Shown here piece by piece: positions 1 through 64,000 of a stretch of DNA of 64,000 nucleotides. The stretch's first letter is position 1. The number at the start of each line of letters is the position of its first letter. A program made the position numbers and the translations under genes. This DNA is from Microbacterium aurum. GTDB lineage: Bacteria; Actinomycetota; Actinomycetes; Actinomycetales; Microbacteriaceae. The stretch lies in contig NZ_JAFBCQ010000001.1 in NCBI RefSeq assembly GCF_016907815.1, positions 496,001 to 560,000 on the forward strand, given 5' to 3'. Below the pieces are notes generated by a model, which was given only the letters and a program-made list of their open reading frames with translations, was not told the origin of the DNA and ran no database searches.

Positions 1-52
1 CCCTGTGCGGTCACCGGTATCCGGCGTACCCGCACGGAAAGGACCTCCGTTC

Positions 53-913
53 ATGATCTCTCCCACCACCCGCAGACTGGCGATCACGGCCACCGTCACC
101 GTCGCGCTGCTGCTCACGGGCTGCAGCACCACCCCTGCGGAGCCCGATGCCCCCGCGGGCACCGCGGCCGGGTTCGGGCATGTGCACGGCATCGTCGACG
201 CCGGTGACAGCACCGTGCTGCTGGGCACCCACACCGGCCTGTACACGCTGGGCGAGGACGGCACCGTCACCGGCCCGGTCGGTGGCATCGACCTGGACGC
301 GATGGGACTGACCGCTACCGGTGACACCCTCTACGCGTCCGGGCACCCCGGCCCGTCCACCCCGGCGGAGCTCGGCGCCCCCAACCTCGGCATCATCCGC
401 AGCCTCGACGCCGGCGCCTCGTGGGAACCGGTCGCGTTCACCGGGGAAGAGGACTTCCACGTCCTCACCGTCACCGGCGACGGCACCCTGTACGGGATCG
501 GATCCTCCCGGCTGCTGCTGCGCACCAGCAGCGACGGCGGGCAGAGTTGGGCGGACGGTGCCGAGCTGCCCGCCGTCGACCTGGCCGCCGCGACCGACGG
601 CACCCTGTACGCCGCCACCCAGGACGGGCTGCAGCACAGCACCGACGGTGGCGCCACCTTCACCCCGGCGCCGGACGCGCCAGTGCTGTACCTGGTGGAG
701 ACCGACCCAACCGGTGGGGTGGTCGGAGTGGACACCGACGGGACGTTGCGACGCCTAGTCGGCACCGGCTGGGAGAACGTCGGCACCACCACGGGAACCG
801 TCCAAGCCCTCGGGGTCACCGGGGACGGTGCGATCGTCCTGGTCGATGACCGCGGCGTGGTCTGGATCCGCGACACCACCGCCACCGTTCTCATCCCGGC
901 GGCAACACCATGA
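53..913 (+). CDS. BNR-repeat lipoprotein, F510_1955-like
   Basis: Predicted 286-aa exported lipoprotein. The N-terminus has a short basic stretch, a hydrophobic core and the lipobox LLLTGC, with the lipidated Cys at residue 24. The mature part contains an HVHGI segment and several sialidase/BNR-type Asp-box repeats (LDAGASW, SDGGQSW, TDGGATF), as in the group annotated F510_1955 glycosylhydrolases, whose real activity is unproven. ATG 53 is chosen because a GAAAGGA ribosome site precedes it and the signal peptide starts there. It lies 58 nt upstream of the phosphoketolase, probably in the same transcript as the copper ATPase and oxidase. A surface metal-stress role is inferred from context only. 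Confidence 0.75.
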
Positions 914-971
914 CCACCGTCATTCGCACCTGGCGCGACCCGAGCGGTCGCGGATCGGAAGGAGACCGACC

Positions 972-3434
972 ATGACCCCCACACCGGCACCCCCCGCGTG
1001 GGCGCACCGCACCACTGATGCCACCGCCGAGCAGTTGGCGGCGGTGGATGCGTGGTGGCGGGCGGCGAACTATCTGAGCATCGGGCAGATCTACCTGCAG
1101 GGTAACCCGCTGCTGCGCCACCGCCTCAGCCGGGACGACATCAAGCCGCGGCTGCTGGGGCATTGGGGCACCACCCCGGGCCTGAACTTCCTCTACGCCC
1201 ACCTGAACCGCGCCATCCGCGACCGCGACCTGAACACCCTGTACGTGACCGGGCCCGGGCACGGCGGACCCGGCATGGTCGCCAACGCCTACCTCGACGG
1301 CACCTACACCGAACGCTACCCGGGCATCGACCGCACCGAAGAGGGGCTGCGGGCGCTGTTCCGGCAGTTCTCCTTCCCGGGCGGGATCCCCTCGCACGCG
1401 TCCCCGGAAACGCCCGGGTCGATCAACGAGGGCGGGGAGCTGGGCTACTCCCTCGTGCACGCCTACGGGGCCGCGTTCGACAACCCCGACCTGCTGGTCG
1501 CCTGCGTGATCGGTGACGGGGAGGCGGAGACCGGGCCGCTGGCGACCGCGTGGCACGGCAACAAGTTCCTCAACCCCGCCCATGACGGGGTGGTGCTGCC
1601 GATCCTGCATCTGAACGGGTACAAGATCGCCAACCCGACCGTGCTGTCCCGCATCCCCGAGGAAGAGCTGGTCGCGCTGCTGCGCGGCTACGGCCATCAC
1701 CCCCACGTCGTCACGGTCGGCTTCGATGGCGAGACCCCGCAGGAGTCCCACGCGACGTTCGCGGCGGTCCTGGATGCGGTGCTGGATGAGATCGCGGACA
1801 TCAAGGCCGCCGCGGCGGCCGGGACGCTGGAGGGGCGGCCGGCGTGGCCGGCGATCGTGCTGCGCAGCCCGAAGGGGTGGACCTGCCCGAAGATCATCGA
1901 CGGTCTGCCGGTGGAGGGCACCTGGCGGGCACACCAGGTGCCGCTCGCCGAGGTCCGCGACAATCCCGAGCACCTGCGGATCCTCGAGGACTGGCTGGCG
2001 TCCTACCGCCCGCACGAGCTGTTCGACGTGACCGGCGCCCCCCGCCCGGCCACGGTCGCGATCGCCCCGGACGGGGATCGGCGGATGAGCGCGAACCCGG
2101 CCGGCAACGGCGGACAACTCACCGTCCCGCTGCGGCTCCCGGACTTCCACAAGCACGCGCAGCCGGTCGACCCGGCCGAGCGGGGTGCGGGAACCGGGGA
2201 AGCGACCCGCGTGCTGGGCGAGTGGCTGGCGGGGGTGATCCGGGACAACCCGGACAACTTCCGCATCTTCGGCCCGGACGAGACCGCCTCCAACCGGCTC
2301 GCCCCACCCGTCTACCAGGCCACCGGCAAGCAGTGGAACGCGGCCGTGGAGCCCGTCGACGAGCACCTGGCCCCGACTGGGCGGGTGATGGAGGTGCTCA
2401 GCGAGCACCAGTGCCAGGGCTGGCTCGAGGGCTACGTCCTTACCGGCCGGCATGGGCTGTTCAACTGCTACGAGGCGTTCACCCACATCGTCGACTCGAT
2501 GTTCAACCAGCACGCCAAATGGCTCGAAGCGGCCCGGGAGGTGTCGTGGCGGGACCCGATCCCAAGCTTCAACTACCTGCTCTCCAGCCACGTCTGGCGG
2601 CAGGACCACAACGGGTTCTCTCACCAGGACCCCGGGTTCATCGACCTCGCCCTGAACAAGAGCCCCGACATCGTCCGCGTCTACCTGCCGTTCGACGCGA
2701 ACACGCTGCTGTCCACCTACGACCACTGCCTGCGCTCGGCCGGGTACATCAACGTCGTCGTCGCCGGGAAGCAGCCCGCCCCGCAGTGGCTGACGATGGA
2801 CGAGGCGATCGAGCACTGCACCCGCGGGCTCGGGATCCTGCCGTGGGCGGGCACCGAAACCGAAGGCACCGAGCCGGACGTGGTGCTCGCCGCCGCCGGC
2901 GACGTCCCCACCCTCGAGACCCTCGCCGCGGCGGCGCTGCTGCGCGAGCACATCCCCGACCTGAGAGTGCGGGTGGTGAACGTGGTCGACCTGACCCGGC
3001 TGCAATCCGAGGACCAGCACCCGCACGGTCTCCCGGACCGGGAGTTCGACGCGATCTTCACTCCCGACAAGCCAGTCGTCTTCGCCTACCACGGCTACCC
3101 GTGGCTGATCCACCGGCTCACCTACAAGCGTGCCGGGCACCAGAACCTGCACGTGCACGGGTTCCAGGAGCGCGGCACCACCACGACCCCGTTCGACATG
3201 GTCATGCTCAACGACCTCGACCGTTACCAGCTCGCCATCGACGTCCTCGACCACGTCCCTGGCCTGGCCGCCCGCCAAGCCGGGCTGCGTCAGGAGCTGC
3301 AGGACGCCCGCCTGCGCGCCCGCGCCCACACCCGTCAGCACGGCACCGACATCCCCGCCGTCGCCGACTGGGAATGGCCTCACCCCGACACTGATACACC
3401 CGCCACCGACCCCGTCATCGGGAAGGAACTGTGA
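972..3434 (+). CDS. xfp: Phosphoketolase (xylulose-5-P/fructose-6-P type)
   Basis: 820-aa thiamine-diphosphate enzyme splitting xylulose 5-phosphate or fructose 6-phosphate with phosphate to acetyl-phosphate plus glyceraldehyde 3-phosphate or erythrose 4-phosphate. Family signatures are clear: [34 protein letters not shown] and the ThDP/Mg site [17 protein letters not shown]. The length is normal for the family. ATG 972 follows a GGAAGGAGA ribosome site and gives the usual N-terminus; an open frame continues upstream over the end of the preceding lipoprotein gene but lacks support. The stop overlaps the ATG of the copper ATPase (TGATG), so the two are translationally coupled. A central-metabolism enzyme inside a copper operon is unusual. 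Confidence 0.95.
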
Positions 3435-6055
3435 TGAACGACACCAAAACCGTGACCCTTCAAGTCAGCGGTATGCTCCGCGCGACCTCCAAGAACGTCA
3501 CCGAAGCCCACCTGAGCCGCCAACCCGGGGTGATCGCCGTGGACGCGAACCCGGTCTCGCAGACCGCGACCGTCACCTACGACCCCGACACCACCTCGGT
3601 CGCGCACCTGCAGCAGTGGGTCATCGACTGCGGGTATCACTGCGCCGGCCAGTCCGTCCCCGACCATATCTGCGACCCCGCGCACGACCCGCACGACGAG
3701 GGTGCGCACGACCACAGCGCCCACCACGGCCCCGCAGCTGAGGGCGCACAAGAACCGCACGCGAGTCACGACGCGCACGAGGGCCACACGGATGCCACGG
3801 GTCACGCCAGCCACGCGGGCCATAAGGGTCCTGCGGGCTATCACGACGACCCCGTCCACGATCACGCCGCTGGCCACGACCACACGCACGCCCCGTCGGC
3901 GACGGCGGATGACGGTGAGCATGCCGGTCACCACGTCGAGCACGCCGGTCACACCGCGGCCGCGGGTGGGCACGATCAGGGTGCAGCGTCGGGTCACAGT
4001 GCGCAGGAGATGATGGGCCACGGTGGGCATCACGGCGGGATGTCGATGGACGCGATGATCCGCGACATGCGCAACCGGTTCCTGGTCGCGCTGATCCTGT
4101 CGATCCCGATCACCCTGTGGTCTCCGATCGGGCGGGAGGTGATCGGATTCGAGGTGCCGGCACCGTTCGGGCTGCGCGATGACGTGTTCATGCTGATCCT
4201 GTCGCTGCCGGTGATCTTCTACTCGGCGTGGATCTTCTTCGACGGCGCCTACCGGGCGCTGCGCGCGAAGACCCTCGACATGATGGTGCTCGTCGCGGTC
4301 GGTGTCGGCGCTGGCTGGCTGTACTCCCTCGCGGTCACCCTCACCGGCGGCGGTGAAGTGTTCTACGAAGCCGCCACGGTGCTTGCCACATTCGTGCTGC
4401 TGGGGCATTGGGTGGAGATGCGCGCCCGCGGCGGCGCGAACGACGCCATCCGCACCCTCCTGGAGCTCGCACCCTCGCAGGCGGTCGTGATCCGTGACGG
4501 GCAGGAGGTCGAGATCCCCACCAGCGAGGTCGTCCCGGGGGATCTGATGCTGGTGCGGCCGGGGGCCAAGATCCCCACCGACGGTGTCGTGGAATCCGGA
4601 GAGTCCGAGGTGGACGAGTCGATGGTCACCGGCGAGTCCATGCCGGTGGACAAAGCGCCCGGGTCGGAGGTGATCGGAGCGACCGTGAACACCGTCGGCA
4701 CCCTCCGCGTCACAGCCACCAAAGTCGGCTCGGACACGGCGTTGGCGCAGATCGTGAAGCTCGTGCAAGAGGCGCAGAACTCCAAAGCCCCCGGGCAGCG
4801 CCTCGCCGACCGGGCAGCGTTCTGGCTCGTCCTGGTCGCCCTGATCGGCGGCACCCTCACCTTCCTGGTGTGGCTGCTCGCCGGCGCTGCAATCCCGATG
4901 GCGATCCTGTTCGCTATCACCGTCGTCGTCATCACCTGCCCCGACGCGCTCGGCCTCGCCACCCCGACGGCGATCATGGTCGGCACCGGGCTCGGCGCGA
5001 AACGGGGCGTGTTGTTCAAGAACGCCTCCGGGATCGAAACCGCCGCCCACATCGACACGGTCGTGTTCGACAAGACCGGCACCCTCACCAAGGGGGAGCC
5101 GGAGGTCACCGACTACATCCCCGTCGGCGACGACGACCTCGAGACTCTCTCCCTCGCGGTCGCGTTGGAGCGGGAATCCGAGCATCCTCTGGCGAAAGCG
5201 ATCGTGAATTACGCCGACGCCCGCGACATCCCCCGTCGCACCGCGACCGCGTTCCGAAACGTCACCGGGCAGGGCGCGATCGCCACCGTCGACGGTCGAC
5301 AGGTCGTCCTCGGCAACCCGCGCCTTCTCACCGGGGAGGGGATCGACATCAGCGGGGTGCAGGCCGCTCAGCAGGACCTGGCTGGGTCCGGCCGCACCGC
5401 GATCCTGTTCGCCGTGGACGGGCAAGTCGCCGGGATCATCGGTCTCGCCGACGCACCCCGGGACACCGCAAAGACCGCGATCGACGCTCTCCACGAGCAG
5501 GGCGTCGAGGTCGCAATGCTCACCGGGGACAACAAGCCCACCGCCGACCGGATCGCCGCTCTCCTCGGCATCGACACCGTGATCGCGGATGTGCTCCCCG
5601 AGGACAAGTCCGCGAAGGTCGCCGAGCTGCAGAAGACGGGCAAGAAGGTCGCGATGGTCGGCGACGGCGTCAACGACGCCCCCGCCCTCGCCCAGGCCGA
5701 CCTCGGCATCGCGATCGGCGCCGGCACCGACGTCGCCATCGAGACCGCCGACGTGGTCCTGATGCGCTCGGACCCGCTCGATGTTGCGATCGCACTCAAG
5801 ATCGGCAAGGGCACACTGCGAAAGATGCGGCAGAACCTGGGCTGGGCCATCGGATACAACGCCGCCGCCCTCCCCATCGCCGCTGGCGTGTTCTACCCGG
5901 CGTTCGGGATCATGCTGTCCCCGGAGATCGCCGCCCTGTCGATGTCCGGTTCCTCCGTGATCGTCGCCGTCAACGCCCTCCTCCTCAAGCGGCTCCGCCT
6001 GCCCGCCCAGGCGCCCGCTGCGACGACCATGCAGAAGGAGCCCGAACATGCCTGA
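3434..6055 (+). CDS. Copper-type P1B ATPase with His-rich N-terminus and CPD motif
   Basis: 873-aa heavy-metal efflux ATPase. Residues 1-70 form an HMA-like domain in which the usual CxxC is replaced (GMLRATSK); a Cys-containing stretch (CGYHCAGQ) follows. Residues about 75-200 are very His-rich and probably bind metal. The P-type core is complete: [15 protein letters not shown] (phosphorylated Asp about 546), SEHPLAKA and [16 protein letters not shown]. The ion-site motif of membrane segment 6 reads [11 protein letters not shown] (residues about 501-511), not CPC or CPH. The final membrane segments carry [15 protein letters not shown] and [16 protein letters not shown], as in Cu ATPases. Copper export is the best call from family features and the adjacent multicopper oxidase. 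A GTG at 3431 is an alternative start. Confidence 0.92.
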
Positions 6056-7574
6056 CCGTCCGCTCTCTCCCACACCGTCCTCCCCGATGCTGCTGACCCG
6101 ACGAGGTGTGCTCGGACTCGGACTGGGCGCCGTCGCGGCAGCCGTGCTCGCCTCCTGCACCCCCGCGCCGCAATGGGTGACACCCACCGGCGCAGCGGTG
6201 TCCGGCACGGAGAAGAACCGCGGCGGCACCGGCCGAGTCACCACCGTCGACCTCACCGCCCCCACCACGCTCGACCTGGCCGGTACCGCCGCCGCCACCT
6301 GGGCGTTCGGAGGTATCCCCGCCCCGGTAATCCGGCTCACCGCAGGCGACACGCTGAAAGCGACCGTCCGCAACCAGCTCGACGCGGACACCTCCGTGCA
6401 CTGGCACGGACTCGCCCTCCGCAACGACATGGATGGGGTCCCTCCGGTAACCCAAGCCCCCATCGCCCCGGGCGGACAGTTCGCATACGAGTTCGTCACC
6501 CCGCATCCGGGCACCTACTGGTTCCACCCCCACGTCGGCCCGCAACTGGACCACGGCCTCTACGGTGCGCTCATCATCGACGACCCGGACGAGAAGGTGA
6601 CGTGGGACGACGAGTGGGTGCTGATCCTCGACGACTGGCTCGACGGCGTCACCGCCACCCCGGACCAGGTCCTCACCGACCTCTCGAAGGGCATGGGAGA
6701 CATGGGCGGGATGGGCGACATGTTCATGCGGATGGGGAACCTGCTGATGGGCGCCACCTCCGACCTGCTCGGCGGCGACGCCGGCGACGTCTACTACCCG
6801 CACTACCTCATCAACGGCAAACCCAAAGCCGACCCCGCCCAATTCACCGGCACTCCTGGTGCCCGGGTGCGGATCCGTGTCATCAACGCCGGCAGCGACA
6901 CCGCGTTCCGGTTCGCGATCGGCGGCCACACCCTGACGATCACCCACACCGACGGGTTCCCGGTGGATCCTGTCGAGGTCGACAGTGTCCTGATCGGGAT
7001 GGGCGAACGCTACGACCTGCAGGTCACCCTGGACGATGGGGTGTTCCCTGTCGTCGCCGACGCGGAAGGCAAGCAGGATCGCGCGTTCGCGCTCGTTCGC
7101 ACCGCCGCTGGCACGGCTCCGGCCAGCGACGTCCCCGTCGCCGAGCTCGGCACCGGCAGGGTCGGCACCGCTGCCGGACTGAGCGCGACCGCCTCCGTCA
7201 CCCTGCACCAGGCATCCCCCGACCGGGTCGTGCACCTCGCGCTGACCGGGGGGATGGAGGCGTACGACTGGGGGATCAATGGGCGCCGGTTCGACATGAA
7301 CGACCCGTTGCGGGACGCGCACGCGGTCAGTATGGGGGAGCGGGTGCAGTTGCGGATCCGCAATGACACCGAGATGTGGCATCCGTTCCACCTGCACGGC
7401 CACACCTACCAGCACGCGAACGGCGGCCCCCGGAAGGACACCTCCATCATCCTCCCGGGCCAGACCCTGACAGTCGACTTCGACGCCGACAACCCCGGCC
7501 AGTGGGTCGCGCACTGCCATAACATCTACCACGCCGAGACCGGCATGACCACGGTGCTCGGATACCAGTCATGA
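6048..7574 (+). CDS. Multicopper oxidase, Tat-exported
   Basis: 508-aa laccase-like oxidase, CueO/CopA type, expected to oxidise Cu(I) or other substrates outside the membrane. A Tat-type signal ([11 protein letters not shown]) ends in LASC, so it may be a lipoprotein. All four copper motifs are present: HWHG (about residue 118), HPHVG (about 159), HPFHLHGHT (about 444-452) and [12 protein letters not shown] (about 489-500). A Met-rich loop ([19 protein letters not shown]) around residues 220-240 is typical of cuprous oxidases. The start overlaps the ATPase gene by 8 nt, so copper export and oxidation are coupled. Confidence 0.93.
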
Positions 7575-7655
7575 ACCGCGCGTTCATCCCCAGCACGGGA
7601 GGATGATCGCGCGGGCGATCGGACGGCGGCGGCGGACGTCAAGTCTAAGTGGACT

Positions 7656-7904
7656 TCCTACTCTTATGTAGGGATCTGCCATTTCGCGCGGAATCCTGCT
7701 GACGAAACTGCTGCCAATTAGCGTGGAATCCCCGAGTTCTCCGCCACCTTGACCGGGAACCTACACCCCTTGTAGGTTCTCGGCGAAGATGGCGGATTCT
7801 TAGATGAAGTGGCGGACAAGTGGCGGATCCGAAAGATTGGTGAGAACGATGCGTGTAAGTGCCGTGTCGGTTCCTATCCGAAATGACAGATTCCGCGGGT
7901 AGTT
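7656..7904. repeat. Att-like repeat block, left copy
   Basis: This occupies the 420-bp gap between the oxidase and the Acr3-like gene, which otherwise holds nothing recognisable. It contains CCTAC-N6-GTAGG (7657-7672) and a perfect inverted repeat GAACCTACA-N5-TGTAGGTTC (7757-7779). Three direct repeats of TGGCGGA follow at 7790, 7810 and 7821, and then GGTTCCTATCCGAAATGACA (7869-7888). Positions 7668-7785 align with 32693-32812 across the same landmarks (CGGAATCCTG, CGTGGAATC, GGGAACCTACA). Core arms plus nearby direct repeats resemble a tyrosine-recombinase attachment site, but no recombinase is encoded in the window. Confidence 0.55.
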
Positions 7905-7994
7905 GGCATGCACCTAGCAGTCCTGCCATTGGCTGGGGGTGAAGGGTTACTCGCTCACTCGATTAGGGGCGAACCGGCTACATTCGACAGGCTT

Positions 7995-8984
7995 GTGCTC
8001 GTGTGCACAGCTGTGGAGTGGTGGGAGCGGCATCAGGTAGTGCTCTACCTCGCAGCGATCGCCGTGGGTGCGGTGGTCGGTCTACTCGTGCCGGCGGTGG
8101 CGGATCCGCTCGAGTCGGCGATCAATCCCGTGCTCGGGTTGTTGCTGTACGCGACGTTCCTGGGGGTGCCGTTCACGGCGATCGGCCGGGCCTTCACGGA
8201 TTGGCGGTTCCTGGGCGTCGTGCTCGTCCTGAACTTCGTCGTCGTGCCGGTGGTCGTGTTCGGGTTGAGTCGCGCCGTGGCGGCTGATCAGGCGGTGCTC
8301 GTTGGGGTGTTGTTCGTGCTGCTGACGCCGTGTGTGGATTACGTGATTGTGTTCACTGGCCTGGCTGGCGGTGCACGTGCGCGGCTGCTTGCTGCCACGC
8401 CCCTGCTGATGCTTCTGCAGATCGTGTTGCTGCCGGTGTACCTGTGGCTGATGGCCGGCGCCGAGGTGGTGGGTGCGTTCGACCCGCATCCGTTCGTGGA
8501 GGCATTTCTGTTGTTGATCGTGCTGCCGCTCGTTCTCGCCGCCGCCACGCAGCTGCTGGCGAAACGGTTCCGTGCCGGCCGCGCGATCGAGGGCGTGGTG
8601 CTGGCGGCAATGGTGCCGCTGATGATGCTGACTCTCGCCGTGGTGATCGGCTCGCAGGTCTTCGGCGTGAGCAGCGCTCTCGGCCAGCTGCTAATCGCGG
8701 TTCCCGTGTTCGTCGTGTTCTTCCTAATCGTGGCACCACTCGGTGCGCTCCTCGGGAGCGCGGCACGCTTGGATGTTCCCAGCCGCCGGGCGGCCACGTT
8801 CAGCGGGGTCACCCGCAACTCGCTGGTCGTGCTCCCGCTCGCTCTCGCGCTGCCGGCATCTTTCGCTCTGACGCCGTTGGTTGTAGTGACTCAGACCTTG
8901 GTGGAGCTCGTCGCAATGGTGGTCATGGTCGCCGGGGTACCGCGACTCATCCGCCCTCGCATTAGTACAGCGGAGAATGTATAG
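7995..8984 (+). CDS. Acr3-like arsenic resistance permease (BASS superfamily)
   Basis: 329-aa polytopic membrane protein with about ten hydrophobic segments. It matches the bile-acid/arsenite permease superfamily, with the segment TPCVDYVIVFTGLAGGARAR in the position of the conserved Cys-containing substrate motif of Acr3 carriers. It would export arsenite or antimonite, although the substrate is inferred from family only. The start is uncertain: GTG 7995, GTG 8001 and an upstream ATG at 7908 are all in frame, and the shortest gives the normal N-terminus before the first membrane segment. It ends 7 nt before the start of the metal sensor gene, and its 3' end carries that gene's promoter. Confidence 0.75.
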   Translation: MLVCTAVEWWERHQVVLYLAAIAVGAVVGLLVPAVADPLESAINPVLGLLLYATFLGVPFTAIGRAFTDWRFLGVVLVLNFVVVPVVVFGLSRAVAADQAVLVGVLFVLLTPCVDYVIVFTGLAGGARARLLAATPLLMLLQIVLLPVYLWLMAGAEVVGAFDPHPFVEAFLLLIVLPLVLAAATQLLAKRFRAGRAIEGVVLAAMVPLMMLTLAVVIGSQVFGVSSALGQLLIAVPVFVVFFLIVAPLGALLGSAARLDVPSRRAATFSGVTRNSLVVLPLALALPASFALTPLVVVTQTLVELVAMVVMVAGVPRLIRPRISTAENV

Positions 8985-9000
8985 TCAGCCTGTGCTGACT
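8980..9000 (+). promoter_or_regulatory. Leaderless promoter and palindromic operator of the CmtR-like gene
   Basis: TATAGT (8980-8985) fits a -10 box six bases before GTG 8992. A perfect inverted repeat AGTCAGC-CTGT-GCTGACT (8983-9000) overlaps both the -10 box and the start codon. This is the expected layout for autorepression by the metal sensor encoded here. Binding is inferred. Confidence 0.6.
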
Positions 9001-9327
9001 CTTACTTCTCGCCTCGATGTGATGAACCGGCTGGGTCGGGCGATGGCCGACCCGACCCGTTCCCGGATCCTCCTCACACTGCTGGACGCTCCCGGCTACC
9101 CGGCTGAGCTGGCACGAGATCTCGAGCTGACCCGCACGAACGTCTCGAATCATCTGACGTGCCTGCGGGGCTGCGGGTTGATCGTCGCCACACCGGAAGG
9201 TCGGCGCACCCGGTATGAGATCGCCGACCCGCATCTGACCCAGGGGTTGCGACAGCTGCTCGAGGCGGTCGTCGCCGTCGACGAGGGCGCCCCGTGCATG
9301 GACGATCAGTGCGAGTGCTGCGCATGA
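8992..9327 (+). CDS. cmtR: CmtR-type ArsR/SmtB metal sensor
   Basis: 111-aa winged-helix repressor. Read from GTG 8992 it aligns end to end with mycobacterial CmtR, including LGRAMADPTRSRIL, the recognition helix TRTNVSNHLTCLRGCG and the wing EGRRTRYEIAD. Cysteines fall at residues 57, 61 and 102, exactly the Cd/Pb ligand positions of CmtR; that agreement decides the start over ATG 8977. The tail adds three more Cys (DDQCECCA). It should release its operator on binding Cd(II) or Pb(II) and control the ATPase at 10608, as CmtR controls CmtA. An IS insertion now lies between sensor and ATPase and may affect read-through. Confidence 0.88.
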   Translation: MLTLTSRLDVMNRLGRAMADPTRSRILLTLLDAPGYPAELARDLELTRTNVSNHLTCLRGCGLIVATPEGRRTRYEIADPHLTQGLRQLLEAVVAVDEGAPCMDDQCECCA

Positions 9328-9392
9328 GCCTCATCGACCGTGACCTGCTGCCGGTGGCCTGCACGCTGACGCCCGGCGCTGGTGCTGCACAG

Positions 9393-9914
9393 CTAGGCCG
9401 TGTTGATCAAGTCTGATTTGATCCAGATGAGCGTCGCGGCGAGGCTGACGGCGGCTCGGTAGCTGCGGAGGAGCTTGTCGGAGCGCATCGCGATGCCGCG
9501 CCACTGCTTGAGCCGGTTGAAGCAGCGCTCGACGACGTTGCGGCCCTTGTAGCGTTCCTTCTGCTGTTCGCCGAAGTCGATCGGCCGGCCCGGCTTCTTG
9601 CGGCGGTGCGCGACCTGGTCATCACGCTCCGGGATGGTCGCCGCGATACCGCGGTCGCGGAGCCAAGCACGGTTCGCCTTCGACGGGTACCCCTTGTCGG
9701 CGAGCACCCGGTCCGGGCGGGTCCGTGGCCTGCCCTTCCCGTCGCGGGGGACGCGGATGTCCTCGAGTACTGCGGTCATCATCGTGGTGTCGTTGATGTT
9801 CCCGCCGGTGATCATCATCCCCAGCGGCCGGCCGCGACCGTCGCAGACCAGGTGCAGCTTGGTCGTCAGCCCGCCACGGGAGCGTCCGATCCCGTGATCA
9901 GGCGGCTCGAACCA
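9393..9914 (-). CDS. IS5-family transposase, downstream frame (orfB)
   Basis: Catalytic C-terminal part. It reads WFEPPDHGIGRSRGGLTTK, then LADKGYPSKANRAWL with the second Asp, and ERCFNRLKQWRGIAMRSDKL with the catalytic Glu in the DDE signature. There is no good independent start before the conserved region (the first ATG is at 9818), so expression probably needs a frameshift from orfA. The upper boundary is set where the conserved sequence begins; the stop lies at the outer edge of the element, at the target site. Confidence 0.8.
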   Translation of the reverse strand, partial: WFEPPDHGIGRSRGGLTTKLHLVCDGRGRPLGMMITGGNINDTTMMTAVLEDIRVPRDGKGRPRTRPDRVLADKGYPSKANRAWLRDRGIAATIPERDDQVAHRRKKPGRPIDFGEQQKERYKGRNVVERCFNRLKQWRGIAMRSDKLLRSYRAAVSLAATLIWIKSDLINTA

Positions 9915-10335
9915 CGGATTCTTGTGATTCGGCAGAGCCCCCTGTGTCCCGCTTCAGGGTCGCGCCGTGCTGATGCACACGAGCGATCGTGGAGTCGATC
10001 GAGACGACCCAGTCGATCTTCCCCGCGGCGTCGGCCCGCTTCTGCACCTCGGCCAGCAGCTTCTCCCAGGTGCCGTCCACGGCCCAACGGTTGAACCGCT
10101 TGTAGATCGAGTTCCACTTCCCGAACCGGTCCGGCACATCCCGCCACGGAGCCCCGGTGCGGTACTTCCACGCCATCCCCTCGACAGCCAACCGATGATC
10201 CGCCCACGGCCTCGACCTCCCGGACGCCGTCGGCATCAACGGCTCCATCACGGCCCACACCTCGTCAGAGATCTCCTGTCGCGTCACCGCTTAAGACTCA
10301 CCCAGCCGGGAGCGAAACCTCTTGATCAACACGGC
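9397..10335 (-). mobile_element. IS5-family insertion sequence (939 bp)
   Basis: Perfect 15-bp terminal inverted repeats (GCCGTGTTGATCAAG at 9397-9411 and its complement at 10321-10335) are flanked by a duplicated CTAG target (9393-9396 and 10336-10339), matching the YTAR target preference of IS5 elements. Two overlapping transposase frames on the minus strand fill it. Intact ends and target duplication indicate a recent insertion. Confidence 0.92.
9898..10287 (-). CDS. IS5-family transposase, upstream frame (orfA)
   Basis: 129-aa N-terminal part of a two-frame transposase: helix-turn-helix-type start (EISDEVWAVMEPLMP), the conserved KYRTGAPWRDVP and the first catalytic Asp in SIDSTIARVHQHG. 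The frame ends at TGA 9898-9900 shortly after that motif. The rest of the catalytic domain lies in the +1 frame, as in IS427-type elements where frameshifting yields the full enzyme. Confidence 0.88.
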   Translation of the reverse strand: MTRQEISDEVWAVMEPLMPTASGRSRPWADHRLAVEGMAWKYRTGAPWRDVPDRFGKWNSIYKRFNRWAVDGTWEKLLAEVQKRADAAGKIDWVVSIDSTIARVHQHGATLKRDTGGSAESQESVVRAA

Positions 10336-10607
10336 CTAGCCGCGTGGCAGGAATTCAACGACGACTACCTCCTCGACATCGACAGGACGGCCGCCCAGAT
10401 CACCGTCCACTACCCAAAGATCGACGACGCGACCGCCCGGCTGACGGAGCTGGTCCGCACCGAGCAGTCCTGCTGCGCGTTCGCGACTTGGGCGATCGAC
10501 ACGACCCACCCCGACCTGCCCCTTTCCGTTACCGGCACCGATGACGCACTGGCCGCGCTCACGTTCCTAGAGCAGACGCCCGCCCCCGCAACGAAGGAGA
10601 GCGTGCA

Positions 10608-12713
10608 GTGAGCGAAGAGTGTTGCGGCCCCAACGAGCCGCGCAAGCCCGGTACGGTCCGGCGCATCGAACTGTCCCGGCCGCTCTCGACCGGTGACGCC
10701 TGCTGCGCCGCGGAACCCTCCTCCAAGACCGCGGCGCCAAGCGCGGTGCACGATGCGGGCGATGCCTGCTGCGGCCCCGACCTCGCCACCACCCCCACCG
10801 AGGCGGACGAGGAGCCGGAGGTCCGCCCGCCCTGGTGGCGCGACTTCGCGTTGCTTCCCTCCGCGCTGTCCGGGCTGTTCCTCCTCGCCGGATACACGTT
10901 CGAGTGGACTGGTCTGCACATCCCGGCGCTGGTGCTGCAGTGGGCGGCGCTGCTCGCCGGCGCCTACACCTTCGTCCCCGGCGCGATCCGCCGCCTCATC
11001 CGCGGTCGCCTCGGGGTCGGGCTGCTGATGACCATCGCCGCGATCGGCGCGGTCCTGCTCGGCCACGTTGGCGAGGCCGCGACCCTGGCGTTCCTGTTCT
11101 CCCTGGCCGAGGCGCTTGAAGACCGGGCGATGGACCGCGCCAAGGAAGGCTTGCGCGCCCTTCTGTCCCTCATCCCCGACACTGTCCGCGTCTCCCGCCT
11201 AACCAGCGACGTCACGATCCCCGCCGCGGACGTGCGTGAGCTGGACATCCTCGTCATCGGTGCCGGCGATCGCATCGCCACAGACGGCGTGGTCGTGGAG
11301 GGTAGGTCGAGCCTGGACACGTCGGCGATCACGGGCGAGTCGATCCCGGTCGAGGTCGGCCCCGGCGATCCGGTCGCCGCCGGTTCGGTCAACGGGGCGG
11401 CGACGTTGCGGATCGAGGCAACTGCGGACGGCCGCGACAACTCCCTCACCCAGATCGTCGCCCTCGTGGAGCAGGCCCACGCCCGCAAGGGCAACCGGGC
11501 ACGCCTCGCCGACCGGATCGCGAAGCCGCTCGTTCCCGTCGTCCTGATCGCCGCTGCCGTGGTCGCCCTGTTCGGGCTGCTGGTCGGCGACCCGTGGACC
11601 TGGATCGAACGCGCCCTCGTCGTCCTGGTTGCGGCATCCCCGTGCGCGCTGGCCATCGCGGTGCCCGTGACGGTGATCAGCGCGATCGGAGCGGCGTCAA
11701 AGTTCGGCGTCGTCATCAAGTCAGGTGAAGCGTTCGAGCAGCTCGGCACGATCCGCGCCGTCGCCCTCGACAAGACCGGCACCCTCACCCGCAACGAGCC
11801 CACCGTCGTCGACGTCCAGCCCGCACCCGGTATCACCCGCGACGACCTGCTCGCCTGGGCCGCCGCCGTGGAGGCCACCAGCACCCACCCCCTCGCCGCG
11901 GCCATCATCGCGGCCGCACCCGTCGCCAGCCCCGCAACGGAGGTGGTCGAGGAGGCCGGGCATGGCATCACCGGGACCGTCGACGGCCGGGCGATCCGGG
12001 TCGGCAATGTCCGCTGGCTCCATCCCGCCGGCCAGCAGTTGAACGCGGGGGCGATTGCCGCGCAGGGCATGACCGTCGTCGTGGTCGAGGCGGACGGGCA
12101 GATCGCCGGCCTGATCGGCGTGCGGGACGAGCTGCGCCCGGAGTCGGCCGAGACGGTCCGGATGCTGCAGTCGCAGGGCATTGAGACCATCATGCTCACC
12201 GGCGACAACACCCGCACCGCCCACGCCATCGCCGCCGAGGCGGGCGTAACCGACGTTCGCGCCGAGCAGCTGCCCGCCGACAAGGCCGCCGCGATTGAGG
12301 CGCTCGTCACGCAGCAACCGACCGCGATGGTCGGCGACGGCATCAACGACGCCCCGGCACTGGCGACGGCGACGGTCGGGATCGCGATGGGTGTGAAAGG
12401 CTCCGCGGCGGCGATCGAGTCCGCCGACGTCGCCTTCATCGGCCACGACCTCCGCCTCATCCCCGGCGCCCTCGCCCACGCCCGCCGCGGCCGACGCATC
12501 ATGACCGCCAACATCGGTCTGGCTCTGGCGATCATCGTCGCGCTGTTCCCGCTCGCCCTGTTCGGCATCCTCGGGCTCGCCGGCGTCGTGCTGGTGCATG
12601 AGATCGCCGAGGTCGTCGTCATCCTCAATGGCGTCCGCGCCGCCCGTCGCCCCGCTGCGCTACGGCAACTCGCCACGGTGCCCGCTCGCCAGCCCGAACC
12701 CGCCCACGCCTGA
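10608..12713 (+). CDS. Cd/Pb/Zn-type P1B ATPase with Cys-pair N-terminus
   Basis: 701-aa efflux ATPase. No HMA domain is present; the first 70 residues carry three Cys-Cys sites (EECCGP, DACCAAE, DACCGPD). Core motifs: TGESIPVE, SPCALAIAVP in membrane segment 6, DKTGTLTRNEP, STHPLAAA, GDGINDAPALA. The last membrane segments contain LVHEIAEVVVILNGVRA, as in CmtA-like transporters. GTG 10608 overlaps the stop of the interrupted small gene (GTGA). With the CmtR-like regulator upstream, Cd/Pb export is the likely role. The IS between them may separate it from its promoter. Confidence 0.9.
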   Translation: MSEECCGPNEPRKPGTVRRIELSRPLSTGDACCAAEPSSKTAAPSAVHDAGDACCGPDLATTPTEADEEPEVRPPWWRDFALLPSALSGLFLLAGYTFEWTGLHIPALVLQWAALLAGAYTFVPGAIRRLIRGRLGVGLLMTIAAIGAVLLGHVGEAATLAFLFSLAEALEDRAMDRAKEGLRALLSLIPDTVRVSRLTSDVTIPAADVRELDILVIGAGDRIATDGVVVEGRSSLDTSAITGESIPVEVGPGDPVAAGSVNGAATLRIEATADGRDNSLTQIVALVEQAHARKGNRARLADRIAKPLVPVVLIAAAVVALFGLLVGDPWTWIERALVVLVAASPCALAIAVPVTVISAIGAASKFGVVIKSGEAFEQLGTIRAVALDKTGTLTRNEPTVVDVQPAPGITRDDLLAWAAAVEATSTHPLAAAIIAAAPVASPATEVVEEAGHGITGTVDGRAIRVGNVRWLHPAGQQLNAGAIAAQGMTVVVVEADGQIAGLIGVRDELRPESAETVRMLQSQGIETIMLTGDNTRTAHAIAAEAGVTDVRAEQLPADKAAAIEALVTQQPTAMVGDGINDAPALATATVGIAMGVKGSAAAIESADVAFIGHDLRLIPGALAHARRGRRIMTANIGLALAIIVALFPLALFGILGLAGVVLVHEIAEVVVILNGVRAARRPAALRQLATVPARQPEPAHA

Positions 12714-12769
12714 CCACCGACCCCTCGCCCCGCGGTGGCAGAACACCGCCCGACTTGGAACCGGCCCTT

Positions 12770-12883
12770 GTGAAGACCCCCATCAAAGCCACCTTCGCCA
12801 CCGTTGCCGTCGTCATCGTCCTGGTTGACCGGCTAGCCGCGCCGGACCCGGCCGGCGCTGCCGGCGCTCCCGTGCTCGGGTGA
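12770..12883 (+). pseudogene. Remnant of a DsbA-like N-terminus
   Basis: A 37-codon frame starting GTG reads VKTPIKATFATVAVVIVLV, closely matching MKTPVKATLVTIAVVVVMV at the start of the intact DsbA-like gene at 13472. It then diverges and stops at TGA 12881. It looks like a leftover of a partial duplication or of recombination between two related cassettes. Confidence 0.6.
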
Positions 12884-12928
12884 ACCGGGCTCCGAATGGG
12901 TTTAGGTGCGCACGGTAGGCTGTGGGCG

Positions 12929-13381
12929 ATGGTCTCTTCGGCCCGGACTCCGCAATCCGTGACGCTGAATGAGCAGTTGTTGATAATGAGGCTCATTACC
13001 AGCGTCGGTTTGGCGTTGCTGCTGATGCTGGGTCTGGCAGCGACGGGTCACACAGAGGCGGACGGTTCGACTCCTGTCCCGCTGGTGATTTCTGGGTTGA
13101 TGGACCCGCATGTCGAGCCCGTGGCAGACGCCCCGGCCGAGCATGAGGCGGTCGCCGGTGCCGTCGCTTCTGGGCCGGACGCGTTGGTGGGCGCTGCGCT
13201 GTGCATACTCGGCGTGTTGTGCGGGCTGACGTTCATGGTGGTGCTGCGAGGACTGTGGCGTCGGCGGATACCTCCGGTGCTCGGTGACGGACCACGAATG
13301 CCTTCGCTGCTTCCGGCGCCGGCCGCCCGTGCTCACCCGATCGTCTTCTCGCTGACTCAGTTGGGCCTTTCCCGAACCTGA
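12929..13381 (+). CDS. Small membrane protein of unknown function
   Basis: 150-aa product with two hydrophobic segments: one near residues 25-40 (LITSVGLALLLMLGLAAT), possibly a signal anchor, and one near 85-105 (ALVGAALCILGVLCGLTFMV). Between them is an acidic, His/Pro-containing linker. The general layout resembles DUF6153-type proteins of actinobacterial metal islands, but similarity is weak and no function is proposed. ATG 12929 is preceded by TAGGCT with a 7-nt gap, which fits leaderless initiation; ATG 12986 is an alternative. It sits just upstream of the DsbA-like gene. Confidence 0.55.
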   Translation: MVSSARTPQSVTLNEQLLIMRLITSVGLALLLMLGLAATGHTEADGSTPVPLVISGLMDPHVEPVADAPAEHEAVAGAVASGPDALVGAALCILGVLCGLTFMVVLRGLWRRRIPPVLGDGPRMPSLLPAPAARAHPIVFSLTQLGLSRT

Positions 13382-13471
13382 CATCTGGCACGCCGCCCTT
13401 CCGGGTGGCGCTTCGTCCCGGGCTGCGTGCCCGGGTTCTGTCCTGTGCCGTGTCTTGGTTTGGAGTACCCG

Positions 13472-14140
13472 ATGAAAACCCCTGTGAAGGCGACACTCGT
13501 CACCATAGCCGTAGTGGTGGTGATGGTGGTCGCCGCGTTGATCTACGTCCTTGTCAATCAGAGCCAGACCGCTCCACCTTCATCGGGGGGCGGTGACGCA
13601 TCCCCGCAGGTGGTGCGAGAGAGCTCGCATGTCCTCGACGACGGCGGGGAGGGCGCTGTCACCCTGGTCGAGTTCCTCGACTTCGAGTGCGAGGCGTGTG
13701 GCGCGTTCTTCCCGATCGTGGAGGATCTGCGGGAGCAGTTCGCGGGGGAGATCACATATGTGGTCCGCTACTTCCCGCTGCCGGGCCATTTCAACTCCAA
13801 GAACGCGGCGGTCGCAGCGGAAGCGGCCGCGCAACAGGACCGGTTCGAGGACATGTATGTCCGGCTGTTCGAGACGCAAGCGGAGTGGGGAGAGGCGCAG
13901 GAATCTCGCGCCGACCTGTTCCGCGGCTTCGCGGAGGAGATCGGTCTGGACATGGCCGCCTATGACGCCGCCGTGGCGGACCCGGCCACGACGGAGCGGG
14001 TGGAGCTGGACTTCGAGGAGGGCCAGGCGCTCGGCGTGAGCAGCACACCGACGTTCTTCCTCGACGGTGAGCTGCTCGAGCTGCAGGAGTGGGACGACCT
14101 CGAGAACGCCATCCAGGCTGCGGTGAACGGTGGCCAGTGA
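13472..14140 (+). CDS. Membrane-anchored DsbA-like thiol oxidoreductase
   Basis: 222-aa thioredoxin-fold protein. An N-terminal hydrophobic anchor (residues about 8-30) precedes a DsbA domain with active site CEAC (Cys 73 and 76), an inserted helical region, and the cis-Pro loop STPTFFLDG. It would act on disulfides of exported proteins. ATG 13472 is chosen because it begins the anchor and matches the duplicated fragment at 12770. Its stop overlaps the start of the next (interrupted) flavoprotein gene by one base. It fits the thiol-transfer theme continued by TlpA and CcdA downstream. Confidence 0.88.
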   Translation: MKTPVKATLVTIAVVVVMVVAALIYVLVNQSQTAPPSSGGGDASPQVVRESSHVLDDGGEGAVTLVEFLDFECEACGAFFPIVEDLREQFAGEITYVVRYFPLPGHFNSKNAAVAAEAAAQQDRFEDMYVRLFETQAEWGEAQESRADLFRGFAEEIGLDMAAYDAAVADPATTERVELDFEEGQALGVSSTPTFFLDGELLELQEWDDLENAIQAAVNGGQ

Positions 14141-14942
14141 TGAGGGCGGGTTTGACGCATCGGCGGGCGATCATCGTCGGCGCCGGGCAGTCCGGGCTCG
14201 CGGTTGCCGCGGCTCTGAGCGCGGAAGGGCTGCGGCCGCAGCACGAGTTCGTGGTGATCGACGCCGCCAGCACGGGGCAGCGTTCCTGGTCCTCACGGTG
14301 GCATTCGATGGAGCTTCTCAGCGACGCCCGGCATAGCGCGCTGTCTCCGCGGCGGCTGCTGGGGGACCAGCGCCGGCATCCGCGAGTGGACGAGATGGCG
14401 GACTACCTCACCTTCGTGGAAGCCGGGCTGGGCGTGGAGACGGTCTGGGGCATCCAGGCGACCGGGGTGGAGCACCGCGGGAATGGTTCGACTTTGCTGC
14501 TGTCGACGACGGCAGGGGAGGTGCAGACCCGCAACGTGATCTGCGCGACGGGCGCGGCCGCGCACCCGCGGATTCCGGAATGGGCACCCCGATTGACGGT
14601 GCCCGGGGTAGTGCTGCACAGCAGCGAGTACCTGTACCCGAAGCAGATCCCCGTCGGCGACCTCCTCATCGTGGGCGGCGGGAACAGCGGCGTGCAGCTG
14701 GCCCGCGAACTGTCCGCGTCGCACACCGTGACGCTGTCCGTGCGAACCCGGCGGCAGCATCGCCCCGCGATGAGCTATCCCGCCGCGGCGGGGGAGAGGG
14801 TGCCGCTGTTCTCGCGGGAGCGTCGCCCCGAGCCGATCTTCGGCGACAGCTATGAGCAGCTGCGCCGCGTCGGGGTCACGATCGCAGCTGCGGTGCAGGA
14901 CGCGGCCGGCGCCGGGGTGACCTTCGCCGATGGCACGCAGGC

Positions 14943-16395
14943 GGGGGTATCAGATGGTCTGTGTAAGGGGTGAGGTTCATCTCGAAGGAGAACATCATGG
15001 AGACCATGGCTATCAGTCCGGAGCGCGAGGAGCGTCGTCGCCGGCAGAAGGAGCTCGCTGACCGGCTCAAGGCGTCGGGCGCGATGGACGAGATCTTCGC
15101 TCAGATCGACGCCGGCGAGCCCCTCACGGGCGAGCACGGCCTGATCGGTGGAATGCTCAAGGCCGCGCTGGAGCGCGGGTTGGAGACGGAGCTGACCGAG
15201 CACGTCGGCTACGAGCGCGGCGACGCGGAGGCCTCGTTGCACCCGAACTCCCGCAACGGCACGAGCGCGAAGACGGTCGCGACCGAGATCGGAGACATCG
15301 AGCTGGCCGTCCCGCGGGACCGGGCTGGGACGTTCACCCCGATGCTGGTCCCGAAAGGGCAGCGCCGGCTGGACGGCCTCGATGGGATGATCATCTCGCT
15401 GTACGCGGGCGGGATGACCGTCCGCGACATCCAGCACCACCTCGCCTCGACGCTGGGCACGGACCTCTCGCACGAGACGATCTCGAAGATCACCGACCAG
15501 GTCGCAGACGAGGTCCTGGCCTGGCAGACCCGTCCGCTGGACGCGCTGTATCCGGTGATCTACCTGGACGCGATCGTGGTGAAGGTCCGCGACGGCGGCC
15601 ACGTGCGGAACAAGGCCGCGCATATCGCCGTCGGTGTCGACATGGACGGCATCAAGCACGTCCTGGGAATCTGGGTGCAAGCGGTCGAGGGTGCGAAGTT
15701 CTGGGCGGCCGTGTGCGCCGAACTCGCCAACCGCGGCGTCCGCGACGTGCTCATCGTCTGCACCGACGGGCTGACCGGGTTCCCCGAAGCGATCGAGGCC
15801 ACCTGGCCGCAAGCGACCGTGCAGACCTGCGTCGTGCACCTCATCAGGGCAGCGATGCGGTTCGTGAACTACAAGGACCGCAAAGCCGTGGCCGCAGCGC
15901 TCAAGCCGATCTACCAGGCGGTGAACGAGGACGCCGCGCTCGAAGCGCTGACCGAGTTCGCGGACTCCGACCTCGGCAAGCGCTACCCGTCGGCGGTGAA
16001 GACGTTCCAAGACGCGTGGGACCGGTTCACGCCGTTCCTCGCGTTCCCGCCCGAGCTGCGCCGGGTGATCTACACCACCAACAGCATCGAGTCGCTGAAC
16101 TACCAACTACGGAAAGTCACCAAATCCCGAGGGCATTTCCCCAACGATGCCGCCGCCGTCAAGCTGCTCTGGCTGGCGATCTGCAACATCGAGGACAAAC
16201 GAGCCCGAGACCGGCTCAAGGAACGAGGCAAGCCCTCCGAACAGCGCAGAGCCGAGCCCCGACTCATCGAGGGAGCCGTGACCACGAACTGGAAGAAGGC
16301 CCTCGAACAGCTCGCCCTCGCCTACCCCGACCGCATCGAACCCCACCTGTAATCAAACCGACACCAAGCCGCTTACACAAAAGTCTTGACACGCC
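14943..16395 (+). mobile_element. IS256-family insertion sequence (about 1.45 kb)
   Basis: Imperfect terminal repeats of about 25 bp (near GTATCAG...TGTGTAAG on the left, complement of CTTACACA...TGACAC on the right) bracket one transposase gene. A 9-bp target duplication CACGCAGGC is present at 14934-14942 and 16396-16404. The exact left end is uncertain by one base in a run of G. Transcription is in the same direction as the host operon. Confidence 0.9.
14997..16352 (+). CDS. IS256-family transposase
   Basis: 451-aa DDE transposase of the mutator group. Catalytic residues are visible in YLDAIVVKVRD, CTDGLTGFPEAI and TTNSIESLNYQLRK, with the conserved VVHLIRAAMRFVNYKDRK between the last two. 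ATG 14997 follows AAGGAG; GTG 14970 is also in frame. The gene appears intact. Confidence 0.93.
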   Translation: METMAISPEREERRRRQKELADRLKASGAMDEIFAQIDAGEPLTGEHGLIGGMLKAALERGLETELTEHVGYERGDAEASLHPNSRNGTSAKTVATEIGDIELAVPRDRAGTFTPMLVPKGQRRLDGLDGMIISLYAGGMTVRDIQHHLASTLGTDLSHETISKITDQVADEVLAWQTRPLDALYPVIYLDAIVVKVRDGGHVRNKAAHIAVGVDMDGIKHVLGIWVQAVEGAKFWAAVCAELANRGVRDVLIVCTDGLTGFPEAIEATWPQATVQTCVVHLIRAAMRFVNYKDRKAVAAALKPIYQAVNEDAALEALTEFADSDLGKRYPSAVKTFQDAWDRFTPFLAFPPELRRVIYTTNSIESLNYQLRKVTKSRGHFPNDAAAVKLLWLAICNIEDKRARDRLKERGKPSEQRRAEPRLIEGAVTTNWKKALEQLALAYPDRIEPHL

Positions 16396-16634
16396 CACGC
16401 AGGCATCCCCCCGCTCGGTGATCCTCGCCACCGGCTACACCCCTGGCGACGACTGGCTCCCGGAACCGGCCCGCGTCGACCGGCCGCGGCGCACCCTGAC
16501 CGGCCTGCCCGGGCTGTTCGTGGCGGGGATGCCGCAGTACGGCGGCCGCGGCTCCGACACCCTCGCCGGGGTCTGGAAAGACGCGACGACGATCGCCCAG
16601 CACATCATCAACCGGCCCTGAAAGGACCACCGCC

Positions 16635-17351
16635 TTGACCACCGTCACCGACCACGAACACCCGCACCGATCCGGCTCACGGAGACGCATCCTCCTCCTG
16701 TCCACTCTGACGACGCTGCTGCTGGCCGCCGGGCTCCTGTTCGCCACCGCGGCGCCCGCAGCCGCGCACGATGAGATCGTCTCCTCCTCCCCGGAAGCCG
16801 GATCCACGGTCAGCGTGGTCCCGGAGGAGATTTCGCTGACGTTCAGCGGCGAGATCCTCACCGATTTCAGCGCCGTGATCATTGAGGTGGTCGCCCCGGA
16901 CGGGCAGAACATCGCATCGGGGGATCCGGTCATCGACGGGACCACGGTCACCCAGGCGGTGACGCCTGGTCAGGCGGGCGTGCACACGGTGCGGTGGCGG
17001 GTCGTGTCCAGCGACGGGCACCCGATCAGCAACGAGTACCAGTACACCGTCGAAGCGGTCACCGTCCCCACCAGCGCCCCTACCCCCGAAGCGACCGAGG
17101 AGCAGACACCCGACCCGTCTCCCACATCTGCCGCCAATACGTCCGGAGAGGTTCACAACGGGCCATCCGGAGGTGGGGAACTCCTCCCCGTCCTTGCGGT
17201 CCTGAGTGGCGTAATCGTGCTGGGCGGCGCGCTGGTGGTCGTGCTCATGGTGGCCAGAGAGCGTCGTCGCCGCGACCGAGCAGCCGCGGCCGCGGCCGCC
17301 GCGGATGGTGGAACCGCCGACGACCAGCAACAGAAGGAGAACCCCTCATGA
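16635..17351 (+). CDS. CopC-domain copper-binding protein
   Basis: 238-aa exported protein. After a signal peptide ending AAPAAA, the mature chain starts HDEIVSSSPEAGSTV, so an N-terminal His is available as Cu(II) ligand, and the domain ends with DGHPISNEYQYTV, the second conserved His. A Pro/Thr-rich linker and one C-terminal membrane segment (about residues 180-205) anchor it. The start is TTG 16635 with AAAGGA upstream. It is the first intact gene after the IS256 insertion and overlaps the next gene by ATGA. It probably passes copper to the CopD domain encoded at 27682. Confidence 0.87.
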   Translation: MTTVTDHEHPHRSGSRRRILLLSTLTTLLLAAGLLFATAAPAAAHDEIVSSSPEAGSTVSVVPEEISLTFSGEILTDFSAVIIEVVAPDGQNIASGDPVIDGTTVTQAVTPGQAGVHTVRWRVVSSDGHPISNEYQYTVEAVTVPTSAPTPEATEEQTPDPSPTSAANTSGEVHNGPSGGGELLPVLAVLSGVIVLGGALVVVLMVARERRRRDRAAAAAAAADGGTADDQQQKENPS

Positions 17352-17623
17352 AATGTCCGGTCGACGGGACCGCCCTGCTGATCACGGAACGCTCCGGGGT
17401 CGAGATCGACTACTGCCCGCAGTGCCGGGGCGTCTGGCTGGACCGTGGCGAGCTCGACAAGATCATCGACCGCGCCGCCGACCTTGCCGGCGGCGGCCGG
17501 CAAACCAGCACCGCCCCCTATCCGCGCGAGGGCGACCACCGTTCTGACCGCGACAGGGATCATCACGGTCGCTCCGGGCGTCGGCGGAAGGAAGGGTTCC
17601 TCGGTGACCTCTTCGACTTCTGA
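17348..17623 (+). CDS. TFIIB-type zinc-ribbon protein
   Basis: 91-aa cytoplasmic protein. Residues 1-45 are a zf-TFIIB zinc ribbon: MKCPVDG, then YCPQCRGVWLDRGELDKII. This is followed by a basic, Arg/His/Asp-rich tail and the end GFLGDLFDF. Members of this family are small and lack an assigned reaction; the ribbon should bind zinc. ATG 17348 overlaps the CopC stop by 4 nt, so it is translated together with the copper genes. Confidence 0.85.
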   Translation: MKCPVDGTALLITERSGVEIDYCPQCRGVWLDRGELDKIIDRAADLAGGGRQTSTAPYPREGDHRSDRDRDHHGRSGRRRKEGFLGDLFDF

Positions 17624-17639
17624 CACCAAAAACCTCTTC

Positions 17640-17670
17640 CTGATAGCCGGTCTGATGACCGGGTTATCAG
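17640..17670 (+). terminator. Intra-operon hairpin before lspA
   Basis: CTGATAGCCGGT pairs with ACCGGGTTATCAG around a 6-nt loop, with one bulge. It lies in the only sizeable gap (77 nt) of the copC-to-DUF4307 run. No T-run follows, so it could be an attenuator or processing site instead of a true terminator. Confidence 0.35.
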
Positions 17671-17700
17671 CGGCCCTCGCGAACGCAGGAGGAGCCGCTG

Positions 17701-18234
17701 ATGGTTCGTGAGCAGACCCGGCGGTTCGCGGTCGCGTGCCTGGCCGCCGCTGTGGTGGTCCTGGTCGACCAGGCGACGAAGGCGGCCGCACTGGGAGGGT
17801 TGAGTCAGGAGGAGCGGATCCCGCTGCTGGGGGATCTGCTCGGGCTGCAGCTCGCGTTCAACCCCGGCGCGATCCTCTCCCTCGGAGCCGGGGTCACCGG
17901 GCTGCTCACTCTCCTCGGGGTCGGTGCCGTGGTGCTGCTGGTCGTCGCCGCCGCGCGGGCGCGGACCGGATGGTGGGCGATGGGGATCGGCCTGATCCTC
18001 GGGGGCGCGATCGGGAACCTGATCGACCGGCTGTTCTCCCCCCCTGGGTTCGGGGTCGGGCACGTCACCGACTTCCTCGCCTACGGGAACCTGTTCATCG
18101 GCAACCTCGCCGACGTCGCCCTCGGTGCCGGCGTCATCGTCCTCGGCCTGAGCCTGTGGACCCGACACCGCCGCTCCCGCGTCAGCGCGGACAGCGCGGC
18201 GCCTGCGACGGGCTCCGTGGTGAGCGGGTCATGA
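17701..18234 (+). CDS. lspA: Lipoprotein signal peptidase (signal peptidase II)
   Basis: 177-aa membrane aspartyl protease that removes signal peptides from prolipoproteins after lipidation. Four hydrophobic segments and the family boxes are present: DQATK, FNPGAILSL, GGAIGNLIDR and VTDFL...IGNLADVAL, with the two catalytic Asp in the last boxes. AGGAGG precedes ATG 17701. Being within a metal-island operon it is probably an extra copy next to a chromosomal one, possibly tuned to the lipoproteins made here (TlpA, BNR protein, oxidase). Confidence 0.93.
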   Translation: MVREQTRRFAVACLAAAVVVLVDQATKAAALGGLSQEERIPLLGDLLGLQLAFNPGAILSLGAGVTGLLTLLGVGAVVLLVVAAARARTGWWAMGIGLILGGAIGNLIDRLFSPPGFGVGHVTDFLAYGNLFIGNLADVALGAGVIVLGLSLWTRHRRSRVSADSAAPATGSVVSGS

Positions 18235-18566
18235 TGGCGAAGCAGCGGACCTCGTCCGTATACCAGCGCAACGCGTTCGCGCCGGGGCTGCTCGCGGCGG
18301 CGGTGTTGTTCCTCGCGCCGGTACTGATGGGCGGGGACTGGTTCACCGTTGTGCTGTTCGTCGCCGCGATCTTCGCGGTCATCGTGGGGTGGTTCGCGAT
18401 CCAGGCGCGGCAGTGGTGGTGGTTGCCTGTGTTCGTCGTGATCGCCGTGATTTGGAACCCGGTGTTCCCGTTCCCGTTCACCGGCCCGGTGTGGACTGCG
18501 GCGCAGCCGGTCGCCGCGGTCGTGTTCCTGGTCGCCGGCGCCCTGATCAAGGTCAAGCGCGCATGA
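18231..18566 (+). CDS. Small membrane protein (DUF6804-like)
   Basis: 111-aa integral membrane protein with three to four hydrophobic helices and an aromatic stretch WWWLPVFVVIAVIWNPVFPF. It resembles the DUF6804 group; no function is known. It overlaps lspA upstream and the TlpA gene downstream by 4 nt each, so it is co-translated with lipoprotein and thiol functions. Confidence 0.75.
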   Translation: MMAKQRTSSVYQRNAFAPGLLAAAVLFLAPVLMGGDWFTVVLFVAAIFAVIVGWFAIQARQWWWLPVFVVIAVIWNPVFPFPFTGPVWTAAQPVAAVVFLVAGALIKVKRA

Positions 18567-19162
18567 TCCGCCGCCGCGTCCTTGCCGCCATGACGCTGGT
18601 CGCGGCGCTGCTGCTGGCCGGGTGCACGTCCAGCGACTCGCTCGCGCAGCAGTACCGGGACGGAAGCGAGAAGGGCTACATCGCCGGTGACTTCCAGATC
18701 GTCGAGATCCCGGATGCCGACCGCGGGGAGCCGGTGGTGTTCGAGGGCGTCACCGAGACCGGGGAGACGGTGTCCAGTGACGACTACCGCGGCGGGGTGC
18801 TGGTGGTGAACTTCTGGTACGCCGCGTGCGGGCCGTGCATCGTCGAAGCCCCGATGCTCGAGGAGGTCTGGCAGGAGTATCAGGACCAGGGCGTCGCGTT
18901 CCTCGGGGTGAACACCTACGACCAGCCAGCCACCGCACTGTCGTTCGCCCGTGACAACAACGTCACCTACCCGAGCGTGATCGACGTGAACGACGGACGG
19001 GTCAAGCTCGCGTTCGCGCAGGTCACTCCGATCCAGGCCACCCCCACCACCTTGGTCATCGACCAGGAGGGGCGGGTCGCGGCGCGGATCATCGGGCAGT
19101 TGGCCAGCGCGTCGATCCTGTCCACCCTGGTCGCCGACACCCTCGCCGAGGACACCTCATGA
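18563..19162 (+). CDS. TlpA/ResA-like thioredoxin lipoprotein
   Basis: 199-aa lipoprotein with lipobox LLAGC (Cys about 22). The mature thioredoxin fold has NFWYAACGPCIVEAPML, with the CGPC active site near residue 94, and the cis-Pro loop ATPTTLVIDQEG. Such proteins receive electrons from CcdA and reduce apocytochrome or copper-site cysteines outside the membrane. Coupled by ATGA overlaps to both neighbours; ccdA follows directly, its expected redox partner. Confidence 0.92.
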   Translation: MIRRRVLAAMTLVAALLLAGCTSSDSLAQQYRDGSEKGYIAGDFQIVEIPDADRGEPVVFEGVTETGETVSSDDYRGGVLVVNFWYAACGPCIVEAPMLEEVWQEYQDQGVAFLGVNTYDQPATALSFARDNNVTYPSVIDVNDGRVKLAFAQVTPIQATPTTLVIDQEGRVAARIIGQLASASILSTLVADTLAEDTS

Positions 19163-19906
19163 ATCCGGGAGCGGTGATCGTCGACGGCGCCCTGTGGGTC
19201 GCGATCCCGGTCGCGATCCTCGCCGGGCTGGTGTCGTTCGTGTCCCCGTGCGTGCTGCCGCTGGTGCCTGGCTACCTCGGCTACCTCGGCAGCACCACCA
19301 CGACGACCGCGGCCCCCACGCTGGACGGGGGGCGCACGGTGACGGCGGAGCGCGCGCGGCTGCTGCTGGGCGTGACATTGTTCATCGCCGGGTTCACCGT
19401 GGTGTTCGTCGCCGTCACGATCCTCGGCGGCACCTTCGGGTACCTGCTGCTGCAATACGCCAATGTGCTCACTCGCGTCTTCGGGGTCGTCATCATCGCC
19501 CTCGGCCTGGTGTTCCTCGGCTTCTTCGGCATTGCCCAGCGCACCCTCCGCCCTCGCGCCCAGGGTAGGACCGGGCTGATCGGGGCGCCGCTTCTCGGGT
19601 TCGCGCTCGGCGTCGGCTGGACCCCCTGTATCGGCCCGACGCTCGCAGCGATCATCTCTATGTCGTGGAACCTCGGTGACCCCGCCCGCGCGGGCCTGCT
19701 CGGGCTCGCGTACTCGCTGGGCCTGGGCATCCCGTTCCTGATCCTCGCGGCCGGATGGGGGTGGGCGTCCCGATCGGTGACGTTCCTGCGCCGCCACATC
19801 CGCGCCCTGAACATCATCGGCGGGGCCATGCTCATCGCCCTCGGCCTGCTGATGGTGACCGGGCTGTGGACGGCACTGATGTCGCAGCTGCAACAGGTGG
19901 TGATCA

Positions 19907-19926
<20 letters not shown>
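19159..19926 (+). CDS. ccdA: CcdA-type thiol/electron transporter
   Basis: 255-aa membrane protein with six hydrophobic segments. The two redox Cys motifs are FVSPCVLPLVPGYLGYL near the N-terminus and GWTPCIGPTLAAI in the middle, the classical pair that carries reducing power across the membrane. It overlaps tlpA by 4 nt and resB by 20 nt. It supplies reductant to the TlpA lipoprotein for cytochrome c or copper-site maturation. Confidence 0.94.
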
Positions 19927-21591
<1,665 letters not shown>

Positions 21592-21595
<4 letters not shown>

Positions 21596-22533
21596 CGACC
21601 GTGTGGATCCCGGACGCCCCGCCGACCCTCGGCGGGTTCCTCACCCCGGCCCCGCTTCCGGCTCCGGTGCTACCGCTCCTCGCGGGACTCCTCGCGGTCG
21701 CCTACCTGGCCGGTGCGATCCGGATGTGGGTCCGCGGCCGCGGCTGGCCGGTGTGGCGGACGGTCAGCTTCCTGCTCGGCTGCGTCGCCCTCGCCGCGGT
21801 CACCGGCCTGGCGGTGGAGAACTTCGGGTACGCCCTGTTCTCGGTGTTCATGTTCCAGCAGGTCACCCTGATGATGGCGATCCCGCCGCTGCTGGTCCTC
21901 GGCTCTCCCGGCACCCTGCTGCTGCGCGCCACCCCGCACCACGGCCCAGGTCTCCTGGTGCTCCGCGCCGCGCACGCCGGGCTACGCAGTCGCACCGCAC
22001 GGTGGCTGCTCAGCCCGTGGCTGGCGGTGCCGCTATACCTGGCCGCGTTTTACGGTCTGTACCTGGCGAACTTCGCCGATCCGATCCTGTCCACCGTCAC
22101 CGGCCATACCCTCCTCGAGGTCGGGTTCCTGGTCGCCGGGATGCTGTTCACCATCCCGATCCTGTCGTCGGACCCGCTGCCGGTGCGGATGAGCCACGGC
22201 GGCCGCGCCCTGGACGTGTTCGCCGAGGCCGCCCTGCACGCCTTCTTCGGCGTCTTCCTGATGATGGCCACCACTACCCTCATCGACGGGTTCGCCGGCC
22301 CGACGAGCGCGCTGGGCATCGACCCGATCGAAGACCAGCGCCTCGCCGGCGGGCTGGCCTGGTCCTACGGCGAGGCCCCCACCTTGCTGATGCTCATCTA
22401 CGTCATGCACCGCTGGTTCCGCGACGACACCGCCCAAGCGGTCGCCGCCGACCGTCGCGCCGACGCACACGGCGACCCTGAGCTCGACGCGTACAACGAC
22501 TACCTCACCCGACTCCACCAGAAAGACACCTGA
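21592..22533 (+). CDS. CtaG-like cytochrome oxidase assembly factor
   Basis: 313-aa membrane protein of the caa3-type CtaG family, with about seven hydrophobic segments, conserved His/Met sites in the membrane (MFQQVTLMMAIPPLLVLG, LHAFFGVFLMM) and a C-terminal block GIDPIEDQRLAGGLAWSYGE. It is thought to help deliver copper to heme-copper oxidases. GTG 21592 overlaps the resB stop by 4 nt. It is a clear paralog of the C-terminal half of the CopD-CtaG fusion at 27682; both end with a related acidic/basic tail (ELDAYNDYLTRL versus ELEAYNARLTEL). Confidence 0.88.
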
Positions 22534-22536
22534 CCG

Positions 22537-24156
22537 ATGCGCACGCCTTTGCCGACACCCGCCCCGGCCGCCGCGCCGGAGCAGGAGACGCCGCGCCGCA
22601 CCGTGGCGGCATGGTCGCTGCCGGTGTGGGCGGCGGTGCTGGCATCCGCGGCCGCCGGCCTGCTGCTGGATCTCGCCTCCGCACCGGTGGGGTGGTGGCC
22701 GTTGACGTTCGTGAGTGTCACGGTCGCCCTGGTGGCCCTGATCGGCCGCAGCATCGGCGGGGCGCTGCTGGTCGGCACTGTGTTCGGCGCCGTGTTCTAC
22801 ACGACCCATCTGGTGTGGGTGGGGGAGTTCCTCGGCCCGGTGCCGTGGCTTGCCCTCGCCGGGCTGGAAGCGGTCCTGTTCGGCGCGGGCGCGGTGCCGA
22901 TCGCGCTCGCCTACCGGTGGACCGCCCGCTATCCGGCCCGCGGCCTCGTGCAGCTGCTCGCGGTACCGCCGCTGATCGGGGTTCTGTGGACGGCCCGTGA
23001 GGTGGTGATGGGTGCGTGGCCGTACTCCGGGTTCCCGTGGGCGCGCCTCGGGATGACCCAGGTGGGCGGCCCGCTCGCGGAGGCCGTGTCGTGGACGAGC
23101 GTGACCGGCCTGTCCCTGCTGATCGTCATTCTGTGCGCCTCTGTGGTGCAGTGGATCCGCGCCGGCGGCATCCGCTTCATGCTCGGGTTGCACCCTGCTG
23201 TGAGCGTCGCCGCTCTCCTGGTGATAGCGCCGCAGTTCCCCACCGCGCCGGCCGGGGAGTTCCGCGTGGGATGGGTGCAGGGCAACGGCCCCACCGGGTA
23301 CTTCGACGACAAGGTGCCCGGCGACGTCCTGGCCGCGCAGACCGCCGCCACGGTGCCGCTGTACGGGCAGCCGATGGATCTGCTGGCCTGGCCGGAGGGC
23401 GGCGTCGACGCCGACCCGCTCAGTGATCCCGCCGCCGCCGAGGCGTTGGACCGGGTCGTGCGCTCGGCCGGGGCGCCGTTGCTGATGAACGCCGCCACCA
23501 CCCGCGGCGACGATGTCTTCAACACGTCCCTGCTGTGGACCGCGGATCCCACGGGCCGGCAGTGGCACGACAAGGTCAACCCGGTCCCGTTCGGCGAGTA
23601 CGTGCCGGACCGGTGGTTCTACGAGCTGATCGTCCCCGACCTGGTGGGCTTGATCCAACGCGAATACACCCCCGGCAGCAACCCGCCGCTCGTGCAGGTC
23701 GGCGACGTCGGGGTGGGGTTGGCGATCTGCTTCGACGTGATCTACGACGCCGTGATCTGGGACGGTGCCCGCGCCGGCGCAGAGGTGTTCGTGTTCCAGA
23801 CCAACAACGCCGACTTCCGCGGCACCGACGAGAACCTGCAGCAGCTCGCGTTCGCCCGGATGCGCGCCATCGAAACCGGCCGCGCGGTCGTCAACGTCTC
23901 CACGGTGGGCACCAGCCAGGTCATCACCCCGGACGGCACCACCGTCGACAGCATCGGCGTCGACACCGTTGACGCGTCGATCACCACCGTCCCGCTGCGC
24001 ACCGGACTCACCCCGGCGGTGATCCTCGGTCCCTGGCTCACCGCTCTCATCGTCCTCGCTGCCGCCGGCGCTCTCACCGCGGCGGGGTTCTCCCACCGTG
24101 CCCGCACGCGTGCGGCCGCCGCAGATCGTTCGACTGATCCGGGGAGGCACCCATGA
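22537..24156 (+). CDS. lnt: Apolipoprotein N-acyltransferase
   Basis: 539-aa enzyme adding the third acyl chain to lipoproteins. Multiple N-terminal membrane segments precede a nitrilase-fold domain with the triad Glu (LLAWPEGGVDADP), Lys (WHDKVNPVPFGEYVPD) and Cys (LAICFDVIYDAVIW). A final membrane segment follows. Like lspA it is normally a housekeeping gene, so this may be an island-borne second copy. It starts 3 nt after ctaG and overlaps the next gene by 4 nt. Confidence 0.93.
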   Translation: MRTPLPTPAPAAAPEQETPRRTVAAWSLPVWAAVLASAAAGLLLDLASAPVGWWPLTFVSVTVALVALIGRSIGGALLVGTVFGAVFYTTHLVWVGEFLGPVPWLALAGLEAVLFGAGAVPIALAYRWTARYPARGLVQLLAVPPLIGVLWTAREVVMGAWPYSGFPWARLGMTQVGGPLAEAVSWTSVTGLSLLIVILCASVVQWIRAGGIRFMLGLHPAVSVAALLVIAPQFPTAPAGEFRVGWVQGNGPTGYFDDKVPGDVLAAQTAATVPLYGQPMDLLAWPEGGVDADPLSDPAAAEALDRVVRSAGAPLLMNAATTRGDDVFNTSLLWTADPTGRQWHDKVNPVPFGEYVPDRWFYELIVPDLVGLIQREYTPGSNPPLVQVGDVGVGLAICFDVIYDAVIWDGARAGAEVFVFQTNNADFRGTDENLQQLAFARMRAIETGRAVVNVSTVGTSQVITPDGTTVDSIGVDTVDASITTVPLRTGLTPAVILGPWLTALIVLAAAGALTAAGFSHRARTRAAAADRSTDPGRHP

Positions 24157-25558
24157 ACACGCCACGGATGAGGCCTGCCGGAGGTCGGCTGGCCTGGTCG
24201 CTGCGAACGCTGGCGACGGGCAGCGATCTCACCCTTCCTGGTGACCTGACGGCGGAGGAGTGTGGGTGCGCGCCCACGCCCGCGGAGAGCCGCGCATTCC
24301 GGGTCGGGGTGAGCCGGCGCACTCTGCTGACGGCGGGAACATTGAGCGCGGCAGCCGTCCTGGTCGCCGGCCCGCTGTTGCCGGCAGCGTTCGCGGCGAC
24401 CTATCCGTCCTGGGAGGACGTGCAGGCCGCGAAAGCGAACGAGGCCACCAAAGCTGCCGAGGTGCAGCGGATCCAGGGCCTCATCCAAAGCCTGACCGGC
24501 GAGGTGGCGCGCACCCGCACCGCCGCCGAGCAGGCCGCCGGCGCGTTCTACACCGCCCAGCAGGAGTACTTCGACGCATCCATCCGCGCCGACACGTTGC
24601 AGTCCCAAGCCGACCTGGAAGCGCAGAACGCGACCGACGCGGCGAACAAGGCCGGCCGCATCGCCGCGCAGCTGTACCGCGACGGGGGCGACACCACCTC
24701 CCTCGAGCTGTTCCTCTCCGGGTCGCCGCGACCGCGGACGATCTCCTGTCCCGGCTGGGCGTGATGGACAAGCTGCTGGAACGCAACCAGGCCGTCTACG
24801 CTGCGGCGCTCACCGCCCGCGATGCCGCGCAGAGCCTGACCGATCAGGCGGTGGTGGCCCGGGATGAGCGCGACCGGCTGCAGCAGGTCGCCGAGCAGAA
24901 GATGCTCGAGTCGCAGCAGGCCGCCGATGCTGCGCAGGCCGCGCTGGACGCGCAGACCCTCCACCTCGGCGAGCTGCAGGCCCAGCTCGCCGCCCTCGAG
25001 GACACCACCGCGAAGACCATCGCCGACTATCAGGCCGGGGTGGAGGCTGCCCGCATCGCCGAGGAGCAGCGGCGAGCGGCGGAGCGCGCCGAAGCGGAAC
25101 GGCTCGCCGCCTCGGGAGGTGCTGGTGGGGGTGTGGTCAGCTCCGGGTGGGCACGGCCGACCTCCGGGCACCGCACCTCGGGGTTCGGGCCGCGCAGCTC
25201 CCAGTGTGGCAACGGGTACTGCTCGACCAGCTACCACTACGGCGTCGACCTCAGCGGCGGATGCGGCGCGGGGATCTACGCCGCCGCGGCCGGCACCGTC
25301 GTCTACGCCGGGTACAACGGCGGCTACGGCAACTACATCAAGATCGACCACGGCGGCGGGATCGGCACCGGATACGCCCACATCCGCCCCGGCGGCTTCT
25401 ACGTCGGATACGGCCAACGCGTGAACGCCGGCGACCTGATCGGCAGCGAAGGCAACACCGGCAACGCGTTCGGCTGCAACCTGCACTTCGAGGCCTACGT
25501 GAACGGCTCCCCGGTCAACCCCATCCCCTTCCTCGCCGACCGCGGCGTGTCCATCTGA
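24153..25558 (+). pseudogene. M23 peptidase with coiled coil, frameshifted
   Basis: A Tat-like signal (SRRTLLTAGTLSAAAVLVAG) and a long Ala/Gln/Glu-rich coiled coil occupy the first frame, which ends at 24764. The second frame continues the coiled coil from about 24723 and ends with an M23/LytM domain containing YHYGVDLSGGCG and CNLHFEAYVNGS. Downstream sequence is in phase if one base is added near 24723-24725 (LELFLSGS then AATADDLLSRLG). It would be an envelope endopeptidase acting on peptidoglycan. The shift may be a genuine mutation or a sequencing error. Confidence 0.8.
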
Positions 25559-25579
25559 TCCGAAACGAACCAGGACATC

Positions 25580-26458
25580 ATGACTGACCAGACCACCCCA
25601 CCCGGCGGCGGCGACCAGCCCCAGACGCCCCCCACGCGCCGCAGCCTCCGCCGCGCCGCAACCCCGCCAGTCACCAGCATCACCACCCGCCCCCCACGGC
25701 GCCCGCCCGCAGAAACGTCCGCCCGTGGTCGGGTAATCGCGCTGCGCCCAGTGCGCTCCCTGGCGGTCCTGACGGTGGTCACCGGCCTGATCGCCACCTT
25801 CGCCCTCCCCGCGTATGCCGCCTGGCAGCCGGCGGACCTCGAGATCCCGACACTGCAGCAAGTCGCGTCCGAGGACGCGCAATCCTTGATCGTCGCCTCC
25901 GACGCGACTGGGACGCAGCTCACACGGGAGAGCTACTCGGCCACCACCCAGGCGGAGATCGACCAGAAGAAGGCGGCAGAAGCAGCCGCAGAACGTGCCC
26001 GCGCCTCCGCACAAGTCGCCTCGGTGCCCTTCGACTACAGCATCGTGCCCCAAGGCAGTGGAGCCGTGCGGTGGCCGGTGGGCGGTCCGTTCACCGTGAC
26101 CGACCGCTTCGGTGATCGAGGCGGCGCGCATATGGGCACCGACATGGTCGCTGCCGGCGGAACCCCCGTCTACGCGTCCGTCGACGGCGTCGTGCGGATC
26201 TCGCAGGACAGCTACGGCGGATACGGGGTGACCGTGGTGGTGGAGTCCGTGCTGAACGGGCAACAGGTGAGCACGGTGTACCCGCACATGCAGACCGGAA
26301 GCCGGCAGGTCGCCGCCGGGCAGACCGTCACGGCCGGGCAGCTGGTCGGACTCGTCGGCAGCACGGGACGCTCCACCGCGAACCATCTGCACTTCGAGGT
26401 CTACCTCGACGGAACCGCCGTGGACTCGCTGGCCTGGCTGGAAGCGAACGCGGGCTGA
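25580..26458 (+). CDS. M23 family metallopeptidase
   Basis: 292-aa peptidoglycan endopeptidase. A basic cytoplasmic tail and one membrane segment (VVTGLIATFALPAYAA) precede a Lys/Ala-rich helix and a C-terminal LytM domain with zinc ligands in HMGTDM and NHLHFEVYLDG. It follows the frameshifted M23 gene after 21 nt, so the operon was built with two wall hydrolases. It may make room in the wall for membrane assemblies; that role is inferred. Confidence 0.88.
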   Translation: MTDQTTPPGGGDQPQTPPTRRSLRRAATPPVTSITTRPPRRPPAETSARGRVIALRPVRSLAVLTVVTGLIATFALPAYAAWQPADLEIPTLQQVASEDAQSLIVASDATGTQLTRESYSATTQAEIDQKKAAEAAAERARASAQVASVPFDYSIVPQGSGAVRWPVGGPFTVTDRFGDRGGAHMGTDMVAAGGTPVYASVDGVVRISQDSYGGYGVTVVVESVLNGQQVSTVYPHMQTGSRQVAAGQTVTAGQLVGLVGSTGRSTANHLHFEVYLDGTAVDSLAWLEANAG

Positions 26459-26535
26459 CCGATGTGCACGGATCTACCGCGCCACCCCGCTCGCGGGCAC
26501 CCCCTGACCGCAACGACGAAGAGGACGACCCTGCC

Positions 26536-27552
26536 ATGACCGGAACCGACGCGCTCTCCCTCGACGGCATCTCACTGCTGCTGGTGTGGACGGCGATCGC
26601 CACCTACCTGCTCGCGTTCATCGCGTACACCATCGACCTGGCCGGGCGCTCCGTCCCCGCCAGCGTCCCGCAGCGGGAGCCGGTCCTGGCCGGCGCTACC
26701 GCACGGGCGGGCCAGCAGACGGACAACGCCCAGAGTGGGTCGGTGGACAGTGTTCGCACGCCGCCCGCGCAGCGTCAACGGCTGCTGTGGGCGCGGATCG
26801 GGACGTCGCTGACGGTCCTCGCGTTCCTGTTCCACCTGGCCGGCACCATCCTGCGCGGCATCGCCGCGGAGCGGGTGCCGTGGGCGAACATGTACGAGTT
26901 CGCGCTGACCGGCACGGTCTTGATCGTGGCCGTCTACCTGCTGGTGCTGCGCCGCTACGACCTCCGCTTCCTCGGTGCGTTCCTGATCGGCATGGTGGTG
27001 CTGCTGCTGGGTGGCGCGACGGTCTCGTTCTACGTCGAGGTCGTTCCGCTGATGGATCCGCTCAAGAGCGTGTGGCTGGTCATCCACGTCTTCGTCGCGT
27101 CCCTGGCCACCGCCCTGTTCGCGATCGCCTGCGGCATCTCCATCACCCAGCTCCTGCAGGCCCGCCGGGAGCGCCGCACCCGAGCATCCTCGGACACTGC
27201 CCGCGCCGACGGTCTTGGGTTTCTGCGCACTCTGCCCGCCGCCGACGTGCTCGAGTCCCTCGCGTACCGGTTCGCGATCGTGGGGTTCGTGTTCTGGACG
27301 TTCACCCTGATCGCCGGCGCGATCTGGGCCAACGACTCCTGGGGTCGCTACTGGGGCTTCGATGTCAAGGAGGTGTGGACGTTCGTGATCTGGGTGCTCT
27401 ACGCCGGCTACATCCACGCCCGCGCGACCCGCGGCTGGCGCGGCACCCGCTCCGCCTGGCTGTCCATCATCGGGTTCGTCGCGGTGCTGTTCAACTTCAC
27501 GATCGTGAACATGTTCTTCCAGGGCCTCCACTCCTACTCCGGGCTCACATGA
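26536..27552 (+). CDS. ccsB: CcsB/CcsA-type heme handling protein (cytochrome c synthetase subunit, system II)
   Basis: 338-aa membrane protein with about eight hydrophobic segments and the Trp-rich heme-binding segment NDSWGRYWGFDVKEVWTF, plus conserved His in transmembrane positions (FHLAGTILRG, IHVFVASL). It partners ResB at 19907 in moving heme across the membrane and attaching it to CXXCH. ATG 26536 is preferred since GAAGAGGA precedes it and the membrane domain follows; an upstream in-frame ATG at 26464 lacks support. Confidence 0.92.
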   Translation: MTGTDALSLDGISLLLVWTAIATYLLAFIAYTIDLAGRSVPASVPQREPVLAGATARAGQQTDNAQSGSVDSVRTPPAQRQRLLWARIGTSLTVLAFLFHLAGTILRGIAAERVPWANMYEFALTGTVLIVAVYLLVLRRYDLRFLGAFLIGMVVLLLGGATVSFYVEVVPLMDPLKSVWLVIHVFVASLATALFAIACGISITQLLQARRERRTRASSDTARADGLGFLRTLPAADVLESLAYRFAIVGFVFWTFTLIAGAIWANDSWGRYWGFDVKEVWTFVIWVLYAGYIHARATRGWRGTRSAWLSIIGFVAVLFNFTIVNMFFQGLHSYSGLT

Positions 27553-27598
27553 CCCCGCACCCCTGCCCCGCCCTCTTGCCCGAGCCGAAAGCACGCAC

Positions 27599-27685
27599 AT
27601 GACCCCGATACTCTCGATTCCCGCCACCACGGGTGCGGATGCCACTGAACGCGGACAGCGGTCACTCCGACCGCGACAGGAATGA
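27599..27685 (+). CDS. Possible 28-aa leader peptide before copD
   Basis: ATG 27599 opens 28 codons (MTPILSIPATTGADATERGQ and so on) whose TGA overlaps the ATG of the CopD fusion by two bases (ATGA). A GAAAG precedes it. It fits a translational-coupling leader in the 129-nt gap, but nothing else supports expression. Confidence 0.25.
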   Translation: MTPILSIPATTGADATERGQRSLRPRQE

Positions 27686-29661
27686 CTCCTCGCGTCTTGC
27701 GGGTCGCAGGGCCTGCGATCCTCGGCGGGGTCGCACTCATCGCCTTGGTCGGGGCGTTGTGGTTCGGTGGGGGTGCTGCGCAGATCCCACTCGGCGACGC
27801 CGGCCCTGTTGTGCGCTGGGGGCTTCCGGTCACGAAACTGGTCGTGAATCTCGCCGCCGCGGGCATGGTCGGTGTGCTCGTGACCGCCTTGTTCACGCTG
27901 CGGGCCGGTGAGCGCGAGTTCGACGTCGCCCTCGATACCGCGTCGATCTCTGCAGCCCTGTTCACCGTGGCCGCGGGCGCGACCGGGTTCCTCACGCTTC
28001 TCAGCGTGTTCAACCCGGCCATCGACGCAGGCCCCCAGTTCGGTGCCCAGCTCGGCCGGTTCCTCGTCGAGCTCGAGGTCGGCAGGACATGGCTGATCAC
28101 GACGGTCGCCGGCGCCGCCCTCACCGTCCTGACATTCGCCGTGCGGTCCTGGGTCGGGACGCTTCTGGTCGCCCTGGTGGCGGTGGCCTCGCTCGTGCCG
28201 ATGGGCACGCAGGGGCACTCCGGCGATGACGCCTTCCACCACGAGGCGATGATGGCGCTCATCCTGCACATCATCGGCGCCGCGGTGTGGCTCGGCGGGC
28301 TCCTGCTGCTCATCGCCGTCCGTCCAGCCCTCGACCGTCGCCGCATCCCCGATCTCGTCGCCCGCTACTCGAGCATCGCTCTGGCCGCGTTCGTGCTCGT
28401 CGCCGTGTCCGGCACGGTGCGCGCCGCCATCGGCCTGCAGGAGTGGTCCGATCTGCTCTCGCCCTATGGCGCGATCTTGGGCATCAAGGTCGTCGCGCTC
28501 GTCGGCCTCGGCCTCTTCGGGGCGTGGTACCGCACCCGCCTGATCGGCAGGATGCGCAGCTCCGACGCGGCATCCCGCCCTTTCTGGATGCTCATCGCGT
28601 TCGAGCTGGCACTGATGGGTGTGGCCAGCGGCGCCGCCGCAGCGCTGGCCCGCACTCCGCCACCGAACCCGGCCCCGCTTCCCGAGATCCCCTCGCCGGC
28701 AGAACGCCTCACCGGTGCCCCGCTGCCCCCGGAGCTCACGATCGAACGGTGGGTCACCGCGTGGAACGTGGACATGTTGTGGGCGGTGCTCGCCGGGTTC
28801 GCGATCTTCTTCTATCTCGCCGGGGTGTGGCGGCTGCGCCGGCGCGGCGACGCGTGGCCTGTGTATCGCACGATCATGTGGGTCGCCGGCATGGTGCTGC
28901 TGGTCTGGGTCACCGGCGGCGTCGTCAACGTCTACCAGGACTACCTGTTCAGCATGCACATGGTGGGGCACATGCTGCTCACGATGGCGATCCCGGTGCT
29001 GCTGGTCGCCGGCGCCCCGGTGACCCTCGCCGCCCGGGCGATCCGCAAACGCGACGACGGCACCCGCGGCGGGCGGGAGTGGATCCTGTGGGCGGTGCAT
29101 TCGCCCGTCGCCCGCATCCTGACGAACCCGTTCGTCGCGGCCGCCCTGTTCATCGGCTCACTGTGGGTGTTCTATTACACCGACCTGTTCCGCTGGTCGC
29201 TGTACGACCACCTCGGCCACCAGTGGATGATCGCGCACTTCCTCATCACCGGCTACCTGTTCGCGCTCTCCCTGATCGGCATCGACCCGGTGCCGTGGCG
29301 GCTTCCCTACGCCGGCAGGCTGCTGCTGCTCATCGGTGTGATGGCGATGCACGCGTTCTTCGGCATCGCCATCATGATGCAGTCGGGGCTGATGGTCGCC
29401 GACTGGTTCGGGTCGATGGGTCGCACCTGGGGTGTCACACCGCTCGAGGATCAGTACACCGGCGGCGGTATCGCGTGGTCGATCGGTGAGATCCCCACCC
29501 TGATCCTCGCGATCACGGTCGCGATTCAGTGGAGTCGCAGCGACGACCGCGAGACCAAGCGGCGAGACCGGCACGCCGACCGCACCGGCGAAGCCGAGCT
29601 CGAGGCCTACAACGCACGCCTCACCGAGCTCGCCGACCGCGATGCTCGCAGCCGCAGATAG
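27682..29661 (+). CDS. CopD-CtaG fusion membrane protein
   Basis: 659-aa polytopic protein. Residues about 1-320 match the copper resistance D (CopD) family, with a His-containing loop GHSGDDAFHHEAMMALILH. Residues about 350-640 form a CtaG domain with MHMVGHMLLTMAIPVLLVAGA, MAMHAFFGIAIMM and GVTPLEDQYTGGGIAWSIGE. The first half would import copper received from CopC, the second would help load oxidases. GACAGG precedes ATG 27682. Fusion of the two families occurs in actinobacteria and suggests copper is handed on directly. Confidence 0.92.
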   Translation: MTPRVLRVAGPAILGGVALIALVGALWFGGGAAQIPLGDAGPVVRWGLPVTKLVVNLAAAGMVGVLVTALFTLRAGEREFDVALDTASISAALFTVAAGATGFLTLLSVFNPAIDAGPQFGAQLGRFLVELEVGRTWLITTVAGAALTVLTFAVRSWVGTLLVALVAVASLVPMGTQGHSGDDAFHHEAMMALILHIIGAAVWLGGLLLLIAVRPALDRRRIPDLVARYSSIALAAFVLVAVSGTVRAAIGLQEWSDLLSPYGAILGIKVVALVGLGLFGAWYRTRLIGRMRSSDAASRPFWMLIAFELALMGVASGAAAALARTPPPNPAPLPEIPSPAERLTGAPLPPELTIERWVTAWNVDMLWAVLAGFAIFFYLAGVWRLRRRGDAWPVYRTIMWVAGMVLLVWVTGGVVNVYQDYLFSMHMVGHMLLTMAIPVLLVAGAPVTLAARAIRKRDDGTRGGREWILWAVHSPVARILTNPFVAAALFIGSLWVFYYTDLFRWSLYDHLGHQWMIAHFLITGYLFALSLIGIDPVPWRLPYAGRLLLLIGVMAMHAFFGIAIMMQSGLMVADWFGSMGRTWGVTPLEDQYTGGGIAWSIGEIPTLILAITVAIQWSRSDDRETKRRDRHADRTGEAELEAYNARLTELADRDARSRR

Positions 29662-29671
29662 GGCGCACTAC

Positions 29672-30067
29672 GTGACGACGAAAGAGGAGCTCGCCGACCG
29701 CTACGGTCGGGGACCGCGGCCCATCCGCCGCCGCGTGTTCTGGGTCACCGTCGCGACGGCGGCAATCCTGTCTGTCGCCGGGCTTTCGTGGCTGACTGTC
29801 TCGAACTCGCTCGACGACGTCGGATTCGACGAGACCGGATACGAGCTGGTCGATGCGCGCACCGTGACCGTATCCTTCCAAGCCACGCCACCCGCTGGGA
29901 CGTCGTTCGCATGCGCGGTGCAGGCATTGGATGAGGACTTCGGCATCGTCGGTTGGCGGGTCATCGAGTACCCCGCGTCCGAGGAGATCACACGAGCACT
30001 CGTGGAGACCATCCCGACCGTCGCGCAGGCAACGACCGGCACCGTGCAATCCTGCTGGGCCACATAG
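29672..30067 (+). CDS. DUF4307 membrane-anchored protein
   Basis: 131-aa protein of the actinobacterial DUF4307 family: a short cytoplasmic N-terminus with ELADRYGRGPR, one membrane segment (WVTVATAAILSVAGLSWLTV) and an external beta-rich domain with two Cys (SFACAVQ and VQSCWAT). Function unknown. GTG 29672 matches the family start and has AGGG eight bases upstream; ATG 29642 overlaps the preceding stop and is less likely. It is the last gene of the run and converges on the ATPase at 30107. Confidence 0.75.
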   Translation: MTTKEELADRYGRGPRPIRRRVFWVTVATAAILSVAGLSWLTVSNSLDDVGFDETGYELVDARTVTVSFQATPPAGTSFACAVQALDEDFGIVGWRVIEYPASEEITRALVETIPTVAQATTGTVQSCWAT

Positions 30068-30106
30068 CCGCGCAAGGGAGGCCGTCGCCTGCGCCGGCTG
30101 AGTCTC

Positions 30107-32143
30107 TCAAGCGGTGGGCCTGTCTTCGTGGTCGATGCCGTGGTGCTCTTTGCCGCGCTCGAAGTTGAGCAGGCGGAGTGCGTTGCCGACGACGATCAGG
30201 GTGGAGCCTTCGTGGATGAGTACGACCGCGCCGATGTTCAGGCCGAGGAAGGTGGCGAGGATGAGGAACGCGACGATCGCGAGGCTGGCGATGAGGTTCT
30301 GCCGGATGATGCGGCTGGTGGCGCGGCTGAGCCGCACGGCGAACGGGACGCGGCCGAGGTCGTCGCTCATCAGCGCGATGTCGCAGGTTTCCAACGCGAC
30401 GGTGGAGCCGGCGGCGCCCATCGCGATGCCGACGTCGGCGCGGGCCATCGCGGGGGCGTCGTTGACGCCGTCGCCGACCATCGCGATCGGTCGGTGGGTT
30501 TCGGCGAGGCGGGTGATCTGAGCGACTTTGTCCTCGGGGAGCAGTTCGCCGATCGCGGTGTCGACGCCGACTTCCCGGCCGACCGCGTCGGCGACGCGCT
30601 GGTTGTCGCCGGAGATCATCACGAGCTGCCCCACGTTCGCGCCCCGGAGCGCGCTGAGCACCTGGGCGGACTCCGCGCGGGACGCATCCATCACGCCGAC
30701 GATGCCGAGGAACCGGTCGCCACGGCGGATGATCATCAGCGTCTGCCCGGAGTCCCGCGCCTGCGTGTACGCGTCGGCGAGCGTGCCGGTCAGCGCGAGT
30801 TGCTGCTCGTCGAACATGCGCAGGTTGCCGACGTCGACCCGCTCGCCGTCGATCGTCGCCGTGACGCCACGCCCGACGACCGCGTTCAGGTCTGTCGCGG
30901 TGAGGCGCTCGGCCTGGGGGACGCGGGGCTCGAGGTCGCGGACGATCGCCTCGGCCAGCGGGTGATCGCTGAGCGCTTCGACAGCGACCAGAGTGCGGAT
31001 CAGCTCGGACTCGGGCACGTCGGCGGCGGGGGTGACGGACGTCACCCGGGGGGCACCCCAGGTCAGGGTGCCGGTCTTGTCGAACGCCATCGCCTTGACC
31101 CGCCCGAGCGTCTCGAGCGGGGCGCCGCCCTTGACGAGCACCCCGGCACGCGCAGCACGGGCGACCCCTGCCAGCACCGCGGCCGGGGTTGCGATCGCGA
31201 GCGCGCAGGGGCTGGCGGCGACGAGCACGGTCATGGCGAGGTAGAACGCGTCGGGGAACGGTTGCGCGAACGCGAGCCAGGAGATCAGGAGGGTGACGGC
31301 GACCCCGAGGATCACGGCGGGCACGTACCAACGCTGGAACCGGTCGATGAACTGCTGTGTGGGGGAGGCGGCCTGGTCGGCGGAGCGGACGAGCTCGACG
31401 ACCTTGCTGAGCGTCGAGTCCGCGGAGGTCGCGGTGACCTCGACCTCGAGCACGCCGGACCCGTTCACGGTGCCGGCGAACACACGGTTGGCGGCGGGCA
31501 GGGTGTCGACGGTGCGCATCGCCCGCTCCGGGTCGGCCACCGGCTCCTTCTCCACCGGAATCGACTCCCCGGTGACCGCGGACTGATCCACCGCGGACAC
31601 CCCGGAGATCACGAACCCGTCTGAGGGAATGCGGGAGTTCGGGCGGATGACGACGATGTCCCCGACGACGATCTCCTCCACCGGCACCTCCACCGGCTCG
31701 TCCCCGCCGCGGCGCACCAGGGCGCTGCGGGGAGCGAGCTCGGCCAGGGACTCGATGGACTTGCTGGCACGGCTGAGGGCGTATTCCTCGAGCGCGTGGC
31801 CGAGGCTGAACAGGAACAGCAGCACCGCCCCTTCCGCCCACCGGCCGATGAGGGCGGCGCCGATCGCGGCCACCAGCATGAGGAAGTCGACCTCGAACTT
31901 CCCTCGCATCGTCGAGGCGATCGCGGTGCGGAACGTGAAGAACCCACCGAAGAAGTAGGTGGCGAGGAAGAACACCAACGGCCACCCGACCATCGGCAGC
32001 CCCAACGCGAACTCGGCGATCATCCCGCCGGCGTAGGTCACGCCCGCGGCGATCGCGAACCACAGCTCCCACCGGGCCGAACCGTGGGAATGGTCGTGCG
32101 TCTCCGCAGCGGGCGCGGTAGTCGTCGGGGAAGAAGCAGTCAT
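30107..32143 (-). CDS. P1B-4-type heavy-metal ATPase (Zn/Co/Cd efflux)
   Basis: 678-aa ATPase with six to eight membrane segments, no HMA domain but a His-rich start (THDHSHG). Motifs: TGESIPVEKE, SPCALAIATPAAVLAG in segment 6, [35 protein letters not shown], and LIHEGSTLIVVGNALRLL in the last segments. SPC together with HEGST defines the P1B-4 class, which exports Co, Zn, Cd or Fe. ATG 32143 is used; an in-frame ATG at 32161 falls within the promoter palindrome. It is divergent from, and probably repressed by, the CzrA-like gene at 32213. Confidence 0.9.
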   Translation of the reverse strand: MTASSPTTTAPAAETHDHSHGSARWELWFAIAAGVTYAGGMIAEFALGLPMVGWPLVFFLATYFFGGFFTFRTAIASTMRGKFEVDFLMLVAAIGAALIGRWAEGAVLLFLFSLGHALEEYALSRASKSIESLAELAPRSALVRRGGDEPVEVPVEEIVVGDIVVIRPNSRIPSDGFVISGVSAVDQSAVTGESIPVEKEPVADPERAMRTVDTLPAANRVFAGTVNGSGVLEVEVTATSADSTLSKVVELVRSADQAASPTQQFIDRFQRWYVPAVILGVAVTLLISWLAFAQPFPDAFYLAMTVLVAASPCALAIATPAAVLAGVARAARAGVLVKGGAPLETLGRVKAMAFDKTGTLTWGAPRVTSVTPAADVPESELIRTLVAVEALSDHPLAEAIVRDLEPRVPQAERLTATDLNAVVGRGVTATIDGERVDVGNLRMFDEQQLALTGTLADAYTQARDSGQTLMIIRRGDRFLGIVGVMDASRAESAQVLSALRGANVGQLVMISGDNQRVADAVGREVGVDTAIGELLPEDKVAQITRLAETHRPIAMVGDGVNDAPAMARADVGIAMGAAGSTVALETCDIALMSDDLGRVPFAVRLSRATSRIIRQNLIASLAIVAFLILATFLGLNIGAVVLIHEGSTLIVVGNALRLLNFERGKEHHGIDHEDRPTA

Positions 32144-32152
32144 GCGACCAGG

Positions 32153-32176
32153 ATACATCACAAGATCATGATATAT
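32153..32176. promoter_or_regulatory. AT-rich divergent operator for the ArsR/P1B-4 pair
   Basis: Half-sites ATACATCA (32153-32160) and TGATATAT (32169-32176) form an inverted repeat with one mismatch around 8 bases. The whole 32150-32195 stretch is AT-rich in GC-rich surroundings, as expected for back-to-back promoters. An ArsR-family dimer is the likely ligand. Confidence 0.55.
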
Positions 32177-32212
32177 TGTAGTTGTGAATGATTATCGTGG
32201 TCGGAGGGCACA

Positions 32213-32554
32213 ATGGTGAGCATGGCCGGTACTGAGACGCGTCGGGAAGCAGGCACCCTGTCCGTAGCGGATGCTGAGCGTCTCGCCGAGATCATGCAGG
32301 CACTGGCGTCACCTGTGCGGCTGCGCATTCTGAGCGCGCTGAGTGTTCAGCCGAGCACCGTGACCGACCTCAGCGAACAGCTGCACATCGGACAGACGAC
32401 CACATCGAACCATTTGCGGCTGCTGCGGCATCTGAGCCTGGTCCTTGGCACGCGCGACGGCCGGCACATCCACTACTCGCTCTTCGACGACCACGTCTCC
32501 GAACTGCTCGAGGAGGCCATCGGGCACCTCGAGCATCTGCCCGGCGGAGGATGA
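32213..32554 (+). CDS. CzrA/SmtB-like ArsR-family Zn/Co sensor
   Basis: 113-aa winged-helix repressor with ALASPVRLRILSALSV, recognition helix GQTTTSNHLRLLRHL and wing TRDGRHIHYSL. It has no Cys; instead helix 5 carries D92, H94, H105 and H108 in the spacing D-x-H-x10-H-x2-H, the exact alpha-5 zinc/cobalt site of CzrA. It should derepress the divergent P1B-4 ATPase when Zn or Co is in excess. A GGAGGG precedes ATG 32213 closely; ATG 32222 is an alternative. Confidence 0.87.
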   Translation: MVSMAGTETRREAGTLSVADAERLAEIMQALASPVRLRILSALSVQPSTVTDLSEQLHIGQTTTSNHLRLLRHLSLVLGTRDGRHIHYSLFDDHVSELLEEAIGHLEHLPGGG

Positions 32555-32692
32555 CGCCTGCCGGAGCTCCCCGATTGACGAGAGTATTCCCGTTCACGTC
32601 GGGGGGCGCTGCTGCGGCCGGGGAGAGCGCGTCGCTGCCGGTTCGGACACGCTGCATGGTGTGTAGCCGATCGCCGCGACGGCCATGAGCTC

Positions 32693-32880
32693 TTGTAAGA
32701 ATCCGCCACTACTCGCGGAATCCTGAACCCGAAACCCCAGCCAACTACCGTGGAATCGCGGCATTCCTCGCCATCTCGAGCGGGAACCTACAGGTAGGTG
32801 TAGGTTCCGGTTGGAGTTGTCCGTTTCGCAGCTGAAATGTCCACGCGATGTCCATCTGGACATTTCCGGTTCCCAGTCGC
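32693..32880. repeat. Att-like repeat block, right copy
   Basis: Homologous to 7668-7785 over about 120 bp (shared CGGAATCCTG, CGTGGAATC, GGGAACCTACA). The core is a perfect 10-bp inverted repeat GGAACCTACA-N6-TGTAGGTTCC (32783-32808). Downstream come repeats of TGTCC at 32818, 32838 and 32849 and an opposing GGACATTTCC. It resembles a recombinase core with arm-type sites. Confidence 0.55.
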
Positions 32881-33139
32881 CCATGATGGCCCTCGTCTCA
32901 GAGCACCCGGCTCAATCAGTGAAGGAGTTCCCACGGGGACCGTTCGTCGATCCGCATCTACCGGTCGTTTGATCTCCAAGGCCGCCGCGGACCGCTGGCC
33001 CGGAAAGACCACCACCGAACGTGTCGGATCCGGCACGAGCAACTCGACCACGGTGCACCGCTCAGCATCGACGGCCCGGTTCGTGACTGAATCGACCGCC
33101 AATCCCAACCCGAGCGGCACGATCAGCCAGCGGATCTGA
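32837..33139 (+). CDS. Small protein with duplicated RSAST(G/A)RF motif
   Basis: Open frame of up to 100 aa. Its C-terminal 65 residues contain two related units: VRRSASTGRLISKAAADRWP and VHRSASTARFVTESTANPNP, each followed by a T-rich ending (KTTTERV, GTISQRI). Small proteins with such repeated RSA-TGRFV units are common hypothetical proteins in actinobacteria. A good GAAGGAG site at 32921 is not followed by a normal start codon; only the distant ATG 32837 is in frame. Either initiation is non-canonical or the gene is decayed. A strong hairpin follows the stop directly. Confidence 0.45.
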   Translation: MSTRCPSGHFRFPVAHDGPRLRAPGSISEGVPTGTVRRSASTGRLISKAAADRWPGKTTTERVGSGTSNSTTVHRSASTARFVTESTANPNPSGTISQRI

Positions 33140-33147
33140 TCGTGACA

Positions 33148-33181
33148 CGAGAGCCTGCACGCGTAGACGTGCAGGCTCTCG
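33148..33181 (+). terminator. Perfect 14-bp hairpin after the small ORF
   Basis: CGAGAGCCTGCACG and CGTGCAGGCTCTCG form a perfect stem with the 6-nt loop CGTAGA, 9 nt after the stop of the small frame. There is no T-run, which is common for actinobacterial terminators. Confidence 0.75.
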
Positions 33182-33311
33182 TCGCGTACGGCGAAGATCG
33201 AACGGCCACGAGGCGGCTGGGGCCGAGAAGAACCGGGCATGATCAAAATCCTCCCCGCCAGTGCTTTCCGTCCCGAACGATCAGTTGTCACCGACCAGTT
33301 CCTCTCGCCCC

Positions 33312-33343
33312 TCGCCCCACGCGGATACGCGCTCCGGCTGGAC
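33312..33343. repeat. 32-bp sequence duplicated at 35211
   Basis: Matches 35211-35242 at 29 of 32 positions, starting TCGCCCCACGCG and ending TGGAC. Part of the 900-bp stretch 32555-33455, in which I see repeat blocks, one small frame, one hairpin and a promoter but no recognisable full gene. Confidence 0.6.
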
Positions 33344-33389
33344 GTGGCGCCGAATACCGCGGCTCCCGCTTCGCACAGGTGAAGAAACA

Positions 33390-33425
33390 TTGACACAGAG
33401 TCAGATCTTCATTACATTGCAATGT
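33390..33425 (+). promoter_or_regulatory. Sigma70-like promoter with palindromic operator
   Basis: TTGACA (33390-33395), a 17-bp spacer and TACATT (33413-33418) form a near-consensus promoter. A perfect 12-bp palindrome ACATTGCAATGT (33414-33425) overlaps the -10 box. It should drive the membrane protein/XRE/oxidoreductase unit, and the XRE product is the obvious candidate binder. Confidence 0.65.
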
Positions 33426-33455
33426 GTACAGATTTCTTGACAGCAGGAGAACTCG

Positions 33456-33863
33456 ATGTCGTATGAGGAGAGAAACACCTGGGCGTTCATCGCGATCGCT
33501 CCGGTCGGGTATGCGCTGTACCTCGTGCTCAGCTTCATGACCGGCGGCGGACCGCTCGATGCCGAGACATATGTATGGCCGATGGTGTGGGCGATCACCG
33601 GGGGAATCCTCGCCGGCATCCTGTCAGGGATCGTGATCGGCATGGCCGGATCCCGTCGCGTCGATCAGCGGGACAAGGAGATCGGATGGTTCGGCTCGCG
33701 GATCGGTAACATGATGATCGTTCTGGGGGGCGTGGGCGCGCTCGTCCTCTGCTTCATCGACGCCTCGCAGGTCTACATCGCGAATGTGCTCTACCTCGGC
33801 TTCGTTCTCGCTGCGATCCTCCAGTCCGCGGCGAAGCTCGCCGCCTACCGGCGCGGCCTCTGA
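33456..33863 (+). CDS. Small four-helix membrane protein next to XRE regulator
   Basis: 135-aa integral membrane protein with about four hydrophobic segments and short charged loops (GSRRVDQRDKEIGWFGSRIG). Such proteins are commonly paired with small YgzD-like XRE regulators, as here, but their role is unknown. A CAGGAGA site precedes ATG 33456. The stop is one base before the GTG of the regulator. Confidence 0.75.
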   Translation: MSYEERNTWAFIAIAPVGYALYLVLSFMTGGGPLDAETYVWPMVWAITGGILAGILSGIVIGMAGSRRVDQRDKEIGWFGSRIGNMMIVLGGVGALVLCFIDASQVYIANVLYLGFVLAAILQSAAKLAAYRRGL

Positions 33864-33864
33864 C

Positions 33865-34098
33865 GTGGCCAAACCGAAGCCCACCCGGGTCACCAACCGG
33901 ATCCGCACCCTGCGCTTCTCCGCAGGGGAGATGACGCAAGCCGCACTCGCCGATCGCGTCGGCGTGACCCGCCAGACGATCATCGCGATCGAACAGGGAA
34001 AGTACTCGCCGTCACTGGAGGTGGCGTTTCAGATCGCACGTGTCTTCGGCGTCGGCCTCGACGACGCCTTCAGCTACGAGACAGAGGAGAGCAGTTGA
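33865..34098 (+). CDS. XRE-family transcriptional regulator
   Basis: 77-aa single-domain helix-turn-helix protein (TQAALADRVGVTRQTIIAIE, then QGKYSPSLEVAFQIARVFGV), typical of the short Cro-like YgzD group. GTG 33865 gives the normal N-terminus. Its TGA overlaps the ATG of the oxidoreductase gene. It probably represses its own operon through the palindrome at 33414. Confidence 0.85.
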   Translation: MAKPKPTRVTNRIRTLRFSAGEMTQAALADRVGVTRQTIIAIEQGKYSPSLEVAFQIARVFGVGLDDAFSYETEESS

Positions 34099-35054
34099 TG
34101 CGAGCAGTTGTCAGGCACGAGTACGGTGACACATCCGTCTTGCGTGTGGAAGAGGTCGATGACCCGGCGCCCGAGCCGGGCCGGGTTGTTGTTGAGGTCG
34201 CCGCGGCCGGGGTCAACATGGCTGAGTGGCACATGATGTCCGGCGAGCCGACGATGATGCGGCTGGCAACGGGACTTCGTAGGCCGAAGCGACCTGAGCT
34301 CGGGCAGGACGTCGCCGGCATCGTCGCGAGCGTCGGCCCGGGCGTCGAGAGCTTCGCGGTGGGCGATCGCGTCTTCGGCTCGGCTCGCGCCTCGTGGGCC
34401 ACTCTCGCGTCGGCGAGTGCGGATCTGCTTCAGCTGGTGCCGCCGGGGATGAGTCTCGCACAGGCGGCCGCCGTGCCGATGTCGGGATACACCGCTCTGC
34501 AAGCGCTCCGGACTCTCGGCACTCTCGCCGGTAAGACCGTCGCGATCACCGGAGCGGGCGGGGGCGTCGGATCGTATATCGTGCAGCTGGCCGCGAAGCG
34601 CGGCGCGCACGTCACGGCAGTCTGTAGCGCGTCCAAGGCGGGCTTCGTCCGCGGCCTGGGCGCCCGTGACGTCATCGACTACGCGAGCACCGACCCGACC
34701 GCGGGCGGTCAGCGTTTCGACGCGGTGTTGGACTTCGCCGGCGGTCTGCCCCTCGCCGCCTGGCGCCGCGCCACCATCCCGGGCGGCACTCTCGTGCTGG
34801 GTGGCAGTGAGCGGGGCGGACGAGTGCTCGGCCCTCTCGATCGATCCCTACGCGCACCCTTCACCCGCGGGATCAAGATAATCACGCTCATGGCTGCAGC
34901 TCGCGGGGAGGATATCGCGGAGCTTGCAGCGGCGCTCTCGTCCGGGGAGCTGCGCTCCACCCACTCACAGACCTATACGTTCGATCACGCCGCCGAGGCG
35001 GTCGACGCGCTTCGCGGCTCGGTCCACGCGGGGAAGATTGTGCTGACCCCCTGA
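34098..35054 (+). CDS. NAD(P)-dependent quinone oxidoreductase-like MDR protein
   Basis: 318-aa medium-chain dehydrogenase/reductase of the zinc-free quinone reductase type. The catalytic N-terminal fold (AAAGVNMAEWHMMSGEP, GQDVAGIVASVG) is followed by a Rossmann domain with the nucleotide site GAGGGVGSYIVQLA. There are no structural zinc Cys. It is translated with the XRE gene (TGATG overlap) and so probably induced with it, perhaps in redox or electrophile stress. TTG 34095 is an alternative start. Confidence 0.85.
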   Translation: MRAVVRHEYGDTSVLRVEEVDDPAPEPGRVVVEVAAAGVNMAEWHMMSGEPTMMRLATGLRRPKRPELGQDVAGIVASVGPGVESFAVGDRVFGSARASWATLASASADLLQLVPPGMSLAQAAAVPMSGYTALQALRTLGTLAGKTVAITGAGGGVGSYIVQLAAKRGAHVTAVCSASKAGFVRGLGARDVIDYASTDPTAGGQRFDAVLDFAGGLPLAAWRRATIPGGTLVLGGSERGGRVLGPLDRSLRAPFTRGIKIITLMAAARGEDIAELAAALSSGELRSTHSQTYTFDHAAEAVDALRGSVHAGKIVLTP

Positions 35055-35210
35055 CAGGCGACGGCGCACGTGGTGAGCGTCTCATTCGGGATGCCGATCG
35101 CGTCCCAACCGCTCGATCGCGGCGCAGGGTGGCGCAACGCCATGATGACCTCGGGAGCGTCGACCGACCCGCATGTACCGGATCGAATAGCCAGCGCGAC
35201 TATGGACAAC

Positions 35211-35242
35211 TCGCCCCACGCGAACACGCGCTCCGGGTGGAC
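35211..35242. repeat. 32-bp sequence duplicated from 33312
   Basis: Second copy of the 33312-33343 sequence (three mismatches). It lies in the 530-bp gene-free gap 35055-35584, which holds this repeat and the degenerate att-like motifs but no convincing gene. Confidence 0.6.
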
Positions 35243-35298
35243 AAGTCGGCCGCCCATAGCGCGGAAAGTCGTCATGCGCGTGGACATCTCTGACCGCT

Positions 35299-35505
35299 TC
35301 CTACAGTAGGTGTAGGGATTTTCTTGACCTGCCATCTCTCGGATGAGATGTCCACGCGGCGTCTCTAGTGCGCACATGAGCATCGCAGGTGATCGAACTT
35401 GCGGAGGAGCGGCTTGTCGCCGCATGGATGCCCGCTGTTTTCTCTCGTCTGGGAACCACCCACCCGGCGATCTACAGTGATTGCAGGTTCCGCGCCGAAA
35501 TGACA
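35299..35505. repeat. Degenerate att-like repeat blocks
   Basis: TCCTACA-N5-TGTAGGGA (35299-35317) resembles the motif at 7656. It is followed by TGTCCACGCGGCG, as beside the 32.8-kb copy. A weaker copy with GGAACC (35453) and CAGGTTCC (35481-35488) precedes CGAAATGACA, which also occurs at 7879. These mark the probable right edge of the accessory region. Confidence 0.45.
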
Positions 35506-35584
35506 TGTTTCCTCCCGGCTAGAGCGCCCGCGTATGCGTCACAGCACCCGCAGCTCGAGCGAACCACTGGGTAGTGTTGCGGGC

Positions 35585-36076
35585 ATGTACTCTCGTTGCG
35601 CCACATTCGCGCTCGTCGGTGCGCTCGCTGTCGGCTTGGTCGGGTGTGCCCCGGAAGCCGAGCCGGACTGGGCGGCGGCGGAGGCCGCTGCGCAGGAATT
35701 CGAGGGCGTCGCCTCGAGTCAAGAGGGCTTCCTCGGCTCCGGCAGCTTCCGGGTGGAAGGTGATGAATCACAGGCATCAGGCGAGAGCGGTGTCGTGTTG
35801 TCCTACCCTGACGATGCGCGCGTCGACGGTGCCACTACCGCCTGCTTCGGCGACGGAACGGCGCGGGTCGGTTTCACCGTGCGGGTGGGATCGTCATGGA
35901 TCGGCGTGACGTCCGTCGAGATCGAGTGTGATGGTGCGGAGCAGGTGATCCGCTTCGACGAGGCCTTCGACGCGGTCAATGCCGTGACGATCGACGGTGC
36001 TCGGACCCAGGGCGCCGGCGGAGTACTCGTAGCCGTCGTGTCGGGGATGGGATCGCCGGGGACGGTCACCCCGTAG
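35585..36076 (+). CDS. Lipoprotein of unknown function
   Basis: 163-aa exported lipoprotein: signal peptide ending LVGC (Cys about 21) and a mature domain rich in Gly, Asp and Val with two further Cys (TTACFGDG and IECDGAEQ) that could form a disulfide. No family recognised. TAGTGT seven bases before ATG 35585 supports a leaderless start there and not at upstream ATG 35534. Confidence 0.7.
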   Translation: MYSRCATFALVGALAVGLVGCAPEAEPDWAAAEAAAQEFEGVASSQEGFLGSGSFRVEGDESQASGESGVVLSYPDDARVDGATTACFGDGTARVGFTVRVGSSWIGVTSVEIECDGAEQVIRFDEAFDAVNAVTIDGARTQGAGGVLVAVVSGMGSPGTVTP

Positions 36077-36124
36077 GTCATCGACGTGACTCGTGGTGGC
36101 CCGTGAACGATATGGTGCGCGTCG

Positions 36125-36916
36125 ATGCGTGAGTTCTTCGGTGGCGTCGGGATGCTGGGGCGCGGGTTCGCGTATTGGCGCCGCCGCCCGAGCCTCATGC
36201 TGCTCGGTCTGGTCCCGGCCGTCATCGTCGCGCTCGTGCTGCTCGGCGGACTGATCGCCCTCGCGAGCGTTCTCCCTCGCCTCACCGAGGTGCTGACTCC
36301 GTTCGCCGACGGCTGGCCCACACTCTGGGCGACCGTCATCCGCATCACCGTCGGCACGGCGACAGTCGGCGCCGCTCTCGTGCTCGTCGCGATCTCGTTC
36401 ACCGCGCTCACCCTGTTCGTCGGTGAGCCGTTCTACGCGCGGATCTGGCGCGCTGTCGAATCCGATGGTGGAACCGGCGCCATCAACGCGCCCTACGGAT
36501 TCTGGCGCTCACTGGGCGACGCCGTCTCTCTCATCGCGCGCGGCGCGGTCATCGCCCTGCTCGCGCTCGTCCTGGGCTTCCTCCCCCTCGTCGGAGGCCT
36601 CGTCAGCACCGTCGTCGGCGTCACGCTCACCGGCTGGATCGTCGCCGACGAACTCACCTCGCGCGCTTTCACGGCGCGCGGTCTCACCGGACCCGAACGC
36701 CGCGCACTCCGTCGCGCTCACCGCGCGCGTGTGCTCGGCTTCGGCGTCGCCACCCAGCTGTGCTTCCTCGTGCCGCTCGGCGCCGTCGTCGCCATGCCGG
36801 CGGCCGTCGCGGGCTCAACCCTCCTCGCGCGCTCCCTCCTCGACGACGCGCCGCAGCCGACGGGCCTGACGACGGCACCACACGCTCAGAACGCGGCGGG
36901 GTCGGTGGAATCGTAG
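36125..36916 (+). CDS. EI24/CysZ-like membrane protein
   Basis: 263-aa membrane protein with about six hydrophobic segments and the family block FVGEPFYARIWRAVE, the EI24 (CysZ-like) pattern. CysZ members move sulfate; for the actinobacterial group the substrate is unknown. A TATGGT box lies 8 nt before ATG 36125. The 3' end overlaps the convergent DUF222 gene by 31 nt. Confidence 0.8.
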   Translation: MREFFGGVGMLGRGFAYWRRRPSLMLLGLVPAVIVALVLLGGLIALASVLPRLTEVLTPFADGWPTLWATVIRITVGTATVGAALVLVAISFTALTLFVGEPFYARIWRAVESDGGTGAINAPYGFWRSLGDAVSLIARGAVIALLALVLGFLPLVGGLVSTVVGVTLTGWIVADELTSRAFTARGLTGPERRALRRAHRARVLGFGVATQLCFLVPLGAVVAMPAAVAGSTLLARSLLDDAPQPTGLTTAPHAQNAAGSVES

Positions 36917-38397
36917 GGCGTCGCGAGCAGTCGCGCCCAGGGCCGCGCCGTGCGGGCCTCGTCCACGGGCGGGGCGTTGTTCCGGTATCTTCGCCGCGTC
37001 GGCGAGATGAACTCAAGCACTCCGGCCCCGAGCTGCACCACCTGCCACGGCGAAGCATGCTTCAGGCGGTGATGCCTCTTGCACAGGATCGCGAGGTTCC
37101 CGGCGCACGTCGGCCCGCCCTCGGAGAACGGGATCGTGTGATCGGCCTCGCTCCGGCGCGCGAGCCGCCGGCATCCCGGCCAACGGCACTGCCGATCCCG
37201 CGCATCGAGCAGTCGCCGCAGCTTCTTGCTGGGGCGATACGTATCCAGCCGCAGCGGCTCCTCCGTGACCGGATGCACCATCACGCGCTCCCAGCAGGGC
37301 GCGGATGCCGCGAGCGTGCGCGCCGTGTCCGCGTCGATCGGTCCGCAGCCGGCGAGGATCGCGGGCTGGTCATCGATTCCGGCGAGCGTGAGGATCGGGA
37401 TCGTGACCTGCACGGTCGCCCGGATCGCACCGAGGGCCCCCTCCTCGCCGTGCGCGGCGGGAGCTCCGCACAGCAGCATGTCGAGCATGATGTCGGCGCG
37501 CCGCTGATCGAGCGTGCGCTCATCGGCCGGCTCGCACTCGCCGTCGCGATCGCCCCCGCCATCCGCATCGCCCTCGCGATCGCCACACGTATCCGCATCG
37601 GGATCGGCGCTTCCGGCATCCGCGGCGCCGTCCTCGACATCGTCGTCCGCGTCGAACGCGACGGGACCCTCCCCGTCGAGCGCGCGCGCCATGTCGGTCA
37701 GCCGCTCGAACGCCGCCTGGATGAGCGCATCCGGACCGTCGAGCAGCAGGCGGGACAGTCCGTCCTCGAGCCCGTAGGTCTTCACCTGCCGCTGCGCGAG
37801 AGCGGCGCGCTGACGCTCTTCGACCATCTCCGGCTGCAGCCGCGCGGCGATGACTCGCGCCGACTCGCGCAGCTCGGGCGCCGTCGCCGTCTCGGCCAGC
37901 GGCAGCACCAGCTCTTCGTACTGTCCGCGGTGCGCGTCGTCCAGCGGCATGCCGCCGTCGATGATCGCGGACGCATGCCGCTCATCGATCCGCCCTTCCC
38001 GCAGCGCCTCCAGCGTCGCCGGATACGTGCGGACGAGCGCGTCACCGTCGCCGAGCCACGAGGCGATCGTGCGCTCGCCGACGCGCAGGGCGCACGCGAG
38101 CTCCGCGATGACCTCGCGCAGCGGGATCGTGTCGCCGAACTCCCGGTTGCCCTTCGCCGCCCGGCGCTGCGCGACGCGCAGCGCGACCAGCTGCAACGCC
38201 TCGGCGAAGAGCTCCGCGCGCTGGGCCTGCAGACGCGCCATGTCGATGCGGTTCTGCTCAGCGCGGCTCACGAGGGCCGACAGCTCCGCCCAGTGGGGAT
38301 CGATGCAGTGGGGATCGATGCCGCGCGGATCCATCCCGCCCGACGCGGACGCGTCGCGGAACTCGACGGGTCCCGAGGGGTCGGGCTGCGGTTCCAT
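36886..38397 (-). CDS. DUF222/HNH endonuclease (13E12-type repeat protein)
   Basis: 503-aa protein. The N-terminal DUF222 helical domain (VSRAEQNRIDMARLQAQR onward) is interrupted near residues 240-290 by an unusually Asp-rich stretch. A C-terminal HNH nuclease motif follows: CRWPGCRRLARRSEADHTIP and GNLAILCKRHHRLKH. These multicopy proteins in high-GC actinobacteria are mobile-element-like and of unclear role. ATG 38397 has TGGAG upstream; frames extending further up overlap the promoter at 38486. Confidence 0.88.
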   Translation of the reverse strand: MEPQPDPSGPVEFRDASASGGMDPRGIDPHCIDPHWAELSALVSRAEQNRIDMARLQAQRAELFAEALQLVALRVAQRRAAKGNREFGDTIPLREVIAELACALRVGERTIASWLGDGDALVRTYPATLEALREGRIDERHASAIIDGGMPLDDAHRGQYEELVLPLAETATAPELRESARVIAARLQPEMVEERQRAALAQRQVKTYGLEDGLSRLLLDGPDALIQAAFERLTDMARALDGEGPVAFDADDDVEDGAADAGSADPDADTCGDREGDADGGGDRDGECEPADERTLDQRRADIMLDMLLCGAPAAHGEEGALGAIRATVQVTIPILTLAGIDDQPAILAGCGPIDADTARTLAASAPCWERVMVHPVTEEPLRLDTYRPSKKLRRLLDARDRQCRWPGCRRLARRSEADHTIPFSEGGPTCAGNLAILCKRHHRLKHASPWQVVQLGAGVLEFISPTRRRYRNNAPPVDEARTARPWARLLATPYDSTDPAAF

Positions 38398-38485
38398 GGG
38401 GTACTCCAGACGTCGTTCGACAACGTCCGGAGGCTTTGGCCGGCTCACCCACAGCAGCCGCATGAATGGCGCAACTGCCACTTTC

Positions 38486-38514
38486 AGAATAGAAGACAGT
38501 GACGAAAAACGCAA
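38486..38514 (-). promoter_or_regulatory. Sigma70-type promoter for the DUF222/HNH gene
   Basis: On the minus strand TTGCGT (38514-38509), 17 bases, then TATTCT (38491-38486) in an AT-rich 80-bp island. The expected RNA start near 38479 leaves a leader of about 80 nt before ATG 38397, which has a ribosome site. Confidence 0.6.
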
Positions 38515-38532
38515 GCCTAGATAAAAAGTTTC

Positions 38533-39543
38533 TTAATAAATCTCAGCGATGCACATTACGAGCTTTCCGGTGTTCTCACCGCGGAACAGGCGCAGGAAGG
38601 TCGCGCCGAAATCGGCGACCGAGCCGTCGACGACCGTCTCTCGCGAGACCAGCGACCCCTCAGCCGCCATCGCCGCCAGAGAGGCGATCGCCGCGGCATC
38701 CTTCTCGGGATAGTCGAACACCAAGAATCCCTGCATCCGCGCGCGGTTGACCAGCAGGCTCATGTAGCGGCGCGGCCCGGGAGGAGGCGTCGTGGCGTTG
38801 TACGACGCGATCGCGCCGCAGAGGATCACCCGCGCACCGCGGCGCAGGTTCGCCAGCGCCGCGTCGAGGATCTCGCCGCCGACGTTGTCGAAGTAGATGT
38901 CGATGCCGTCGGGCGCGACCTCGCGCAACCGCCGGAGCACGTTCTCGCTCTTGTAGTCGATCGCCGCGTCGAATCCGATCTCGCGCAGCCATGCGCACTT
39001 CTCCGGGCCACCCGCGATGCCGATCACCGTGGCGCCCGCCGCGTGCGCGATCTGTCCCGCCACGCTTCCCACCCCGCCGGCCGCCGCGGAGATGACGACG
39101 GTGTCTCCCGCGGCCAGCTCGCCGACCTCGTGCAGTCCGTGGAACGCGGTCAGTCCGGTCATGCCGAGGGCGCCGAGCCAGGTCGCCGGGCCCGCGATCG
39201 ACGTGTCGATGACGCGGACGCCGGTGCCGTCGCTGACGGCGCGCTCGGTGACACCGAACGTCCCGGTGACGGCGGCACCCACGGGAAAGTCCGGATGCCG
39301 CGACTGCGACACCGTGCCCGTGCCCTGCGCCCGCATCACGGCACCCAGTCGCACGGGAGGCAGATAGGACGGCACATCGTCGAGCCAGCCGCGCATCGCG
39401 GGGTCGAGCGAGATGTGGTCGATCTCGACCAGGAACTCACCCTCGCCCGGCGCGGGGAGCTCGTCTGTCGTCACCTCCCACGTGTCGTCGTCGGGAAGTC
39501 CTGTCGGACGCTGCGCGAGACGCACCTGCCGGGTCGTGACCAT
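38533..39543 (-). CDS. NADP-dependent alkenal/curcumin reductase-like oxidoreductase
   Basis: 336-aa zinc-free MDR protein of the leukotriene B4 dehydrogenase/curA type: LDPAMRGWL, GALGMTGLTAFHGLHEVG, nucleotide site AAAGGVGSVAGQIAHAAGA, then FDNVGGEILDAAL and GFLVFDYPEK. It reduces alpha,beta-unsaturated carbonyls with NADPH. It is complete, stands alone upstream of the DUF222 gene, and its TAA lies in an AT-rich gap. Confidence 0.9.
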   Translation of the reverse strand: MVTTRQVRLAQRPTGLPDDDTWEVTTDELPAPGEGEFLVEIDHISLDPAMRGWLDDVPSYLPPVRLGAVMRAQGTGTVSQSRHPDFPVGAAVTGTFGVTERAVSDGTGVRVIDTSIAGPATWLGALGMTGLTAFHGLHEVGELAAGDTVVISAAAGGVGSVAGQIAHAAGATVIGIAGGPEKCAWLREIGFDAAIDYKSENVLRRLREVAPDGIDIYFDNVGGEILDAALANLRRGARVILCGAIASYNATTPPPGPRRYMSLLVNRARMQGFLVFDYPEKDAAAIASLAAMAAEGSLVSRETVVDGSVADFGATFLRLFRGENTGKLVMCIAEIY

Positions 39544-39607
39544 CTCGCCAATCTACGGCGGGCGGCAGAGCTCCTCAACGGACGCGGCGGCGAGTAGGGT
39601 CGGCGCC

Positions 39608-40168
39608 ATGCGCAAGGTCACGTACTCGATGAGCATGTCCGTCGACGGCTACATCGCAGGGCCGGACGGCGACTTCGACTGGCCGGGCTTCACCGACGAC
39701 GTCTTCCGCATCTCACTCGACGAGATCCGGACGATCGGTGGCCATCTCATGGGCCGGCGTCTCTACGAGACGATGCGTTACTGGGAGACCGAGGACCCCG
39801 CCGGCTTCAACGACCTCGAGCGGGAGTGGGCGGCGTTGTGGAATCCGCTGCCGAAGGTCGTGTTCTCGCGCACGCTCACCGCGGTCGAAGGCAACGCGCG
39901 CCTGGCGACCGGCACCGTGGCCGACGAGATCGCGCGCTTGCGTGCCGAGCCGGGCGAGGGCGACATCGCCATCGGCGGGGCGACGCTGGCACAGGATGCC
40001 GCGGCCGCCGGCCTCATCGACGAGTACCTCATCCGCGTCTTCCCCGTGCTGGTGGGCGGCGGCATCCCCTTCTTCGCCCGCGATGATCAGCGGGTCGATC
40101 TCGAGCTCCTAGACGAGCGCCGGTTCGACGGCGGCGTCGTGTTCCTGCACTACCGCGCGCGGCGCTGA
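39608..40168 (+). CDS. Dihydrofolate reductase/RibD C-terminal family protein
   Basis: 186-aa member of the RibD-C/DHFR-like fold: MRKVTYSMSMSVDGYIAG start, GGHLMGRRLYETM, IAIGGATLAQDAAAAGLIDE and a final FPVLVGGGIPFF block. Substrate unknown; these are small NADPH-type reductases distinct from true FolA. TAGGGT seven bases before ATG 39608 indicates leaderless translation and fixes the start. Confidence 0.85.
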   Translation: MRKVTYSMSMSVDGYIAGPDGDFDWPGFTDDVFRISLDEIRTIGGHLMGRRLYETMRYWETEDPAGFNDLEREWAALWNPLPKVVFSRTLTAVEGNARLATGTVADEIARLRAEPGEGDIAIGGATLAQDAAAAGLIDEYLIRVFPVLVGGGIPFFARDDQRVDLELLDERRFDGGVVFLHYRARR

Positions 40169-40293
40169 GCCGCACCGGCCCCGCGGAACAGCCAGCTGCC
40201 GAAGCTCCACAACCCGCGCAGGATCGCCGTACGCGATGCCGGTCGCGAGGGCGTAGCGTGGCCACGGCAGCAACGAGAAGGAGGGACACCACA

Positions 40294-41313
40294 ATGCGTG
40301 GAGTCATCATGCACGCCCCCGGCGACGTCCGTGTCGAAGACCGCGAGCACCCGCAGATCGTCGACCCGACGGATGCCGTCATCCGCCTCGCCGCGACGTG
40401 CATCTGCGGCTCGGATCTGTGGCCGTACCGCGGCGCCGACGACGTGCACGATGCCACGATGGGGCACGAGTACGTCGGCACGGTCACCGAGGTGGGTGCG
40501 GCCGTGCAGAACGTCACGGTCGGCGACTTCGTCGTCGGCTCGTTCTTCACGTCCGATAACACGTGCGAGATCTGCCGCGCCGGCTATCAATCGTTCTGCG
40601 TCCATCGCACCCCGGCCGGCCGCGAGGGCACGCAGGCCGAGTACGCGCGGATCCCGAACGCCGACGGCACCCTCGTCGCCACCCCCGGTCAGCCCGACCC
40701 CGACCTGATCCCCTCACTGCTCGCCGCCTCCGACGTGCTGGGGACGGGTTGGTTCGCCGCGGTCGCCGCCGAGGCGGGCCCCGGCAAGACCGTCGCCGTC
40801 GTGGGTGACGGAGCCGTGGGTCTCCTCGGCATCCTCGCCGCGAAGCAGCTCGGCGCCGAGCGCATCATCGCCATGTCACGGCACGCCGACCGCCAGGCCC
40901 TGGCCCGTCGCTTCGGCGCCACCGACATCGTCGAGGAGCGCGGCTCGGCGGGCGTCGCCCGGATCCGCGAGCTCACCGACGGCCTCGGCGCGCACTCGAC
41001 GATCGAAGCCGTCGGCACGCAGGAGTCGATGACGCAGGCGATCCGCTCGACCCGCGCCGGCGGACACGTCGGCTACGTCGGCGTCTCGCACGACGTGACG
41101 CTCGACGGCCAGCGGCTGTTCCACTCCGGCGTGCACCTGCACGGCGGCCCGGCACCGGTGCGCCGGTTCCTGCCCGAGCTCATCCAGCTCATCTGGGACC
41201 GCGAGATCGACCCCGGCGTCGTCTTCGACCTGACGCTCCCGCTCGAGGAGGCCGCCGAAGGCTACAAAGCCATGGACGAGCGTCGCGCGATCAAGGTGCT
41301 GCTGACCGTCTGA
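40294..41313 (+). CDS. Zinc-dependent alcohol dehydrogenase
   Basis: 339-aa MDR enzyme. Catalytic zinc ligands sit in ATCICGSDLW and GHEYVG; the structural zinc lobe appears reduced (DNTCEICRAGYQSFCV). The Rossmann site GDGAVGLLGILAAKQLGA marks NAD(P) binding. GAGAAGGAGGG precedes ATG 40294. It is monocistronic, with no context clue to the substrate. Confidence 0.9.
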   Translation: MRGVIMHAPGDVRVEDREHPQIVDPTDAVIRLAATCICGSDLWPYRGADDVHDATMGHEYVGTVTEVGAAVQNVTVGDFVVGSFFTSDNTCEICRAGYQSFCVHRTPAGREGTQAEYARIPNADGTLVATPGQPDPDLIPSLLAASDVLGTGWFAAVAAEAGPGKTVAVVGDGAVGLLGILAAKQLGAERIIAMSRHADRQALARRFGATDIVEERGSAGVARIRELTDGLGAHSTIEAVGTQESMTQAIRSTRAGGHVGYVGVSHDVTLDGQRLFHSGVHLHGGPAPVRRFLPELIQLIWDREIDPGVVFDLTLPLEEAAEGYKAMDERRAIKVLLTV

Positions 41314-41332
41314 GCGACACCCCTGTCGCCGG

Positions 41333-41809
41333 TCAGCACGCGTCGAGCAGAGCGCGCAGCGGCGGCGGCATCCGCGTCAGCTCGACGGCGTCGGCCATGA
41401 GGCGGGCGTAGCGCAGCTTGTTGCCGCTGCGCCCCGCGAAGAACTGGCCGAGCTGCTCCTCGAGCATGCGACCGCGCTGCGCGGGCTGGCGCTGCAGCCG
41501 GCGGAACGACGCGCCCTCGCCCTGCTCCTCGAGAAGCGCCACCACGCGCGCGGCGCCGAGCGCACGCACGAACTCGCCCTCGAGATCCGGGGCGCACACG
41601 AACACCGCATCCAGCACCGTCTCGAAGTCGGCCCGCTCGTTCGCGTCGACGAGGCCGATCACCCGCTTCGCCGGCAGCGCGTCGATCGCACGCCGCGCGC
41701 CCTTCGATCCGCCCACGGCCCGCACGTCGACGCCGGTCACCTCGAGACGAGCGGCGAGCACCTCGACGGCGGCGCGGTCGCTCTCGCCCTCGACGAGAAC
41801 GATCGTCAT
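41333..41809 (-). CDS. Stand-alone OLD-like TOPRIM domain protein
   Basis: 158-aa protein. It begins MTIVLVEGESDRAAVEVLAA, the Glu-containing first TOPRIM motif, and has VIGLVDANERADFE with the Asp motif. No ATPase domain is present although OLD nucleases normally carry one N-terminally. Its ATG overlaps the stop of the sugar dehydrogenase gene (ATGA), so the pair is co-translated. It could be a nuclease-related or nucleotidyl-transfer protein; no reaction is assigned. Confidence 0.7.
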   Translation of the reverse strand: MTIVLVEGESDRAAVEVLAARLEVTGVDVRAVGGSKGARRAIDALPAKRVIGLVDANERADFETVLDAVFVCAPDLEGEFVRALGAARVVALLEEQGEGASFRRLQRQPAQRGRMLEEQLGQFFAGRSGNKLRYARLMADAVELTRMPPPLRALLDAC

Positions 41810-42912
41810 CCGCCGGCCGACGCCTCGAACGACACGATGCGGTCGTCGCCGGGAGCCGCCGTGCCGCGCCCGCCGCGATTGCTCGTCGCGACCCACACGC
41901 GTCCGTCGGGGCCGAGCACCACATCGCGCAGCCGGCCGAACTCGTGTGCGAGCAGCTCGGTCGACGTCGCCGGGTCGGCGACCGGGATCGCCCGCAGGCG
42001 CTCGCCGCGGAGGTTCGCGAGATAGAGCGTGTCGCCGATCGCGGCGAGCCCGCTCGGACTCGCGTCGGTCGGCGCCCACACCTGCACGGGGTCGATGTAC
42101 GCGTCGTCGCCGCCGATCCCCTCCACCTCGGGCCAGCCGTAGTTGCCGCCCGGCTCGATCACGTTCAGCTCGTCCCACGTGTCCTGCCCGAACTCGCTCG
42201 CGAACATGCGACCGTCGGCAGACCACGCGATGCCCTGGGGGTTGCGATGGCCGTAGCTGTACACCGGCGAGCCCGGGAACGGGTTGTCCGCAGGAACGGT
42301 GCCGTCGGGCTCGAGCCGCAGGATCTTGCCCGCGAGAGCGTCGACGTCCTGCGCCGCGGCGCGGTCCCCGGCATCCCCGACCGTGACGTACAGCATCCGG
42401 TCGGGGCCGAATGCGATGCGCCCGCCGTTGTGGTTTCCCGCGGACGGCAGCCCCGAGACGACATCGACGGGCGCCGCCAGGGTGAGGGCTCCCGGCTCGC
42501 CGTCGAGGTCGTAGCGCTGCACGCGGTTGCCGGCGTCGGCGGTCGAGTAGGCGTACAGGTGCTCACCGCTGGGGTCGACGGCGAGCCCCAGCAGCCCGCC
42601 CTCACCGCCGTGCCGCACCCCGGCGACCGTGATCACCTCGCGGACGTCGTGCGCGGCGGTGACCTCGACGATGCGCCCGGTGTCTCGCTCGCTCACGAGC
42701 ACCGAATCTCCCACGACGACCATCGACCACGGCGTCGTCAGCTCGGTGACGACGTCGGTCGCGGCGGTGCCGGCGTCGACGGTGGACGGCTCGCGCACGG
42801 CGGGCGCGGGGACGGGGGGAGTGAGGAGCGGCGCGCACGCCGTCACCGGCAGCAGCAGGAGCACCAGGGCCGCACGCGAGCGCCGACCGGCCGTGCGTGC
42901 TGCGGATGTCAT
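41806..42912 (-). CDS. PQQ-dependent sugar dehydrogenase-like lipoprotein
   Basis: 368-aa exported protein with lipobox VTAC (Cys about 26) and a six-bladed propeller of the soluble glucose/sorbosone dehydrogenase family: TPWSMVVVGDSVLVSERD, GGEGGLLGLAVDP, NHNGGRIAFGPD, YGHRNPQGIAWSADG and GGNYGWPEVEG. It would oxidise sugars outside the membrane with PQQ supplied from elsewhere; no PQQ synthesis genes are seen. ATG 42912 is preferred to GTG 42921. Divergent from helR. Confidence 0.87.
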   Translation of the reverse strand: MTSAARTAGRRSRAALVLLLLPVTACAPLLTPPVPAPAVREPSTVDAGTAATDVVTELTTPWSMVVVGDSVLVSERDTGRIVEVTAAHDVREVITVAGVRHGGEGGLLGLAVDPSGEHLYAYSTADAGNRVQRYDLDGEPGALTLAAPVDVVSGLPSAGNHNGGRIAFGPDRMLYVTVGDAGDRAAAQDVDALAGKILRLEPDGTVPADNPFPGSPVYSYGHRNPQGIAWSADGRMFASEFGQDTWDELNVIEPGGNYGWPEVEGIGGDDAYIDPVQVWAPTDASPSGLAAIGDTLYLANLRGERLRAIPVADPATSTELLAHEFGRLRDVVLGPDGRVWVATSNRGGRGTAAPGDDRIVSFEASAGG

Positions 42913-42958
42913 CGGATCCACCCCGTCGGATCTCTTCCCTTTCCATTATCCCGCGAGA

Positions 42959-42984
42959 GGGGGGTCTTGCGGCAAGGCCCCCTC
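42959..42984. promoter_or_regulatory. Rifamycin-associated-element-like inverted repeat upstream of helR
   Basis: Arms GGGGGTCTTG and CAAGGCCCCC, one mismatch, around CGG, centred 84 bp before the helR start. As I recall it, the actinomycete rifamycin-associated element is a 19-bp inverted repeat of the form GGGGCTTGC...CAAGGCCCC placed upstream of rifamycin-resistance genes including helR. This supports both the element and the gene call. Confidence 0.75.
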
Positions 42985-43055
42985 TGTGCGGCAGAATCGC
43001 TGGTCGCGCGACGATTCCCCTGTGTGCGGGAAGGATGCGCGCGAGAAGGAGCAGG

Positions 43056-45278
43056 ATGCCGTCATCACAGCCCACCGCGAGTCCGTTCGACCTTCCCGAG
43101 CGGCTGCGTCGCAAGGCCACCTCGGCCCTCATCGGCCGCGACGAGGAGCAGTTCGCCGCCATGCACGCCGCGCTCACGAGCGAGCGGGAGCGGGTGCGGC
43201 ACCGCCTCGACGCGCTCCGGCGCGAGCCGGCCGCCGCCGGGCAGCGGGCGCTGGAGCGCGACCTCGAGGTGCAGCAGCTCGCGGCGCGGCTGCGGGTGCT
43301 CGACCGGTTCGGGCTCGACGCATGCATCGGACGGATGGTCGACGACGCCGGGACGGTGACCTATCTCGGCCGATTCGGTCTCGCCGGCCCTGACGAGCGG
43401 CGCCTGCTCACCGACTGGCGTGCCCCGGCATCCGCCCCCTTCTTCGCCGCGAGCGGCGCCGATCCGATGGGGCTCACCAGCCGTCGCCGGTACCGCTGGC
43501 GCGCCGGACGCATCGTCGACTACTGGGACGAGGTCTTCGCGCCCGACGGTATCGACCACTCCGCCGCTCTCGACGACGAGTCGGCCTTCATCGCGAGCCT
43601 CGGCGCGAGCCGGTCGCCGCGCATGCGCGATGTGCTCGCGACGATCCAGACCGACCAGGACGCCATCATCCGCGCCGATTCGCGCGGCGCCCTGGTGGTC
43701 GACGGCGGTCCCGGAACGGGCAAGACCGTCGTCGCGCTGCACCGCGCCGCCTACCTCCTCTACGCCGACCCGCGCCTGCAGGACGGGCGCGGCGGGCTGC
43801 TGTTCGTCGGCCCGCACCGCCCCTACGTCGACTACGTCGACGACGTGCTGCCGAGCCTCGGCGAAGAGGGCGCGCTCGTCTGCGCGCTCAGCGACCTCGT
43901 GCCGGGCGGCGCCGACGCCCCGGCCGAGACCGACCCGGAGGTGCGCCGTCTCAAGGGCGACGCGCGCCTTGTGGATGCCGTGGCCGCAGCCGTCGGACTG
44001 TGGCAGCGCCCGCCGCGGCGCACCGTCGCGATCGAGACCGCCTGGGGCACCCTCGCGATCGGGTCCGAGGAATGGGCGGAGGTCTTCGCCGGAGCCGACA
44101 CCCTGCCCCACAACGCGCTGCGCACCGAGGCGTGGGAGCGGCTGCTCGACCTGCTGGAGGCGCGGGTCGGCGACGAGCGGGGCGGCGGCTCCGCTGATGA
44201 CGGCTGGGGTGAGGGCTGGGGCGACGCGTCGCGTCGCCGCGACGACTTCGACGCGTACGGGGCGGGCTGGGATGACGACGAGTCGGTGCGCGAGGCGCTC
44301 GAGAACGACGACGAGCTGCGCACGATGTTCGACCGGATGTGGCCGCTGCTCGACCCCGACGCGTTTCTGCGCGGCCTGCTCTCGAGCGCCGACCTGCTGC
44401 ACCGGTGTGCGCCGTACTTGACGGATGCCGAGGCCGCCGTCGTCGCCGCCGCGGGGTCGTCGTGGACCGATGCGGACCTCCCGCTTCTCGACGCCGCGCG
44501 GCGCGCGATCGGCGACCCGAAGAGCGAGGTGCGCCGTCGCCGTGCTCGGCGGGAGGAGGCGGAGGCGCAGCGCCTGATGTCCGACGTCGTCACCGACCTC
44601 ATCGCCGCCGACGACGGCGACCTGCGGATCATGTCGATGCTGCGCGGTCAGGATCTTCGCCGCACGCTCGCGCAGCCCGCGGCATCCGACATCGACCCGC
44701 TCGCCGGCCCGTTCGCACACCTCGTCGTCGACGAGGCGCAGGAGCTCACCGACGCGCAGTGGCGGATGCTGCTGAGCCGCTGCCCGTCGGGCAGCCTCAC
44801 GATCGTGGGCGACCGCGCCCAGGCGCGGCACGGGTTCGCCGAGTCGTGGGTCGAGCGCCTCGAGCGCGTCGGCATCCCGCGGACCACCGTCGCGACCCTC
44901 ACGGTGAACTACCGCACCCCCGAGGAGGTCATGGCCGTTGCCGGCCCCGTGATCCGGGCGGCCCTCCCCGACGCGAACGTGCCGCTGTCGATCCGCCGTA
45001 CCGGTGTTGCGGTGCGGCGCGGTCGGCGCCGCGAGCTCGACGGCATCCTCACCGCGTGGGAGCGGGAGCATGACGAGGGCACCGCGGTCGTCATCGGCGA
45101 CCCCGGTTTCGCGCCTCGCGATCGGGTGCGCTCGCTCTCGCCGGAGCTCGTGAAGGGCCTGGAGTTCGATCTCGTCGTGCTCGTAGACCCCGATGGATTC
45201 GGCACGGGCGTCGCCGGAGCCGTCGACCGCTACGTCGCCATGACCCGCGCGACGCAGCAGCTCGTCATCCTCACCTGA
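43056..45278 (+). CDS. helR: HelR, RNA polymerase-recycling motor ATPase
   Basis: 740-aa UvrD-like ATPase of the HelD/HelR type. The coiled-coil N-terminus (residues about 15-100, including QFAAMHAALTSERERVRHRL) fits the HelR secondary-channel arm. Then come LTDWRAPASAPFF, SRRRYRWRAGRIVDYWDEVF, Walker A GGPGTGKTVVALHRAAYLLY (about residue 217), Walker B LVVDEAQELTDAQW and motif VNYRTPEEVMAVA, ending in AMTRATQQLVIL. HelR removes stalled or rifamycin-bound RNA polymerase from DNA. ATG 43056 follows AAGGAGC; the RAE-like repeat upstream predicts induction by rifamycins. Confidence 0.9.
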   Translation: MPSSQPTASPFDLPERLRRKATSALIGRDEEQFAAMHAALTSERERVRHRLDALRREPAAAGQRALERDLEVQQLAARLRVLDRFGLDACIGRMVDDAGTVTYLGRFGLAGPDERRLLTDWRAPASAPFFAASGADPMGLTSRRRYRWRAGRIVDYWDEVFAPDGIDHSAALDDESAFIASLGASRSPRMRDVLATIQTDQDAIIRADSRGALVVDGGPGTGKTVVALHRAAYLLYADPRLQDGRGGLLFVGPHRPYVDYVDDVLPSLGEEGALVCALSDLVPGGADAPAETDPEVRRLKGDARLVDAVAAAVGLWQRPPRRTVAIETAWGTLAIGSEEWAEVFAGADTLPHNALRTEAWERLLDLLEARVGDERGGGSADDGWGEGWGDASRRRDDFDAYGAGWDDDESVREALENDDELRTMFDRMWPLLDPDAFLRGLLSSADLLHRCAPYLTDAEAAVVAAAGSSWTDADLPLLDAARRAIGDPKSEVRRRRARREEAEAQRLMSDVVTDLIAADDGDLRIMSMLRGQDLRRTLAQPAASDIDPLAGPFAHLVVDEAQELTDAQWRMLLSRCPSGSLTIVGDRAQARHGFAESWVERLERVGIPRTTVATLTVNYRTPEEVMAVAGPVIRAALPDANVPLSIRRTGVAVRRGRRRELDGILTAWEREHDEGTAVVIGDPGFAPRDRVRSLSPELVKGLEFDLVVLVDPDGFGTGVAGAVDRYVAMTRATQQLVILT

Positions 45279-45294
45279 GCGGCGCGCGACCGCG

Positions 45295-45666
45295 TCAGCG
45301 AGCGAGGTCGAGGAAGTCGGCCACCCACCGGTCGATGGCGGTCATGGTCGCCTGGTCCACCTGCCCGGCCAACCGCTGAATGCGGGCGCGGTCGATGGTC
45401 TTGAGCTGCTCCGTCATGGCGAAGCTCGGGTCTGTCAGTGTCAGGGTCCGCCCGCTGAGCGCGACGTGGTTCGGCCATCCGCGCTCGACCGACGTCACCG
45501 GAACCACGAAGACGAGCCGCGTCGCCAGCGCGAGGTGACCCGCGGAAGACACGATGACCGCGGGCCGGCGCCCCGCCTGTTCGCGCCCGACGGCGGGATC
45601 GGGCGCGGCCCAGACGACATCGCCACGATGCAGTGTCGCCGGTGCGTCGGCGGCAGGTTCAGTCAT
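45295..45666 (-). CDS. mazF: MazF/PemK-type endoribonuclease toxin
   Basis: 123-aa toxin with the family core RGDVVWAAPDPAVGREQAGR, RPAVIVSSAGHL and LVFVVPVTSVERGWPNHV, ending with a helical tail. MazF toxins cut mRNA at short sites. It overlaps the antitoxin gene end by 8 nt; ATG 45666 or 45669 could serve as start. The pair is a complete type II module. Confidence 0.87.
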   Translation of the reverse strand: MTEPAADAPATLHRGDVVWAAPDPAVGREQAGRRPAVIVSSAGHLALATRLVFVVPVTSVERGWPNHVALSGRTLTLTDPSFAMTEQLKTIDRARIQRLAGQVDQATMTAIDRWVADFLDLAR

Positions 45667-45892
45667 CATCGCCGACGCCCGCGATCTCGTCCCAGGCGCG
45701 GGCTTCCGCCCAATAGGACTCATCAGGGGGCTGGCGTTCGATGGCGTCACGGGCAGCGGCCAGCCGCTGTCGGCGCTCATCCTGGTCGAGAAGCTCGCTC
45801 AAGAGGGTCGCAGCCGTGACGCCGCGCTCCCGCGCCGCGGTGCTGACGCGCTCGCGCAGCTCCACCGGCACCTTGATCGTCGTCAGAGGCAT
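45659..45892 (-). CDS. Antitoxin of the MazF-type pair (ribbon-helix-helix)
   Basis: 77-aa protein starting MPLTTIKVPVELRERVSTAA, a ribbon-helix-helix DNA-binding arm, followed by an acidic C-terminus (YWAEARAWDEIAGVGDDD) that would wrap the toxin. TATCCT six bases before ATG 45892 suggests a leaderless, autoregulated promoter. TTG 45898 is an in-frame alternative. Confidence 0.85.
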   Translation of the reverse strand: MPLTTIKVPVELRERVSTAARERGVTAATLLSELLDQDERRQRLAAARDAIERQPPDESYWAEARAWDEIAGVGDDD

Positions 45893-45925
45893 ACACAAAG
45901 GATACCGCGGGGTATGACGACGGGG

Positions 45926-46612
45926 ATCAGATTGCCGCTTGCGCGATCATGCCGATCGCGATCATGCTGCTGTTCGTCTACGTGTTCGGGGGTGCGATCC
46001 AGACCGGGACCGCATCGTACGTCGACTACCTGCTCCCCGGCATCCTGCTCATCACGATCGCGTCGGGGGTCGCGTACACGTCGTACCGGCTCTTCCTCGA
46101 TCTGCAGGGCGGCATCGTGGAACGGTTCCAGTCCATGCCGATCGCGCGCGCCAGTGTGCTGTAGTCGCATGTGCTGACCTCACTCGCGGCGAACCTCGTC
46201 TCGCTCGCGATCGTCGTCGGGGTGGCGCTCCTCATGGGCTTCCGCTCCGGCGCCGGGGTGCTCGCGTGGCTGGCGGTTGTCGGCATCCTGGTGCTGTTCA
46301 CGCTCGCCCTCACCTGGCTCGCGGTCATCGCGGGGCTCGCGGCGAAGAGCGTCGACGGGGCGACCGCGTTCTCCTACCCGCTCATCTTCCTGCCGTTCCT
46401 GAGCTCGGCATTCGTCCCGCCCGACACGATGCCCGGGCCGGTCCGCTGGTTCGCCGAGAACCAGCCGGTGACGCCCATCGTCAACTCGATCCGCGCTGCT
46501 GGCGGGAACGCCCGTCGGCAGCGAGCTGTGGATCGCCCTGGGCTGGTGCACCGGCATCCTCATCGTGGCCGCCGTGATCGCGACCCGCCTCTACAACCGG
46601 CGGCTGCGCTGA
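45926..46612 (+). pseudogene. Decayed ABC-2 permease (DrrB-like)
   Basis: Remnant of a daunorubicin-type ABC-2 permease: PIAIMLLFVYVFGGAIQTG, YLLPGILLITIASGVAYTS, VERFQSMPIARASVL, then TAG 46162 where a Trp codon is expected (VL-stop-SHVLTSLAANLVSLA). The frame continues to FLPFLSSAFVPPDTMPGP and shifts by one base near 46495, after which the normal C-terminus WIALGWCTGIL and LYNRRLR is readable in another frame. The N-terminus is also missing and no ABC ATPase is adjacent. At least three lesions make it non-functional. Confidence 0.85.
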
Positions 46613-46643
46613 GACCGCCGCCGAGGGCTTCTAGGGTGGAGGG

Positions 46644-48095
46644 ATGACGTCCCTCCCGACGACGCGGGCGTTGGCCCGCCGCACCCCGGAAGCCCTCGGC
46701 ATTCCCACCGCCGCCCTCGCGGCACTCGCCGACCGCCTGCAGGACGAAGGGCTCGACCCGCACGCCCTGCTCATCGCGCGGCACGGCGAGGTCGCCTTCG
46801 AGACGGCCTGGGCGCCGTACCGACTCGACCGGCCCGCGCTGGTGTACTCGGCATCCAAGACCTACACGTCGCTCGCGATCGGCTTCCTCGCCGACGAGGG
46901 GCGGCTGGGGCTCGACGACTCCGCCGGAGCACTCCTCGGCGTGCCGAACCCGCACGAGATCACGGTGCGTCACCTGCTGACGATGAACACCGGCCACTCC
47001 GCCGAGCAGATCGAGCGGGTCGGCGACGACCCGCGGATGCTGATGGCGATCGACCCCGCACACGCGCCCGGCAGCCACTTCGCCTACAACTCCCCCGCAA
47101 CCCACGCCCTGTCGGCGATCGTCACCGCGGTGACCGGCGAGGCGCTGACCGCCTACCTGCGCCCCCGGCTGCTGGATCCGCTCGGGATCGGGGAGCGGTG
47201 GATGAGCTCGCGCGGCGGGATCGAGCACGGCGCGAGCGGGTACCACCTCACCGTCGACGACCTCGCGCGCACCGGTGTCATGCTCGGCGCGGGCGGCGTG
47301 TTCGCCGGGGCGCAGGTCGCGCCGGCCTGGTACGTCGAGGAGATGAGCCGGGCCTGGTCGGTCACCGCTGCCTTCGACGGGCCGCCGGCGGGACCGAGTG
47401 AGGTCAACGACTGGGCGCTCGGCTACGGCTACCAGGTGTGGCGCGGGCGCCACGGCTTCCGGCTCGACGGGGCGGCGGGACAGTTCGCGCTCGTCCTGCC
47501 CGAGCGCGATCTCGTCATCGCGTACCAGGGCGCGACGCTCGACCCGCAGGCGACGCTGCGCGCGTTCTGGGCGTTCGTCGCGGCCGTCGAGACCGCGGAT
47601 GCCGCCGGTGAGGCGGCGGGCACGGTCGCCGCCGCCGCGGATGCGGTCCGCCCCCGCGACTCCTGGGACGCCCGCGACCGGCTGACGATCATGGCCGAGG
47701 CGCCCTTCGACGCGGCGGGCCTGACCCTGACCGACGCCGCGGGCGGCGGGTGGACGCTGACGCTCCCGGGCGTCGGTGCGCTGCCCGTCGGGGCGGGGTG
47801 GCACGAGATCGTGTGCGAAAAGCAGGCTGAACCGGCCGCTGGCGCCCCCGAGGGCGCCGCGCAGCGCGATCCAGCCTGCTTTTCGAACGCCGGAGCCGAT
47901 CGCCTCGCGCTCGCGACCCGCGGCGAGCAGCGGCCCGACGGGTCGGTGCTCGTCCACGTCGTCGACACCACGTCGCCGCACCGCGCCATCGTGCACCGGG
48001 ATGCCGACGGCCGGATCGCGGCGGGGTGGCGCATCCCGCCGCTCGGCGGCGGCTGGGAGGTGCTGCGCGTCCCGGCATCCGTCATCGGCGGCTGA
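46644..48095 (+). CDS. Beta-lactamase-family serine hydrolase
   Basis: 483-aa cytoplasmic-looking serine hydrolase of the beta-lactamase/penicillin-binding fold. Catalytic SASK (in LVYSASKTYTSLAIG, residue about 71) and the YNS motif (FAYNSPATHALSAIV) are present, with a C-terminal beta domain from about residue 330. Substrate unknown; esterase or peptidase activity is usual. TAGGGT precedes ATG 46644 by six bases. The C-terminal domain contains a palindromic insertion (47816-47885). Confidence 0.85.
   Translation: MTSLPTTRALARRTPEALGIPTAALAALADRLQDEGLDPHALLIARHGEVAFETAWAPYRLDRPALVYSASKTYTSLAIGFLADEGRLGLDDSAGALLGVPNPHEITVRHLLTMNTGHSAEQIERVGDDPRMLMAIDPAHAPGSHFAYNSPATHALSAIVTAVTGEALTAYLRPRLLDPLGIGERWMSSRGGIEHGASGYHLTVDDLARTGVMLGAGGVFAGAQVAPAWYVEEMSRAWSVTAAFDGPPAGPSEVNDWALGYGYQVWRGRHGFRLDGAAGQFALVLPERDLVIAYQGATLDPQATLRAFWAFVAAVETADAAGEAAGTVAAAADAVRPRDSWDARDRLTIMAEAPFDAAGLTLTDAAGGGWTLTLPGVGALPVGAGWHEIVCEKQAEPAAGAPEGAAQRDPACFSNAGADRLALATRGEQRPDGSVLVHVVDTTSPHRAIVHRDADGRIAAGWRIPPLGGGWEVLRVPASVIGG
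47816..47885. repeat. Palindromic element inside the serine hydrolase gene
   Basis: Perfect 14-bp arms CGAAAAGCAGGCTG (47816-47829) and CAGCCTGCTTTTCG (47872-47885) enclose 42 bases that contain a second GC-rich inverted repeat (GGCGC...GCGCC). Translated it gives CEKQAEPAAGAPEGAAQRDP, a Cys/Ala/Pro-rich stretch unlike the surrounding beta domain. This looks like an in-frame REP- or MITE-like insertion. Confidence 0.65.
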
Positions 48096-48112
48096 CGGCC
48101 GGCGGCGGCGCG

Positions 48113-49042
48113 TTACTCCGACGAGGCGTGCGGCGTCGCGGGCGCCGCGTGGCCCTCGGCGAAGCTGAGGTTCTTGCCGAACGCCTTGCCGATGACGAGC
48201 GCGATGCCGACGATGACGAGGCCCACCGCGAGACCCGCGATCGCCGACACCAGGGTGTCGCCGAACCACACGACGACCGGCCCCAGCGGCTCGAGCGCGT
48301 GCTCGACGCCGTGGAGGAGATCGACCGGCGCGTGCCAGCCGACCTCGCCGAGGTTCGCGAGCACGAGGTGCCCGCCGACCCACAGCATCGCGACGGTCCC
48401 GACGACGGAGATCACCCGGAAGACGGCGGGCATGGAGCGCACGATACGGGTGCCGGTGTGGCGCACCTGTTCGGAGGTGCTCTTGGCCATCTTCAGGCCG
48501 ATGTCGTCGAGCTTCACCAGCAGCGCGACGGCTCCGTAGACGAGCGCCGTCATCGCCAGCGCGATGATCGCGAGTACCGCCAGGCGCATCCAGAAGCCGA
48601 GGTCGGCGGCGAGCGAGGCGAGCCCGATCAGCATGATCTCGGTCGAGAGGATCAGGTCGGTGCGCACGGCGCCGGCGACCAGCCGCTTCTCGTCGCGGCC
48701 GCCCTCGTCCTCATGCCCGCCGTGGTGGAACCCGAACCACTCCAGCACCTTCTCGGCGCCCTCGAAGCACAGGTAGACACCACCCACGATGAGCAGCCAC
48801 GGCAGCACCCACGGCGCGAATGCCGTCAGCACCATCGCGATCGGGATGATGATGAGGAACTTGTTCGCAAGCGACCCGAGCGCGATGCGTCCCACGACCG
48901 GCAGCTCGCGGGCCGGCGAGAGTCCCTCCACGTACTGTGGCGTGACGGCCGCGTCGTCGATCACGACGCCGGCTGACTTCGCTGACGCCTTGAGCGCGGC
49001 GCTGAGGATGTCGTCGACGACGGCGAGCAGACCCACGGACAT
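48113..49042 (-). CDS. DUF808 family membrane protein
   Basis: 309-aa membrane protein of the DUF808 (YedI) family: N-terminal LLAVVDDILSAALKASAKSAG and VVIDDAAVTPQYVEGLSPAR, then several membrane segments, with GGVYLCFEGAEKVLEWF and a His/Asp/Glu-rich loop after it. Function unknown. TACTGT seven bases before ATG 49042 gives a leaderless start. Confidence 0.88.
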   Translation of the reverse strand: MSVGLLAVVDDILSAALKASAKSAGVVIDDAAVTPQYVEGLSPARELPVVGRIALGSLANKFLIIIPIAMVLTAFAPWVLPWLLIVGGVYLCFEGAEKVLEWFGFHHGGHEDEGGRDEKRLVAGAVRTDLILSTEIMLIGLASLAADLGFWMRLAVLAIIALAMTALVYGAVALLVKLDDIGLKMAKSTSEQVRHTGTRIVRSMPAVFRVISVVGTVAMLWVGGHLVLANLGEVGWHAPVDLLHGVEHALEPLGPVVVWFGDTLVSAIAGLAVGLVIVGIALVIGKAFGKNLSFAEGHAAPATPHASSE

Positions 49043-49231
49043 GCGTCCAACAGTACCGGCCCGGCCTCCGACGCCGCGCCACCGGGGTCTCGACGAGATC
49101 GTGCCGGATGCCGCGGACTTGTGCCGCTCCGAATCGATTCGATACACTGGAGTCGCGGCGCTCCGATCCGGGGCGCCCTTCGCTGTTCCCGGGCGTCGTC
49201 CCCGGCATCCCCCACTCTCGAAGGCACCTTC

Positions 49232-50749
49232 ATGGCACGTTCGCTCACGACCGGCAGCCCGTGGCGCGTCATCCTCGCGTTCTCGGTGCCGCTCCTCATC
49301 GGCAACATCGTGCAGCAGCTGTACCAAGTCGTCGATGCGATCGTCGTCGGGCGTCACCTCGGCGTCGACGCGCTCGCCGCCGTGGGCGCCACCGGCAGCC
49401 TGCTGTTCCTGCTGCTCGGCTTCGCCTGGGGTCTCACGAGCGGTTTCGCGATCCCGACGGCGCAGGCCTTCGGCGCGCGCGACTATGCGGCGGTGCGCCG
49501 GTCGGTGGCCGCCGGCACGGTCCTCACCGCCATCACGAGCCTCCTGCTCACCGTGTTCGCACCGATGCTGGCCGGCCCGGCGCTCGCACTGCTGCTGACG
49601 CCGCACGAGCTCATGGCCGAGGCGACCGTGTTCGCGCAGATCAGCTTCCTCGGCGCGGGCGCGATGATGGCGTTCAACTTCCTCGCCGCGATCATCCGCG
49701 CGATCGGCGACTCGCGCACGCCGCTGGTGTTCCTCACGATCGCGTGCGCGCTGAACGTCGGGCTCGTGATCCTCATGGTGGGGCCGCTGGAGTGGGGCGT
49801 GGGCGGCGCCGCCATGGCGACCGTCGTCTCGCAGGCGGTGTCGGTGCTCTTGTGCCTGGAGTTCGTGCGCCGCCGGGTGCCGGTGCTGCACGTGCGCCGT
49901 TTCGACTGGCGCGTCACGCGGGCCGACCTCGCCCTGCACCTACGCCTCGGCCTGCCGATGGGATTCCAGGCGTCGATCATCGCGATCGGCACCCTGACGG
50001 TGCAGGTCGCCCTCAACACGCTGGGGGCGGATGCCGTCGCCGCCTACACGACCGCCTCGCGCGTGGACGGCCTCGCCGTGGCGCTCCTGCAGTCGCTGGG
50101 ACTCGCGGCGTCGATGTACGCCGCGCAGAACCTCGGCGCCCGCCGTCCCGACCGCATCCGCCGCGGCGTCGTGCAGGCGATGTGGATGGCCGTGGCGGCC
50201 GCGGTGGTCCTCGGCATCCTGCTCATCACGCTCGGCACCCCGCTCGTGCGCCTCTTCGTCGGCGACGGGTCGGAGCGCGTGGTGGAGATGGCCACCCTCA
50301 TGCTGCACATCAACGGGTACACCTACACCGCGCTCGCGGTGCTGTTCATCCTGCGCGGCACGCTGCAGGGCCTTGGCAGCACGATCATCCCGACCGTCAC
50401 CGGCGTCATCGAACTCGCGATGCGCGTCGGCGCGGCGGTCGTGCTCGGCCACGCCCTCGGGTTCGTCGGCGTCGTGTGGAGCAATCCGCTCGCGTGGATC
50501 GGCGCCGTCGTCATTCTCGTGCCGGCCTACCTGCGCGCCCATCGCGCGCTGGAGCGGATGCCGGTGGATCCCGACGAGCCGACGCTGACGACCCCCATCG
50601 CGGTGGTCGGTCCCACGGACGGCTCGATGGTGGTCGATGCCGTCGTGACGCAGCCGATTCCGCTGTCCCAGCATCCCGCGACCGACCTCGTTGCGCCCGG
50701 GCGGCGCCGGTGGAAGGGTGTGACCAGGGCAACGCAGAAGCGGCGATGA
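49232..50749 (+). CDS. MATE family efflux transporter
   Basis: 505-aa multidrug/Na+ antiporter-type MATE protein with twelve hydrophobic segments arranged in two halves: PWRVILAFSVPLLIGNIVQQ, LYQVVDAIVVGRHLGVDALA, then the second half with LGLPMGFQASIIAIGTLTVQ. The 50-residue C-terminal extension after residue about 445 is hydrophilic. GAAGG precedes ATG 49232. The exported compound cannot be told from sequence. Confidence 0.92.
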   Translation: MARSLTTGSPWRVILAFSVPLLIGNIVQQLYQVVDAIVVGRHLGVDALAAVGATGSLLFLLLGFAWGLTSGFAIPTAQAFGARDYAAVRRSVAAGTVLTAITSLLLTVFAPMLAGPALALLLTPHELMAEATVFAQISFLGAGAMMAFNFLAAIIRAIGDSRTPLVFLTIACALNVGLVILMVGPLEWGVGGAAMATVVSQAVSVLLCLEFVRRRVPVLHVRRFDWRVTRADLALHLRLGLPMGFQASIIAIGTLTVQVALNTLGADAVAAYTTASRVDGLAVALLQSLGLAASMYAAQNLGARRPDRIRRGVVQAMWMAVAAAVVLGILLITLGTPLVRLFVGDGSERVVEMATLMLHINGYTYTALAVLFILRGTLQGLGSTIIPTVTGVIELAMRVGAAVVLGHALGFVGVVWSNPLAWIGAVVILVPAYLRAHRALERMPVDPDEPTLTTPIAVVGPTDGSMVVDAVVTQPIPLSQHPATDLVAPGRRRWKGVTRATQKRR

Positions 50750-50762
50750 GGCGGAGGATGCC

Positions 50763-51065
50763 ATGAAGGCTGTGCTGGGCGAGACCACGGTGGCCGAGGC
50801 CGACCGCGACGATCTCATCTCCATCGAGGGCAACTGGTACTTCCCGCCGTCGAGCGTGCGGTGGGAGCTGCTGCAGGAGAGCCCGACGCCGTACACGTGC
50901 CCGTGGAAGGGCGAGTGCCAGTATTACTCGGTGCGGGACGGCGACGAGGTGCTCGCCGACCGCGCCTGGACGTACCCGCATCCGTACGAGAGCGGGATCG
51001 AGCGCGTCGGGAAGGACTTCTCGGGCTACGTCGCGTTCTGGAAAGAGATCAGCACCCAGGAGTGA
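50763..51065 (+). CDS. DUF427 protein
   Basis: 100-aa DUF427 member with the hallmarks NWYFPPSSVRWELL, TYCPWKG-like TPYTCPWKGECQYYSV and AWTYPHPYE. Function unknown. It begins 13 nt after the MATE gene and is followed at once by a truncated hydrolase remnant. Confidence 0.9.
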   Translation: MKAVLGETTVAEADRDDLISIEGNWYFPPSSVRWELLQESPTPYTCPWKGECQYYSVRDGDEVLADRAWTYPHPYESGIERVGKDFSGYVAFWKEISTQE

Positions 51066-51087
51066 CCGCGCCGGCGACGTCGAGACG

Positions 51088-51600
51088 ATGCTCGACACCT
51101 ACCTCGTCGACGAGGCGTTCTACGTCGGGTACTCGCTCGGTGCGCGCGTCGGCTGGGAGGTCGTGCAGGACATCGCGCCGCGGATCCCCCGTGCCGTGCT
51201 CGGCGGCGTGCCCGACGGCATCCCGCTCGCGCGACTGGACATCGGCCAGGTGCGCGCGCTGATCGCCGACGGCACCCCGGTGACCGATCCCGTCACCCAG
51301 AACTACATCCGCCTCGCCGACCGGGTCTCCGGCAACGACCTGCGGTCGCTGCTCGCGATCGCCGAGGGGATGCGCGCGTCGCGCACCGAGGATCCCGACC
51401 CGGCGCACGCGCCGCAGCAGCCGGTGCTGTTCGCGACCGGCTCGCTCGACGCCGTGATCGAGGGGTCGAAGGCGCTCGCCGCCGCCTGCCCGCAGGGGCG
51501 ATTCCTCGAGATCCCCGCGCGGCACCACTTCAACGCACCGGGCTCGCGCGTGTTCCGCGCCGAGGCGATCGCCTTCCTCCGCGACGGCCTGACTGCCTGA
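51088..51600 (+). pseudogene. 5'-truncated alpha/beta hydrolase
   Basis: 170 residues of an alpha/beta hydrolase: nucleophile elbow GYSLGA at residues 14-19, Asp in LFATGSLDAVIEGSK and His in ARHHFNAPGSR. A normal member has 80-100 residues before the elbow, including the oxyanion strand, and these are absent; the DUF427 stop is only 22 nt upstream. The frame is open upstream just to the junction. Probably a deletion remnant, although translation from ATG 51088 is possible. Confidence 0.75.
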
Positions 51601-51642
51601 ACGCCTGAACCCCCGACGGCCTGACGGCCGCCGTTCTGCGGG

Positions 51643-52104
51643 TCAGGCCTTCGCGATGGCGTCCTCGAGCGCGACCCAGGCGAGCATGGCGCACTTGACG
51701 CGCGCGGAGAACTTCGACACCCCCGACAGGGCGGCGGCATCGCCGTAGACGTCCTCGTCGAGCTCGATCGCGCCGCGAGAGCGGAGCGCCTCGCGGAATC
51801 CCTCGATCAGCTGGAGGGCGTCGGCCCGGCTGAGCCCCTCCTCGGCGACGAGGTCGGCGAGCATCGACGCCGAGGCCTGCGAGATCGAGCAGCCGCGGCC
51901 CTCCCAGGCCACATCCGCGACGGTCTCGCCGTCGACGCGGGCGCGGAGGGTGATCTCATCACCGCAGACCGGGTTCTTCTGGTACGAGGTGCCGAAGCTG
52001 CCGGGCTTGGTCGGCGCGTCGCCCTCGTCGGTGAGACCGAAGTGCTGCGGATGCTTGGAGTGATCGAGGATCAGCTCGCGGTAGAGGGCGTCGAGGTCGC
52101 TCAT
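51643..52104 (-). CDS. sufU: SufU, zinc-type sulfur acceptor for SufS
   Basis: 153-aa Fe-S assembly protein of the SufU type: KNPVCGDEITLR, GRGCSISQASASMLADLV and VKCAMLAWVALE supply the three conserved Cys, with an Asp in the first motif completing the zinc site. It accepts persulfide sulfur from SufS encoded immediately upstream (13-nt gap). SufBCD genes are not in the window. Confidence 0.95.
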   Translation of the reverse strand: MSDLDALYRELILDHSKHPQHFGLTDEGDAPTKPGSFGTSYQKNPVCGDEITLRARVDGETVADVAWEGRGCSISQASASMLADLVAEEGLSRADALQLIEGFREALRSRGAIELDEDVYGDAAALSGVSKFSARVKCAMLAWVALEDAIAKA

Positions 52105-52117
52105 GTCAGTGGTGCCT

Positions 52118-53419
<1,302 letters not shown>

Positions 53420-53516
53420 CTACGCCCCGGGGCTCGGCCGGGCTCCGGAGCCCGGCGTCCGCGCTCGGGGACGAGCGGACGTCGGCGGACACCGGCGGGC
53501 GTGGCAGGCTGGCGGC

Positions 53517-54461
53517 ATGGGTTCTGACACCGAGACCGACCTCCGCGACGCCGCGGAAGCCCGTGCCGCGCACCGCCGTCTCGGGACCCAGCTCGACGCC
53601 GCGGAGACCGCCGCCGCCGCGCGACGCACCGAGGAGGCGGACCTCGCCGCCCGGCTGCGCGTCGAGGAGGCCGACGTGCGACGTCTGGTGGGCGTCTCGC
53701 CGTCGCGGCTGTGGGCGACGCTTCGCGGAGACCTCGACGAGCGGGCCGCGCGGGAGCGGGCGGAGCGGGATGCCGCCGCGCTCGCCGTCGCCGGTGCGAC
53801 GCACCGTCGCGAGCAGGCGGAGAGCGAGGTCGCGCGACTGCGCGCCGCCCGCGCGGCGCTCGGCGATGTCGAGGCACGCTATGCGGCCGCGCTCGCCGCT
53901 CACGAGCGCGCGGTCCGCTCGGCCGGGACCGGCGCCGCGGCCGCCGAACTCGGCCAGATCGCGCAGGGCATCGGAGTCGCGACGGCCGAGCAGCGTGAGA
54001 TCGACGAGGCTGTCACGGCGCTGCGCGCGGCATCCGCCGCTCTGGAAGAGGCGTTCGGGCGCCTCCAGAGTGCGGGCGGCTGGTCGACCTACGACACGTT
54101 CTTCGGCGGCGGCATGGTCGCCGACCTGATGAAGCACAGCCGGCTCGACGACTCCGCGAAGGCGTTCGCGCGGGTCAACCGGGCGCTCGAGCGGCTGCGG
54201 ATCGAGCTCGCCGACATCGGTGTGACGGGCGTGCAGGGCGTCGAGATCTCCGACACCCTCGCTGTCTTCGACGTGCTGTTCGACAACGTGTTCAGCGACT
54301 GGATGGTGCGCGACCGCATCGCCCGGGCGCGGGAGGAGGCGACCAGGCTGCGGGTGCGGCTGAGCGAGCTGGAGCGCACGCTCGCCGAACGGCGTCTCGC
54401 AGTCGCCGAGCACCTGGTCGCGCTCGCGCGGCGCCGCGAGGAGCTGCTGCTGGCGGGATGA
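53517..54461 (+). CDS. Coiled-coil protein of unknown function
   Basis: 314-aa soluble protein. Residues about 5-60, 85-150 and 265-310 are charged Ala/Arg/Glu heptad-type helices, and the middle has a globular stretch with GGWSTYDTFFGGGMVADLMKH and FDVLFDNVFSDWMVRD. This layout is seen in hypothetical actinobacterial proteins; no function is assigned. Divergent from sufS with about 100 nt between. Confidence 0.7.
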   Translation: MGSDTETDLRDAAEARAAHRRLGTQLDAAETAAAARRTEEADLAARLRVEEADVRRLVGVSPSRLWATLRGDLDERAARERAERDAAALAVAGATHRREQAESEVARLRAARAALGDVEARYAAALAAHERAVRSAGTGAAAAELGQIAQGIGVATAEQREIDEAVTALRAASAALEEAFGRLQSAGGWSTYDTFFGGGMVADLMKHSRLDDSAKAFARVNRALERLRIELADIGVTGVQGVEISDTLAVFDVLFDNVFSDWMVRDRIARAREEATRLRVRLSELERTLAERRLAVAEHLVALARRREELLLAG

Positions 54462-54467
54462 CCCGCG

Positions 54468-56507
54468 TCAGGCCTCGTCGTCGGTGTGGGCGACGAGTCC
54501 GTACGTCGTGATGCGGCCGGCGCGATCGTCGCCCGGCAGCGGCCGGGACCGGCGGCCGTAGATGAGCTCGGAGGAGTCGAGCAGCCACGGCACGAGGGTG
54601 ATCTGCACGCCGTGGACGAGCATGAGCTGCTGCGCGATGCGCCGCGCGCGGCGGTTGTGCAGCAGGCTCTCCCACCAGTGGCCGACGATGTACTGCGGCA
54701 GGTAGACCGTGACGATCGACGAGCCGTGCTTCTTGCGGTACTCGGTGATGAACTGCGCGAGCGGTGCGGCGTACTGCCGGTACGGCGACTCGATCACGAG
54801 CAGCGGCACGGGCATGTGGTGGAACTCCCAGTCGTCCTGCACCTCGCGGGCGTCATCTGCGGTGACGGCGATGTGCACCGCGATCGTCTTGTCGTGCTTC
54901 GCGGCGAGGGCGTAGTCGATCGCCTTCGCGACGGGCTTTTGCAGCTTGCCGACGAGGACGATCGCGACGTCCCCGGACGCGCCGAAGTGCACGTCGTCGT
55001 CCATCTCGATCTCGTGCTCGACGTCGCGGTAGTACCGGTGCACGCCGATCATGAGGAATGACAGCACGGGGATCGCGAGGAAGACGAGCCAGGCGCCGTG
55101 CGTGAACTTCGTGATCGTCACGATCACGAGCACGACGACGGTGAAGGTCGCGCCGAGCGAGTTGATGAACAGGCCCGACCACGCCTCTCGGCGTTCGCCC
55201 ACCGCCTTGGGTGAGAGCAGTCGCAGCTCGCGCCGCCAGTGCCGCACCATGCCGATCTGGCCCAGAGAGAACGACACGAAGACGCCGATGATGTAGAGCT
55301 GGATCAGCACCGTGAGCTTCGCCTGGAAGATCACGAGGACGAGCACGGCGGCAAGACCCAGGATGATCATGCCGTTCGAGTAGACGAGACGGTCGCCGCG
55401 CGTGTTGAGCGCCTTCGGGGCGTAGCCGTCGCGGGCGAGGACCGAGCCCAGCAGGGGGAACCCGTTGAACGCCGTGTTCGCCGCGAGGAGCAGCACCGCC
55501 GCCGTCGCCGCCTGGATCACGAAGAAGAGGATGCTGCCGTTTCCGAACGTGGCGGCGGCGACCTGGGCCATGAGGCTCGGCTGCACCGCGGCCTTGCAGT
55601 CGAAGCCGATCAGGTTGCAGGGATTCTCGGCGTAATGCACACCGGCCACGAGGGCGAGGAGCGTCAGGCCCGCGAACATGATGATCGCGATCGAACCCAT
55701 GAGCACGAGGGTCGTCTGGGCGTTGCGCACCTTGGGGTGCCGGAAGGCCGGCACGCCGTTGGAGACCGCCTCGACGCCGGTCAGCGCCGAGCATCCGCTG
55801 GAGAACGCGCGCAGGATGAGGAGGATCACGGCGGCCTGGCTGAGGTCTTCGGCCTGCACGGCGAACTGCGCGCTCTCGGCGATGGGCGCGTCGCCCAGCA
55901 TCCATCTCACGAGACCCGTGACGATCATGATCATCACCGACCCGATGAACAGATACGTCGGGATGGCGAACGCCGTCGACGCCTCGCGCACCCCGCGCAG
56001 GTTCACCACGATGATGAGCACGACGAACCCGACCGCGAGCTCGACGCGCCAGGGATCGAGTTCGGGCAGCGCCGAGATGATGTTGTCGACGCCGGATGCC
56101 ACGGACACCGCGACCGTCAGCACGTAGTCCACCAGGAGCGCGGCCGCGACGACGACGCCCGCCTTCTCGCCGAGGTTCGTGCGGGCGACCTCGTAGTCGC
56201 CGCCGCCCGAGGGGTACGCCTTGATGAGCTGGCGGTAGCTGAGCACGACGACGATGAGCAGCGCCACGACCGCCGCCGCGACCCACGGGCTGAACGCGAG
56301 GAACGCGGTGCCGCCGATGAGGAGGATCATCAGCATCTCCTGCGGCGCGTACGCCACCGACGACAGCGCGTCGGAGGCGAAGATCGGCAGCGCCATCCTC
56401 TTCGGGAGCAGTTGCCCCTCGAGCTCTTCGCTCGTCAGCGGCTCGCCGATGAGGATGCGTTTGGCGATCGGCGTCTCTTCCGCCGGGCCCCGACTGTCGT
56501 CTGTCAC
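54468..56507 (-). CDS. KimA-like APC-family potassium transporter
   Basis: 679-aa APC permease with twelve hydrophobic segments: LPIFASDALSSVAYAPQE near the start, SYRQLIKAYPSGGGDYEVAR and SGCSALTGVEAVSNGVPAF, then a C-terminal cytoplasmic domain of about 180 residues (VAIVLVGKLQKPVAKAIDYA onward). This fits the YdaO/KimA group of high-affinity K+ transporters, which in Bacillus are controlled by c-di-AMP. GTG 56507 with TAGTGT six bases upstream shows a leaderless start, so no riboswitch leader fits here. Confidence 0.8.
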   Translation of the reverse strand: MTDDSRGPAEETPIAKRILIGEPLTSEELEGQLLPKRMALPIFASDALSSVAYAPQEMLMILLIGGTAFLAFSPWVAAAVVALLIVVVLSYRQLIKAYPSGGGDYEVARTNLGEKAGVVVAAALLVDYVLTVAVSVASGVDNIISALPELDPWRVELAVGFVVLIIVVNLRGVREASTAFAIPTYLFIGSVMIMIVTGLVRWMLGDAPIAESAQFAVQAEDLSQAAVILLILRAFSSGCSALTGVEAVSNGVPAFRHPKVRNAQTTLVLMGSIAIIMFAGLTLLALVAGVHYAENPCNLIGFDCKAAVQPSLMAQVAAATFGNGSILFFVIQAATAAVLLLAANTAFNGFPLLGSVLARDGYAPKALNTRGDRLVYSNGMIILGLAAVLVLVIFQAKLTVLIQLYIIGVFVSFSLGQIGMVRHWRRELRLLSPKAVGERREAWSGLFINSLGATFTVVVLVIVTITKFTHGAWLVFLAIPVLSFLMIGVHRYYRDVEHEIEMDDDVHFGASGDVAIVLVGKLQKPVAKAIDYALAAKHDKTIAVHIAVTADDAREVQDDWEFHHMPVPLLVIESPYRQYAAPLAQFITEYRKKHGSSIVTVYLPQYIVGHWWESLLHNRRARRIAQQLMLVHGVQITLVPWLLDSSELIYGRRSRPLPGDDRAGRITTYGLVAHTDDEA

Positions 56508-56620
56508 GGCGCGACACTACGCCCGGGCCGTCCGCCGCGCAATGCGACCCGCGGCGCGACATCCTGCGAGCCCGGCGTCCTCTCACGCCAGCGGCTCACC
56601 GATGCCCGGGAAGACCCGGC

Positions 56621-57418
56621 TCACAGGTCGGAGTACCGGAAGTACAGCACCGCCGTCACGACGGTCCCGTCGGTGTCGGCGAAGACGCTGTACTGCAGCG
56701 GTCCTTCCGCGTTCGATCGCGCCTGGTCGAACACGAACCGGATGGCGCCCACCGTACCGCGGGGGATCTCCTGGTCGGGAGACAGGGCGTGGACGGCATC
56801 CACCGTCATGCCGATCTTCAGGCCGTGCTCGGCGACGAGCGAGATGTCGCCGATCTCGTTGCGCGAGAACAGCACGTACGACGGCTGCGCGTACTCGGCG
56901 CGGGGCGTGCCGCCGGGCGTCTCGACCATGTCGAACAGCATGAAGCCGTCCCACTGGTAGACGGTGTAGTCGGGGTAGTGGCTGCCGTCGCCGGGTTCGA
57001 CCCGCGTCGTGGGTGCGGCGCCGAACGCGTCGGTGAGGGCGGTCACGGCGGCCGCGGCGTCGCCCGCCCACGTGTAGGTGAAGACCTCCTCGCCCGCCTC
57101 GTCCACCAGGGCGAACCCCGTGCCGGTCAGCTGCAGGGCGACCGGTTCGGTCGCGGGGTCATCGGTGGGCGTCGGCGAGGGCGCGGCGGTCGTCGGCGCC
57201 GAGGTCGCGGGCGGCGTCGTCGGGGTCGGAGTCGCCGCGGGGGACCGTGTCAGCGCGATCGCGAGGGTCACCACGACCGCAACGAACAGCACCGCCGCGA
57301 TGATCCCCAGCACGAGCGGGGTGCGCGAGCGCGGCTCGCGGTCGGGCCGTGGCTCGCGCTCGGGCTCGGGTTCGGACGGCGATGGCTGTAGCAGGCCGAA
57401 CGGGTCGTCGCCGCTCAC
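56621..57418 (-). CDS. Single-span membrane protein with Pro/Thr linker
   Basis: 265-aa protein: acidic/Arg-rich cytoplasmic N-terminus, one membrane segment (LVLGIIAAVLFVAVVVTLAIA), a Pro/Thr/Ala-rich linker and an extracellular domain from about residue 90 (FALVDEAGEEVFTYTWAG onward). No family recognised. GTG 57418 overlaps the amidohydrolase stop (GTGA), so the two are co-translated. Confidence 0.75.
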   Translation of the reverse strand: MSGDDPFGLLQPSPSEPEPEREPRPDREPRSRTPLVLGIIAAVLFVAVVVTLAIALTRSPAATPTPTTPPATSAPTTAAPSPTPTDDPATEPVALQLTGTGFALVDEAGEEVFTYTWAGDAAAAVTALTDAFGAAPTTRVEPGDGSHYPDYTVYQWDGFMLFDMVETPGGTPRAEYAQPSYVLFSRNEIGDISLVAEHGLKIGMTVDAVHALSPDQEIPRGTVGAIRFVFDQARSNAEGPLQYSVFADTDGTVVTAVLYFRYSDL

Positions 57419-58635
57419 GCGAGGAACTCCCGGGCCGCGACGACCAGGGCATCCACGCCGCGCTCGATCGTGGGGTGCAGGATCGGCGCGAAGAACGGGG
57501 AGTGGTTGGTCGGGATGTCCTCGTTGACGGTGCCGCGCGCGGCGGCATCCGCCCACTGCTGCGGGTCGAGCCCGCCCCAGAACCAGAACACGAGCGGAAC
57601 CCCCGCCTCGCGGGCGAACCACGAGACGTCCTCGCTCCCGGTGAACATGCCGGGGTCGATGACGGTGCCCTCGCCGAACGCGCGGTCGAACGCGGCAGTC
57701 AGCCGCGCGGTCGCGTCGGGGTCGTTGATCGTCGGCGGCAGCGAGTGGTCGACGGCGATGACGGGCTCCTGCTCGGCGCCGGATGCCGCGGCCTCCGCCC
57801 GCACGATCCGCTCCACGCGTGCCATGACGTCGGCGCGCGCGTCGTCGTCGGGGTAGCGCAGGCTCAGCTCCAGGCGCGCCTCGGCGGGGATGATGTTGTT
57901 CTTCAGGCCCGCGTGGATCGATCCGACCGTGACGACGGCCATCTCGCGCGGGTCGACCTCGCGGGAGACGATCGTCTGCAGCCGCATGACGGTCGCCGCG
58001 GCCATGACGACGGGGTCGATCGTGGCGTGGGGGCGCGACCCGTGTCCGCCGCGGCCGAGGAGGGTCACCGTCAGGCCGTCCGAGGCGGCCATCTGCGTGC
58101 CCGGACGCACCCCGATCGTGCCGGCCGGCAGGGGAGTGAGGTGCTGGCCGAGGACGATGTCGGGCTTCGGGAACTTTTCGAGCACGCCGTCGGCGATCAT
58201 CGCCTGAGACCCGGCGCCGTACTCCTCGGCGGGCTGGAAGACCGCGACGACGGTGCCGGACCACTCGTCGCGGGTCTGGGCGAGCTTCTCCAGGGCGCCG
58301 AGCAGGGCGGTCACGTGCATGTCGTGCCCGCACGCGTGCATCACCGGGACATCGGTGCCAGCAGGGTCGGTGCCGCGGGCGGTCGACGCGTACGCGAGGC
58401 CGGTCTGCTCGGCGACGGGCAGGCCGTCCATGTCGGCGCGCAGCCAGACGACGGGGCCTTCGCCCGCGCCGCCGGTGATGCGCGTCGCGACGCCGGTCTT
58501 GCCGAGCCCCTCCACGTACTCCAGCCCCAGCGCGGCCAGTTCCCGGGTGATGACGCCCGCCGTGCGGGTCTCCTGGAACGACAGTTCGGGATGCCGGTGC
58601 AGGTCGATGTACAGCGCTTCGAGATCGATGGCCAT
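57415..58635 (-). CDS. M20 family amidohydrolase (hippurate hydrolase-like)
   Basis: 406-aa metallohydrolase: HRHPELSFQE, metal sites in HACGHDMHVTALLG, FQPAEE and HLTPLPAG, a dimerisation insert GRGGHGSRPHATIDPV and C-terminal HSPFFAP. It removes acyl groups from amino acids or related amides; the precise substrate is unknown. TAGGCT seven bases before ATG 58635 gives a leaderless start. Confidence 0.93.
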   Translation of the reverse strand: MAIDLEALYIDLHRHPELSFQETRTAGVITRELAALGLEYVEGLGKTGVATRITGGAGEGPVVWLRADMDGLPVAEQTGLAYASTARGTDPAGTDVPVMHACGHDMHVTALLGALEKLAQTRDEWSGTVVAVFQPAEEYGAGSQAMIADGVLEKFPKPDIVLGQHLTPLPAGTIGVRPGTQMAASDGLTVTLLGRGGHGSRPHATIDPVVMAAATVMRLQTIVSREVDPREMAVVTVGSIHAGLKNNIIPAEARLELSLRYPDDDARADVMARVERIVRAEAAASGAEQEPVIAVDHSLPPTINDPDATARLTAAFDRAFGEGTVIDPGMFTGSEDVSWFAREAGVPLVFWFWGGLDPQQWADAAARGTVNEDIPTNHSPFFAPILHPTIERGVDALVVAAREFLA

Positions 58636-58666
58636 GCCAAGGAGCCTACGCGGGCCCGCAACCCGC

Positions 58667-59689
58667 CTACGCGGGCGGGCCCGCCGTCGAGCCGCGGACG
58701 ACGAGCTCGAAGGGGAGGGATGCCGCCGCGAGCCCCGCCTCGGCCGGGGTCGGCGCCTCGAGCGCAGCGAGGATCGCCTCGCCGGCCCGCTCGCCCTGGG
58801 CGTGGGGGAACTGGTCGATCGTCGTGAGGTCGAACAGCCCCGCGAGGACGTGCCCGTCGACGCCGATCACCGACAGGTCCCCGGGCACCGACAGGCCGAG
58901 CTCACGCGCCGCGGTCAGCACACCGTACGCCATCTCGTCCGAGGCGGCGAAGATCGCCGTCGGCGGCTCCGCCGACCGCAGCAGCGCGTGCGCCGCGCGC
59001 CGCCCGCCGTCGATCGTGAAGTCGGCCTCGGCGAAGCGGGGGGCGCGGATGCCGGCATCCGCCATCGCCGCCTCGTATCCGCGGCGGCGGCGCGAGGGGA
59101 TCTCGAACTCCGGGTCGGCGGGCGATGTCGCCGGGAGGCTCTCGCTGATGTGCGCGATGTCGCGGTGGCCCCGCTGCAGGAGGTGCTCGGTCGCGACCCG
59201 GCCGACCGCCGTGTCGTCCACGCGCAGCGACGGGAAGTCGCCGCGCGGGACGCCCAGCCCCACGACGGGCAGGCCGAGCCCCGTGACGTGGGCCACCTCG
59301 TCGTCGGTCAGCAGGCCCGACAGCACGATGAGCCCGTCGACCCGGCGACGACGCAGCGACGTCTCGAACAGGCCGCGCCGCTGCGCGGGGTCGTCGGTCA
59401 GCGCGTACAGCGTGAGGTCGTACCCGCGCGGGGCGAGCTGCGCGGCGATGCCGTCGAGCACCGTCGCGAAGAACCAGCGATCCAGGAGCGGCACGACGAC
59501 CCCGACGTTCTGTGCCCGCCCGGAGGCGAGCGTCGCCGCAGCGGCGGTGACGACGTAGCCGAGCCGCTCCGCGGTCTGCCGCACGCGCTCACGCGTCGCC
59601 TCCGAGACGCGCCCCCGGCCGCTCAGCGCGCGCGAGACGGTCGTCGTCGACACACCGGCGGCACGTGCCACCTCGTCGATCCCGATCAT
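58667..59689 (-). CDS. LacI-family transcriptional regulator
   Basis: 340-aa repressor: helix-turn-helix IDEVARAAGVSTTTVSRALS, hinge region and a periplasmic-binding-like effector domain with FAASDEMAYGVLTAARELGL and SVIGVDGH. ATG 59689 with GAGGG upstream is chosen. It is 28 nt downstream of the GH13 gene, so it is likely co-transcribed with it and acts on the palindrome at 61429 that precedes that gene. Its ligand is probably a maltose/isomaltose-type sugar, by neighbour. Confidence 0.92.
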   Translation of the reverse strand: MIGIDEVARAAGVSTTTVSRALSGRGRVSEATRERVRQTAERLGYVVTAAAATLASGRAQNVGVVVPLLDRWFFATVLDGIAAQLAPRGYDLTLYALTDDPAQRRGLFETSLRRRRVDGLIVLSGLLTDDEVAHVTGLGLPVVGLGVPRGDFPSLRVDDTAVGRVATEHLLQRGHRDIAHISESLPATSPADPEFEIPSRRRRGYEAAMADAGIRAPRFAEADFTIDGGRRAAHALLRSAEPPTAIFAASDEMAYGVLTAARELGLSVPGDLSVIGVDGHVLAGLFDLTTIDQFPHAQGERAGEAILAALEAPTPAEAGLAAASLPFELVVRGSTAGPPA

Positions 59690-59717
59690 CTCGCGCTCGC
59701 CCTCGGTCGGTGGCGGC

Positions 59718-61415
59718 TCAGTCCGCGGCGATCCAGACCGCCACGTCGACGGGCAGATCCGTGCCGTCGAACGGAGCACTGGCCACCAGCACCGTACCGG
59801 CAGGAAGCGGCACCGGCGTGCTGCCGGCGTTCGCGAGCACCGTCACCGAGCCGGCCGCGCCGGTCGAGACGCGGAACGCCAGGACGTCCTCGCCGTAGCC
59901 GTCGAGCCACTCCAGCTCACCGGCGCCGAGGTTCTCGGCCCGGCGGGTGGCCAGCAGCGTCCGGTACAGCCACAGCGTCGACTCCGGGTCGTCCTCCTGC
60001 ACGTCGCGCGCGAGCTGCGCCCACTCCGCCGGCTGCGGCAGCCACGCGGCGCCCGTCGGGCTGAACCCGTACCCGGGCGCGTCGGCCGACCAGGGGATCG
60101 GCACCCGGCATCCGTCGCGGCCGTAGCGCTCGCCGTCGGTGCGGAACCACGTCGGGTCCTGGCGCGACTCGGGCGGCAGGGCGATGACCTCGGGAAGGCC
60201 GAGCTCTTCGCCCTGGTAGAGGTAGGCGGACCCGGGGAGGGCGAGCATGACGGTCGTCGCCGCGCGGGCCCGGCGCAGGCCCACCTCCGGGATCGGCTGG
60301 CCGGGGCTGTCGGGACCGATGCCGTGACCCTGCGGGTTCTCCGCGGTCAGGGCGAGCCGCGACGCGTGGCGCACGACGTCGTGGTTGGAGAGCACCCACG
60401 TCGCCGGGGCGCCGACGGCGGGGAACGCGCGCACCGACTCGGCGATGACCTCGCGGATCGCCGGGGTCTCCCACTCCGTCATGAGGTACGGGAAGTTGAA
60501 CGCCTGGTGCATCTCGTCGGGGCGCACCCACTCCGCGGTGCGGTCCACCGTCGGCAGCCACGCCTCGGCGCACAGCGCGCGGTCGCCGTCGTACTCCGCG
60601 AGCACGCGGTGCCAGTCCCGGTAGATCTCGTGGACACCCTCCTGGCCCCAGTACGGCACGTTCTCCTCGCCGCCGCCCATGCTGTCGGCATCCACCGCCG
60701 GGAGATGATCGGGCAGGCCGTCGGTCTTCACCAGGCCGTGGGCGACGTCGACGCGGAACCCGTCGACGCCCCGGTCGAGCCAGAAGCGCAGGATGCGGCG
60801 GAACTCCTCCTGCACGGCGGGGTTCGACCAGTCGAAGTCGGGCTGCGTCGTGTCGAAGAGGTGCAGGTACCACTGGCCGGGCGTGCCGTCGGGGTTCGTC
60901 GTGCGGGTCCACGCCGGGCCGCCGAAGACCGACTCCCAGTTGTTGGGCGGCAGGTCGCCGTTCTCGCCCGTGCCGTCGCGGAACATGTACAGCGCGCGCT
61001 CGGGACTGCCCGGCGCCGCCGCGAGCGCCCGCTGGAACCACGGGTGCTGGTCAGAGCTGTGGTTGGGCACGAGGTCGACGATGACCCGGATGCCGCGGGC
61101 GTGCGCCGCGGCGAGCATGTCGTCGAAGTCGGCGAGGGTGCCGAACAGCGGGTCGACGTCGCAGTAGTCGGCGACGTCGTAGCCGGCGTCGTGCTGCGGC
61201 GAGCGGTAGAAGGGGCTCAGCCACACGGCATCCACGCCGAGGGAACGGAGGTCGTCGAGGTGGGCGGTGACGCCCGGCAGGTCGCCGATGCCGTCGCCGG
61301 AGGCGTCGGCGAACGAGCGCGGGTAGATCTGGTAGATCACCGCGGTGCGCCACCATTCGGCGCCGGGGCGGGTCTCGCCGATCTCGGGCAGGGGGGAAGT
61401 CAGCTGCGACGTCAT
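59718..61415 (-). CDS. GH13 alpha-glucosidase/oligo-1,6-glucosidase
   Basis: 565-aa intracellular glycoside hydrolase. Conserved regions: DAVWLSPFYRSPQHDAGYDV, VDLVPNHSSDQHPWF, GFRVDVAHGL with the nucleophile Asp, CAEAWLP with the acid/base Glu, and LSNHDVVRHAS. The LacI-controlled layout fits use of short malto- or isomalto-oligosaccharides. ATG 61415 has TACACT seven bases upstream, leaderless. A far longer open frame continues upstream but lacks homology. Confidence 0.94.
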   Translation of the reverse strand: MTSQLTSPLPEIGETRPGAEWWRTAVIYQIYPRSFADASGDGIGDLPGVTAHLDDLRSLGVDAVWLSPFYRSPQHDAGYDVADYCDVDPLFGTLADFDDMLAAAHARGIRVIVDLVPNHSSDQHPWFQRALAAAPGSPERALYMFRDGTGENGDLPPNNWESVFGGPAWTRTTNPDGTPGQWYLHLFDTTQPDFDWSNPAVQEEFRRILRFWLDRGVDGFRVDVAHGLVKTDGLPDHLPAVDADSMGGGEENVPYWGQEGVHEIYRDWHRVLAEYDGDRALCAEAWLPTVDRTAEWVRPDEMHQAFNFPYLMTEWETPAIREVIAESVRAFPAVGAPATWVLSNHDVVRHASRLALTAENPQGHGIGPDSPGQPIPEVGLRRARAATTVMLALPGSAYLYQGEELGLPEVIALPPESRQDPTWFRTDGERYGRDGCRVPIPWSADAPGYGFSPTGAAWLPQPAEWAQLARDVQEDDPESTLWLYRTLLATRRAENLGAGELEWLDGYGEDVLAFRVSTGAAGSVTVLANAGSTPVPLPAGTVLVASAPFDGTDLPVDVAVWIAAD

Positions 61416-61421
61416 GCGCTC

Positions 61422-61444
61422 GAGTGTAGCGCAAGCGCTTGCGC
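61422..61444 (-). promoter_or_regulatory. LacI-type operator and -10 box of the glucosidase gene
   Basis: GCGCAAGCGCTTGCGC (61429-61444) is a perfect 16-bp palindrome with the central CG typical of LacI-family operators. TACACT (61427-61422, minus strand) follows directly, with the start codon 7 nt further. Binding would block the promoter. Confidence 0.82.
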
Positions 61445-61505
61445 ATGTTTGCGCGGGTGGCGCAAGGGTGCGCGCGTGCGGTGCGTCGGCGCGTAGCCTG
61501 GGTCG

Positions 61506-62024
61506 GTGACTTCCGCGGCCCTCGCCCACGCCGAATCCCTCATCGCATCGATCCCCGACTTTCCCGAGCCCGGGGTGCTGTTCCGCGACATCTCGCCGCT
61601 GCTGGCTGATGCCGCGGCGCTGCGCACCGTCGTCGACGCCGTCATCGCGCCGTTCGCGGGCGAGTTCGACGTCGTGGCCGGCGTGGAGGCGCGCGGGTTC
61701 ATGCTCGCGGGTGCCGTCGCGATCGCCGCGGGCGTCGGGATGGCGCCGATCCGCAAGGCGGGCAAGCTGCCGCGACCCGCGGCATCCGTCTCCTATGCGC
61801 TGGAGTACGGGACGGCGCAGATCGAGATGAGCGACGACCTCCCGCGCGGCACGCGGGTGCTGCTCGTCGACGACATCCTCGCCACCGGCGGCACGCTGCG
61901 CGCCGGGCAGCAGCTGCTCGCCGAGCTGGGTCTGGAGCTGGCGGGCACCGCCGTGCTGATGGAGCTCGCCTCGCTCGGCGGCCAGGAGGTCGCCGGTCCC
62001 GTGCACGCCGTCTTCCGGGTGTAG
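61506..62024 (+). CDS. apt: Adenine phosphoribosyltransferase
   Basis: 172-aa purine salvage enzyme making AMP from adenine and PRPP. It shows IPDFPEPGVLFRDISPLL, GVEARGFMLAGAVA, IRKAGKLP and the PRPP loop VLLVDDILATGGT. GTG 61506 has TAGCCT six bases upstream (leaderless) and is divergent from the glucosidase gene, sharing its intergenic region. Confidence 0.94.
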   Translation: MTSAALAHAESLIASIPDFPEPGVLFRDISPLLADAAALRTVVDAVIAPFAGEFDVVAGVEARGFMLAGAVAIAAGVGMAPIRKAGKLPRPAASVSYALEYGTAQIEMSDDLPRGTRVLLVDDILATGGTLRAGQQLLAELGLELAGTAVLMELASLGGQEVAGPVHAVFRV

Positions 62025-62126
62025 CCGGTTCGGCGGGGCGTGGCGCGGGATGCCGGGAGCGACGCGGTGTCGATGGGATACTCGGAGCGCCGCGCCGCGC
62101 CGAACGCACCCGACAGAAAGGCTCCC

Positions 62127-63647
62127 GTGGGAACCGTCACCTCCGAACCGATCGTGCACCTCACCTCGAACACGCTCGCCCACATCCATGTGGCCGGTGA
62201 GGTCGACGAGGTCTTCGCGTCGACCGAGGAGGGCCTGCGCGGCCGCATCGTCGAGTCGATCCGCCAGCTCGCGGCCTCGGCGGGCGAGCCCGTCACGGCG
62301 ATCGTCGTCGACGGCGACGTGCGCTGGCCGCTGATCGTCCACCCCGACGGCGCCTTCATCGAGGCCACGGCCCTCGCCGAGCACGTCGACGGCGAGCCCG
62401 CGCCCGCGCCCCACCCGGTGCGCACCGGCGAGGTGCCCGTCCTCGCGGAGGCCGCGGCTGCGGCGGTCGCGGGCGCGGTCGCCGAGGTGCCCGCCTCGGT
62501 CGAAGAACCCGCCCCCGTCGAGGAGCCCGCCCGCGTCGAGGTGCCTGCCTCGGTCGAGGCACCCGTTACCGCCTCCGTCGCGGAGCCCGTTCCCGCCCCC
62601 GTGGCTGCGCAGCTGGAGCCTGCCGCCGCCCCCGCAGGGCACCTCCGCAGCGACCTGTCCCGGAGCGATCTCGCCCGTCGCGAGAGCGCGCACCGCGACC
62701 CCGCACAGCGGGCGACGCCAACCGTCGAGGATCTGCTGAACTCCCGCGCCGATCGCACCAAGCCCCGCGCGACCGAGGGCTGGCAGGGCGCCGTGCGCCG
62801 TGCGACCGGTGGGGCGATCTCGCCGCGCCCCGGCAAGGCCGAGCAGTCCCGCCTCGATCGCGAGCGCACGGTGCAGCGGCGGCTCGACGCATCCCGCACG
62901 ATCGTCGTGCTCAACCCGAAGGGCGGCGCGCACAAGACGACGTCGACGCTGCTCCTCGCCGCGACCTTCGGCACGCAGCGCGGCGGCGCGACGCTCGCGT
63001 GGGACAACAACGAGACCCGCGGAACGCTCGGCTGGCGCGCGCAGAACGCGCCGCACCACCGCACCGCGGTCGACCTGCTCGAGCACCTCGACCAGTTCAC
63101 CGAGCCGAGCCAGGCGAGCCTCGCCGCGCTCGACACGTACGTGCGCACGCAGGTCGACGCCCGCTTCGATGTGCTCGCGTCGGATGAGGATGCCGCGGCA
63201 TCCTCCACGATCGACGCGGCCGCGTTCGACCGCCTCCACGGTGTGCTGTCGCGCTACTACCGCCTCCTGATCGTCGACACGGGCAACAACATGCGCGCGT
63301 CGAACTGGGTCGCCGCCGTCGCGGCCGCCGATCAGCTCGTGATCGTCTCGACGGTGCGCGAGGACACCGCCGCGAGCGCCGCGTGGCTGCTCGACGGGCT
63401 GCGCGAGAAGGGCTTCGACGCGAAGATCGACGACGCGGTCACGATCCTCGCCGCGCCGTCGGCGAAGCCCGACCGCAAGCTCGCCGAGCGGCTGGAGCGC
63501 CACTTCTCGCAGGTGACGGGCGACGTCGTGCACGTGCCGTTCGACCCGGCGCTGGTCGATGGCGGCCCGATCGACTTCGACGCGCTGTCGCCCGAGTCGC
63601 GCGACGCCTGGCTCACGGCCGCCGCGGCGATCGCCGAGCGGCTCTGA
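62127..63647 (+). CDS. ParA/MinD-like ATPase with long Pro/Ala/Glu N-terminus
   Basis: 506-aa protein. Residues 1-90 are a small folded region (EPIVHLTSNTLAHIHVAGEV), about 95-190 are repetitive Ala/Val/Glu/Pro, and the C-terminal half is a SIMIBI ATPase with the deviant Walker A VLNPKGGAHKTTSTLLL (note His in place of Gly/Val), LAWDNNETRGTLGW and VDTGNNMRASNWVAA. It is not a standard chromosomal ParA; such ATPases occur near type VII secretion or localisation systems, unproven here. GTG 62127 follows GAAAGG. Confidence 0.8.
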   Translation: MGTVTSEPIVHLTSNTLAHIHVAGEVDEVFASTEEGLRGRIVESIRQLAASAGEPVTAIVVDGDVRWPLIVHPDGAFIEATALAEHVDGEPAPAPHPVRTGEVPVLAEAAAAAVAGAVAEVPASVEEPAPVEEPARVEVPASVEAPVTASVAEPVPAPVAAQLEPAAAPAGHLRSDLSRSDLARRESAHRDPAQRATPTVEDLLNSRADRTKPRATEGWQGAVRRATGGAISPRPGKAEQSRLDRERTVQRRLDASRTIVVLNPKGGAHKTTSTLLLAATFGTQRGGATLAWDNNETRGTLGWRAQNAPHHRTAVDLLEHLDQFTEPSQASLAALDTYVRTQVDARFDVLASDEDAAASSTIDAAAFDRLHGVLSRYYRLLIVDTGNNMRASNWVAAVAAADQLVIVSTVREDTAASAAWLLDGLREKGFDAKIDDAVTILAAPSAKPDRKLAERLERHFSQVTGDVVHVPFDPALVDGGPIDFDALSPESRDAWLTAAAAIAERL

Positions 63648-63657
63648 CCCGCGACCC

Positions 63658-63722
63658 CCGTTCATCCGTCCCTCGGGGTCGCTTCCGCGCACGCGTAGCG
63701 GTACGACGGGCCGGATGAACGG
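63658..63722. terminator. Inverted repeat between convergent genes
   Basis: CCGTTCATCCG (63658-63668) and CGGATGAACGG (63712-63722) are perfect complements separated by 43 bases. It lies between two convergent genes, where a bidirectional terminator is expected, although the long loop also fits a REP-like element. Confidence 0.4.
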
Positions 63723-63754
63723 ATGCGGGCCGAGCACCGCCCGCGCCCCGCGGC

Positions 63755-63988
63755 TCAGACCGCGCGCAACCCGCCGCCGAGGTCGACGGGGGTGCCGTCG
63801 ATGTTGCCCACGATCCCGCGGATGATGCCAACACCGTCGGCGCCGCGCAGGCTCTCGTACCAGGCCTCGGTGGCGTCCACGTCGAACGCGTGCGTCTCGT
63901 AGCCGCGCTTGCGCGCCCGCAGCACGAGGTCGCCCGCGCGCTCCGCGCGCATCTGCTCGTACCGCTTCAGGGTGTCTTCGACGCTCAC
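63755..63988 (-). CDS. Small conserved-looking protein, possibly partial
   Basis: 77-aa frame: MSVEDTLKRYEQMRAERAGD, then ARKRGYETHAFDVDATEAWYE and a Gly-rich end. Amphipathic N-terminal helix followed by a mixed region; no family recognised. GTG 63988 is 12 bases from the window edge and the frame is open beyond it, so the real start could lie outside. Confidence 0.5.
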   Translation of the reverse strand: MSVEDTLKRYEQMRAERAGDLVLRARKRGYETHAFDVDATEAWYESLRGADGVGIIRGIVGNIDGTPVDLGGGLRAV

Positions 63989-64000
63989 GGTGTTCGTCGC

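Follow-up and report, generated by a model that had tools for sequence, protein, structure and literature searches.

Most accounts of metal resistance in bacteria deal with efflux, sequestration or oxidation. A metal-resistance island of Microbacterium aurum carries, in addition, a cassette of fourteen genes on the + strand, running from CopC to DUF4307, and the question raised by this locus is which proteins such a cassette would serve and why it is held among metal genes. The island lies in a stretch of 64,000 nucleotides, here called the window (positions 496,001 to 560,000 of contig NZ_JAFBCQ010000001.1), whose coordinates are used below. An initial annotation had described a single operon for copper handling, system II heme export, thiol transfer and lipoprotein maturation. 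Pfam profile matches, on which the family calls rest, bore out every family that it had named, as well as the strand, the order and the extent of the operon, 16635-30067:

16635..17351, + strand: CopC-family copper-binding protein (PF04234, E 1.2e-22)
17348..17623, + strand: zf-TFIIB zinc-ribbon small protein (PF13453; start taken from plasmid annotation)
17701..18234, + strand: LspA, signal peptidase II, placed by the tree in an island-type lineage (PF01252; GNLIDR and VTDF motifs kept)
18231..18566, + strand: small membrane protein without Pfam match (DUF6804 in the annotation of a near-identical plasmid)
18563..19162, + strand: TlpA/ResA-like thiol reductase (PF00578/PF08534; lipobox LLLAGC; CGPC)
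19159..19926, + strand: CcdA thiol-electron carrier (PF02683; two PC motifs)
19907..21595, + strand: ResB, system II cytochrome c maturation (PF05140, E 1.4e-132)
21592..22533, + strand: standalone Caa3_CtaG (PF09678)
22537..24156, + strand: Lnt, apolipoprotein N-acyltransferase (PF20154 and PF00795; ICFD and WPEG motifs kept)
24153..25558, + strand: first M23 peptidase gene, frameshifted in the window
25580..26458, + strand: second M23 peptidase (PF01551)
26536..27552, + strand: CcsB (ResC/CcsA) (PF01578; WGRYWGFD motif, the same in the chromosomal copy)
27682..29661, + strand: CopD-CtaG fusion, CtiP-like (PF05425 and PF09678)
29672..30067, + strand: DUF4307 protein (PF14155; start via plasmid comparison)

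The genes run head to tail as had been reported, but not mostly with 4-nt overlaps: of the 13 junctions, six, about half, overlap by exactly 4 nt and one by 20 nt, and at the remaining six the genes are separated by 3, 10, 21, 77, 77 and 129 nt. In the first M23 gene the 5' part stops at 24764 and the remainder continues in a different frame to 25558, the gene measuring 1406 nt against 1407 nt in an intact plasmid copy. System II maturation is represented by ResB and by CcsB with its tryptophan-rich heme motif, its reductant arm by CcdA and TlpA/ResA with CXXC, the lipoprotein pathway by LspA and Lnt with their catalytic motifs kept, and bcc-aa3 assembly factors by CopC, CopD-CtaG and CtaG. 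A motif check disfavoured the reading of these enzymes as inactive decoys, since catalytic motifs are mostly kept. A profile search for Lgt gave no match in the window; an Lgt-like frame lies to its left, at 492.2-493.5 kb. When the cassette profiles were run against 20 stretches of 20 kb, spaced regularly along the same genome, nothing but one Surf1 was matched, so that the clustering is beyond chance by a control limited to this one genome.

The genes on both sides of the cassette are those of a metal island:

10608..12713, + strand: SPC-type metal ATPase, probably the gene that opened the ancestral operon
13427..14140, + strand: DsbA-like thiol oxidoreductase (PF13462/PF01323)
14089..16621, + strand: flavoprotein-like gene split by an IS256/Mutator-type element (transposase 14970-16352; 9-bp flanking repeat)
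30107..32161, - strand: metal P-type ATPase converging on the operon (PF00122/PF00702; SPC motif)
32213..32554, + strand: ArsR/SmtB-family metal regulator, divergent from the ATPase (PF01022)

Lipoboxes occur in the island's multicopper oxidase, DUF305 protein, BNR-repeat protein and TlpA. Upstream in the window there are remnants of another cassette, and genes of ordinary appearance lie, as judged by eye, at about 476 kb, and others beyond window position 36 kb. The cassette is 99.3% identical, over its whole 13.4 kb, to a stretch of plasmid NZ_CP038257 of Microbacterium sediminis YLB-01, which has all 14 genes in the same order. The plasmid copy differs in that its first M23 gene is intact and its flavoprotein gene, annotated there 'NAD(P)-binding domain-containing protein', is whole and free of the IS256-type insertion, and in that the M. 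aurum copy lies on the main chromosome contig. Because a metal P-type ATPase, a small ORF, the DsbA-like protein and the flavoprotein precede CopC in the same direction on the plasmid, the transcription unit probably extends upstream of CopC. ATPase, DsbA and flavoprotein are also present at other near-identical loci, and in five of these (L038-L041, L099) the SPC-type ATPase stands shortly behind ArsR. Inverted-repeat scans established no ArsR operator, and a search for terminal inverted repeats of the IS256/Mutator-type element established none. Two features of a mobile metal-resistance island, a near-identical plasmid copy and metal efflux and regulator genes, are present. Similar mosaics were found on other plasmids and in other genera, and the earlier description of the cassette as portable is supported.

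Is this set of genes peculiar to M. aurum? Eighty loci, mostly from Microbacterium, were collected via the standalone CtaG of the cassette. Lipoprotein- and cytochrome-c-maturation genes are combined in 63 of them, one of the two groups being absent from the other 17; LspA was counted in 64 loci, TlpA in 62, CcdA in 59, Lnt in 58, ResB and CopD-CtaG in 49 each and CcsB in 43. Metal efflux or regulator genes accompany 68 of the 80, and the 12 others have none within the stretch examined, in some cases owing to contig ends. A search for the same gene order elsewhere had been proposed; the set does recur outside close relatives, but the core genes stand in 59 distinct orders in the 80 loci (some cut by contig ends), and conserved gene order was rejected as a general statement.

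This fluidity would be expected if assorted envelope genes simply accumulated in such islands, by dosage or hitch-hiking, with LspA alone under selection, as in cad-lspA pairs, and the rest neutral cargo. LspA is indeed already known beside metal genes, according to the portions consulted of PMC11580412, PMC12060670, PMC4510254, PMC11647585 and PMC12467314, and in the window itself the first M23 gene is frameshifted, the flavoprotein gene is split and remnants of another cassette lie upstream. We nevertheless judge this explanation quite improbable, given that an equal functional set is found in several families, that the catalytic motifs are mostly kept, and that second copies of ResB and Lnt occur together. 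In a sample of 79 Micrococcales genomes, six have a second ResB and six a second Lnt, five being shared (Fisher 1.6e-6), and four of the six with a second LspA also have a second ResB (Fisher 1.4e-4), these p values being too small because the genomes are related. A second ResB was found in only 6 of the 61 ResB-bearing genomes, and in neither of the two others of the same genus; occurrence of the kit is sporadic. ResB and COX2 were both present in 59 genomes and both absent from 15, with five discordant, and in all 30 ResB loci fetched from this search TlpA, CcdA, ResB and CcsB stand together.

In M. aurum several of the cassette genes are extra copies. The genome has two LspA, two Lnt, two CcsB, two full ResB and a fragment, and three CtaG matches, of which the two outside the standalone gene are CopD fusions. 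The further copies of lspA, lnt, resB and ccsB that the initial annotation had proposed to look for therefore exist, so that the island does not hold the only ones; as the gene set also recurs outside close relatives, neither of the refutations foreseen in that annotation applies. These copies are divergent: identity between cassette and chromosomal proteins is 42% for LspA, 58% for Lnt, 61% for ResB, 65% for CcsB and CcdA and 70% for CopD-CtaG, and these six chromosomal genes are spread over four scattered loci. The cassette lacks a cytochrome c, as had been noted, but clients are found on the chromosome. One is the diheme cytochrome c QcrC at 2.64 Mb, with two CXXCH, in a search confined to family PF13442; the other is oxidase subunit II, CtaC, which bears a lipobox and is the sole COX2 of the genome, outside the window. 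CXXCH appears in 2 of 1788 called ORFs of the cassette loci, neither cytochrome-like by eye, from a caller that misses some genes. Because this caller had overlooked the chromosomal QcrC, six-frame translations were searched with QcrC by phmmer; the chromosomal gene alone was matched, with no relative in the cassette loci, and on this search the idea of an overlooked cytochrome c nearby was rejected.

The alternative oxidase invoked by the initial annotation found no support here, as no CtaD or CtaC profile matched in the window. The cassette might have served an oxidase encoded elsewhere on a donor plasmid or island and been orphaned in M. aurum. In Rhodococcus, Gordonia, Kocuria and Mycolicibacterium, CtaD or CtaE is indeed found in some islands of this kind, and some islands elsewhere additionally carry CtaD, CtaE, Surf1 or Lgt (Lgt at three of 16 plasmid loci and at one of 80 genome loci). 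An orphaned set is nonetheless very improbable in view of the single COX2, of the lack of any CtaD or CtaC profile match in the 80 loci, and of the fact that only 3 of the best 30 of 452 CtaC plasmid records are actinobacterial.

We consider it fairly likely that the cassette is a mobile kit for assembling the cytochrome bcc-aa3 oxidase of the host itself, placed inside a metal-resistance island. The analysis establishes the gene set, its mobility, its status as an extra copy, its mostly intact motifs, the chromosomal clients and a recurring link with metal genes; selection of the kit through harm done to oxidase assembly by copper or cadmium is our inference. CopC and CopD-CtaG would pass copper on, CtaG would assist its insertion into the oxidase, TlpA and CcdA would hold thiols reduced, and ResB and CcsB would attach heme at the CXXCH sites of QcrC, while LspA and Lnt, with Lgt elsewhere, would finish lipoprotein clients such as CtaC, TlpA, the island multicopper oxidase and DUF305 proteins. 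Among the targets of copper, cadmium and similar metals may be the thiol- and copper-dependent steps outside the membrane, and adjoining efflux pumps may also drain copper from oxidase assembly, so that extra or more metal-tolerant copies could keep respiration going and the kit would be retained in metal islands. An assembly kit leaves the zinc ribbon, DUF6804, DUF4307 and both M23 peptidases without an explanation, which counts against it, as do the fluid gene order, the sporadic occurrence and the loci that lack a maturation group or a metal gene.

Known systems agree with this reading in part. The TlpA-CcdA-ResB and CcsB genes match the system II (Ccs/Res) operon of Actinomycetota, motifs included; the cassette differs in having CtaG, Lnt and two M23 genes between ResB and CcsB, and in being an extra copy on mobile DNA. 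In the excerpts consulted of PMC9145763, caa3 biogenesis genes of B. subtilis include Caa3_CtaG, CcdA, ResA, ResB, ResC, LspA and Lgt, which comes close to the content of the cassette, and supercomplex biogenesis in C. glutamicum involves CtiP (CopD-CtaG) and CopC, which belong to a copper-deprivation response according to the title of a reference therein. Those genes are chromosomal, whereas here they form one transferable cassette in a metal island, with Lnt and without Lgt. Excerpts from other papers report that CtaC bears diacylglycerol (PMC8795186), that copper blocks lipoprotein maturation, lnt lying within the cutE locus (PMC6538781, PMC6593411), and that a cadA mutant has less cytochrome c and oxidase under cadmium (PMC7283390). 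Cox transcripts of C. metallidurans fall on metal shock (PMC11647585, in part), so that a cell may also cope with less oxidase, which counts against the kit. Signal peptidase II likewise adjoins metal efflux or regulator genes in mobile or metal loci in C. metallidurans CadC/PbrC2 and in ISPpu12 (lspA-czcD-cueR), but the excerpts of PMC11580412, PMC11647585 and PMC12060670 describe no adjoining cytochrome or oxidase assembly genes. One 27-kb genomic island of Brevibacterium tabulates czcD, cmtR, lspA, resA and copB; the table, as excerpted from PMC12467314, is given without comment and does not name ResB, CcsB, Lnt or CtaG. Beyond this partial table, the literature searched, much of it in extract, yielded no published description of the whole kit.

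The suggestion of copper-loaded lipoproteins may hold in part, because the island multicopper oxidase, DUF305 protein and TlpA carry lipoboxes, as does the BNR-repeat protein. On that basis the kit could serve these secreted metal-handling lipoproteins of the island, with LspA and Lnt maturing them, TlpA and CcdA keeping their cysteines and CopC and CopD loading copper, the cytochrome genes having come along with TlpA and CcdA. The lipobox pattern was found in 40 of 75 TlpA, 12 of 29 DUF305 and 2 of 4 multicopper oxidase frames, and on an Enterococcus plasmid lgt adjoins a heavy-metal-associated protein and a metal ATPase. Such a role would need no ResB, CcsB or CtaG, yet these recur, and ResB joined islands more than once; we regard it as unlikely.

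Spread of the kit intact, as one ancient mobile unit, was rejected for ResB and Lnt by AU tests of a single clade of island sequences (p-AU 3.55e-6 and 1e-65, respectively). The 'chromosomal' label in the Lnt tree does not always mean housekeeping, as a second ResB is found close to L207 and L227, and L217, an island copy, was dropped as a near-copy of L117; without L207 and L227 the tree still had 5 changes. A tree in which LspA divides only once into chromosomal and island copies was not rejected (p-AU 0.386), although without this constraint a chromosomal LspA from one distant family (L195) is drawn beside the island copies. The gene trees thus indicate that ResB and Lnt joined islands more than once, and LspA fits one dedicated island lineage. 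More tentatively, and with somewhat less than even confidence, we propose that convergence has made the metal islands of Actinomycetota into survival kits for maturation at the outer face of the respiratory chain, to which families separately recruited their own resB and lnt, joined to one island-specific LspA lineage, because cysteine- and copper-dependent bcc-aa3 assembly would be among the chief points at which copper, cadmium and related metals prove lethal. If this is true, the entire machinery for extracytoplasmic cysteines (DsbA/VKOR, CcdA/TlpA, ResB/CcsB and Lgt/LspA/Lnt) would form a class of metal resistance that spares the target, distinct from efflux.

The similar sets in metal islands of relatives suggest that toxic metals hit an assembly step for which bacteria repeatedly acquire spares. 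With a transferable set of spares for the maturation of oxidase, cytochrome c and lipoproteins, target replacement would join the mechanisms of resistance, and a vulnerable step in actinobacterial respiration would be named. It also becomes possible to test which of the maturation enzymes outside the cytoplasm copper or cadmium poisons, and whether the island copies tolerate these metals better; the repeated recruitment of ResB and Lnt offers several natural replicates.

The metal-resistance island of Microbacterium aurum lies within a single contig of 3.41 Mb, the window covering positions 496001-560000, and includes a cassette with the following flanks:

Upstream of the cassette: SPC ATPase, small ORF, DsbA-like protein and flavoprotein gene
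16635-30067, + strand: the cassette, an operon of 14 genes from CopC to DUF4307
Downstream, converging on the operon: metal ATPase with an SPC motif (Pfam and motif)
Downstream, beside the converging SPC ATPase: ArsR-type regulator (Pfam)

Pfam confirms 13 of the 14 operon genes, the small membrane protein being named from the annotation of a near-identical plasmid copy only, and the start sites adopted are those of the plasmid genes. Adjoining genes overlap by 4 nt at 6 of the 13 junctions and by 20 nt at one, and the first M23 gene carries a frameshift. Over its 13.4 kb, the operon shares 99.3% identity with its counterpart on a plasmid of Microbacterium sediminis (NZ_CP038257), which matches the window at 8001-9403, 10329-14942 and 16396-32792 with identities of 98.0-99.9%. 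The unmatched gaps between these stretches are the two insertion elements, one of which, of IS256/Mutator type with a 9-bp flanking repeat, interrupts the upstream flavoprotein gene and is absent from that gene in the plasmid copy.

An alignment of ten standalone CtaG sequences, used to scan a set of genomes limited to one for each species, gave 266 relatives, and the best 80 of these loci were searched with profiles built from window, plasmid and own-chromosome proteins. These 80 loci contain LspA (64), Lnt (58), M23 (55), DsbA (66) and CopC (66), together with TlpA (62), CcdA (59), ResB (49), CcsB (43) and CopD-CtaG (49). Genes for lipoprotein maturation and for cytochrome c maturation occur together in 63 of the 80, and 68 have a metal efflux or regulator gene, while twenty 20-kb control stretches spaced along the source genome, the one genome so sampled, gave no profile match other than one Surf1. 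Core gene order takes 59 forms, some of them cut ones because only 54 of the 80 loci span at least 20 kb. Genera named in the record titles are, among others, Microbacterium, Microcella, Leucobacter, Arthrobacter, Micrococcus, Agreia, Leifsonia, Agromyces, Salinibacterium, Citricoccus and Pseudokineococcus. Three loci from records titled Acidobacteria, Planococcus and Vibrio cholerae (L048, L049 and L105) have cassette DNA resembling that of Microbacterium or Arthrobacter, and these records look contaminated or mislabelled. Furthermore, both maturation groups are present in 15 of 16 plasmid loci, a non-random sample made of 7 of the 11 records matching the operon and 9 chosen by eye for breadth.

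As the initial annotation had noted, no CXXCH protein is encoded in the cassette. None of the cassette loci encodes a relative of QcrC. The source chromosome encodes a diheme QcrC with two CXXCH motifs (the search covered family PF13442 alone) and a single CtaC with the lipobox ALAAC at the end of its signal sequence; these would be the clients of a mobile assembly kit serving the host's own bcc-aa3 oxidase. Among 79 Micrococcales genomes, ResB and COX2 are both present in 59, both absent from 15 and discordant in five, all five being assemblies of 270-550 contigs and three being less than 90% complete; system II is therefore tied to the oxidase chain in Micrococcales. The biogenesis genes of the Bacillus subtilis caa3 oxidase are described as including CtaG, CcdA, ResA, ResB, ResC, LspA and Lgt, and CtiP (CopD-CtaG) and CopC have been described in Corynebacterium glutamicum (PMC9145763). 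The diacylglycerol on CtaC is reported separately (PMC8795186). Islands in other families include some with parts of the oxidase itself: CtaD on plasmids pREL1 of Rhodococcus and pKB1 of Gordonia and on one from Kocuria, CtaD together with an oxidase subunit III on a plasmid of Mycolicibacterium rufum, and Surf1 on one from Citricoccus. A tblastn search with CtaD matched 919 plasmid records, with Rhodococcus, Gordonia and Mycolicibacterium among the best 60; with CtaC, three of the best 30 of 452 plasmid records were actinobacterial.

The source genome has two copies each of LspA, Lnt and CcsB, two full ResB copies plus a fragment, and three Caa3_CtaG copies, the cassette versions being 42-70% identical to the chromosomal ones, which lie at four distant loci. 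The kit is sporadic in the 79 Micrococcales genomes: ResB occurs in 61, with a second copy in 6 of these, and second copies of LspA and of Lnt occur in 6 of 79 each. Genomes with a second ResB overlap with those having a second Lnt in five cases (p 1.6e-6) and a second LspA in four (p 1.4e-4), values that overstate the association because the genomes are related. Second copies were not scored for G035, which has two ResB pieces, or for G016, which has two Lnt pieces, and G043 and G059 were scored for a second Lnt though one of the two matches is partial in each. In each of G000, G001, G048, G051 and G059, a ResB gene and an Lnt gene share a contig and are separated by no more than about 14 kb.

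Trees were built from 66 ResB rows (89 less near-copies), 71 of 95 Lnt rows and 88 of 120 LspA rows. Island copies take 8 label changes in the ResB tree, 7 forced by well-supported branches; the chromosomal label was verified from neighbours within 1.5 kb at 30 ResB loci. The main Microbacterium island clade has chromosomal copies of that genus as its sister, a plasmid copy from Arthrobacter adjoins genome copies of family f6, and one from Kineococcus is paired with a copy of family f15. Lnt takes 5 changes, all 5 forced, and still 5 without two doubtful rows; three Lnt loci labelled chromosomal look island-like, the doubtful L207 and L227 lying near a second ResB and L217 having kit neighbours. 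LspA takes 2 changes, 1 forced, and the test does not reject a single split (p-AU 0.386). A single island clade was rejected for ResB (cost 709 log units, p-AU 3.55e-6) and, without L207 and L227, for Lnt (502 log units, p-AU 1e-65). Together, the trees fit a dedicated island lineage for LspA and indicate more than one entry into islands for ResB and Lnt, with the directions of transfer unpolarised.

Using loosely drawn motif patterns, we found CXXC kept in 74/74 island TlpA copies, the first and second PC of CcdA in 70/72 and 61/72, the Cys and Glu motifs of Lnt in 63/65 and 57/65, the two LspA motifs in 78/91 and 81/91, and the CcsB motif in 53/56. Since the motifs are kept in most copies, the island enzymes are probably active. 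In E. coli, copper is described as blocking lipoprotein maturation, and lnt lies within the copper-tolerance locus cutE (PMC6538781, PMC6593411), which makes a target-sparing role for the cassette plausible; the fall of cox transcripts upon metal shock reported for C. metallidurans (PMC11647585) counts on the other side. The pumps that the island itself encodes may also starve the oxidase of copper, a loss for which CopC and CopD-CtaG would make up. Separately, islands of other families (L013, L015, L016, L017 and L018) repeatedly carry a thioredoxin-domain (DsbA-like) protein and a homologue of vitamin K epoxide reductase, possibly as a disulfide-forming pair.

To the left of the genes upstream of the cassette, and partly beyond the window edge, the island encodes a DUF305 protein, a multicopper oxidase and two ATPases that have heavy-metal-associated domains. 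The oxidase (6048-7574) has, by eye, a twin-arginine signal and a lipobox and is likely a Tat lipoprotein. Within the metal island, a phosphoketolase for xylulose-5-P/fructose-6-P (828-3434) has a BNR-repeat lipoprotein on one side and, on the other, a CPD-type P-type ATPase (3431-6055) whose gene overlaps the phosphoketolase gene by 4 nt. Where CPC, SPC or TPC is usual in metal ATPases, this ATPase has TCPDALG, and no CXXC was seen in its HMA stretch. The ArsR at 8977-9327 is 100% identical, over the 45 residues available, to the end of the ArsR gene in L038-L041 and L099, five near-identical loci in which fewer than 280 nt separate that end from the following frame of the upstream SPC ATPase. 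Between the same two genes, the window has IS5-type transposase remnants with broken frames (9393-10287), for which the five loci have no room because the genes are too close. On the minus strand some 2-4 kb to the left of the window, a ResB fragment, an Lgt-like frame and an M23-like frame (L032:15877-17955, genome 491877-493955) are pieces of another cassette.

Island Lgt as query matched 244 Enterococcus plasmid records, so that the occurrence of genes for lipoprotein maturation on metal-gene plasmids may extend beyond actinobacteria. On Enterococcus faecium plasmid pA (L258, a single context), lgt adjoins a heavy-metal-associated protein and a metal ATPase. We found no description of the combined kit in the open-licence papers searched. 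One Brevibacterium genome is tabulated with a 27-kb island holding czcD, cmtR, lspA, resA and copB (PMC12467314), and a cadC-lspB link is described in Listeria (PMC7840573). The pairing of LspA with metal genes was already known (PMC11580412, PMC12060670, PMC4510254, PMC11647585). The locus described here is best read as a metal-resistance island that carries an oxidase assembly module.
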